Program-made: the position numbers and the translations under genes
Shown here: piece by piece, positions 1-36,067 of the stretch
How positions within the stretch are numbered: position 1 is the stretch's first letter
Layout of the letters: each line of letters opens with the position of its first letter
DNA from: a virus
DNA length: 36,067 bases
Virus record (IMG/VR): IMGVR_UViG_3300006638_000012
Location: 1 to 36,067 of that record
Reading direction: 5' to 3' (one strand)
Notes under the pieces: model-generated
Told to the model about the DNA's origin: nothing
The model's input: only the letters and a program-made list of their open reading frames with translations
The model's database searches: none

Positions 1-1491
1 ATCTGTACCTGGGGACGTATTATCTGTGCTTCCTGTATGATTATGTGTCGTTACAACACTTACGCCTGGCCCCCCACCACCTATGTACATAGCGGCAAGA
101 CCCGTTGCATTTTGTGTTGGAATAGGATGGCTATGATTGTTAACAGTATGTGAGTGCTGTAAACTAAAACCTCCTGATGGAGGAGAAGTGCCAGGAGTAC
201 TAGCTCCACCAGTTGTCCCGTTATTTACAACTCGTAAAAAGAAATCGCTTACATTAGTGACCGACCAACCTGGAGGCACAGTAATTTGGCCAAAAACCAT
301 GGTAGTCCCCGCAGGTATTAATGGATACGAAACTCCAGAAACAACTTCTCGAAGTTTTCCATCAGTATTAATATCACCATGAACGTCTAATGGATAATTT
401 GCCGTTACATTATTAATCCCAACTTTGCCAGTAACATCAAAGGATATCGTATTATATCCAGTCATTGCGAGAACCCCTTTACGTGCCGATATAACAGGGT
501 CCCAAATAGTTCCTAAAGCCACTCCTTCATTCGTAAACTCAGTTTTACCTACAACTATAAACGCATTATCTCCAATGTTAGTCATCGACGAATTTGTGAA
601 TGATGCAGGATAAGTTTGTGATCTACTAGCGTTATCTACAATCAATTTTGTAGTTACTGGCGGTGGTGTTGTTGTCCCAATAAAAACAGAACTATTCCCA
701 AGAGCAAAAACAAAAGATTGTGTCGTATCTATTGCAGACGCCGTAACAGCGGCAAACCGAAGATCTGGTGCTGATACTGTTCCTTGCAGAATCTCTCGTT
801 GACTCCCGCCACTGTTGCTACTTGATCCACGAACACTACCGTTTCCAAGATTTGTATTTGGGGGCAGTATTGGGCGAATGTTGGCATAAACTTTACCAGC
901 ATCAGTAAGGCCATTAGCACTTCCGTTCAATGGCTGACCTATTCCTTGTCCATAAACGGTACCAAGAAACACTGAATTTGTGATTCCAGCTGAATAGCCA
1001 GGAGGATTGTTGGTGGTAACAATAATACCGTATCCATCATATTGATCTGGATAATGAATTGATCCATCAATAAACGAAACGCTGGTACGTGCTGTGCTAA
1101 TTTGCGTCAGATATTCAGCCCACACATAGTTGGGCGTTCCCAACGAATAGTTCGCCAGGGGCACAACTTTGTTACCGCTAGAATGTTGAGTACAAATTCC
1201 GTTGGTTGTTGCACTAAGAAAATTAGGATCAAAAGCTTGGTCCATATCAATTGAAATACGGTATCCATTAGAGAACGCAACACCTTGACTCACGCTAATA
1301 CAGGTTGACGTTATGGCGTCAACACTTAGTGACAGGTTTGAAAGACCATTTGGGTCTTTTAAAACTCCATTAGTCCAAAAGTCAGAAGTCCGGACTTGAT
1401 CTTGGCTTATACGCCCCTGATCATTAAATCCCATGTCTCCCGAAAGTATTTCTTGGCCGGAGTACCAAGCTTCATTAATACCAATTGCCAT
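1..1491 (-). CDS. Tail fibre / collar-domain protein, C-terminus beyond the left edge
   Basis: A minus-strand frame opens at the ATG at 1491 (MAIGINEAWYSGQE) and stays open to base 1, so the gene is partial. An AAGGAT ribosome-binding site lies just upstream. The N-terminal third is unlike known enzymes. Around 440-300 the protein reads KVGINNVTANYPLDVHGDIN, the phrase typical of the trimeric shaft before a fibre tip. It is followed by VSYPLIPAGTTMVFGQITVP and a PPGWSV...FFLRVV segment, the hallmark of the phage tail collar domain (PF07484). A histidine-rich tip (LQHSHTVNNHSHPIPT) follows, as in fibres whose core binds metal ions. It is the last gene of the tail operon seen here and comes directly after a gpI-like adaptor, so it most likely attaches to the baseplate and contacts the host. 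Receptor and host cannot be told. Collar and fibre assignment is confident; the exact role is inferred. Confidence 0.8.
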   Translation of the reverse strand, partial: MAIGINEAWYSGQEILSGDMGFNDQGRISQDQVRTSDFWTNGVLKDPNGLSNLSLSVDAITSTCISVSQGVAFSNGYRISIDMDQAFDPNFLSATTNGICTQHSSGNKVVPLANYSLGTPNYVWAEYLTQISTARTSVSFIDGSIHYPDQYDGYGIIVTTNNPPGYSAGITNSVFLGTVYGQGIGQPLNGSANGLTDAGKVYANIRPILPPNTNLGNGSVRGSSSNSGGSQREILQGTVSAPDLRFAAVTASAIDTTQSFVFALGNSSVFIGTTTPPPVTTKLIVDNASRSQTYPASFTNSSMTNIGDNAFIVVGKTEFTNEGVALGTIWDPVISARKGVLAMTGYNTISFDVTGKVGINNVTANYPLDVHGDINTDGKLREVVSGVSYPLIPAGTTMVFGQITVPPGWSVTNVSDFFLRVVNNGTTGGASTPGTSPPSGGFSLQHSHTVNNHSHPIPTQNATGLAAMYIGGGGPGVSVVTTHNHTGSTDNTSPGTD

Positions 1492-1508
1492 CTAAATAAT
1501 CCTTTTCA

Positions 1509-2867
1509 TCATAAATGTAAAAACGCTTGAGTCAACGATGCAAGCGTTGGTTGAATGCTCGCATTATTGGTGGCCATTTGGATCTGCATTTGTACGAAAG
1601 AATTCAACGGAGTTGACGCGGGTGTTCCACCCAATGGCACCGTTTCGTACCCACTCATGCCACCAGATCCGCTTGCAGATGACTGTACGCTATAGGTAAC
1701 CGTTTGATTTGAAGATTGAACCACTTGCGTCATAAACACGGTTCCCCACCCACTTAAGGTGAATGGTAACGGGAATACTGAACTCGTTGCTGTTCCTGAT
1801 GTTTGACCAGGACCAAGCGTCAATGCTCCTGATGCGTTGACAACCAAATTGGTTAGTGCCCAAGAACTCCAATCAGCAGTATTATTCATACGCAATTGCG
1901 CATGTTTCTGTGTAGAAAATTCAAATGTGGTATATGTGTGTGCTGGTTTAATCTGATTTACGTAATCCTCTAATACGTTTGGGTCATACGGCAAACTCCA
2001 TGAATTAAAGATTTCAAGTGTCCAATTGAACCCACGATTAAACGAACTGTACAGTTTAATTGTAGGCTGAACTAATGGATACGCGGGGGCTTTAATTTTG
2101 TTGATGCCCAGAATCCAGCCTATGGTATTAGTCGAATCAAAAATAGTCGGAGGTTCTCCAACAAACGCAGTAACCACTTGTGTAATACCCGCAAGAACAC
2201 CCGGAACTTTTAAAAAGGCATTAAAGAGTTGGTTTACTTTCCAGCGATATGACACCACAGGTTCAGTCGCTACTGCTGTAAGACCCGTCAATGTTCCAAA
2301 ATTAGCCGATAACCCAGCATCTCGTCCTTGTGCCAAGATGAGATCCTGTTGCGAATAGGTATTCTCCAAGAGCAACGAATCAATTTCCCGGGCAATCATG
2401 TTCAAAATCTTGTAAACGTTACTAGAATTGACCGTCTTGCTATATGAATATTGGTCAGCGATACCTGCAAATAGTTGAGTGGCTTGACCAAGAGTTTGGT
2501 TGGCCGGAATAATTAACGTATTTGTTTGTGACCACACACTAATGTACTGCCCCGCGTATCCATATCCGTTAATCCGTACTCGCCAATACCATGTTGTAAT
2601 CGCATTGGATTGTCGTCCAGGTAATTGTATTTCAATGGCTTTTCCAAGAGGACCGTTTTGGTAGTTGACGATGCCAAGACTGTTATTGAACACGTCAATA
2701 AGGTTTGGACTTGCGAATGTGGGGACTGTGTCCACTTGCAATTCATAGCGCAATGTCTGTGGATCCAAAATAGAGGGATCAAATACGAGGGCGAACGGAA
2801 AAGTAAATACACCAATATTTGTTGAAGGATACGCCCCTAATGTTGTCGGACACGAGACAATCGGCAT
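1509..2867 (-). CDS. gpI-like tail protein (baseplate-to-fibre adaptor)
   Basis: The 452-residue protein starts at an ATG preceded by GAGGAAATA. Residues about 15-120 look like a fibronectin/Ig-type beta domain (YELQVDT...WYWRVRING). The centre is helical (YKILNMIAREIDSLL) and is followed by a segment ending EDYVNQIKPAHTYTTFEF. That last phrase matches the 'kPAHt' signature of P2 gpI / YmfQ-type tail proteins. The C-terminal 120 residues are Ser/Thr/Gly-rich beta sequence, perhaps a fibre-docking domain. The position between a J-like wedge protein and a fibre is the same as in P2-like and other contractile tails (J, I, H order). Total length is about twice that of P2 gpI, because of the extra domains at each end. 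The family call rests on the short motif and on synteny. Confidence 0.65.
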   Translation of the reverse strand: MPIVSCPTTLGAYPSTNIGVFTFPFALVFDPSILDPQTLRYELQVDTVPTFASPNLIDVFNNSLGIVNYQNGPLGKAIEIQLPGRQSNAITTWYWRVRINGYGYAGQYISVWSQTNTLIIPANQTLGQATQLFAGIADQYSYSKTVNSSNVYKILNMIAREIDSLLLENTYSQQDLILAQGRDAGLSANFGTLTGLTAVATEPVVSYRWKVNQLFNAFLKVPGVLAGITQVVTAFVGEPPTIFDSTNTIGWILGINKIKAPAYPLVQPTIKLYSSFNRGFNWTLEIFNSWSLPYDPNVLEDYVNQIKPAHTYTTFEFSTQKHAQLRMNNTADWSSWALTNLVVNASGALTLGPGQTSGTATSSVFPLPFTLSGWGTVFMTQVVQSSNQTVTYSVQSSASGSGGMSGYETVPLGGTPASTPLNSFVQMQIQMATNNASIQPTLASLTQAFLHL

Positions 2868-2874
2868 TATTTCC

Positions 2875-4308
2875 TCACGCGCTCAAAATAGTTACAACAT
2901 CAGATCGGATATAATTTGTTTTCAAAACTGTAATTGAATCATTGACCGCAATTGGTTGCCCTGTCTCATAGAGCGCATTTAACGGAATCCCTACTTCATT
3001 AACTCCTGGCACCGCCGCAATGATGTCCACGATGTCTGACTGTAACACGCTTTGACCCATGGTGTAATTACTTAATCCATTAATAACGGCGTCAGTCACG
3101 TTGTTGATCAATGACGTACGGTCATATCCCGAAAATGCACTGATCTGTGCTCCAACTACAAGACCCACACGTGTCGCGGACTTCGCTAAAATATCTTCTG
3201 TCGCAAAACGAGTCGTTGGCAAATTCAAGAAATTTTGAACCGCGACAACATTAGCATCGTAGAACCCTGTTACTGCTACTGTTTGACCAGCACTAGCACG
3301 GTTAGCCGACAACCACTGAATTTTGTCAAACGCTCGCACACTGTTTCCGTAAACAGGACTGACATCTTTGACTAGAGCCACGTCTGTATTAAGAACATAG
3401 GTTGTGCCATTGGTGCCACCAATGACCGACGTTAATGAAACAACGGGGTGTGTAATAGTTGCGTCAGTAGTGCCACCTGACACCGTAATCAAGTCAGTAA
3501 ATACTGCAAACGATGCCCCCAACAAATAAGCATCAACTTCGTTGCCATATTGTTGCCGTACAAGTGCGGGATCACCTGGCGGTGCAATGACTGTAGCTAT
3601 AACTTGTGGAAAGTTTTGCAAAATAATCGTCGCTGTTCCACCAGATGTCCCAAACGCATCGCTACTGGTTTCGACAAGAATTTGGTTGGCGAAGGTAACA
3701 TTGTCTTCAAGATCCGTACCATCTATTGTCGCGGCTTTATTAATGACCGCATCAATATTTCGGTTGGGCGTCGCTAATTGGTTAATGGCCCCAGGACCAA
3801 CGTTACCATTTGCTCCTGCAACCAATGCCACAATGGGCGCACTCACTTCGTACTTATAATTTGTGGGATTTAATGGCGTTGCTGGATTTAATTGTGCGGC
3901 GGCCGTCGTTACATATTGTGTAACAGCCCCATTAAGTGCAGGCTGTGTTAAAACTATAGTTCCTGACGGAAAATCTACGATTTTGGTTGGTGGCGTAAAC
4001 TTCTGAAAGAACACAGTGCCAAGAGATAATTGCGGTTGTGTTTGAGTTTGACCATAGTTCAACCCAATCTGACTCATGGCGTTTGGTGTGATCAATGCCG
4101 CATTTGATAACGAAGCCATTTCCCGAGTCGTTTCTATGGCGTTATATGCCGCAGACAACATAGCCGCAGTCGTATCAATAATGTCTCTGTTAACCGTGCC
4201 AGGAGTTGTGTCAGGAACTTCACCTGTCAATGGGTCAATAGCCGCATTTTCATAATCTGTGATTATGTTGTTGGCAATTTGAACGGTACTAAGAGATACG
4301 TTAGGCAT
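2875..4308 (-). CDS. Baseplate J-like wedge protein, copy 2
   Basis: The 477-residue protein shows the layout of baseplate_J family proteins (P2 gpJ, T4 gp6-like). It has a helical N-terminus (IANNIITDYENAAIDP...NRDIIDTTAAMLSAAYN), then a beta domain with FPSGTIVLTQP, and the VALVAGANGNVGPGAI phrase typical of J proteins ('G..GN...G.I'). The 'LEDNVTFANQILVETSSD' helix and a C-terminal DIVDIIAAVPGVNEVGIPL segment follow. The gene begins two bases after the gp25-like gene ends and has no clear Shine-Dalgarno, so translation is probably coupled. It is a distant paralogue of the protein at 6557-5112. J-like proteins form the inner wedge ring that triggers sheath contraction. The family assignment is strong from the motif order; the division of labour between the two copies is unknown. 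Confidence 0.85.
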   Translation of the reverse strand: MPNVSLSTVQIANNIITDYENAAIDPLTGEVPDTTPGTVNRDIIDTTAAMLSAAYNAIETTREMASLSNAALITPNAMSQIGLNYGQTQTQPQLSLGTVFFQKFTPPTKIVDFPSGTIVLTQPALNGAVTQYVTTAAAQLNPATPLNPTNYKYEVSAPIVALVAGANGNVGPGAINQLATPNRNIDAVINKAATIDGTDLEDNVTFANQILVETSSDAFGTSGGTATIILQNFPQVIATVIAPPGDPALVRQQYGNEVDAYLLGASFAVFTDLITVSGGTTDATITHPVVSLTSVIGGTNGTTYVLNTDVALVKDVSPVYGNSVRAFDKIQWLSANRASAGQTVAVTGFYDANVVAVQNFLNLPTTRFATEDILAKSATRVGLVVGAQISAFSGYDRTSLINNVTDAVINGLSNYTMGQSVLQSDIVDIIAAVPGVNEVGIPLNALYETGQPIAVNDSITVLKTNYIRSDVVTILSA

Positions 4309-4309
4309 A

Positions 4310-5110
4310 TTAAGTTAAAAGGTTAAACACAACTGGGAGAGTGGTGTAATCTCCCGCAAGAATCGCAATAACAACAGAAATAGTTCGTGGATCTGTTTTG
4401 TCGGTTGTCAAATTCACAGACGATACCTTTAAAATAGTTTCAGACGGAGGCAACGCAATTTGTTGTTGCTGTTGCTGAATCAAAAAGTTCACGGTACTTT
4501 GAATACTGTTCTGTAAACTAAACTGAGTAAACAAATCGAATTTTCGACCAATAGCCGTTGACATTGTTGATCCATAATTCGGGTAATTGACATTGTCGCC
4601 TTGTGCAGTTGTCAATGCTTTGAGCACGGCCTGAATCACTTTTGCATGACCCGTCACCGTCGCAAACCCACCTTGTGGTGTAATATTGATGTCTTTTTGA
4701 ATAGGAATAGACGACAACGGTTGTCCTGGCTTTGGCGGCAACGCGGTTTCAATGTGTAGTGGACACGTTTGTGGCAACGTTTGATACGTTGCCATGTATA
4801 AAGGTTCTGGGTCTATTTGTGTACTACCATCAGCAAATGATGCTGACCCAATTCCACCAATGCCAAGCGCATTAAAATTAATTTGACGACCGTCCGGACT
4901 AATAGTCCAATTTGTGAACCCGTTAATCGTATAGGAATAATTGGTCAAACCATCTGTATTATTGAAGTTCCGAACTTCAATGGCTGTTGTGTTTAAGTTA
5001 CTTCCGAACTTCAAAATAGCGTAATAACTTGGCGATGAGCCGATAAGCGTTAACTGCTCATCGAAGATAAGATGGTCACAATAGCGATTGTTTGATAAAT
5101 CGTAAGACAT
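4310..5110 (-). CDS. gp25/GPW-like baseplate wedge protein with an extra N-terminal domain
   Basis: The C-terminal half of this 266-residue protein (DINITPQGGFATVTGHAKVI, then VLKALTTAQGDNVNYPNYGS) has the GPW/gp25 pattern. That is a beta hairpin after a 'D+' start, a helix leading to a conserved Pro-x-Tyr-Gly, and a C-terminal beta strand pair. Classical gp25 proteins are about 110-140 residues, so residues 1-140 are additional. That part is beta-rich (NRYCDHLIFDEQLTLIG, FNNTDGLTNYSYTINGF) and I do not recognise it. A QQQQQ run sits in the linker of the wedge domain. The gene is sandwiched between two J-like genes with 1-base gaps. gp25 normally joins the wedge to the sheath start, so this position fits. 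The start codon has no good Shine-Dalgarno and probably uses coupled translation. Confidence 0.75.
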   Translation of the reverse strand: MSYDLSNNRYCDHLIFDEQLTLIGSSPSYYAILKFGSNLNTTAIEVRNFNNTDGLTNYSYTINGFTNWTISPDGRQINFNALGIGGIGSASFADGSTQIDPEPLYMATYQTLPQTCPLHIETALPPKPGQPLSSIPIQKDINITPQGGFATVTGHAKVIQAVLKALTTAQGDNVNYPNYGSTMSTAIGRKFDLFTQFSLQNSIQSTVNFLIQQQQQQIALPPSETILKVSSVNLTTDKTDPRTISVVIAILAGDYTTLPVVFNLLT

Positions 5111-5111
5111 A

Positions 5112-6557
5112 CTAGGATGAAATCACAACTACATTAAATGACGAAGTATCTGTTCTAAAGTATTGGTAATTTGTTGGCGTTAAATCGGATGAACCTTGTG
5201 TCGTATCCGTACGTAAAGCCAACACAGTAAATGGCAGAACGACACTGGATACACCAGCAACGCCTTTAAGTGCCAATACCAAATCGCTTTGTTGCACTGA
5301 ATCTCCTAAACCAAGATTATTTATAAATGTGCTTAATACCCCAACAACATTAGTAACCACTGTTTGTGGTGCAAATCCAGATACTTGTCGAACAGTTAAC
5401 ACCACATTGATAAGAACCTGTGTTGCGCGTTTCGCAAGTGGTTTTGCTGTAATAAAGTGGCCTGTATCAGCGTCCAGCAACGCTTGTAATGTAGGAATAG
5501 CGGCATCATATTGGTACGAAATAGTTACAGGAGATCCCACAACAGGATGTGCCCCGTTAAGCCAAGAGAGTTGATCAGCGGACTGAGAACTCAATGCATT
5601 TGTGCTTGTTAAATCTTGAGTAAACGCATAATCTACGTTCGGAACAAGGGCTGTAAGAGTCAGGCCCACTGTTGCAACGACATTAGCGATCGCGGTAGCT
5701 GGTAAATTGGCTAAGGGCACACTTGATTGATTGAACGTATAGTTGACCACTTGTTGAGAACTCGTAATTTGAGATCCCAATACCACTAAATCAACAGCAC
5801 CAGGCATACTTGATCTGACAAAATTGGAGTCATTGGGGCCCACAACGGTAGCATCTGTAATAGCCGGTTGTTCAAGGGCCAACGTAATCAATCCATTTTG
5901 AATACCTGGCTGTAACCCACGTGACTTAATAATGACACGATTAGCCAATGATGCATTACCTTCGTTTGGTTGACCCCCTGTGGTGCTAATCTTGTTGATA
6001 CATGCGTCAATACCAGCCACCGATGACTGTAATACGGTAATTGCACCAGCGGCAATGTCACCAAGAGGACCAATAGCCTGACACACAATAGGAGCATCAA
6101 TTTCATAAAAATCAGTAACAGGATTCAATGTTGTCTCTGGTGTCATATACACGGTCTCAGTCGTTGTAAACGAAACTACGGTACCCGTAGCTTGGCGCGA
6201 CGTTCCCACAACAATTCCACCTGAACCGTTAGAATTCCCAATTTGGATAGTGGTTGTTGGTGCAACACTTTTTTGAAATGTTTCAATACCTGTTGATGCC
6301 GTTGCACCACGTTGAGGTAAATTCCAATTAAACGCCGTACCTATAATGGCGTCGGTATCCACTATTGTTGGTTGTGCAACGCCTTGATCTACTTGAACTT
6401 GTGCCAGAACCGTATTAGCTGCCGCAATTTCTTTCGCAATCGAATCAAAAAGAAGTCCAGACAACGGTCGTCCGTCGGTTGTATCCACGAATTTTAATCG
6501 GGCCGTCAACCATTGAATGAAAGCCAATGTAATGTCTGCTTGTGAACGAATGGCCAT
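5112..6557 (-). CDS. Baseplate J-like wedge protein, copy 1
   Basis: The 481-residue protein opens with the helical region typical of J proteins (ITLAFIQWLTARLKFVDTTD, LLFDSIAKEIAAANTVLAQV). It continues with a beta domain (VGTSRQATGTVVSFTTTE), the ICQAIGPLGDIAAGAIT phrase, and the GNASLANRVIIKSRGLQPG helix. The C-terminus (QQSDLVLALKGVAGVSSVVL) aligns by eye with the same segment of the second copy, QSDIVDIIAAVPGVNEVGI. The ATG overlaps the stop of the spike gene in a TAATG arrangement, which implies coupled translation. Two J-type proteins flanking a gp25-like gene suggests a heteromeric wedge, as T4 gp6 pairs with gp7/gp53. This is inference from order. Family confidence is high. Confidence 0.85.
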   Translation of the reverse strand: MAIRSQADITLAFIQWLTARLKFVDTTDGRPLSGLLFDSIAKEIAAANTVLAQVQVDQGVAQPTIVDTDAIIGTAFNWNLPQRGATASTGIETFQKSVAPTTTIQIGNSNGSGGIVVGTSRQATGTVVSFTTTETVYMTPETTLNPVTDFYEIDAPIVCQAIGPLGDIAAGAITVLQSSVAGIDACINKISTTGGQPNEGNASLANRVIIKSRGLQPGIQNGLITLALEQPAITDATVVGPNDSNFVRSSMPGAVDLVVLGSQITSSQQVVNYTFNQSSVPLANLPATAIANVVATVGLTLTALVPNVDYAFTQDLTSTNALSSQSADQLSWLNGAHPVVGSPVTISYQYDAAIPTLQALLDADTGHFITAKPLAKRATQVLINVVLTVRQVSGFAPQTVVTNVVGVLSTFINNLGLGDSVQQSDLVLALKGVAGVSSVVLPFTVLALRTDTTQGSSDLTPTNYQYFRTDTSSFNVVVISS

Positions 6558-7768
6558 TAATTTCCTATCTTTACGGAACTTGATCCGCTATTAATTTGTC
6601 CAACTTGTTGCGTGGGTGATGACACAATAAGCGGTAACGGCGGTGCTGACGGTTCTGGACCACCTGGACCAGGACTATATATATGAGTGTGGGTATTGAA
6701 TGTTGTGACCAATGTTTGAATGAATGCCCAAAATGCGGCGTCTGTTGTTGGATTGGACAATGTTTGGTCAAGCATTCGAGCGGCACCTTCAGATCCCTTA
6801 TTTATAGTAACCGTTTGCCCTTCCCAAGTTGAGGCACCTGTCGTCTTCAAGTCATATGTAGTCGCGCCAAGAGTCATACCGTTGACTGTAGACATCAATG
6901 TGTTTAATGCGCCTGTAAGCAAATTCGCGCCGGCACCTAGACTTACATCGTTTGGCGCACCCATATGCGCACTACCCGATGATTGAATGTCAACATTGCC
7001 CGTTGCATCAATTTGAATGTTCGCACCATTACTAAGGGCAATGCGGCAAATGCTTTGTTTACCATATGACGATAGAATCGGTTGACTAAATGCCGCGTCA
7101 CTATAGGTAACTCCCAACGAAATACGCGCAAGTTCATTGGTATCAATACCAGGAATCTTGGTTGTGTCAATTGGAGGATTCCCACCCGCTGGTGGTTGTG
7201 CTCGGACAATAAGTTGTAATGTTCCTGCACGATCAAAATAAATATCAGCCTGTTGCTGACTCCAAATATCCAGTTCACCTTGCACAAGGGATCGAAATGG
7301 CCCAAACGATGGGTCTTTACCTGGATCACCCGTCGGCAATGTCTGTTTAAAAAAGTTGTGTGGAAGAAACCCAAGAACAACTGGCGTTGTATCTCCACGA
7401 AACCCACAGATAACAAGGTCATTGATCGACGGTATAAACGCAATTCCATAACTACTGCCGATTGTTGTTGATGTCTGTTGGGTAGTTGTGCCCTGTGTGG
7501 TGGTTCCATTCACAGTATTAATTTTGGGATTACTGAAAATAGGATATGTCCATGGAATAATCTGTGTACTTGGTGATATTCGGTCAAGCCATACCACTTT
7601 TAAAGATCCTAATGTCCGTGCTGGATCTTGGTTAGGGCCTAAACTGGATACTCCGTTATATACCTTGTCAACCATACCCACCCGCAATTGAACAGTCGGA
7701 GGCATGTCTTCATTGCTAAGATATCGTGGGCCAACAAGATCAGATAACGCCTGTGCTAGTTCATCCAT
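6557..7768 (-). CDS. Baseplate central spike protein (gpV / gp5-like)
   Basis: The 403-residue protein has an N-terminal region compatible with an OB-fold spike base: TVQLRVGMVDKV, then GSLKVVWLDRISPS, and IAFIPSINDLVICGFRGDTT with the 'P..+D.V+v.F..G....pvvlG' phrase of gpV/VgrG OB domains. The middle carries NGANIQIDATGNVDIQSSGS repeats, typical of the beta-helix spike ('G..i.+d..G.v.I'). Near the C-terminus is FNTHTHIYSPGPGG, an HxH motif like that used by P2 gpV and related spikes to hold an iron ion near the tip; iron binding here is inferred. The gene overlaps the end of the hub gene by 8 bases, and hub-spike adjacency supports the call. No lysozyme domain is seen. Confidence 0.75.
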   Translation of the reverse strand: MDELAQALSDLVGPRYLSNEDMPPTVQLRVGMVDKVYNGVSSLGPNQDPARTLGSLKVVWLDRISPSTQIIPWTYPIFSNPKINTVNGTTTQGTTTQQTSTTIGSSYGIAFIPSINDLVICGFRGDTTPVVLGFLPHNFFKQTLPTGDPGKDPSFGPFRSLVQGELDIWSQQQADIYFDRAGTLQLIVRAQPPAGGNPPIDTTKIPGIDTNELARISLGVTYSDAAFSQPILSSYGKQSICRIALSNGANIQIDATGNVDIQSSGSAHMGAPNDVSLGAGANLLTGALNTLMSTVNGMTLGATTYDLKTTGASTWEGQTVTINKGSEGAARMLDQTLSNPTTDAAFWAFIQTLVTTFNTHTHIYSPGPGGPEPSAPPLPLIVSSPTQQVGQINSGSSSVKIGN

Positions 7769-10211
7769 GTTTCTGTACTTTGTCTACGTCTTTTTGAATG
7801 GCCGCTTGTACGGCTTTTGCGGGGGTATATGTTGGATTTTGTCGCATAACCGCTTGCACCTTTTCAAAAAAAACTGCGGATTGGTTACGTTGGTCAGATA
7901 AAATTTTTGCCAAACTAATGGCGGGTCCAGAAATTTGGGTGTCCTCCGTAATGTCTTCATACGTCATTACTGGAATGTCTTCCCATACATACCCATTAAA
8001 AACGAGTGACCCATCCCCCCCAACATTGGTTGTTCCGACACTTGTCGTAGGTGAAAATGCATTAAGCGATAACGGCGAAGATGTTGTTACAAAACTTCCT
8101 GTACTTGGGGTTGATGCCACATTATCAACAAACACCGATGGTCCATATTTTTCATATCGCGTGAGTTCAGTCAGTGTACTATTTGCCCCGACACCCCCTT
8201 GATACACTAAATCTTTGGTCAAGACCCCACTATCAATCAATCTATTCAAAGTTACGTTAAACGTATAATAGGTTTTAAGCAAGTTCGCTAAATAAGCATC
8301 ACTTGTCGTTGCAGCCAATTGGTTAGCTTTACTATCAGTCAACGCAAATGGTACACGACCATAAGTCAAATTCATGCCCATGGTATAGCCTTTGCCAGCA
8401 ATATACGTATCAGTCAACGATTCTAAATAATGAATTTGGTTGCTGTTTGGAATGTAAACTGGGTTTCCCGCTTGAATACGGGCGTCACCAATATAATCTA
8501 AAGTGCCTGACCGTGCCCGAGCATTTAAACGACTGAGATAACTAACAGCATACGCTTGACACGCGGCTTCAGTAACCAACCCAATCTTGTTCTTTTGTGG
8601 TGCTACTCGAGCCCCTAAATTCGCAAATTTAATGGAATCAACAGCAATACCAGGACGCAAATATTGAAGTTGCGCTGAGTTAAGATTTGAAATTTGATAC
8701 AACCCCAAAACATATGCAATCGTAAACACGTCATGATCCGTATTTTTTAACGTTGAATTTTTTATGAATTGTGGTTGCAACCAATACTCATAACCCACAC
8801 GTGGATAAACATTAACAGGTAAATCCGCTGTATATTTTGGCGGCGACGTATCAGCGGGCAATGTTGCATTAAAAGGACGGAATCGAACAATGCCTTCTGG
8901 CGTTGTAAACAACTCAAACTCAATATCTTTGGCAATTCCCATAGCCACATCAAATGCATTTTTCCATTCACTGATAAATAGGGTCGAAACACTTGCACTT
9001 GCAAATGCTATTGACCATGCAGGTTGTGCCGTTCCTTCAATAAGAAACGCTAATGTATCGGCTGGAAAATTCCCTGCACTAGGTACAGGTGACGCCAATG
9101 ACACCGATTGATCAATGGTTGACATTGTCACAGGTGATCGTGCGTTGGTATAACCAAAAATTTGACGCGGTATTGTCGTCGTTACGGTATTTAATGTCGT
9201 TGCAGACTCATCCGCAAAAGTTGCGGTACTCTCCGTAACTGTCCCCACAGGCACAATAAACAATGACGAATTTAAAGTAGGGCCTACAACCACATTCCCA
9301 GATGCATTGGATGATGGTAACTTAGATATTTGTCGCAACAAGTCTTCTTCAGCAAGTGCCGCGCCATTTGGGTCACTGGCGGCTGTCGCTCGAATATGCT
9401 GTAACTGTTGTGTAAATAATGGTGCCGTAGAAAAATCGCATAATGCTCGTGCAAATATTTGGGTCAATATTTCATGAGGCAATTGATCTGAATACGGCAC
9501 AACCAATGGTGAAAAACTTTTTCGCGCTTCAGCTTCGTTTACACTCACTTGAGACGCAATCCGTGTTTGCACTAACAATTTGAGCATGTCATCACACTCA
9601 ATAATGACCGAATTGAGGAACGTTTCCCCGGTAGCAACAATTGTTGTTGATACCGTACTAACCAACCCCGTAAATCGACGATACAGGTTTCCGTCCAGCC
9701 CAGGTAAATTAATATAGACAAGATCGTCACTCTCAAAAAGGGATTGACCTGCGTATATTGGATTATTTTGAAAGAGATACTTGTCTAATGGACTCCGTAA
9801 CGTCACGGATGCTGTACTCATGCCACGAACCGTCTGATTCACATGGATTTCAGACACATCTGCGTTTGGCACAAGCGTATTGGTTCCGCTTACATTTGAT
9901 AAATTAGTTGTCCCTCCCGTAACAATTGTTGGTGCGCCCACATTGCTGGTTGTGACTTGCCAATATTCGTACAGATTTGGGTTCGTATACGCATCACGTA
10001 TTGCCAATGCCTTGTTTTGAACCAAAATACCGTTGGTAATAAATTCATGGTATTTGTTATGAAAATCAACTGTGGGTGCTTCGCCACTGGCACCTGGTTC
10101 TACAGTTGTACGTACCTTCTTAACAAAAATGACTTCGGCTTGTCGGGCGAAATGAAAGACATTTTCGCCACGGTCAGCGTAAGGGTTTGGGGAACTTGTT
10201 AGATCGTCCAT
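7761..10211 (-). CDS. Baseplate hub protein (gpD / gp27-like)
   Basis: At 816 residues this is about twice the length of P2 gpD or T4 gp27. The portion from about residue 80 onwards has the beta-barrel hub pattern: ADVSEIHVNQTVRGMSTAS, LDKYLFQNNPIYAGQSLFES, DDLVYINLPG and LYRRFTGLVSTVS. That is the 'G.....pGd.V.i.......+.f.G.v..v' pattern of gp27/VgrG-type hubs. A later section reads DAVMGIAKDIEFELFTTPEG-like sequence followed by IVRFRPFNATLP, where hub proteins evaluate tail coordinates. The C-terminus holds a helical tail. It is followed at once by the spike gene and preceded by a tail/baseplate gene, the normal hub setting. Residues about 49-66 resemble an intein C-terminus (see findings). 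Family placement is by motif and neighbourhood. Confidence 0.7.
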   Translation of the reverse strand: MDDLTSSPNPYADRGENVFHFARQAEVIFVKKVRTTVEPGASGEAPTVDFHNKYHEFITNGILVQNKALAIRDAYTNPNLYEYWQVTTSNVGAPTIVTGGTTNLSNVSGTNTLVPNADVSEIHVNQTVRGMSTASVTLRSPLDKYLFQNNPIYAGQSLFESDDLVYINLPGLDGNLYRRFTGLVSTVSTTIVATGETFLNSVIIECDDMLKLLVQTRIASQVSVNEAEARKSFSPLVVPYSDQLPHEILTQIFARALCDFSTAPLFTQQLQHIRATAASDPNGAALAEEDLLRQISKLPSSNASGNVVVGPTLNSSLFIVPVGTVTESTATFADESATTLNTVTTTIPRQIFGYTNARSPVTMSTIDQSVSLASPVPSAGNFPADTLAFLIEGTAQPAWSIAFASASVSTLFISEWKNAFDVAMGIAKDIEFELFTTPEGIVRFRPFNATLPADTSPPKYTADLPVNVYPRVGYEYWLQPQFIKNSTLKNTDHDVFTIAYVLGLYQISNLNSAQLQYLRPGIAVDSIKFANLGARVAPQKNKIGLVTEAACQAYAVSYLSRLNARARSGTLDYIGDARIQAGNPVYIPNSNQIHYLESLTDTYIAGKGYTMGMNLTYGRVPFALTDSKANQLAATTSDAYLANLLKTYYTFNVTLNRLIDSGVLTKDLVYQGGVGANSTLTELTRYEKYGPSVFVDNVASTPSTGSFVTTSSPLSLNAFSPTTSVGTTNVGGDGSLVFNGYVWEDIPVMTYEDITEDTQISGPAISLAKILSDQRNQSAVFFEKVQAVMRQNPTYTPAKAVQAAIQKDVDKVQKHG

Positions 10212-10213
10212 TA

Positions 10214-10891
10214 TTACAACGCAGAACTTATTGCTGAACCAATAGAACTAACACCACCAGCAATAGCTTTGATTGCGTTAAGTGCCCCTGGTCCGCTTAA
10301 TGCCGCGCCTACAGCCGCACGTCCAAGAGCACCAGCGGCTCCAAATTCGCCTTCAGGAACGAATAAAAGATCAGCAAGCATGTTCTGTCCTGTAGACGTA
10401 GCTAAAAATTCAAACTCGTATTCGTAATGTTTTGGGTTCTGTTCAGCGTCTTGTTCCCACTTAAAATTGGTAAAGAACCCTTGATAAAAATCATACCGAT
10501 AGTAAATGATAGTCTGACTTAACACACGTAAATCACTAGGTTGTAGTTGACTTAAAGGAACAGAGTTCGCATTTGATGGCAATGCATTATTAAGAATCGG
10601 TATAATGCTTAACATTTCTCGTTTATCTAACCGATAAAGTTGTTCAAGCTGAAACAACGCGGCTTCAACAGCTACCGTGTTATCATAGTTTCCAACGATG
10701 CCCTGTGTTCGCCCACTTACACGAATGGTTTGGGGTTTTTCTCCCCAGTGTTCAAACACACGTCCGCCGACGGTCTGAGTATCGCTAAACACTTTTGCCG
10801 ACGAGATTTCAATTCGTTTTGGGTTCGGAAACATTTGTAGAACCAAAGGTACAGTCAAATTCACCAAAAACATGGGGTACTTGGTAGCCAC
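10214..10891 (-). CDS. Tail-end/baseplate protein upstream of the hub
   Basis: The 225-residue protein uses a GTG start at 10891, chosen because AGGAG lies 9 bases upstream and the frame has no better start before MFLV. The N-terminal half contains PNPKRIEISSAKVFSDTQTV followed by GGRVFEHWGEKPQTIRVSGRT. This phrase ('i.+s..k....q...G...EHWG..p.+i.+sG.T') recurs in baseplate or tube-initiator proteins lying between tape measure and hub in contractile phages. The C-terminus (EFGAAGALGRAAVGAALSGP) is Ala/Gly-rich and probably flexible or membrane-seeking. A role in joining the tube to the hub fits its place; the precise homologue (Dit-like or gp48/gp54-like) cannot be decided by eye. Its upstream region is shared with the promoter of the plus-strand gene. 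Confidence 0.5.
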   Translation of the reverse strand: MATKYPMFLVNLTVPLVLQMFPNPKRIEISSAKVFSDTQTVGGRVFEHWGEKPQTIRVSGRTQGIVGNYDNTVAVEAALFQLEQLYRLDKREMLSIIPILNNALPSNANSVPLSQLQPSDLRVLSQTIIYYRYDFYQGFFTNFKWEQDAEQNPKHYEYEFEFLATSTGQNMLADLLFVPEGEFGAAGALGRAAVGAALSGPGALNAIKAIAGGVSSIGSAISSAL

Positions 10892-10906
10892 TAAATAATT
10901 CTCCTA

Positions 10907-10935
10907 TTGACAAAAATCAAAAAATGTAACATAAT
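10907..10935 (+). promoter_or_regulatory. Sigma70-type promoter for the plus-strand moron
   Basis: A perfect TTGACA (10907-10912) is separated by 17 bases from CATAAT (10930-10935), a 5/6 match to TATAAT. It points at the only plus-strand gene in the window, whose ATG is 21 bases beyond the -10 box. The AT-rich spacer (AAAATCAAAAAATGTAA) is favourable. The promoter lies between two minus-strand tail genes, so it drives transcription against the tail operon. Confidence 0.75.
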
Positions 10936-10941
10936 ATGTTA
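10927..10941. promoter_or_regulatory. Operator-like inverted repeat covering the -10 box
   Basis: TAACATA-A-TATGTTA is a perfect 7-bp inverted repeat around a single central base. It contains the whole -10 hexamer of the plus-strand promoter. A dyad in that place is where a repressor dimer would block RNA polymerase. The repressor is not in this window, and an AT-rich palindrome of this size could occur by chance. Confidence 0.4.
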
Positions 10942-10956
10942 TAGAGGAAACTGATT

Positions 10957-11205
10957 ATGAGAACCTATACACCATCACACGTATCAAATTGCGCTTGTGG
11001 GCCTTGTTGGCAAGAACGTAATGGACTACACACCCCTACTTCTAGTGTTCGTAAACGCCCACAAATAGATCCTGTATTTAATGCCCTTCTTCTGCAAGAA
11101 TGGCGAAAAGATCCTGACCATCAAACACCTATGTGGGTTGATGTTGCTACTGGAATACTTGCGGCTAATATTGTTAAGTCTATTTTTTCTAGTTCTAAAA
11201 AATAA
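10957..11205 (+). CDS. Plus-strand moron, 82-residue cysteine-motif protein of unknown function
   Basis: This is the only convincing gene on the plus strand. GAGGAAA lies 6-7 bases before the ATG, with a near-consensus promoter upstream and a terminator directly after the TAA. The protein has a short N-terminal C-x-C-G-P-C-W motif (residues 12-17), then Arg/Pro-rich sequence. Its C-terminal segment WVDVATGILAANIVKSIF is hydrophobic enough for a peripheral or single-pass membrane helix and is followed by a Ser/Lys tail. I do not recognise the family. Position between the tape measure and a baseplate gene, reversed orientation and private signals are the classical features of a phage moron, such genes often acting on the host cell during lysogeny or early infection. 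That role is inference; only the gene structure is seen. Confidence 0.75.
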   Translation: MRTYTPSHVSNCACGPCWQERNGLHTPTSSVRKRPQIDPVFNALLLQEWRKDPDHQTPMWVDVATGILAANIVKSIFSSSKK

Positions 11206-11235
11206 AATTACTTAGTAGCAGTAATTGCTTTTTTT
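11206..11235. terminator. Probable bidirectional rho-independent terminator
   Basis: A 7-bp stem AATTACT/AGTAATT with a 7-base loop begins directly after the moron stop codon and is followed on the plus strand by GC and seven T. Read on the minus strand the same stem is followed by TTATTTTTTAG, so it may also end transcription leaving the tape measure gene. The stem overlaps the last codons and stop of the tape measure gene. The AT-rich stem is weak. Confidence 0.55.
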
Positions 11236-13004
11236 ACTGCACCTACAAACATATCAACGACACTTGATGTAGTTGCTCCTAATGCACCTTGTCCAACAGT
11301 AACGTTCAATATTACGGTTGCTGCTTTCTCAGCATTTTTTATAGCTACTGTTCCCGAACCTGCTTCTTGTGCGGTATTTTTGCTCATTAGGCCAATAGCT
11401 ATTGCTATTTTTGACATCGCCCCAAATTGTTCAGTCAAACTAAGCATATGTCCTGTCAGTTCTGCAGCCTTGTTATTCAAAGAACTAAACCCGCTTGCCA
11501 CATTCCCAACTTCTGATGCCAATGGTGTATTCCGTTTTTCATCCAAGAGTTCTTGAGCACGGGTACCTATGGCATTAGACTCTCCCCATCCATGATTAAG
11601 ATTACTGGTTATTTTTTCTAAATTTGCAATTGAGCGTAAATCCTTATACCTATCTATCCCGACCTTTCTCCGTTTTCCACTTGAAAGAGTTTCGTAACCA
11701 GGAATACCCATTCCCCGAAATCCTTGTCCTTGTGTATCTTGTTGAAATTCAGTGGGCGACAAGGAAAGACCTAATCCAGGTGCAAGACCCTCAAGTAATA
11801 AACGTACATCCCCACTTTGTCCCAAATCAGATTTCTGCCCCATTCTTGATGCTTGTGCATGTAAAATATCGGTAACAGCTTTTAATTGCGCTGTTGGCGA
11901 CATCTTCCCATTCATCGTATTCTTGGTATACGCTCCAATCAATTCTTCTGGTGTTGCATTATCAGAAGCACCAGCAAATAATGGGCTACGTTTAAGCCCC
12001 AACGATTTTTCCATGGTAGCCAGAGCAAGAATAGAAGATGACTTAGCATTACTCTGATTTCCCTGTAACGCACCTAATCGCTCCGCAGTTACAGTACCAT
12101 GTTGAAGGGCATCACCAAATTGTTCAAGCAACCCACGGGACTCCGCTAATGACCCACCATAAAGACGGGTTGCGTTCCATAATTGCGAAAACGAATCAAA
12201 CCCTTCTTGAGTAGTTAAATTGGTTTTACCAACTGACTTATAAATTTGGTCAAATATTTGAGGTAATGATTTTCCTGACGTATCTATTCTTCGCATCAAA
12301 TTGACTAATAAATCTGTTGATGTTTCTGCATTAACTCCGTTAAGATTCTGCATGGAAACAGCAGTATGAAAAATACCACCCGGTTCCATTGCCGCTGCAT
12401 TTCTGGGTAAACGATTAAGAATATTAGGAATGGCTTTGTCTATCTCATCTTTACCAACATTCATTTTTGCTAATTGAAAATATGCTGATGTTAATGCATC
12501 TTCTGCTTTTTGCCCACCTTTAAAATTTACTGTGGCCATTCCACCAGAACCCGATACACCAGCCAGTGTTCGACTTTGTTGAGCAATTCCAAGTAAAGTT
12601 TTATTTAGACCAGCAAATGCTGAATCAATTTTTCCAATAATCTTTACAGCTTCATATACGGCCCCAATATCAAGAGCCGCAGACATGTCCTTAAGTGCTG
12701 TTCCTAATTCGCTAAACGTATTTGCTATGGGTAAACGCGCAATATCGGTCAATGCATTTTTAGAAAGTGCGAGTGAGCGCACCATATCTTTACCAGATAC
12801 ATTTAACTGGTCAAACATAGGGCGTATTTCGTCTGTCGTTTTACCAAGAGAGCGAAGAACAGATTCTAGTGTTTTTAGTAATCCGTTAGCTTTACTTAAT
12901 TCCCCATTGGTTATAGCTGAGGTAATAGCCGTCTGTAACATTGATACTTGCGTCGTAGCATCAGATGTATTTGGATTTTTTAAAACAACTGAGTCATCAG
13001 CCAT
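11208..13004 (-). CDS. Tape measure protein
   Basis: The 598-residue, mainly alpha-helical protein is rich in Ala, Leu, Ser and Asn and lies directly after the frameshifted chaperone pair, the normal place of the tape measure gene. It has long helical stretches (ISAITNGELSKANGLLKTLE-like, DALTSAYFQLAKMNVGKDEI) and a Gly-rich hydrophobic section near the C-terminus (ELTGHMLSLTEQFGAMSKIA, then IAIGLMSKN) like the membrane-insertion segment of other tape measures. It is shorter than most, which if length sets the tail would mean a tail below 100 nm. There is no recognisable peptidase or transglycosylase domain. The ATG overlaps the chaperone stop (ATGGCTGATG arrangement) with a poor Shine-Dalgarno, so translational coupling is likely. 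Confidence 0.75.
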   Translation of the reverse strand: MADDSVVLKNPNTSDATTQVSMLQTAITSAITNGELSKANGLLKTLESVLRSLGKTTDEIRPMFDQLNVSGKDMVRSLALSKNALTDIARLPIANTFSELGTALKDMSAALDIGAVYEAVKIIGKIDSAFAGLNKTLLGIAQQSRTLAGVSGSGGMATVNFKGGQKAEDALTSAYFQLAKMNVGKDEIDKAIPNILNRLPRNAAAMEPGGIFHTAVSMQNLNGVNAETSTDLLVNLMRRIDTSGKSLPQIFDQIYKSVGKTNLTTQEGFDSFSQLWNATRLYGGSLAESRGLLEQFGDALQHGTVTAERLGALQGNQSNAKSSSILALATMEKSLGLKRSPLFAGASDNATPEELIGAYTKNTMNGKMSPTAQLKAVTDILHAQASRMGQKSDLGQSGDVRLLLEGLAPGLGLSLSPTEFQQDTQGQGFRGMGIPGYETLSSGKRRKVGIDRYKDLRSIANLEKITSNLNHGWGESNAIGTRAQELLDEKRNTPLASEVGNVASGFSSLNNKAAELTGHMLSLTEQFGAMSKIAIAIGLMSKNTAQEAGSGTVAIKNAEKAATVILNVTVGQGALGATTSSVVDMFVGAVKKAITATK

Positions 13005-13799
13005 TAGTTTTTTCCATAGGTATCACGCGTAATCCATCATCGTCGTCATCAAGAATTGGCTCCATTGGTTGAGTATTTCCTTTTAATGTATCCATCATTT
13101 TTTTGCTTTCAACCAACGATTCTTCTGATGCACCACGAGCACGTAACTCGTCCAAATAGGTACTGCTAACATGAGTCTCTTGAGTTTTTTGTTTTTCAAT
13201 AGCTTTCCACAAATCATGGTTCATCCATGGTTGTGCCGCTGTAAATATAGATGTTACTTCGTCGGTTCTTTCTTTAATGTCTCTACCCGCATGTGTGAGT
13301 GCCCATGAAAGAGTAAACTCATCTAATTGTTCATGGATCTCTATTGGGGTTCGGTGGAAGGTACGACAGAGGATCCAGATGGCTCTGGATTCGGAACCGT
13401 CAAGTTTTTTTTTAGGTTCTCTAAAAGGGTTTGATGCGCGTCAACAACCTCGTTATAAGCCAAATACATTTCGTTTATAACGGTGAATGGATACAAACCT
13501 TTATTGGATAAATGTTTTTCAACAAGTTCCACGGTTGATAATTTAGGGTATTCAATTTGTAACTCTTTAATCTCTTTGAACTCATCCCATGGAATATTAT
13601 CAATGGTCAAAACGGATCGCGCTAATGTCGGAATCGCAACCGTTTCTGGCGCAAATAACAATTCGGATATCGGGTTTTGTTTCCAAATATATATGCGGTC
13701 AGGATTGCTCAAAACCCGATATTCGATTTTGCGACCAAGAACATCTTTGACGACAACAAACGGTTTTCCGAAAAGTTTATCCACCAAGCTATATTCCAT
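12997..13799 (-). CDS. Tail assembly chaperone, -1 frameshift fusion product (gpGT-like)
   Basis: The fusion joins 13799-13404 to 13404-12997 by a -1 slip on A-AAA-AAC, giving about 267 residues. After the slip the frame reads KLDGSESRAIWILCRTFH, then HEQLDEFTLSWALTHAGRD and IFTAAQPWMNHDLWKAIEKQ, with no stop down to 12997. The acidic tail near the end (DDDDDG) and the Trp-rich middle look like real protein, not read-through. In lambda and many contractile phages this arrangement yields a short chaperone (G) and a rarer long form (GT). The long form binds the tape measure while tube subunits are recruited. The long form's last eight bases overlap the tape measure start. Without frameshifting, the second part would be reachable only from an internal ATG at 13224, which lacks a Shine-Dalgarno. 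Confidence 0.8.
13341..13799 (-). CDS. Tail assembly chaperone, short unshifted product (gpG-like)
   Basis: The 152-residue protein starts at an ATG preceded by AAAGGAG inside the end of the homing endonuclease gene; its start overlaps that gene's last codons. The sequence (LVDKLFGKPFVVVKDVLGRK, IYIWKQNPISELLF, YPKLSTVELVEKHL) matches the size and alpha/beta character of tail assembly chaperones of contractile phages. It ends in a Pro/Ser-rich tail (VPNPEPSGSSVVPSTEPQ) after the slippery run. I identify it mainly from its place before the tape measure and the conserved frameshift device. It should be much more abundant than the fusion form. Confidence 0.75.
   Translation of the reverse strand: MEYSLVDKLFGKPFVVVKDVLGRKIEYRVLSNPDRIYIWKQNPISELLFAPETVAIPTLARSVLTIDNIPWDEFKEIKELQIEYPKLSTVELVEKHLSNKGLYPFTVINEMYLAYNEVVDAHQTLLENLKKNLTVPNPEPSGSSVVPSTEPQ
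13404..13410 (-). promoter_or_regulatory. Programmed -1 frameshift slippery heptamer A-AAA-AAC
   Basis: The zero frame reads CTA AAA AAA AAC TTG, so the heptamer A AAA AAC sits in the required phase inside a run of nine A. Slipping back one base gives CTT GAC GGT TCC and an open frame to 12997. The A9 run is itself notable because such runs are normally avoided in coding DNA. I did not identify a downstream pseudoknot with certainty. Confidence 0.8.
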
Positions 13800-14841
13800 T
13801 CAAGTTCTCCTTTATCAATTTCGTAAAATCTTTACGTTTAATTTCACATTCCCAAATACGAATAACTTTGTGACCTGCGTCTTGAATACGTTTAGTAATA
13901 ATTGGATCACGTTTTAATGCACGTAATTGACCAGCATTTGGCATACGTTTTTTAAATAAACACGAATGATAATGCCACCAGCACCCATCTACAAAAATAT
14001 ATACTTTTTTTAAAGAAGCAAAAAAATCAACTGTCGTACCATAGTTATGATATTGTGCTAAAAATTTAACTTTATGTTGTTCTAACCATATTTGAACAGC
14101 GCGTTCTGGTTTTGTACTTTTAAATGGGCTACAGGGATTCCCATATCGAGTACGACAAGTTGTTACTTTTTTAAGAAGAACATCTCGGCGAAGATGTGTT
14201 TTACTAAGTTTCTTTCGCGTTTCTTCTGTACATATGTGCCCCCGATTACCTTCACTTATGCGTTTCTTGTGTTCAGAAGTAAGTTTCTTTCCAAGTTTTG
14301 CAATACGTATTTTTTGACGTGTTGCTCGTGACCGTTTCTGTCCAAGAATTGCGTTAATATGTTTCTGTTTACTTCTTTTCCACGCATCCTTCAAATTTTG
14401 ACGATGTTCTGGTGTAAATTTCTTCCCCAATTTACCTTTGCTTATTCTTTGTCGTTGCGCTTTTGTTCGTTTCTTCCCAATATTCCCATTGCGTATTGCT
14501 TCTATTACATGCGGGTGTCGCTGATGCATCGTATGTTTCAAACATAAACAACCAGACGCACATTCTTTATTTACACGCCCTTTTAGTGCCTTACGTAATT
14601 TCGCCTTTTGCTTTTTAGACATAGGCACACCTAAATTCCACGGCACTCTACCCTTTTGGGCTTCACTCATGTTCCGACGTTGTTCTGGGGTAAGTTTCTT
14701 TTTTGCTTCACTTATTTTATGGCGAGTTGCAAGCGAACGTTTCTTTCCTCTGTTTGCTAACGCAACTTTACGTATGTGTTCCACAGTTTTAAAATGCGTT
14801 TTGCACATACACCCGACCGGACATGATTTGTTTCCAGGCAT
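13789..14841 (-). CDS. Free-standing Vsr-like (EDxHD) homing endonuclease with NUMOD3 repeats
   Basis: The 350-residue protein starts after AAAGGAG. It begins with a Cys-rich GNKSCPVGCMCKTH segment. At least five NUMOD3-type DNA-binding repeats follow (patterns such as GKKRSLATRHKISEAKK, GKKFTPEHRQNLKDAW, GKKLTSEHKKRISEGNRG). A second Cys cluster is CASGCLCLKHTMHQRHP. The last 110 residues are a Vsr-type nuclease: SKPERAVQIWLEQHKVKF, then TVDFFASLKKVYIFVDGCWW, HYHSC and HKVIRIWECEI. The aspartate before the strand, the DGCWWH-x-H-x-C motif and the final WE are those of Vsr mismatch nickases and of EDxHD homing enzymes. No intron boundaries surround it; it separates tail tube from chaperone and overlaps the chaperone start. 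It is a selfish gene that probably cuts the intergenic site in phages lacking it. Nuclease class is confident, target is not known. Confidence 0.85.
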   Translation of the reverse strand: MPGNKSCPVGCMCKTHFKTVEHIRKVALANRGKKRSLATRHKISEAKKKLTPEQRRNMSEAQKGRVPWNLGVPMSKKQKAKLRKALKGRVNKECASGCLCLKHTMHQRHPHVIEAIRNGNIGKKRTKAQRQRISKGKLGKKFTPEHRQNLKDAWKRSKQKHINAILGQKRSRATRQKIRIAKLGKKLTSEHKKRISEGNRGHICTEETRKKLSKTHLRRDVLLKKVTTCRTRYGNPCSPFKSTKPERAVQIWLEQHKVKFLAQYHNYGTTVDFFASLKKVYIFVDGCWWHYHSCLFKKRMPNAGQLRALKRDPIITKRIQDAGHKVIRIWECEIKRKDFTKLIKENLNGI

Positions 14842-14862
14842 AGTATGACTCCTTTCAGAGCC

Positions 14863-14871
14863 ATTATACCA
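14863..14871 (-). promoter_or_regulatory. Extended -10 promoter candidate for the free-standing endonuclease
   Basis: The minus strand carries TGGTATAAT, a consensus TATAAT with the extended TGn element, about 21 bases before the endonuclease ATG and after the tail tube stop. No good -35 hexamer is seen at 17 bases (TAGCTA). A private early or middle promoter is common for homing genes lodged in late operons. Transcription start is not shown. Confidence 0.4.
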
Positions 14872-14891
14872 TTGCTATGAACTATTAGCTA

Positions 14892-15374
14892 TTACTGATA
14901 GTTTGTAGCGGTTACACTTTGATATCGGATTGTGACATCGCTGAGTTCACGAATATCTGTATTTGCGATATCCCGTGAAGAACGGAAATCCTGAAGAAAA
15001 CAACCTGAATAAGTTCTCGTCTTAGTTTTTCCGGTCGTGGGGTTTTGAATGGACTCTTGCACGGAAAATGGAGTATTTTGATCACTTAAAGACGCAATAA
15101 AACTTTGTGCATCTGTCTTAAAATTATCCATAACCTCCGTTGTATACAATGCAACAGCGTGCATGGACAATGTTCGTCCAGTAACAATTCCCGCAATAAG
15201 TTCAACAGGAACATCTGGTGGATTACTACCAATCGCAAAGGAATCAATAATCGTTCTAGACTCAGACGGACTCATTGAAATAGCTGAACCAATCTGATTC
15301 TGTTGTGAATTTAAACCCGTCGCAAACAATTTATACGATGTCGTAAGAATTGCGGCTGATGGTGAAATGGCCAT
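14892..15374 (-). CDS. Tail tube protein
   Basis: The 160-residue protein follows the sheath gene by 12 bases and has AGGAGATTACC before its ATG. Size, beta-rich sequence and place directly after the sheath fit the gp19-like tube subunit that stacks as hexamers inside the sheath. Visible features are SMSPSESRTIIDSFAIGSNP, then DVPVELIAGIVTGRTLSMHA, which contains the 'P.eli.G...g+.+......Y' phrase found in tubes of other contractile phages, and a C-terminal VTIRYQSVTATNY strand. No unusual residues or breaks are seen. Confidence 0.75.
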   Translation of the reverse strand: MAISPSAAILTTSYKLFATGLNSQQNQIGSAISMSPSESRTIIDSFAIGSNPPDVPVELIAGIVTGRTLSMHAVALYTTEVMDNFKTDAQSFIASLSDQNTPFSVQESIQNPTTGKTKTRTYSGCFLQDFRSSRDIANTDIRELSDVTIRYQSVTATNYQ

Positions 15375-15386
15375 GGTAATCTCCTA

Positions 15387-16739
15387 TTAGTTCAGTAACA
15401 ACGAGAACGTAACATTGATAATTTCTAAGGGGTAAATCGGCATGAAACTCAATGTCACATCAATTGTTCTGGGATCAACGCTGTCTTGAACTACTGTAAT
15501 CGTTCCAATTTTTGTAATGAGTGTATTTGCAATAAGTCCAGTCAAATACGTTTGAATTGTTGTCGCAATTTGTGACGGGGTCTGACTCGTGATTTTTGTT
15601 CCGATATACGTTCTATCAAGCAACGGACGTAATGTTTTCAGAATATAATCTTTGATCAACCTGACGCTGGGAGTAACAGTATTCACGTTGGTCGAATCTG
15701 TGGTAACTCCGTCACGAATCTGTAATCCTCCACCGTTAGCAAATTCAAGAACCATAACACCATTCTGTGACAAATAATTCTTATCGCTATCTAGATAGTT
15801 AAATGTGCTGAGATCACTTGGTCCTACAATCGTTTGACGTGTCAATGGTGTAGCCGCGTCATTAGCAGGATTTGCTACAGCACCTGCAACTGCGGCCGCA
15901 AGATATTGACCTGGCAAGAACACAGTCTGGTTACTTTTGGTCACGGCATCTTGCAAGATCATGTCAAATGCTGGTGGTGCTACCATCCAGAAGCGGTCAA
16001 CCGAATTTAGATTAGCTTTAGCAACAATAGTTGTCGTGGCATCACTAAACCCATCAGATGAAGAAATAAATACGCGTTCATGTTGAGCACCAGGCGCACT
16101 CATGGTCAACGTATGATTGCGCACATATTGAGTCAATGTCGTATTGCATGACTGCGGAACAACCAATAAATCCACTTGCACCGCTTTCATAGCATCAACC
16201 GCTGTTTGGATGTCAGTAACAGCCGATGTCAACGCTTGACTGATAATGATTTGAGGCGCACCATTGCCAAACATCAGATTGGCCGCTACTGTAATGGGCG
16301 TATACACCCCATTATTAAGTTCAAATCCATACGTGTTTCGGATGCTCGCCATATTATTTCCGAAGGTCTGCGGTAAATATTCAGGAGCAAGTTTCTGACG
16401 ATTCCAAGAAACATAATATGTGGATCCTGTCGTCGGCTGTTGTCCAGAACTAAGCCAAGTAATAGAATTTCCAGAAACCGTAAAATCTGTTCCCAAAATA
16501 AACTGAGCCAAATTTGGAACTGTACCAATTGCGGTAACACTCACCAACGTAAACGTACTGACTGGAATAACATCAGTTCCGTTAGCCGTTCCTTTAACCA
16601 CAGGAGTATTGGATACAGGCAACGTATTTGACCCCGTTGCCACCAAGCCAATGGTTCGGAATCCCGCAGGAAGCCCACCTTGTGCTGGATTTGTTGTTTC
16701 TGTAATGTAAACGCCTGGTGGAAGATAGGTAGATGCCAT
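15387..16739 (-). CDS. Tail sheath protein
   Basis: The 450-residue protein begins ASTYLPPGVYITETTNPA, the near-universal 'PGVY+.E' opening of contractile sheaths. It ends with the sheath C-terminal domain: VRLIKDYILKTLRPLLDRTY, then an amphipathic helix (IATTIQTYLTGLIANTLI) and DPRTIDVTLSFMPIYPLEII. These last strands are the donor and acceptor strands that knit neighbouring sheath subunits. The middle contains LPGQYLAAAVAGAVANPAND, matching the 'p....aG..a..d...' region. The Shine-Dalgarno AAGGAG lies 6 bases before the ATG. Length is at the short end for phage sheaths, with one variable insert domain only. With the tube gene it shows that the virion is a myovirus. Confidence 0.93.
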   Translation of the reverse strand: MASTYLPPGVYITETTNPAQGGLPAGFRTIGLVATGSNTLPVSNTPVVKGTANGTDVIPVSTFTLVSVTAIGTVPNLAQFILGTDFTVSGNSITWLSSGQQPTTGSTYYVSWNRQKLAPEYLPQTFGNNMASIRNTYGFELNNGVYTPITVAANLMFGNGAPQIIISQALTSAVTDIQTAVDAMKAVQVDLLVVPQSCNTTLTQYVRNHTLTMSAPGAQHERVFISSSDGFSDATTTIVAKANLNSVDRFWMVAPPAFDMILQDAVTKSNQTVFLPGQYLAAAVAGAVANPANDAATPLTRQTIVGPSDLSTFNYLDSDKNYLSQNGVMVLEFANGGGLQIRDGVTTDSTNVNTVTPSVRLIKDYILKTLRPLLDRTYIGTKITSQTPSQIATTIQTYLTGLIANTLITKIGTITVVQDSVDPRTIDVTLSFMPIYPLEIINVTFSLLLN

Positions 16740-16804
16740 TGTGTCTCCTTGATAGAACTAAATTAGTTTGTGTGTTACAGAATCGGGAATCGGGTTTCGT
16801 TAGA

Positions 16805-17344
16805 TCAGGAAAGTTGTTTCAACAACCAATCTCTAGACAGTCCATATTGTTGTGCAAGTCGCCATAATTCCATAGCCAAAACACTTATATCTCCAACCGT
16901 TTTTGGTGGCGTTGCTTTAATCAGTTTATCAACTTCTGTCTTTGGCACACCCCCGCGTACAATGGTGATAAGTAATTCGGATAAATATTTGAACTCGTCT
17001 GTATCTATTGTGGCTAATTCATCACCTGTTGGAGACATCATTTCTTCTGTTGGTGGTAATATCACTGGATTATCAATATGGCTGGGTCTACCAGATTCAT
17101 CCAAATCATTAAACCCAACGTACCTATTATTATGCGTATCCCAAAGATATTGTTCTGTTGGTCGTTTTACAAATCGATCTTTCGCCCATGCAGGCTTTTT
17201 CTTTTCTTCGGGCTTTGACACTTCAGGTTTTGACGTAAAATCGTCCATAGAAAAAGCATCGTTATTGACAGGAGATTCAACAGGTTTTTTCTGTTCCTCA
17301 TCCAGTTCTGAATGCCAATCCGCTTTTTTAAGTAGCCAAACCAA
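16805..17344 (-). CDS. Unknown virion-region protein upstream of the sheath
   Basis: The 179-residue frame starts with a TTG codon 6 bases after GGAG; no ATG is present near it. The N-terminal 60 residues are charged and low-complexity (DEEQKKPVESPVNND, KPEVSKPEEKKKPAWAKDR), hence probably disordered. The C-terminal 110 residues appear helical (EFKYLSELLITIVRGGVPKT, ISVLAMELWRLAQQYGLSRD). No family is recognised. It sits between a neck/completion protein and the sheath, in a co-directional tight cluster, so a structural or assembly role is inferred only from place. The plus-strand frame of similar length across the same bases is considered its shadow. Confidence 0.6.
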   Translation of the reverse strand: MVWLLKKADWHSELDEEQKKPVESPVNNDAFSMDDFTSKPEVSKPEEKKKPAWAKDRFVKRPTEQYLWDTHNNRYVGFNDLDESGRPSHIDNPVILPPTEEMMSPTGDELATIDTDEFKYLSELLITIVRGGVPKTEVDKLIKATPPKTVGDISVLAMELWRLAQQYGLSRDWLLKQLS

Positions 17345-17353
17345 GTCAATCTC

Positions 17354-18007
17354 CTATAAATAACTGGGTACGCCTGAATCCGTTGCGCCATCGAACAATA
17401 ATGCAAAAATTCCGACCATGCTAATTGCGTTAATAGTTCCACCAGGCGCAAGGTTAATCGTGTGCTGAAACTCCGAATACACATTGACCGTCAACGAGTC
17501 CACGTACACGGGATCATTGCCAACCATTTCTTGACGTTCACCGCCATGATTCATACCTGCAACGGTAACGCCTTCCCGCGCAAATGCCGCAGGAAAATAG
17601 AACCGTATGTAAATAGCCACCCAATCCATTAACGCGCTACGTTGAACTGAACTTCGAGCGTATACGTTGATAATGACCGTGTTCGTTACGCCGCCAGCAT
17701 AAAATTCACTGACCACATTGGCGTACGTCGCGCCATCAGGACCAATGAACATGGACGTGTTATCACCCCAATGTTCACCACCGATCGTACGGACTAATGG
17801 ATCACCAGGTCCAAGACTAACGATGATCGCCGGATACCCAATCTTTTTCCATGGAAACGCATCGTAGATAAACACACCCGAATTTTCAGCGGGTTGATTG
17901 GGATCTGCTTGACTTATTTGATACGGAAAATCTGTGTTTGCTCCGAATGCTAGACGTAGCGCACGTACAAATCCCGTTCGTGTCTGTTCCCGGTTTGTGA
18001 AAAACAT
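17354..18007 (-). CDS. Neck/tail-completion protein candidate
   Basis: The 217-residue protein begins at an ATG that overlaps the stop of the preceding gene (GTAATG). It has FVRALRLAFGANTDFPYQIS, VFIYDAFPWKKIGYPAIIVS and a central TNTVIINVYARSSVQRSALM helix, then LMDWVAIYIRFYF. The phrase 'yP.++++....' followed by a beta strand and a helix with '+..l.d.v.....' resembles tail terminator/completion proteins that cap the tail under the neck. It precedes the sheath by two genes, where such proteins are found. No diagnostic motif is present, so the assignment is tentative. Confidence 0.45.
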   Translation of the reverse strand: MFFTNREQTRTGFVRALRLAFGANTDFPYQISQADPNQPAENSGVFIYDAFPWKKIGYPAIIVSLGPGDPLVRTIGGEHWGDNTSMFIGPDGATYANVVSEFYAGGVTNTVIINVYARSSVQRSALMDWVAIYIRFYFPAAFAREGVTVAGMNHGGERQEMVGNDPVYVDSLTVNVYSEFQHTINLAPGGTINAISMVGIFALLFDGATDSGVPSYL

Positions 18008-18654
18008 TACGGGTTCAACACGGGCACGTCATAAATAAATTCTTCTTCACCACGCGTCACCCATCTGAGATCAAATTCTTGATGCATCACTTGTCCTCGA
18101 AACTGAACTTCGTTAACGGTCAAGATCTCTAATCGATCACCACTATATTTGCGTATTAGTATGTCGCGCTGTTGCAACTTGGGAGTATAAATCGTCCATG
18201 GTCGTGACTTTGATTCTTTACGAACGCCGGCATCAGAAAATACGGTCATTTGTTCTGCTGGTGGAAATACCACCTTCAAATTCATCGCCGAGTGATACCC
18301 ACCAATCCAGCCCGTGTTGTAACAAGGGGACCGTTTATCTAAAGGCTTTGAACAATTCTCTTCGGCAGATTGCCAAAATGGACATCGAACACCAATACGT
18401 TTCCGTGGTAACAACAACATATCTTCGCCTTGCAACAATACGATGGCAAGATGCCGACGCCGCATTTCTTCAAAGTAATACTCTATCTCGGCATTATCAC
18501 CAATGAAAACATCCAACAATGTAGATGGATCAATGGCAATAGTTGACGTTGTCGGAAAATGTAAAAACGTATGGTTACCTTCGGCTTGCTGGGCAAAAGG
18601 TGGTGTTGTCGTTGGTACAGTTACGCCGTCATGAAAAAGTAAAAGGAGACTCAT
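18007..18654 (-). CDS. Neck-region virion protein with a four-cysteine cluster
   Basis: I start at the ATG at 18654 (MSLLLLFHDGVTVP) because an upstream in-frame ATG at 18735 would overlap the previous gene by 80 bases. The protein is then 215 residues. The notable segment is RIGVRCPFWQSAEENCSKPL followed by DKRSPCYNTGWIGGYH. The C-P-x-W, then C, then C-Y-x-T-G-x-x-G-G-Y pattern resembles a zinc-holding knot known in virion 'neck' proteins of several large myoviruses (CPxC...CxxCxGTGxxGGY). Here one cysteine of that pattern is replaced. After it come beta strands and RRDILIRKYSGDRLEILTVN-like sequence. Role by analogy: a head-tail connector component. Moderate confidence. Confidence 0.5.
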   Translation of the reverse strand: MSLLLLFHDGVTVPTTTPPFAQQAEGNHTFLHFPTTSTIAIDPSTLLDVFIGDNAEIEYYFEEMRRRHLAIVLLQGEDMLLLPRKRIGVRCPFWQSAEENCSKPLDKRSPCYNTGWIGGYHSAMNLKVVFPPAEQMTVFSDAGVRKESKSRPWTIYTPKLQQRDILIRKYSGDRLEILTVNEVQFRGQVMHQEFDLRWVTRGEEEFIYDVPVLNP

Positions 18655-18655
18655 A

Positions 18656-19024
18656 TTAAAATAACGAAGACCACGACGCACCTGGTAACGGTTTATTGTC
18701 CATGGACGCATAGTCAACGTATGTGCTTGGCCCACTTAAATAAGACTCAATAGCCCCATCAAACGATGACACGCGATACCACCAAATATTGTCGCTGTTA
18801 TCATTAGGGGTTGGAGGTAAATCCCAATATGTAAGACCTACTAATGTCGTGAAATTGGCAATGCGGGTAAACGCATCGTATGGAATTTCAGACCGGTACA
18901 AGTTATAGCCAATAACACTTTCTTTAAAAGGTAAAACGCTAACCGGATACCACGACACACAAAGACAAAGACCGTTGTACGTGGATATGACACTAAGCCC
19001 AATGGGAGTAGCAATTAATGACAT
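18656..19024 (-). CDS. Small fibronectin-type-III-like virion protein
   Basis: The 122-residue protein looks like one FN3 domain: VISTYNGLCLCVSWYPVSVL, then VIGYNLYRSEIPYDAFTRIA, then WWYRVSSFDGAIESYLSGPS. The 'L.W.pv......Y.lYRs........' and 'Y.V......e...S.p' phrases are those of FN3 repeats found on phage surfaces. GGGGG-rich Shine-Dalgarno lies before the ATG. FN3/Ig domains on virions are thought to bind cell-surface sugars weakly, and this one could decorate the neck. It ends next to the four-cysteine protein, with which it is probably co-expressed. Confidence 0.55.
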   Translation of the reverse strand: MSLIATPIGLSVISTYNGLCLCVSWYPVSVLPFKESVIGYNLYRSEIPYDAFTRIANFTTLVGLTYWDLPPTPNDNSDNIWWYRVSSFDGAIESYLSGPSTYVDYASMDNKPLPGASWSSLF

Positions 19025-19033
19025 TAGACCCCC

Positions 19034-20485
19034 TTACTGACAGGCTGTTGTTTGTGCACTAGTCCTGACGAAACTATGAATAGTTGATGTTGATACACAA
19101 AGAAAATCTGTGGTGCATCCACTCGTACAAACTCCAATTTCTCCGATAAATGTTGTTGCAGCTTGAATCGTTGCAAGGCTCCCGATAATAATTTGCGCTA
19201 TACGTGCATCCACTCCATTATTATTATTCAGGTGCATGGAATGGTCCGTTGAGTTTGCGTAGGTGAGATCAACCACAGAAATTCCAGTCGGTGGTGTGCC
19301 TTCCGTGGATTGCCATTGACCTGCACCAGATCCATTTGTAACAACGGAAAGTGCGGTCATTGTACTCACAACGGTCAAACTTGATGTGACCGTTTCCGCT
19401 TGCGGAATTGTTTGAGAAAGACTTAGTGAAGGCGTAGCACCTCCTGTTGAAGTTATCGCTGTACCCCCACTCACGCTGGTAACAGTTCCATTACCCTTAG
19501 CATTGAACGTATTCCAATCCGACGCTTTTAAAAGTCCTGTACTTATAATTGACGCATAAATATTGTTATAGGCATATGTTGTTGTTGCACTTGACTGAGA
19601 AAGAATTGCTGTTGTTGTGTCCACAAGAACTGTAAGAGTGACATTATTAACAGTTGGAGTTGACCCCGTTATTATGGTTCCAAAACCAGAAACAAAATTA
19701 AAATTTGTGGTATTTGCCGATAAATTAGTTCCGTTTAATTGAACAGTCGTTGATGAACTACCCCCAGATCCTGTACCACAGGCTGGACCCAATGTCACTA
19801 ATGCTCCACCAACTCCTGCCTGAACACAACTACCAGTCGTTAACCCCGAATCATTAATCGCACTAGAATTTAATATGGCAATAGTGCCACTATCAATATT
19901 TAAAATCGCGCCCACTTGGTGTGTTGCTTGATTTAAAACAGCATTAATCCCATTTCCTTGTACATTTTGAGTTGTTCCATCATTTGTGATCAAATGCCCA
20001 ATATTGTCAACAGACACAATCCAAGAAACACTGTTAGGGTCACTCAAAATTAATAAAGGTATCGCTGAATCGTAACTACCCCCAGCAGTCGTAATCAAAT
20101 GTCCCGTCAAATCAATAGATACTGTCTGATACGCCCCGAGATTGTCCTTTAATACAATTCGATTTGGATGTAAATATCCACTAAAAATTGATAAAGTTCC
20201 AGAAGATACAAGACGCCCACTAATATCAACAGTAACGTTCCAAAGATTGTTATTGCTATCCGTAAGAACAAATCCTTGATAAGCGGTGCCCGCAACATTG
20301 AGGTTTACTGATCCATCATTATTATTGATTAACGTGCCATTGGTGACTTTTAAATTGTTTGGAAAAGTGCGTAACGTTCCGTCTTGTGTACTAACTTGTA
20401 ATCGCTGAGTAACATCTGCATGACCGAGATTAAGAGAAAAAACAATCCCTAAAATCCCAGCAATATATTTTAATTTCTTAAGCAT
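19034..20485 (-). CDS. Fibre-like repeat protein with an apparent Sec signal peptide
   Basis: I start at the ATG at 20485, which overlaps the stop of the preceding gene (TATGCTTAA); an in-frame ATG 24 bases earlier is possible. The N-terminus MLKKLKYIAGILGIVFSLNL followed by GHA|D is a standard bacterial signal peptide (two-lysine n-region, about 15 hydrophobic residues, A-x-A-like cleavage). The mature part has three related repeats of about 50 residues (SNNNLWNVTVDISGRLVSSG, NLGAYQTVSIDLTGHLITTA, NSVSWIVSVDNIGHLITNDG). Low-complexity fibre-type sequence follows (GTVTSVSGGTAITSTGGATP), and a C-terminal domain has five cysteines (VCTSGCTTDFLCV...TACQ). Fibre or surface appendage is the best description. 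A signal peptide on a virion-cluster gene is unusual and means either export of the protein or acquisition from a bacterium. Confidence 0.55.
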   Translation of the reverse strand: MLKKLKYIAGILGIVFSLNLGHADVTQRLQVSTQDGTLRTFPNNLKVTNGTLINNNDGSVNLNVAGTAYQGFVLTDSNNNLWNVTVDISGRLVSSGTLSIFSGYLHPNRIVLKDNLGAYQTVSIDLTGHLITTAGGSYDSAIPLLILSDPNSVSWIVSVDNIGHLITNDGTTQNVQGNGINAVLNQATHQVGAILNIDSGTIAILNSSAINDSGLTTGSCVQAGVGGALVTLGPACGTGSGGSSSTTVQLNGTNLSANTTNFNFVSGFGTIITGSTPTVNNVTLTVLVDTTTAILSQSSATTTYAYNNIYASIISTGLLKASDWNTFNAKGNGTVTSVSGGTAITSTGGATPSLSLSQTIPQAETVTSSLTVVSTMTALSVVTNGSGAGQWQSTEGTPPTGISVVDLTYANSTDHSMHLNNNNGVDARIAQIIIGSLATIQAATTFIGEIGVCTSGCTTDFLCVSTSTIHSFVRTSAQTTACQ

Positions 20486-21017
20486 ACAAGACATTGGCAA
20501 GAATTCCATTGGCTAGTGCACCACTACCCGATAATGTCGCCGTTGCTGCTGTAGCAATGGCCGTTTCATACGGAATACCAATGGTCGTAACTGGCCAATC
20601 TAAAGAGCCAAAAGCTGGAATCCAATATGTTAGTTTTGGTGGCGTAGTTCCTACTATAACATTGACTATTAACGCATCATAAAAATGTAAAAAAACATCG
20701 GTACTATTTGGATTATAAAAATGCATTCCAAAAACGTTGCCTGATACTCCTTTGACTTGGATAGGAGTATTGTTGAAATTTGGGTTGTTATACGTTTCTA
20801 ACCCAGACGTACCTGAAGTCGCGGGCAATATAGATTGAACACTGACAGACAACCCTAAAACAGGATCAACAGAAGCAATACCAATAGCACTATCTGGGTC
20901 TGCAATGACCATGGCTTGACGTACTGCCCCAGAAGGTAACTGAAATGTATCAACACTAGCCCCGCTAGGAGGACTCAGAGAGGGAAAAGCCTGGATCGGT
21001 ACGCTAAATTCAGCCAT
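20478..21017 (-). CDS. Virion-associated beta-rich protein, unknown function
   Basis: The 179-residue protein has AAAGGA before its ATG. Its C-terminal 100 residues (GNVFGMHFYNPNSTDVFLHF, then LTYWIPAFGSLDWPVTTIGI) form a pattern I associate with many phage and metagenomic virion proteins: a beta domain in which a 'fyNp....+fl.fYda' strand is followed by 'p....++P......+p..G+.y..ai...at'. The final ATATLSGSGALANGILANVL stretch is Ala/Gly-rich. The gene lies between a BppU-like protein and a fibre-like protein, so a structural role is likely. No enzyme motif is visible. Confidence 0.5.
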   Translation of the reverse strand: MAEFSVPIQAFPSLSPPSGASVDTFQLPSGAVRQAMVIADPDSAIGIASVDPVLGLSVSVQSILPATSGTSGLETYNNPNFNNTPIQVKGVSGNVFGMHFYNPNSTDVFLHFYDALIVNVIVGTTPPKLTYWIPAFGSLDWPVTTIGIPYETAIATAATATLSGSGALANGILANVLYA

Positions 21018-21026
21018 ATTTTTCCT

Positions 21027-21434
21027 TTAAACTCCTAAACTTTGATCTATGATGAGCGGAAACTGTATAGCGACATCGTTATATCCAGGCCCATGCACAG
21101 CTAATTCGGCGATATACGATCCAAATACGGCATCACTGTCTGCTAATGTCACAATCACAACTCCATTAGTCGCATCTGTAATTGTACACGCCTTATTAAA
21201 AATGAAAGACGCTGTCGGGTCCACCGCAATTTTGGCACCAAACCCAACCGTCATCCCAGTTAAGTTCATGGCCGCACCATTTTGATTAATAGTGAACGTA
21301 AACGTTTTCGTTGTGCCACTAAAAATATGTTGTTCAGTTAATTGTGGTTGCATAAGGTTATCCCAATCGTCATCAAAGTCAAGAATGACTTTAACTATTG
21401 ATGTATCTCCCGTAAGATCCAATGATTCAGCCAT
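21027..21434 (-). CDS. BppU N-terminal-like baseplate/fibre anchor domain
   Basis: The 135-residue protein contains FTFTINQNGAAMNLTGMTVG followed by FGAKI, then ACTITDATNGVVIVTLADSD and GSYIAELAVHG. This order (f.+.. .G...dltg.tv.f..k ... ci+tDa.+G.v.+.l...+...G.Y.aEl) is that of the Ig-like BppU N-terminal domain that plugs receptor-binding proteins into siphovirus baseplates and other virion sockets. Here it stands alone, without the C-terminal receptor-binding part. It could be an anchor subunit for another fibre gene nearby. It is separated from the glycosyltransferase gene by 8 bases. Confidence 0.6.
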   Translation of the reverse strand: MAESLDLTGDTSIVKVILDFDDDWDNLMQPQLTEQHIFSGTTKTFTFTINQNGAAMNLTGMTVGFGAKIAVDPTASFIFNKACTITDATNGVVIVTLADSDAVFGSYIAELAVHGPGYNDVAIQFPLIIDQSLGV

Positions 21435-21442
21435 ACGCCCCT

Positions 21443-24400
21443 TTACCGAAATAACATCATGGACAGAACCGTACGTCTAACCGTTTGTAAATTCTTCTCA
21501 ACACGCTGTTTATGGTTGTCATGCACATCAGAACCCATAAGGGACAACGCATGTTGAAAATGTTTTTCGGCTTGATCATATCGTCCGCAACTCCACAAAA
21601 GTACGCCACAATCGTTCATCGCCATGTGATCTTTAGGATTTAATTCCAATACTTTTTTGTATCGGTTAATGGCTTCTTCGTAATCGCCTACGTGCAACGC
21701 ATGAACACCCGTCGTAAACCAAGCCCTTGGATCATTAGGGCGTTCTTCAATTTGTTTATTGCCTAACGCATAATAATATTTGAACTTATTATCTAAAACG
21801 GTCTGACCCCGTAAATATCCAAAGTGCCACAGTTGACAAGGCGCACGACGAATATCCATAAACGATTTTGTCTTTGCTATTTCAGCATCACCACCATCGG
21901 CTAGAAATTTCGCTTCGCGTTCTTTACGCAATGCAATGAACGAATCGTCTAATTCTTCGTGAACAATACCTGCATATTTAACGGTCGGGTACTGGTTCTT
22001 AAATAACCGACACGTTTCACTGAGTGCCCACTGTGCTTCTTTAACTGAACCCGGATGTTCCAACCAATTTATAATGGGGAATATCCAACCTTCTACACCA
22101 GGTTCTCGAACCATCAGAGACAAATGCGGTAAACTCTCAGGTGGTAATTGTTCATCAGGATCTAACCGAAATATCCAGTCTCCTGTAGCTAACGACAACG
22201 AAAAGTTACGGGCGTCACTAAAATTGTCAGTCCATTTGAACGGGACAACTCTTGCTCCCATCTGTCTAGCAAAGTTCGGCGTGTTATCAGTACACCCAGT
22301 ATCCACACAAATGATTTCGTCAATATGATCACGAACACCTTCAAGACACCGTGCAATCATTTCACCTTCATTGTGAATGAGCATACACAACGAAATCTTA
22401 TGAGTTTCGTCAAATGGAACGAACTTCGCGCCAGTCTCATCATTCACATGCCGATACGCATCACGTGCAAAAATGGTGCCATACGCGGGTCGTGACCAAT
22501 CCGCAGGATCTGCTATCGTTTGCCAGGGAATACCCGATGCTTTAAATTGCGCTACTTCATTTGGAGTTGGATCACCGTAATACAATTTCCAGTAATACTC
22601 TTTCCACTGCCCCAACACCATGTCAAGATTCTTTTCAGTATCAATCTTGGTATACCGTGCATATTTCCCAACCCGATCTTCAGGGCGCACGTTGCCATAA
22701 TGCAAAATCTTAACTAATGACGTTCCCCAATGCTCAGATTGAAACGTCGGATGACTACCTACATGAATAAGAGAACCTGTGCCTTCAATACGAAGACCTG
22801 GTAATGCGCGAAACATACGTCCTTGCCAAAACTTACCCCACAACCCGTCGATACGACGTGTGTTATCACTGTTCCATAACTGAACTATTGGAAACGTCCA
22901 TAACATCACTTCAGGATTTTCAGGATTTGTCAGGTACTCAATTTCAGTTGTGATAGAACTTGTGGGCATTTCATCATGATCAAATAACCAAATCCAATCA
23001 GGATGACGACTGTACGCCATGTCAAGAACCATGTTACGACTATCGGCTTCGGCATAGCCCTTAACGTCGTCCTTATCATCACCAATCAAAACAACTTTTG
23101 AAAATTGAGCACAAATTTCTTTAGTATTATCCGTTGTCAATTTGGACACCGATACCACAATTTCATCAGCAAATGTACTGATGCGTTCTAAGACACGCGG
23201 TAAATACCGTGCCCCGTCTTTGACGCGACATGCCGCTACAACAAATTTCTTTAACCGCCCATCTGGCAACCGTTGCTCAATAGGAACATCTTTTTTAGCA
23301 ACCTCAGCGTCTTTAACACGGGCATCAAAATTGGCTTTGGCCATCTCTTCAAAACCACTATCGGCTGCCGCCCATTTATCAACGTACCGTTTCCGGTTTG
23401 AATGAAACAATCCAGACGCATCCATTTTATTGGTCTGAAATGTCTTGTTCATGTAATGATGTAATAGCGTGGATTGATCTACAGCGTACCGAAACCCTGC
23501 CAAAAAACCGCGAAGACAATTATGAACAAATACCCCACTTTTATCAGAAAATCCGACTGCAAAATTATGATAGGTTTCAACTTCCATATCATAAACATCC
23601 TCAACACCGAATACTTCTACCTGAATAACTTTATGATTCAGAATCGGTGTGGCTAAACTTTTTAGTTTGTTTCTTGTTTCTGCCCCTTTCTTTCCAGCTG
23701 CACTTCTTTCCTCTGGTGTAAGCAAAGCCTTTGCTTTTTTAACCGCTTCTAAAATACGTTTGGAGATAATTTGACGTTCTTCCACAGTACGTAAAGCATT
23801 TTTTTCTTTTGTTTTTTCTACCCCACGTAACACAATAGCCGAACGTTCTTCAGGTGTTAATTTTGCTCTAGCCGCTTTAGCAGAAATAGACTTTTTCTTT
23901 GAAGTTTCAAGAATTTGTTCAGGGGTTCTTTTTGCAAGTGCAGCTTTTACTTTAATAGAAATTAGTTCTCTTGTTTCTTCTGCTTTTGATCCATTCCAAA
24001 ATTCAGCAAGTGTTTTCTTAGACAATTCACTTTGTAATGCTCTATTTTTTGGATCACTGTATTTAGCTATTTGACGCTCAGACAGCATATGATCACTCTC
24101 AGCATATGCTCCGTTCGCTCTTGCTTCTTTTTGTCCCGCTAAAATATTTTGACGATGTTCTTCTGAGAACTTTCTCCCTTTCATTTTGTCCGACACTTTC
24201 TTTCGACGGGCTGAATCTTTCGCTAATTGTGCTGCAAAGGTTCGTCGCCACTCGGTTAATTTTTTACCGTTGGCACTTTCTAAAAATCGTTTTCTACCTT
24301 CATCTCGTTTGATGATTTGCTCTGGTGGAACGCCTAAACTACCATGCAATCGAAGATGATCATCCCCAGTCATTTTAACCAAGTTAGTTGGTAAATTATT

Positions 24401-25480
24401 TATCTTGGTAAAATCTTTATGATGCACTACGTGCGTTTTTGTATTTACATATTTTGTTTCATTGTTGTAATGCTTCCAAAATTCTCTATGTGTGAAATGC
24501 CACTTATCTTCACCAGGAAAGTACATAAATTCATATCCGGGTAAATGTGCTTGATCAAATTTCCGATACAACGGCATCAAACTATCGTTTGGTTTAAGAT
24601 TTTTAGCTTCAACATAACTTCCGTCACGAAGCATCACTTTATGATCTGAGGTGCATCTAAATGACTCGTTGTTATCTAACGTAATCTTAAGTGTTTCTTT
24701 CGTTCCCGTTTTCCAAACTTGGTTTACTTTTCCTGGAATAATCTTTCCTTTTTCATTAATACTATAAACATAAACATTATCTAAAGAACTAAGTTCACTA
24801 AGTTCTTTAATTGTTTTTGTTGATCCGTCAACAAGCGGTATAGGGGTATCATGCGCCACACACAACTCGTTATCTTCCCACATCCCGCCCACAAACCGTT
24901 CATCAAATTCGCCAACGGTGTCAACGAATTTACGTGTCATTAAAAGACACAATCCCACTAAACGAGCCGCTGGCACCCATTGACGTTGATGCACTTGGTG
25001 CCATTCTTGTGCCCATTTATCAAATTCACCAATCGTTTTATAGCCAACAGCAACACCTTGTGTACCACCAGCGGCGTTTGATACAGGACCCACAGCACCA
25101 AGATTCGGAATATTTGAAAACTGCATACATTCAAGCAACTGATACAACCAGTTTTGCGAGAAAAGCAGATCATTGTTTGCCAATGTCACGTATTCCCAAT
25201 CCAATGTCGCTATAGCACGTAATCCAGTGTTCATGCCGCCAGCAAACCCCAGATTGGTTTCGTTGGTCACAACCCGAAAATGTTCAGGGTCATCTTGAAT
25301 CAACTGTTTAAGAAAATCTTTTGTACCGTCAGTAGATCCGTTATCTACAAAGATCACTTCATACAAATTTGCGTGGGTATTACGCTTTAACGTCTCAACA
25401 GCCTGCTTGGTGTATTCCACCGCGTTAAACAATGGAATGATGATAGGAATACGTTTTTTAAGAACTACTTTATTGTTCAT
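21443..25480 (-). CDS. Three-domain family-2 glycosyltransferase with TPR tail, interrupted in frame by an intein
   Basis: I start at the ATG at 25480 (AAGGA 7 bases upstream); the frame extends 48 codons further but overlaps the previous gene. The precursor is 1345 residues; without the intein 897. Domain 1 (residues 10-206 plus 655-700) is a rhamnosyltransferase-type GT2: PIIIPLFNAVEYTK, VDNGSTDGT (45-53), NND (102-104), and WEDNEL|CLRGF at the catalytic-loop 'ED..lc.R' motif. Domain 2 (746-960) has ACRVKDGARYLPRV and WLFDHDEMP. Domain 3 (1028-1220) is a SunS/WaaE-like GT2: CMLIHNEGEMIARCL, VDTGCTDNT, NFSDARNFS, RLDPDE. TPR helices occupy 1251-1320. Acceptor unknown: virion proteins, host surface sugar or modified DNA are all possible. 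All three GT2 domains keep recognisable catalytic motifs. Confidence 0.88.
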   Translation of the reverse strand: MNNKVVLKKRIPIIIPLFNAVEYTKQAVETLKRNTHANLYEVIFVDNGSTDGTKDFLKQLIQDDPEHFRVVTNETNLGFAGGMNTGLRAIATLDWEYVTLANNDLLFSQNWLYQLLECMQFSNIPNLGAVGPVSNAAGGTQGVAVGYKTIGEFDKWAQEWHQVHQRQWVPAARLVGLCLLMTRKFVDTVGEFDERFVGGMWEDNELCVAHDTPIPLVDGSTKTIKELSELSSLDNVYVYSINEKGKIIPGKVNQVWKTGTKETLKITLDNNESFRCTSDHKVMLRDGSYVEAKNLKPNDSLMPLYRKFDQAHLPGYEFMYFPGEDKWHFTHREFWKHYNNETKYVNTKTHVVHHKDFTKINNLPTNLVKMTGDDHLRLHGSLGVPPEQIIKRDEGRKRFLESANGKKLTEWRRTFAAQLAKDSARRKKVSDKMKGRKFSEEHRQNILAGQKEARANGAYAESDHMLSERQIAKYSDPKNRALQSELSKKTLAEFWNGSKAEETRELISIKVKAALAKRTPEQILETSKKKSISAKAARAKLTPEERSAIVLRGVEKTKEKNALRTVEERQIISKRILEAVKKAKALLTPEERSAAGKKGAETRNKLKSLATPILNHKVIQVEVFGVEDVYDMEVETYHNFAVGFSDKSGVFVHNCLRGFLAGFRYAVDQSTLLHHYMNKTFQTNKMDASGLFHSNRKRYVDKWAAADSGFEEMAKANFDARVKDAEVAKKDVPIEQRLPDGRLKKFVVAACRVKDGARYLPRVLERISTFADEIVVSVSKLTTDNTKEICAQFSKVVLIGDDKDDVKGYAEADSRNMVLDMAYSRHPDWIWLFDHDEMPTSSITTEIEYLTNPENPEVMLWTFPIVQLWNSDNTRRIDGLWGKFWQGRMFRALPGLRIEGTGSLIHVGSHPTFQSEHWGTSLVKILHYGNVRPEDRVGKYARYTKIDTEKNLDMVLGQWKEYYWKLYYGDPTPNEVAQFKASGIPWQTIADPADWSRPAYGTIFARDAYRHVNDETGAKFVPFDETHKISLCMLIHNEGEMIARCLEGVRDHIDEIICVDTGCTDNTPNFARQMGARVVPFKWTDNFSDARNFSLSLATGDWIFRLDPDEQLPPESLPHLSLMVREPGVEGWIFPIINWLEHPGSVKEAQWALSETCRLFKNQYPTVKYAGIVHEELDDSFIALRKEREAKFLADGGDAEIAKTKSFMDIRRAPCQLWHFGYLRGQTVLDNKFKYYYALGNKQIEERPNDPRAWFTTGVHALHVGDYEEAINRYKKVLELNPKDHMAMNDCGVLLWSCGRYDQAEKHFQHALSLMGSDVHDNHKQRVEKNLQTVRRTVLSMMLFR
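23519..24862 (-). mobile_element. Intein with HNH endonuclease and NUMOD3-like repeats inside the glycosyltransferase
   Basis: The 448-residue insertion begins with Cys1 (CVAHDTPIPLVDG, block A) and has CTSDHKV (block B, residues 70-76) in the N-terminal Hint half. It ends with VYDMEVETYHNFAVGFS (block F) and GVFVHN (block G) followed by Cys+1. The penultimate His and terminal Asn needed for splicing are present. Between the halves are HVVHHKDFTKINNLP and DHLRLHG (residues 144-173), an HNH nuclease core, then basic repeats of the KGRKFSEEHRQNIL / KLTPEERS type. Removing it restores WEDNEL-CLRGFLAGFR, an uninterrupted GT2 motif. All the splicing residues I can check are present, so it should be active. 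Confidence 0.92.
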
Positions 25481-25520
25481 ATTTTTCCTTTTTCGTTCGA
25501 TTTCGTTTCGGAACAACCAA

Positions 25521-26255
25521 CTACAGCGGTATGTTGTACAGCGTCGAAAATACTCTTGCAAACGGTTCTGCCATTGCCGTGGATCCAAGACCCAACCCAG
25601 AAGGCATATCCGAAAATTTGACAACTTTAAGCAAATCCATCCAATACTTGTTTAACTGATCTATGGCCGCTTGTACTCGCGCACCACGGTCAATTGTCAG
25701 CGCAATGCCTGACACGCCATAACTAAAATCTCGAATAGACACCTGTAATTTAACTTCGAGATACAGGAATATTTGCGCTCCCACTTCAACTGCGACTTCA
25801 TGATATGGAGGCATGTTCTCCAACGAATAATTAGTTACAGGCGCGTACGTATTAACGACGCCCAGTGCGGCTTTAAGCGCGTCTCGAACTGCTGTACGAT
25901 TGGCGTCCATACGCACCGCAATTACTTCAGGAAGAATGCTGTACACCTTATCACGAAGCCGCTGTTCACGTACACTGCACTGAATTCGTGCCAACACCCT
26001 ATTACCTTCAACACCGCCGTTTGGTACATACGTGACGTAATAGAAAAATGACGGATCACCGTTATTATCGGTATACGTCGTCGTGGTATTAGCAGGCCCA
26101 GCGAGAATGTTGTTGATGTAGTTATATGTTCCTGATTCACCCCCAGAACTTGAGTAAATATTAATCGTATAAATCAGATTAACATTTAACCCATTTGGGG
26201 CTTTTACAGGATCATATGGCGGGGGCGCAATCCATTCAATAACTTCTACACTCAA
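25521..26255 (-). CDS. Unknown head/neck-region protein with beta-sandwich N-terminus
   Basis: The 244-residue protein begins in a 4-base overlap with the preceding gene. Residues 1-90 resemble an FN3/Ig domain (APPPYDPVKAPNGLNVNLIY, YTDNNGDPSFFYYVTYVPNG). Residues 95-244 are alpha/beta (REQRLRDKVYSILPEVIAVR, AVRDALKAALGVVNTYAPVT, GVSGIALTIDRGARVQAAID). The middle section 'l...i.......nrtavrdalk.al...+.y.p.tnYs' has the feel of a tail-completion or neck subunit, but no family is secure. It lies in the same tight co-directional cluster as two other unknown proteins downstream of the capsid gene. Confidence 0.5.
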   Translation of the reverse strand: MSVEVIEWIAPPPYDPVKAPNGLNVNLIYTINIYSSSGGESGTYNYINNILAGPANTTTTYTDNNGDPSFFYYVTYVPNGGVEGNRVLARIQCSVREQRLRDKVYSILPEVIAVRMDANRTAVRDALKAALGVVNTYAPVTNYSLENMPPYHEVAVEVGAQIFLYLEVKLQVSIRDFSYGVSGIALTIDRGARVQAAIDQLNKYWMDLLKVVKFSDMPSGLGLGSTAMAEPFARVFSTLYNIPL

Positions 26256-26770
26256 AGTTTTTCCTCGTCTGCATACCCATTTTTCGTTTTATTGTTAATG
26301 GCTACTGTTCCTAAATAAAAGCCGCCGTCGTCACCTTGAACACAACCCACTTTACGCCACACTTTTCCACGTTCATCCCAACCATATAAATGAACATTTT
26401 GTTCACGACGTTCGGGGTCATGGCTCGGGTACACGCCTTCAGGTTCAACTGCACGACGACCACTAATGTTCAGTCCTGAATACCAAACCGTAAAAAAATA
26501 TTTGGTATCAGGACTTGTCTGCGCTTTTACTTCGTCAATAAGACAAATTACGGTATCTACTAATGAACTATCTTGAGCCTTTTCATCCAATGTAAATGCT
26601 GTAACATCAGTAACTTCATTTGTTTTTGCGTTTCGCGCATTGATACGCGGACGTTTTCCAGATAGAATCGGTAAATAATTCCAACAAAGTATAAGTTTAT
26701 TGTCTTTTCGACGAAAAACGCGTACTTTTAATTCGGGTTTCTTTTCAGTGGTATCTACAAGTGACATCAT
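26252..26770 (-). CDS. Conserved-looking unknown protein of the head-neck cluster
   Basis: The 172-residue protein starts in an ATGA overlap with the stop of the gene before it and ends in an overlap with the next, so all three are translationally coupled. It has a charged beta-rich composition (VRVFRRKDNKLILCWNYLPI, TKYFFTVWYSGLNISGRRAV) and a C-terminal HLYGWDERGKVWRKVGCVQG segment. No motif is recognised. Two Met codons at the start (MMSL) are both possible. A structural role is assumed only from place. Confidence 0.5.
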   Translation of the reverse strand: MMSLVDTTEKKPELKVRVFRRKDNKLILCWNYLPILSGKRPRINARNAKTNEVTDVTAFTLDEKAQDSSLVDTVICLIDEVKAQTSPDTKYFFTVWYSGLNISGRRAVEPEGVYPSHDPERREQNVHLYGWDERGKVWRKVGCVQGDDGGFYLGTVAINNKTKNGYADEEKL

Positions 26771-27771
26771 TTCACCGTCGTTCCGAGATTGGCTTCATGA
26801 TCCATACGCTTTAATGCCCGACGCAATTGCGATTTTGCCGCATCTTTAACTTTGCCCGCTCGTGCATAAATAGCAATCTCACGTAAAATTCCAACGTCAT
26901 CACACTTTGTCAAAAACGCACCTTTTTCCTGTGGCGTATACCCAACGGTATACGGTGGATATCCTAAAAACCGTTTCACAATGTCATTAATAGGATGCAT
27001 ACCCGCTGGCGGTTCATTCGGAATATATTCGTCATCAGGCAATTCTGCGTTACGAGATACAGGTTGTGCCGTAACCACTTTAATAGGATCGTTCATTGCC
27101 GAAACTTCTGGCATTGACGTTACAGGCAATGCATCTGAAATCGGGACATTGACAAGTGCTGAAATAACGGGTGATGGTTCAGGTTCAGTAACATCAAACA
27201 TCGTTTCAGGTTCAACAGACCCAAGTTCTGTCTCTGTCTGCCCCGCTGGCAATTTTGGTTTACGCCCACGTTTAGCTGGTGGTGTACTCGGTTTACCTGC
27301 CATCAATGACGCTATGTGCGCTAACTGCGATTGAACCGCTGTAACCGCAGATTCAATACGCGCTAACGCGTCGTTGTCCCCAGAAATACCCTCAAATGGT
27401 GACGCCGGCGTTACTACTGGCTTTGTCGCCATGTGCGCTGGTACAACACGTTGTGGTTGTGGTGCAGGTTCAAACACAATGTCGTCGTCTTCAGCGCGTG
27501 TCGCTGGTCGTGTCGCGCCATTAACCATCGGTGCCGCAGGTGTCTTTACTGTAGACGCCATCGCAAGTCGTGCGGCTTTAGCATCTTCAGGTGAAATAAG
27601 AGCAATTAGCGGGGGTTTCATAGAAACAAATTTCCGAACATCAGAAATTTTGCTGATAGTTTCCAAATCAAAACTATCTGCACTTACCGTTTTTGGATCC
27701 AAGATAAGACCGAGTGCGGTCAAATCCAATGACGAACTGGTTGTGTTCATAATATGTACGTATTGGCTCAT
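26767..27771 (-). CDS. Unknown virion-region protein with long Pro/Ala-rich linker and basic patch
   Basis: I start at the ATG at 27771 (MSQYVHIMNTTSSSLDL) because GGAGATTAT lies directly before it; the longer frame to 27864 would run through the terminator. The protein is 334 residues. The N-terminal 60 residues and the last 80 (NDIVKRFLGYPPYTVGYTPQ, then AIYARAGKVKDAAKSQLRRA) look folded. Between them are Pro/Ala/Thr-rich linkers, a short helical segment (DALARIESAVTAVQSQLAHI), and KRGRKPKLPAG, a basic sequence resembling an AT-hook but lacking the RGRP core. A DNA- or head-interior-associated role is possible but is speculation. First gene after the capsid terminator. Confidence 0.55.
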   Translation of the reverse strand: MSQYVHIMNTTSSSLDLTALGLILDPKTVSADSFDLETISKISDVRKFVSMKPPLIALISPEDAKAARLAMASTVKTPAAPMVNGATRPATRAEDDDIVFEPAPQPQRVVPAHMATKPVVTPASPFEGISGDNDALARIESAVTAVQSQLAHIASLMAGKPSTPPAKRGRKPKLPAGQTETELGSVEPETMFDVTEPEPSPVISALVNVPISDALPVTSMPEVSAMNDPIKVVTAQPVSRNAELPDDEYIPNEPPAGMHPINDIVKRFLGYPPYTVGYTPQEKGAFLTKCDDVGILREIAIYARAGKVKDAAKSQLRRALKRMDHEANLGTTVK

Positions 27772-27815
27772 ATAATCTCCTCTTTCATTTTTCGATTTTT
27801 CATTCGGACAACAGT

Positions 27816-27849
27816 AAAAAGATGTGGAGTGCCGTATACAACACTCCAC
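27816..27849 (-). terminator. Rho-independent terminator
   Basis: On the minus strand GTGGAGTG pairs with CACTCCAC (8 bp, 10-base loop) and is followed two bases later by CTTTTT. It ends the hairpin-rich stretch after the capsid gene and precedes the next gene's ribosome-binding site by about 35 bases. Confidence 0.7.
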
Positions 27850-28058
27850 TTGCAAGAACCCCACAAGGAAGTTCCGCGCCTACGGGCAAAGCCCTATAGG
27901 GAAATAATCCTGTTGAAGCGACCATATTCCAATGGCACTTTTACGTCTTTGTTAAGGCTTTCTCAGGATTCAACAGGCACGACGAGGATCAATAAATTGG
28001 AACGAGTGTGTTTTAAACACTCGAACATCTCTATCTACTCATGGTAGTAGAGGCAAAA
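27850..28058 (-). other. Gene-free hairpin-rich stretch, possible structured RNA
   Basis: No plausible gene lies here. Visible inverted repeats are a stem with one bulge at 28029-28052, a 7-bp stem at 28003-28023 (CGAGTGT/ACACTCG), a long-range 9-bp pair CCTGTTGAA (27977-27969) with TTCAACAGG (27917-27909), and a GGGC-TTT-GCCC hairpin near 27890. With the 8-bp terminator this could be one folded RNA of about 240 nt. No tRNA arms were found and no known RNA family is recognised. Confidence 0.35.
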
Positions 28059-28259
28059 TCAATAACTAATGATGGCTTCAATGCCCATAAGTCTATTGGT
28101 CTTAATAGACTTATCCAACAGAATCAAAACATGCTTAAACTTATCAACCCACGTATCATCTGTATAAGACGGCTCACATCTACGTAAAGACGTGTACAAA
28201 TAAATTTGTACCGTCCGTTCTTCTTTAAGCCAATAAATGTTGAGCGGACCTAATTGCAT
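28059..28259 (-). CDS. Doubtful 66-residue ORF downstream of the capsid gene
   Basis: I start at the ATG at 28259 because GAAGGA is 4-5 bases upstream; an ATG at 28286 lies inside a hairpin and is less likely. The peptide (MQLGPLNIYWLKEERTVQIY, then KHVLILLDKSIKTNRLMGIE) has no recognised domain. The coding stretch contains two perfect inverted repeats: an 11-bp stem at 28087-28114 and an 8-bp stem at 28194-28211. That is unusual for a real gene of this size. It may be a small capsid-linked protein, or only an open frame across a structured RNA. The good Shine-Dalgarno is the main argument for coding. Confidence 0.4.
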   Translation of the reverse strand: MQLGPLNIYWLKEERTVQIYLYTSLRRCEPSYTDDTWVDKFKHVLILLDKSIKTNRLMGIEAIISY

Positions 28260-28277
28260 AATTCCTTCAAATAGATG

Positions 28278-28300
28278 CCTCGGCATATATCATGCCGAGG
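28278..28300 (-). terminator. 9-bp hairpin after the capsid stop codon
   Basis: CCTCGGCAT pairs perfectly with ATGCCGAGG around a 5-base loop, 28 bases after the capsid TAA. No U-run follows (CATCTATTTGAAGG), so it is a poor rho-independent terminator. It may be a processing or mRNA-stability stem protecting the capsid message. Confidence 0.4.
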
Positions 28301-28328
28301 ACTTGGTTAAACTGTTTACGATCTACGA

Positions 28329-31300
28329 TTAGACGATTGTCGCGGTGGCAATGCTGCCGAACACCGTAACTCCGACATTTTCGTATACGCTAAACATTAC
28401 AACGCGATCAGGTGGATAGTCGACATTTTGTTACTCCATCATATTGATGAAGGACACGGCATTTCTGCGCGTCTCTGCATGTCTCCATGCAGATCGGACT
28501 ATATCATTACCGAAATTACTTTCGGTATTAGGCGTGTAGTCTCTGGGAATTCTTAGCAGAATTGATAAAGTTAACAATTGTCTCTTTAATATTTGGTAAT
28601 TTTAAATCTGATTCAAAAAGAATTAAACAACGAATACCTTCATTTTTGAATTCTTTTATTAAGGTCTTGGCTTCTTTCTTTGTATGAAAATAGCCTAACC
28701 CGCCAAATACTTCAACAACTGCTTTAACTTTTTTATACGGAGTAACAATGAAATCTGGATTACTTGTTTTTGATTTTAACTTAATCCAAACCTTACCATT
28801 GCCAACATATTTCAAATGCTTTATTTTTAGACCAATTACGAAACGTTCTAAAGAAGATGGACGAGTAAAACATCCGATAAAATTCTTTGTTCTCCAAGCA
28901 ACATATCGTTCTGGGTCTGTTCCAAGCATATGGGCAATTGTGGCTTTCATTGAGCGCGAAGTTTTTTGCTGTGTTCTCTTTTTCTTTGCGCCAGTATATG
29001 TTTCAGTCCAATGCGGTTTAACAAGACCTATAGAAGATTGACTTATTCGTTTACGTACTGTTATAGCCTTACGAATTCCATACATCTGTTCATAGGTTTT
29101 CCCTTTTCGCCAAACACTTGAACTTTTACCTATAAACTTTCGGAGTTCGGGACTGTTTCTATAAGTTTCTTTGTTTGTCTCAATAATACGTTCAATGGTT
29201 TCAGACGTATGAGTTAATCCCATACGATTATGCCCATGTTTGAATTTATTATTATCCGCAATAGAACTACCACAACCACACTGACAATGATTCATCGTTA
29301 CCTATTCTACTAAGTCTTTTCTGCTGATTGACCTCGTGTATCATGAATTGTTCCACTTTGGGATCATGATCTTTTGGGGTGTTTCCAGCATATAGCCTAA
29401 TTTTCTACTGATTTTCAGTAGCCCCTCTAGTTCAGGGTTTCACTTCGACATCGTATCTGATCGGGAACCGACCCGCTTGCGCTGGCAACGGCAACACAAA
29501 AAGCGTGTTCGCACCATTCGTAAGCTGGCTCAATCTGTCAGTGACCCAGATTTTCAGTGTTGTTACTCTTCTTGTCGAATAAACGCCAAGAAGGAGTTGG
29601 TCATTTCTGCCAACTTCTTACTATCGCTAGTAAGCTCAGACTGTAACTTCACCCCATTTTCTGTAGGGTGCTTGACATTCAGTCGTTGAGGATTCTTACT
29701 TTCCCAGTCAATCGCAAATGAAAACTGATCATCCAACTTGCGATACTTTTCATATCCAACAAACGCTATTGCGTTATTTGGATATTGAGCACGAAACCTG
29801 TTGTACTTCCACATCGTATCTTCGGTTTCATGCCCCTTGATTTCAACTAACAAATTGTAGCGCGTTAGAAGAATATCTGGGATATAGATTCGGATACCGT
29901 GTTCAGTTTGAATTGGAAATCTTGCTTTTTCGTATTTGTAGTCAAACTGCAATAACTTCAAAATACGACAAAAATTCGCTTCCCAAGTTGACCGACAACC
30001 GTGTCCTAAATCCTGCCTAAAAAATTTCGCATATCCATATTTCTTAGTCAATGATATTTCACGAGTAGCATATTGTAATGCTTGCTTCTCGCTGGCTTTA
30101 GAAACTGTTGGATCTGTGAATTTTGTCAAACCAAAATTCCAAGGTTTTCTCCCTTTTCGAGATTTCGCCGCACATACATAGGAACAATAAAGAACATTCC
30201 GTTGCAGTAACTCATGTGCATAAACTTGAATATCTGATTGACAAATTTTACACTTCACAACAACAGAACATCGCGTAGGAGAACCATCAGCGATATGCTC
30301 TGATTGAGTAACAATATGAAGTGGTTTCGGCATTAGTAAGTCTTTCCTGCGGATTGACTCCGTGTATTGTTCATTTTTACTTTGTTAGAGTAGAACAATC
30401 TTTTGAAGTTATTCCCGCATATAGTCATGTAGTAATTTATCAGATTACTCTGATAACCGCCAAGATTAATTAGCGTTCCACAAACTGGCAAACCAACCAG
30501 ACTCAAGTAAGGCTTGAAAATTTACTTGATCAAGATCTGCTTGTGTCCAAGATCCACGGATTCCACGGAAACCAACTGGTGACATGAGAATGTTCCCCAC
30601 GGCCAATCGGCTGTTTTCCACGTTAGCAAACGCTGCGGCAAGGCCCGCGCGAGTCGTGTTGCTAGACATGTTCGTGTTAAGACCAATAGCTGTCGCTTGT
30701 GTAGAAATCGCTGAGAAAATAACGTCATCTTCCGCAATCTTCAACTCAAACGCCGCTTTGTTTTTTGTACGGTCCAGTGCATTGAACCGACGGATACTGA
30801 TTTCAGGATACTTAATGCTACGGACGGTGGCGATGTCGAATGTTTCCACCTCAACACGGTCACTCCACGACTCAACGGTCGGTGGATTTCCACGAGCACT
30901 AACTTTTGTTGCTGGAACCTCGGTAAAATCTTTATCGTACCAAGCAGGTGCTCCCTGAGGAAGCAGATCTGTTTCCAACAACTTTCTTCCAATCAATGAT
31001 GTTACTCTTAACAGGACGCTAAGGATGTGGACATTTCTGCCACACTCTCATAATTACTTATGAGTCCAGACTATAACTTCACCTTTTTTGAAAGGGCCTG
31101 ACGTTTAGTCGTTACGGGTTCTGGAATTTTTTCCAGTCTTCCCTCGGTATTGTCCTCTTGTCCATAAGTAACAGGGGTAGGAGTTTCACCGATATGGTCA
31201 AGTTTATCGTGGGCAATGAAAGAATTTACCCACGTAGTCGAGCCTCGTTCGGAGGGGCTCCGTCATCATTTTTGTTACTTGCTTTTTGCAAGACTTGGGC

Positions 31301-32132
31301 ATTTCTGCCAAGTTCCCTATGTCTCCATAGGGGTCGGACTATATCATCCTGTAATTACAGGCTCGGCGTATAGTCTCTGAGGATTTTGGATTTGACTTGA
31401 TAGTGGAGCATTTAATTGTCTCAGTGTTGTATACCATGTGTGTTCTTTTTCTCCATAAGGTGTTTTTTTAGACATTGACTGTCTATACGCTATGAAGTCT
31501 TCAACAATTTTCACACGGTCTTTTTTAGATTGAAAGCGAGGTCCCAACATTTTTAAAAAACGTTGGCACCGCAACAATCCCTCTAGACGAACCATTGACC
31601 TTGATCGTTGTCCAGCGACTTTTTGCCAACCTTGTCGCCAATACGCTAATCCTAAGTTTTTAAGAATACGTTCAACATTATCTAAAACTTTAGGGTCTGT
31701 GTTCGTAACACCAATTTCGGGACGATATCGCTGAAGTCGTTCACCTTTTAAGTAACAAGACCGTAATGATAACCATCCTTCTGACTCCCACACTCCCACT
31801 AACCAACCGATATCAAACTCCAAACTTTCCTGCTGATTGTCTGTATTCATTGAATTATCACCTTAAAAGTATCAATGACTTTATCAGATTTTCCAGCATA
31901 CAGCCAAGTTTTATTACGCCATGACGATTTGTCTAGCGTAAGCTACGCGCTTTAACCCGCGTCCCGTAGGATCACGAAACAACTGTGTCACCAACTGCTC
32001 TTTGTCATTAGCTGACAGAGTGCTGCTGGCTTTTTTTGCCACGCCATTACCAGAACCTAGGACTGTTGACAACTCAGCAAGTTTGTTGAGAATCATGTCC
32101 TTTTGGTCGGCACTTAAACGGTAATTTCCCAT
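28329..32132 (-). CDS. Major capsid protein, five exons split by four group I introns
   Basis: Exons, from pairings in the RNA: 32132-31935, 31266-31228, 30993-30472, 29554-29434, 28423-28329. Joined they give a 324-residue protein in one frame: GNYRLSADQKDM... RVAYA | MTEPLRTRLDYVG | IGRKLLETDLLPQGAPAWYD ... WNA | KIWVTDRLSQL ... VEVKP | FDYPPDRVVMFSVY...TATIV. The RLDY..IGRKLL..+.LPQGA..+YDKD run is a pattern I know from phage capsid proteins, and the place after protease-scaffold and decoration genes agrees. I prefer the ATG at 32132 because AAGGAG is 8 bases away; the ATG at 32138 is only 2 bases from it. Unspliced message stops after exon 1 plus six codons (RQIVMA-stop). The 3-prime end of exon 3 is the least certain boundary, as P1 there has a mismatch and P10 is unclear. 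Confidence 0.85.
28424..29433 (-). ncRNA. Group I intron 4 (1010 nt) with a Vsr/EDxHD-like endonuclease gene
   Basis: The 5-prime exon ends CCCT, pairing with GGGG before a 7-bp P2 hairpin (CTACTGA/TCAGTAG). P4 is TGCTGG with TCAGCA. P7 is GACTA with TAGTC inside CAGAGACTACACGCC and GATATAGTCCGATC. The conserved P9 loop GCAGAAATG is closed by GACGCG/CGTGTC. The intron ends in G after AGTAACAAAATG, and the next exon restores the frame (CCC T|TC GAC TAT). Subgroup IA is likely from the P7 region. The open reading frame occupies the loop between P6 and P7. Confidence 0.85.
28528..29295 (-). CDS. Intron 4 homing endonuclease, Vsr/EDxHD-like (I-Bth0305I type)
   Basis: The 255-residue protein starts MNHCQCGCGSSIADNNKFKH followed by GHNRMGLTHTSETIERI, a short Cys cluster and NUMOD-like DNA-binding segment. 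The middle is basic (RKGKTYEQMYGIRKAITVRK). The C-terminal nuclease is SSLERFVIGLKIKHL, then SNPDFIVTPYKKVKAVVEVF followed by GGLGYFHTKKEAKTLIKEFK and RCLILFESDL. This has the PD..hD-E-G-x-H order of the EDxHD/very-short-patch fold. The gene lies in intron 4 and its last codons (SQRLHA) are encoded by the ribozyme core. Shine-Dalgarno is weak (TAGGTAACG). It should cut intronless capsid alleles near the exon 4-5 junction. Confidence 0.75.
   Translation of the reverse strand: MNHCQCGCGSSIADNNKFKHGHNRMGLTHTSETIERIIETNKETYRNSPELRKFIGKSSSVWRKGKTYEQMYGIRKAITVRKRISQSSIGLVKPHWTETYTGAKKKRTQQKTSRSMKATIAHMLGTDPERYVAWRTKNFIGCFTRPSSLERFVIGLKIKHLKYVGNGKVWIKLKSKTSNPDFIVTPYKKVKAVVEVFGGLGYFHTKKEAKTLIKEFKNEGIRCLILFESDLKLPNIKETIVNFINSAKNSQRLHA
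29555..30471 (-). ncRNA. Group I intron 3 (917 nt) with a PD-(D/E)XK endonuclease gene
   Basis: P2 is a perfect 8-bp hairpin TTATCAGA/TCTGATAA with a GTAA tetraloop. P4 is TGCGGG with TCCGCA; P7 is GACTG with CAGTC; the conserved GGCAGAAATGACC loop is closed by GTTGG/CCAAC. The 3-prime end is G in AGTAACAACACTG. For P1 the exon CGCT pairs with GGCG, with a mismatch one base further out. The 5-prime boundary at 30472/30471 is therefore the best fit but not proven. Introns 3 and 4 share sequence before the gene (ATACACG..TCAATC-GCAG-AAAGACTTA). Confidence 0.82.
29563..30333 (-). CDS. Intron 3 homing endonuclease, zinc finger plus PD-(D/E)XK
   Basis: The 256-residue protein carries an N-terminal zinc-binding region: VVKCKICQSDIQVYA, then LYCSYVCAAKSRKGRKPWNF. 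A central segment contains CRSTWEANFCRILKLLQFDY, like other phage intron nucleases ('STWEAN..RiL..l'). The nuclease core is IRIYIPDILLTRYNLLVEIK, with PD, then E-x-K. C-terminal QRLNVKHPTEN and the rest are translated from the ribozyme core. The stop TAA lies within the conserved AGTAAC eight bases before the intron end, so the gene reads across P7, P3, P8 and P9. AGGAAAG lies about 8 bases upstream of the ATG. Confidence 0.8.
   Translation of the reverse strand: MPKPLHIVTQSEHIADGSPTRCSVVVKCKICQSDIQVYAHELLQRNVLYCSYVCAAKSRKGRKPWNFGLTKFTDPTVSKASEKQALQYATREISLTKKYGYAKFFRQDLGHGCRSTWEANFCRILKLLQFDYKYEKARFPIQTEHGIRIYIPDILLTRYNLLVEIKGHETEDTMWKYNRFRAQYPNNAIAFVGYEKYRKLDDQFSFAIDWESKNPQRLNVKHPTENGVKLQSELTSDSKKLAEMTNSFLAFIRQEE
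30994..31227 (-). ncRNA. Group I intron 2 (234 nt), without an open reading frame
   Basis: P1 is fully paired: exon CGTGGGT (31234-31228) with the guide GCCCACG (31214-31208), giving the required U-G wobble at the splice site. P4 is TCGGTG with TACCGA, P7 is GACTA with TAGTC, and GTGTGGCAGAAATGTCCACA is the conserved P9 hairpin. The intron ends in G after AGTAACATCATTG, and the downstream exon reads ATT GGA AGA in frame. The guide is also nearly complementary to the next exon (P10). At 234 nt it is close to the smallest self-splicing size. Confidence 0.9.
31228..31266 (-). other. 39-nt microexon 2 of the capsid gene
   Basis: The exon encodes thirteen residues (MTEPLRTRLDYVG) and lies between two group I introns. 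Its left edge is set by P10: ATGACG (31266-31261) pairs perfectly with CGTCAT (31926-31921) of intron 1. Its right edge is set by P1 of intron 2. It is 39 nt, so frame is kept. Confidence 0.85.
31267..31934 (-). ncRNA. Group I intron 1 (668 nt) with a LAGLIDADG endonuclease gene
   Basis: P1: exon TTACGCT (31941-31935) pairs with guide GGCGTAA (31920-31914) over seven base pairs with the terminal U-G. P10: CGTCAT with exon ATGACG. P3: CTTGGC with GCCGAG. P4: TGCTGG with TCAGCA. P7: GACTATA with TATAGTC. P9: CTTGGCAGAAATGCCCAAG. The intron ends in G after AGTAACAAAAATG. The open reading frame begins before the Q strand of P4 and ends in P8, so parts of the ribozyme core are coding. Confidence 0.92.
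31344..31850 (-). CDS. Intron 1 homing endonuclease, single-motif LAGLIDADG
   Basis: The 168-residue protein starts after AAGGTGATAATTCA and begins MNTDNQQESLEFDIGWLVGV. The motif IGWLVGVWESEGWLSL (residues 14-29) is a LAGLIDADG helix ending in the catalytic glutamate or glycine pair. Only one copy is present, so it should act as a homodimer, as I-CreI does. It continues with YRPEIGVTNTDPKVLDNVER, the typical beta-strand/helix pattern, and RSMVRLEGLLRCQRFLKMLG. The C-terminus (NPQRLYAEPVITG) is encoded by the R/P3/P8 part of the ribozyme. It should target the junction of capsid exons 1 and 2 in intronless relatives. Confidence 0.85.
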   Translation of the reverse strand: MNTDNQQESLEFDIGWLVGVWESEGWLSLRSCYLKGERLQRYRPEIGVTNTDPKVLDNVERILKNLGLAYWRQGWQKVAGQRSRSMVRLEGLLRCQRFLKMLGPRFQSKKDRVKIVEDFIAYRQSMSKKTPYGEKEHTWYTTLRQLNAPLSSQIQNPQRLYAEPVITG

Positions 32133-32144
32133 TGTCATGTCTCC

Positions 32145-32627
32145 TTAAGCACACTCAACAGTAATCTGCATAGGATTACCATTGGCCGGGTTTGCCGGAA
32201 TTTTCAACACGCGACCGACACGAACTGATGTAATCCCGTTCGGGCCAGCACCTGCTGGTAGCACATTAGTCAGAACGCCTGTACCGGGCGTTGCGTAGAT
32301 TTCGTCACCATACGCATAGGTTTTTGTCTGGTCGTACACCTGATAACTAACACCGTTATACACGGACTGTTGAACGGTAGCAATACCACGGCATAACACC
32401 GCGCCATCACCAGATCCATAAATACTGTACTGTCCAGTGACTTCATTAAGTACACCCGATTGATTGGTTTCTTTAATGAGGCCAAGAACACGTGCTGTAT
32501 TTACGGGGTTGTCCAACTTACCCGTGCCGGTGTTTAAATACACTGCAACACCTGCTATAAAGTTCGCCGAGGCATTGGCTGGTAAAACGCCAATTTCGAC
32601 TCCTTTATAATCTACATTCATCGCCAT
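32145..32627 (-). CDS. Head decoration protein candidate
   Basis: The start at 32627 (MAMNVDYKGVEIGVLP) is chosen because AAGGAG is 8 bases upstream; an in-frame ATG at 32648 lacks a Shine-Dalgarno. At 160 residues it is beta-rich with many Gly/Val/Asn (SANFIAGVAVYLNTGTGKLD, GAVLCRGIATVQQSVYNGVS, PNGITSVRVGRVLKIPANPA). This composition, with 'a.aG.av......' and 'vGrvl..p', is typical of capsid decoration/stabilisation proteins sitting between protease and capsid genes. The assignment rests on size, composition and place. The capsid gene follows 13 bases later. Confidence 0.55.
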   Translation of the reverse strand: MAMNVDYKGVEIGVLPANASANFIAGVAVYLNTGTGKLDNPVNTARVLGLIKETNQSGVLNEVTGQYSIYGSGDGAVLCRGIATVQQSVYNGVSYQVYDQTKTYAYGDEIYATPGTGVLTNVLPAGAGPNGITSVRVGRVLKIPANPANGNPMQITVECA

Positions 32628-32648
32628 TTTACTGACTCCTTCATCCAA

Positions 32649-32717
32649 CGACTAAACTAGCGAGTCAGCTACTGGTTCCGGACCATACCCTCACCCGTGT
32701 GAGAGCGTGAGCGTTGG
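32649..32717 (-). other. Short gap with small dyads between protease and decoration genes
   Basis: This 69-base gap holds CTCAC-ACGG-GTGAG (5-bp stem) and GGTCCGGAACC, without a T-run. No promoter with both hexamers is convincing. Confidence 0.3.
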
Positions 32718-35294
32718 CTACCAGCCCGACGCTAGTCTATCTTCTGCGCTTTCGCCAGAAGCGTCAACGTGACCCACAATAGGCACGTCAACGGATTTCA
32801 GGTTCTCAGTTTCTGCTGTTCTTGTGCTCATGCTAGATCGATTGATGATGTTCTTCATCTTTTCGAGAGCGGTCACTTCCAACGCCGACAGTTCCTTCAA
32901 TTGTCGGTCACGCAATGTCGCCGATGCTTTGGCCACTGCGTCTTCGTGATCCAGTCCCCGTTCTTTCAATTCCAAAACTGCACCGATATCAGGAGTAAGA
33001 GCCCCGGCTTCAGCCATACGATTCATAATGGCCTCTACAAGCGCACCTTTCTTTTCTGACTCTTGCTGTTTGCTCACTTTTTCAAGTGTCGCTTTAAGCA
33101 CCCGGTTTTCAGTTTCGAGTTCGGTAGCTTTCAGTTTTAAGGATGCAATACGTTTCGCCCACTGTTCCTGACCGCCCTGACTCAATTCCGCTTTATCAAA
33201 CTGAGCGTAATACTTGATTTGCTCACTACCCAGATTGCCTTTTGGTTTGGCATCGGCATTGGTCGGCATCTGACGAGCAAGCATTTCTTTGTGATTTGTT
33301 GGGTCACTTTGAACGGGCGTCGTGACTTCACGAGCCCATCCTTCTGGTGTACCCGCGATCTTGGCTTTAGGCGTAAGCTGCGCCAACCGAAACTGCGCGG
33401 CGGCCTTGGCAAGCGTCACACGTGTGTTCCACAACTGCGCCAACCGAAGCAAACTGCCACCTTCAATAGTCACAGTCAAAGACCCCGTATTTTTATCTTC
33501 AGCAATAGCCGTAATCTTGCCGCCAATCTGTTTGGCATACTTAGACACGACCTGATTTGGCTGAACAGGTTCGGTACCAGGTTGAAAGTTGTTCTGGTCA
33601 TAGCCTTTCGTTACATCGTATTCCGCAGGCAACTTTTCAACGCCATCCACGTTCTTAACCAGTTTAGATGGTTCCGCGTCTTCTTTACCCTCTTCCTGCT
33701 TATGATCCACTTTACCTTTGGTAATGTCATATTCAGGAACGCCAACTTCAACTTTACCTTTGGCGTTAGACCGTAGTTCACTGGCAATAATCGCCTTTTG
33801 TGTCGCATCATTAAGTAATGACGATGCCACAACACGCGCTTCCATATTACCGCGCCGTGCCGCAAACACACAGGTTTCCAATGATTTCCCAGGAATATAT
33901 CGAATTGTTAATTTGTCAGCCACTTTATTTTCTCCAAGTTTTATTTTAGAATCTGTTTCTGGTTCGCTTTTTCGGGATGTCGTTTTCAAATCCATCAATG
34001 AAAATTTTTCTTTATAATACAGTTCTGCTTCATTCACAAGCACCGGAGTTTCTGTATATGCTCTAGCATATAAGCCAGTCGCATTACCTTCTTTATACAG
34101 TTGAACAATACGGCGACCTGCAACACGGGCACTCTCACACACGCTGTACCCATTACCAAGGTCAAGCGGTGACAATTTGGCATGTTCACTGTCTAATTTG
34201 GCAATACGCGCATCAACAGCCGCGTGTACAGCACTTTCAATAGAGGTATCTGATGCCACACGTGTCTTGCGAGAAAGTTCTTCCCGGACAAGTCGTGTGA
34301 TTTCTTCATCAGGAACTTCTCTTAACACGGTTTCAGCAGGTTTCATCTTTTGAAGCGTCTGCCGAACCTTGTCAATTAAAGCCCGTTCCACCCCCTTTTC
34401 CACCTCATGTTCCACAGTCTTTTCTACCGTACGCCCAAGCGACTCGTCTTTGGGTTCAGGCTTCTTCTGGAACTCAGGCTTCTTTGCAGGAGGTAGTGGC
34501 GGTTTTGGGGCTACAGGCGTTGGCACTTCTTTTGTAGCTGGACCCGCAGGCGGTACTACTGGTGGCGCGGCTACAACAACTTTTGCCGCTTCATATTTCT
34601 CTGCCAAATGAATCATGTGCTCAAATGTTGGAGTCTTAGCGGCATCCACTTTAGCAAGAACTTGTAACGATTTTGCGAGTGGGTCCGCGCCAACCGTTAC
34701 CCAAGAAATCTCATAGAAATTTACGTCATGGTTAATAGCATAAACCTTACGTCCGTTATACTCTTTGCCCATGTAATTACGTAAATGGTCACAATAGTCA
34801 TCGGTACTTGACGCTGTCTTTGCACAAATATTGCATTCACATTGCGCAACTAGTGCTCCCATACTGACATCGGTAGCATACCCTTTAGCAATTTTGTCCG
34901 CGATTGGAAACGATTTATCAATGGCAAGAAGTAATGCCACATAATTAGTTCCTGGCGCATCATGATACGACGCGTCAAGAATAATGCCAACGGCACCATC
35001 TACACAATCACTCTTATGATCTAAATAAACGCCACGTCTAATAAACGTTTTATAGTTCTTACGCAGTTCATCTTCCCCAAACCAATCGCCATTTTGATTA
35101 GCTCCATGATATTCGCCAGCACTAACCGCACGAACACGGACATAAATAAAATCGTCGTCATTAACATCAAAAGCCGCCTGAGTATCAACCGCTTTAGGAT
35201 CTTGACGGATTTGAGCACTAACCACAGATCCTCGCCAATCGGCTAATGATGTGAGTTCTGCCGTTGCTAATGAACCAATTTTAAAAAATGACAT
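32718..35294 (-). CDS. Prohead protease fused to a scaffold-like C-terminus
   Basis: The 858-residue protein has an N-terminal protease of about 215 residues. It contains NQNGDWFGEDELRKNYKTFI, then GVYLDHKSDCVDG (His93), then GYATDVSMGALVAQCECNIC (Ser144), four cysteines (152, 154, 157, 168), and a strand HDVNFYEISWVTVGADPLAK. His and Ser with an acidic partner and the 'E.S.V..gADplA' phrase match phage prohead proteases of the herpesvirus-like serine type. Cysteines suggest a zinc knob, known in related proteins. Then follows a Pro-rich hinge (PAGPATKEVPTPVAPKPPLP), and a charged, helical portion ending in a coiled coil (LKLKATELETENRVLKATLE), the expected make-up of an internal scaffold. 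Fusion of protease and scaffold in one chain occurs in several phages. AAGGAG precedes the ATG by 11 bases. Confidence 0.75.
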   Translation of the reverse strand: MSFFKIGSLATAELTSLADWRGSVVSAQIRQDPKAVDTQAAFDVNDDDFIYVRVRAVSAGEYHGANQNGDWFGEDELRKNYKTFIRRGVYLDHKSDCVDGAVGIILDASYHDAPGTNYVALLLAIDKSFPIADKIAKGYATDVSMGALVAQCECNICAKTASSTDDYCDHLRNYMGKEYNGRKVYAINHDVNFYEISWVTVGADPLAKSLQVLAKVDAAKTPTFEHMIHLAEKYEAAKVVVAAPPVVPPAGPATKEVPTPVAPKPPLPPAKKPEFQKKPEPKDESLGRTVEKTVEHEVEKGVERALIDKVRQTLQKMKPAETVLREVPDEEITRLVREELSRKTRVASDTSIESAVHAAVDARIAKLDSEHAKLSPLDLGNGYSVCESARVAGRRIVQLYKEGNATGLYARAYTETPVLVNEAELYYKEKFSLMDLKTTSRKSEPETDSKIKLGENKVADKLTIRYIPGKSLETCVFAARRGNMEARVVASSLLNDATQKAIIASELRSNAKGKVEVGVPEYDITKGKVDHKQEEGKEDAEPSKLVKNVDGVEKLPAEYDVTKGYDQNNFQPGTEPVQPNQVVSKYAKQIGGKITAIAEDKNTGSLTVTIEGGSLLRLAQLWNTRVTLAKAAAQFRLAQLTPKAKIAGTPEGWAREVTTPVQSDPTNHKEMLARQMPTNADAKPKGNLGSEQIKYYAQFDKAELSQGGQEQWAKRIASLKLKATELETENRVLKATLEKVSKQQESEKKGALVEAIMNRMAEAGALTPDIGAVLELKERGLDHEDAVAKASATLRDRQLKELSALEVTALEKMKNIINRSSMSTRTAETENLKSVDVPIVGHVDASGESAEDRLASGW

Positions 35295-35309
35295 GAAGAT
35301 TAAATCTCC

Positions 35310-35507
35310 TTAAAGTTTGTTGGCCAAGTGTTTAACGGGCCACCAACGTGAAACTAAATTTGTAGGCACAATATGATTAAATGGGTAACAAATATCGTCA
35401 GGAATTACAGAAGCGTTAGACGCAATACCGTATATCAAACAACCAATACACCAACTCGTACCATCAAAACAGAGCGCGTTACATCCCCACGCACACCATA
35501 TTTGCAT
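35310..35507 (-). CDS. 65-residue cysteine-rich protein, unknown function
   Basis: AGGAGG lies 4 bases before the ATG, a perfect ribosome-binding site, which is the main support for this short gene. The sequence (MQIWCAWGCNALCFDGTSWC, then IGCLIYGIASNASVIPDDIC) has six cysteines and three tryptophans in the first 45 residues, and may be membrane-associated or metal-binding. No family is recognised. It sits between the zinc-ribbon protein and the protease in the head cluster. Confidence 0.6.
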   Translation of the reverse strand: MQIWCAWGCNALCFDGTSWCIGCLIYGIASNASVIPDDICYPFNHIVPTNLVSRWWPVKHLANKL

Positions 35508-35515
35508 AAAACCTC

Positions 35516-35701
35516 CTAAGCCGTATAAGGTTTACCGCAATGAGTACATTGTCTTTTAGCTTGTTCTCCATGTTTATAGGCTTCCCGCGTCATAGGTCGT
35601 TGGACACGGTCATGACATTCAGGACACGTTTCAGTAACAATTCCACCTTTGGCATCAAGCACACTCACAACTTCACATTTTCCTGTCTTATTCATAGCCA
35701 T
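35516..35701 (-). CDS. 61-residue zinc-ribbon protein
   Basis: GGAG lies 6 bases before the ATG. The sequence ends ETCPECHDRVQRPMTREAYK ... KRQCTHCGKPYTA; the two C-x-x-C pairs spaced about 25 residues apart form a zinc-ribbon. Such small proteins in phages bind nucleic acid or protein. It sits in the head module between portal and protease; function unknown. Confidence 0.65.
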   Translation of the reverse strand: MAMNKTGKCEVVSVLDAKGGIVTETCPECHDRVQRPMTREAYKHGEQAKRQCTHCGKPYTA

Positions 35702-35710
35702 AAATTTCTC

Positions 35711-36067
35711 CTATATCGTTGGGGGTTCGGGTGCCGCGCCTGGTGCTGTCGGCGGTGCCGCTGGTCCAGATGATCCCGTGGGACTAGGACCACCACTAAC
35801 ATCTTCAGCCGCCGGTTGTTCGTCAATCTCCGACATCAGATTGGGTGTTGGTCCTTTTGTGGGTGCAGGTTTTTTCTTTTCCTTAGCCGCATCCTGCTTA
35901 TCCGTTTCCCATTTTTCTGTCTTGACGTGTTTAAGAACCTGTTCTTGAATATGTGGATCAGTGCTAGCTTTACGCCGAGCGGCAATGTAAACAGGATCAA
36001 CAATCGTTCCGTCTTCGTCATCCAGTTGTCGCCGCATATCGTCTTCTTCAAGATCAAATATTTCACT
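35711..36067 (-). CDS. C-terminal end of a probable portal protein (start lies beyond the right edge)
   Basis: The frame is open from base 36067 (SEIFDLEEDDMRRQLDDEDG) to the stop at 35711. The sequence begins with an acidic helix, then ARRKASTDPHIQEQVLKHVK, and finishes as a Pro/Ala/Gly-rich disordered tail (SSGPAAPPTAPGAAPEPPTI). Long disordered tails are usual at the C-terminus of large-phage portal proteins. A gene directly upstream of the prohead protease is most often the portal. No portal motif is visible in this fragment, so the call is by place only. Confidence 0.4.
   Translation of the reverse strand, partial: SEIFDLEEDDMRRQLDDEDGTIVDPVYIAARRKASTDPHIQEQVLKHVKTEKWETDKQDAAKEKKKPAPTKGPTPNLMSEIDEQPAAEDVSGGPSPTGSSGPAAPPTAPGAAPEPPTI

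Follow-up and report, generated by a model that had tools for sequence, protein, structure and literature searches.

Introduction

A gene of the Staphylococcus phage Twort reportedly holds three group I introns and undergoes exon skipping, as Landthaler and Shub are said to have described in 1999. Three is also the highest intron number per phage gene that was found in the literature (PMC11878797), with the DNA polymerase and terminase genes of Bastillevirinae containing at most three introns and one internal exon being skipped in TerL of SIOphi (PMC11878797). The surveys of phage introns stress the genes of nucleotide metabolism, DNA polymerase and terminase (PMC12350094, PMC11878797). The capsid-gene introns found in the literature are single (PMC3706429), such as the group I-like intron in the capsid gene of the mycobacteriophage LittleE, for which splicing was established by RT-PCR (PMC3706429), and the capsid intron of Tuc2009, as far as it is cited in the same work (PMC3706429). 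The Jug phages contain many group I introns per genome, with metatranscriptomes showing splicing and terL lying in 2-3 pieces (PMC12363816). Spliceosomal introns with homing-endonuclease genes have entered the capsid genes of mirusviruses (PMC12768974), the intron endonuclease gp210 of PhiPA3 can cripple a co-infecting competitor (PMC11620839), and three LAGLIDADG introns occur in cyanobacterial LSU rRNA genes (PMC1995217).

Gene Structure and Spliced Product

The window, i.e., the whole stretch of DNA analysed, is the complete 36,067-base IMG/VR record IMGVR_UViG_3300006638_000012. The gene structure demonstrated at the sequence level is that of a major capsid gene on the minus strand, present as five open pieces split by four group I introns (Table 1). 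The joined exons come to 975 nt, that is, exactly 324 codons and a stop, and the five exons, four group I introns and single 324-codon frame proposed in the initial annotation are thereby borne out. The spliced product matches the major head protein family PHROG 2522 (E 9.6e-33, residues 5-315), and its identification as the major capsid protein is supported; the phage is assigned to the contractile-tailed relatives of Bacillus phage G. The window contains a contractile-tail module, with the tail sheath at 15387-16739, and a head module on the minus strand. Skipping of exon 2 would stay in frame, since this exon measures 39 nt, and the protein would then lack MTEPLRTRLDYVG, which lies in a conserved region.

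Elsewhere in the window, a glycosyltransferase-TPR protein with an intein (PF14890, residues 262-702) was seen at 21443-25624, and a free-standing NUMOD3 + Vsr nuclease lies between tail genes at 13789-14841 (PF03852, 27.6 bits; TIGR00632, E 4e-11). The N-terminus (10000-10211) of the ORF 7761-10211 has VDFHNKYHEFITNGILVQN, resembling a C-terminal Hint/intein block with no partner.

Table 1. Features of the split capsid gene and its surroundings, in positions of the window except for the last line.
Feature	Position	Strand	Remarks
Protease-like ORF	32718-35294		head module; partial match to head-maturation-protease PHROG
Small ORF in decoration-protein position	32145-32648		head module; precedes capsid gene
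Exon 1	31935..32132	minus	66 codons; ends in GTAGCTTACGCU at the splice site
Group I intron 1	31267..31934	minus	668 nt
Intron 1 internal guide GGCGUAA	31914..31920	minus	P1 with exon UUACGCU, terminal U.G
Intron 1 ORF	31344..31850	minus	168 aa; LAGLIDADG-type, one motif; PF14528, phrog_5046 5e-10
Intron 1 3' core P7-P3'-P8-P7'-P9-P9.1-P9.2	31273..31383	minus	R1 62.3 bits
Exon 2	31228..31266	minus	39 nt; MTEPLRTRLDYVG
Group I intron 2	30994..31227	minus	234 nt; no ORF; RF00028 59.1 bits
Intron 2 internal guide GCCCACG	31208..31214	minus	P1 with exon CGUGGGU
Exon 3	30472..30993	minus	174 codons
Group I intron 3	29555..30471	minus	917 nt
Intron 3 ORF	29563..30333	minus	256 aa; PD-(D/E)XK, T7 endonuclease I type; E118, D153, E164, K166
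Intron 3 3' core	29561..29692	minus	R1 71.5 bits
Exon 4	29434..29554	minus	121 nt; ends in phase 1
Group I intron 4	28424..29433	minus	1010 nt
Intron 4 ORF	28528..29295	minus	255 aa; putative homing endonuclease; CxCGCG...HGHN N-terminal module
Intron 4 3' core	28429..28549	minus	R1 63.2 bits
Exon 5	28329..28423	minus	completes split codon, then 30 codons and stop
ORF on other side of split capsid gene	26767-27864
Nine-intron gene of L099	1637-6745 (IMGVR_UViG_3300004091_000032:4836-9944)

Uninterrupted Homologues and Choice of Junctions

The closest uninterrupted relative, on the record IMGVR_UViG_3300025736_004302 (L007), is 53% identical over residues 5-315 and retains the small ORF preceding the capsid gene. 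It was found by querying with an alignment of the spliced protein and its three nearest annotated relatives, and viral contigs gave no match when the query was only the spliced protein or the decoration-like protein encoded upstream. The gp27 of Bacillus phage G (37% identity to the spliced protein) is one ORF, and the homologues of an uncultured 485-kb phage and of Tunturiibacter phage Tunturi_5 are also continuous across the junctions, with zero gaps at any of the four in a 68-row alignment of the spliced protein and 67 relatives. The initial annotation had named a homologue that does not continue over the junctions as evidence against its gene model, and both L007 and the gap-free phage G protein were found to read through all four.

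The splice-site choice was demonstrated with all in-frame splice pairs lying at most 45 nt from the proposed sites (840-1648 per intron), the products of which were scored against L007 and phage G. The proposed pair, with U closing the 5' exon and G closing the intron, was top-scoring at every intron and uniquely best among the 28-133 in-frame U/G pairs, the ties in score being slides of 1-2 nt without U or G. Conserved residues stand at every junction of the restored full-length protein, and conservation is higher at the insertion sites than at randomly chosen positions (P = 0.02), as is expected of homing targets. No close relative of this capsid gene with introns was found, the covariance model R1 described below detected no intron at the capsid-homologue loci, and no allele pair with and without a given intron was found at high nucleotide identity.

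Ribozyme Cores and Splice-Site Pairing

The four elements are group I introns of one ribozyme lineage, predicted to be self-splicing. The covariance model R1, for which five introns of another phage were the sole source, gave exactly four matches over the 36-kb window, at 62-72 bits and E <= 5e-18 (rough values from a short calibration), with none further to E = 10, and every match stops at a predicted intron 3' end. Across nine introns, 93.4% of the cells in P7, P8, P9 and P9.1 are paired, with double changes in 22 of the 27 pairs; none of 500 shuffles was as high, and 30-36% of the cells were paired when slid. The pairs of P9, a 7-bp stem under four-base loops, and of P9.1, a conserved GCAGAAAUG hairpin, are complete across the nine introns, those of P7 are almost complete, and all introns finish in UAACA(n)G. 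The R1 scores, together with this covariation, uphold the core of P4, P7 and P9 that had been written out for each of the four introns from the sequence.

At all four introns the 5' exon ends in U and the intron in G. The P1 helices of introns 1 and 2, with their terminal U.G, comprise 7 bp and no mismatch (shuffle P 0.0065 and 0.0045), and in intron 1 the CGUCAU just 5' of the guide pairs with the exon 2 start AUGACGG in a P10 of 7 bp, so that the P1 and P10 annotated beforehand for intron 1, and the P1 for intron 2, were recovered. One mismatch each was observed in the P1 of introns 3 and 4, with shuffle P of 0.068, which is not significant alone, and 0.037. Intron 2 alone folds well (z -3.3). 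A search with the Rfam group I model RF00028 had been suggested as a check, and it was positive in part: at the gathering threshold (cmscan) intron 2 alone was reported, at 59.1 bits, while with an E-value threshold introns 4, 3 and 1 reached 46, 29/25 and 28.5/18 bits, below gathering, because the ORFs split the core. Three of the four introns are thus under the Rfam cut-off, and gene callers would give this capsid gene as fragments.

Translational bypass and assembly error were dropped as explanations, the covarying group I cores and the exact U/G boundaries accounting for all four insertions. A pseudogene in a defective phage, with introns that no longer splice, is an extremely improbable reading; it could draw on the imperfect P1 of intron 3 and on the ORFs overlapping the ribozyme cores, but the five exons are open, add up to full length and have conserved residues at every junction, and the four cores keep P9 and P9.1 completely and P7 almost completely in the comparison of nine introns.

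Predicted Intron-Borne Nucleases and Their Free-Standing Relatives

The initial annotation had described three ORF-bearing introns and one bare one, and intron 2 is indeed without an ORF. The three intron ORFs are open at full length and all lie in the P6 loop, extending into the 3' core. That of intron 1 overlaps P4/P5 with its start and P7/P8 with its end, whereas the intron 3 ORF passes through the entire 3' ribozyme core, stopping 8 nt short of the splice site.

A nuclease class is supported by sequence comparison for two of the three ORFs. For intron 1, a LAGLIDADG-type homing endonuclease is probable, just below the cut-off, with 21.2 bits to PF14528 (cut-off 22.5, E 3.5e-4) and 25-29% identity to proteins of LAGLIDADG-like type from other phage loci that contain introns; no PDB match was obtained. 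ORFs of the same type stand before the same ribozyme core at the capsid genes of two other phages (L104 and L100). For intron 3, a PD-(D/E)XK nuclease of the T7-endonuclease-I type is supported by matches to phrog_9019 (1.4e-10) and, under the cut-off of 29.1, to PF05367 (22.8 bits, E 7.7e-5), as well as by weak PDB matches, both to T7 endonuclease I, in which D and ExK are aligned.

Relatives of the intron 3 nuclease were found free-standing at uninterrupted capsid genes. The gp28 of phage G (L001 4967-5899), 30% identical, directly follows the capsid gene, and in a relative of phage G (L008) an intron 3-type nuclease of 36% identity (7744-8760) and a homing-endonuclease-like ORF (6894-7781) lie directly downstream of it. 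The catalytic E, D and ExK, with flanking residues, are invariant in the three sequences (intron 3, gp28 and L008). This nuclease family is thus associated with capsid genes whether or not these carry an intron, which may reflect intronless or collaborative homing.

The intron 4 ORF is a putative homing endonuclease, having in common with the putative homing nuclease L195, a nuclease-like ORF of another intron-bearing phage, a zinc-finger-like N-terminal stretch of 43 residues. Searches of Pfam, PHROGs, NCBIfam and PDB linked it to no nuclease family, and none of the viral contigs, genome contigs, plasmids or phages searched gave a significant relative; in hhalign against seven Vsr/DUF559-like domains it scored below shuffled controls, although a distant member could be missed in this way. 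Its motif PDF...EVFG..H is visible by eye only, and the single-sequence structure prediction has a mean pLDDT of 35.5. Of the three nuclease classes named earlier, LAGLIDADG is probable and PD-(D/E)XK stands; neither the libraries nor hhalign supported the Vsr/EDxHD label given to intron 4. Vsr-type enzymes belong to the PD-(D/E)XK fold, so that three unrelated folds would be an overstatement even with the label right, the count being two.

The Same Intron Type in Other Phages

A match to the intron 3 core led to the record IMGVR_UViG_3300004091_000032 (L099), in which R1 finds nine introns within 4.5 kb, in one gene of PHROG 13692, a family annotated as unknown and, by our reading, capsid-like. 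The introns belong to two subtypes; one carries a DUF559-like nuclease ORF, most are ORF-less, and beyond the last intron lies another such nuclease ORF. The exon pieces joined by hand match PHROG 13692 to the family end (E 7.6e-41), and uninterrupted stretches in two relatives (L117 and L174) align with the separated L099 exons in the same order, which confirms six of the nine joins. In its L099-related gene (5458-9721), L174 (IMGVR_UViG_3300047576_000046) itself has at least five such introns. Partly different sets of introns occur in the L099-related genes of L174, L117, L118 and L131, which offer natural material for the study of intron gain and loss. Similar DUF559-like nucleases were also seen directly after the last intron of two PHROG 13692 genes (L087 3904-4701 and L174 4560-5375).

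With a gene-blind DNA pattern for this intron type, at least 80 loci were collected (the L100-L179 set). Among the matches listed, about 24 of 45 distinct 3' exon proteins of at least 60 aa match nine major-head-protein PHROG families, every representative checked singly matching at most one family; other matches listed are ribonucleotide reductase, tape measure, portal, endolysin and RtcB. A preference of this intron type for capsid genes is accordingly a lead and not a measured enrichment, since the sample is small, the count is among the matches listed and the contigs had already been classed as viral. In Vibrio phage 1.232.O (L090 2447-2583), an unannotated core of this intron type is flanked by the annotated major capsid gene and a gene for an HNH nuclease, and this capsid gene is possibly split.

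No published account of this intron type in the capsid genes of many unrelated phages, with up to nine per gene, was found. The arrangement of four introns had been judged rare or undescribed; no publication of four in one phage gene was found, in keeping with that view, but the IMG/VR contigs with five to nine go against it.

Proposed Origin and Mechanism

It is very probable, on the sequence evidence, that four mobile introns have been stacked by homing into a conserved capsid gene and are self-spliced out of its message. We infer splicing, cutting and homing as follows. The four introns would splice themselves from the late transcript, restoring the 324-codon message; when a relative lacking the intron infects the same cell, each nuclease would cut that relative's capsid gene at the site where its own intron is inserted, the intron would be copied into the cut gene during repair, and one conserved gene would so come to hold several introns. 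Intron 2, the bare one, may be an ORF-losing derivative or may be moved passively.

An unlikely alternative is that the introns still splice but are now inherited vertically, as residents of the gene whose nucleases have degenerated and lost activity after a past phase of homing. One of the four introns is bare, no catalytic domain is recognisable in the intron 4 ORF and the L099 introns are mostly ORF-less, all of which would suit such a state; however, all three ORFs are open at full length and the catalytic residues of the PD-(D/E)XK ORF are intact.

A duplication inside this gene in place of separate invasions is still less probable. All four introns are of one ribozyme lineage, and in a tree from a short alignment intron 1 pairs with intron 4 and intron 2 with intron 3 (supports 0.89 and 0.95), as duplication might have left them. 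However, the 3' cores share only 49-66% identity pairwise, no more than with the introns of another phage, the pair of introns 2 and 3 groups in the same short alignment with the L099 introns B and G and not with introns 1 and 4, and the three ORFs are of different families; the low core identity and the grouping with L099 favour separate invasions, as far as a short alignment allows. Beyond the stacking by homing proposed here, it is possible, though on balance doubtful, that a capsid-specialised lineage exists, spread over many unrelated families with up to nine introns per gene, swapping nucleases and accompanied by free ones, for which the capsid gene would serve as an arena of competition.

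Genes for the principal virion protein normally rank with those most strongly expressed, and here the capsid needs all four introns to be removed efficiently. The four introns in this capsid gene, together with the recurrence of the lineage in the capsid genes of many phages, raise two testable questions. One is whether the nucleases of the introns serve as weapons that target the capsid gene of relatives in the same cell; the other is how several sister ribozymes can share a transcript and escape mis-pairing and exon skipping.

Comparison with Known Systems

The component parts of this locus are of known types, and a stack of at least four such introns in one gene is not unique. Twort is similar in that one of its genes holds several group I introns; these number three, and the gene is presumably not that of the capsid. 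The Bastillevirinae likewise combine multiple introns and different homing nucleases in one gene, although with three at most and in replication and packaging genes (PMC11878797). LittleE shares the major capsid gene and a LAGLIDADG-like ORF, whereas its intron is single and the ORF lies on the opposite strand (PMC3706429). The Jug phages differ in the genes affected, the excerpt of that report naming terL, nrdD and DNA polymerase and no capsid example (PMC12363816). An intron-encoded nuclease in an essential phage gene is also present in PhiPA3, but gp210 is an HNH enzyme from a single intron of an RNA polymerase gene (PMC11620839), and the cyanobacterial LSU rRNA genes, which have several HEG-bearing group I introns, are cellular rRNA genes with one nuclease family (PMC1995217). 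In mirusviruses the HK97-type capsid gene is also a preferred target, although of spliceosomal introns and in eukaryotic viruses (PMC12768974). L099 and L174 have the same ribozyme lineage stacked in one gene, differing in intron number (nine and at least five), in the PHROG 13692 gene that is interrupted and in the DUF559-like nucleases.
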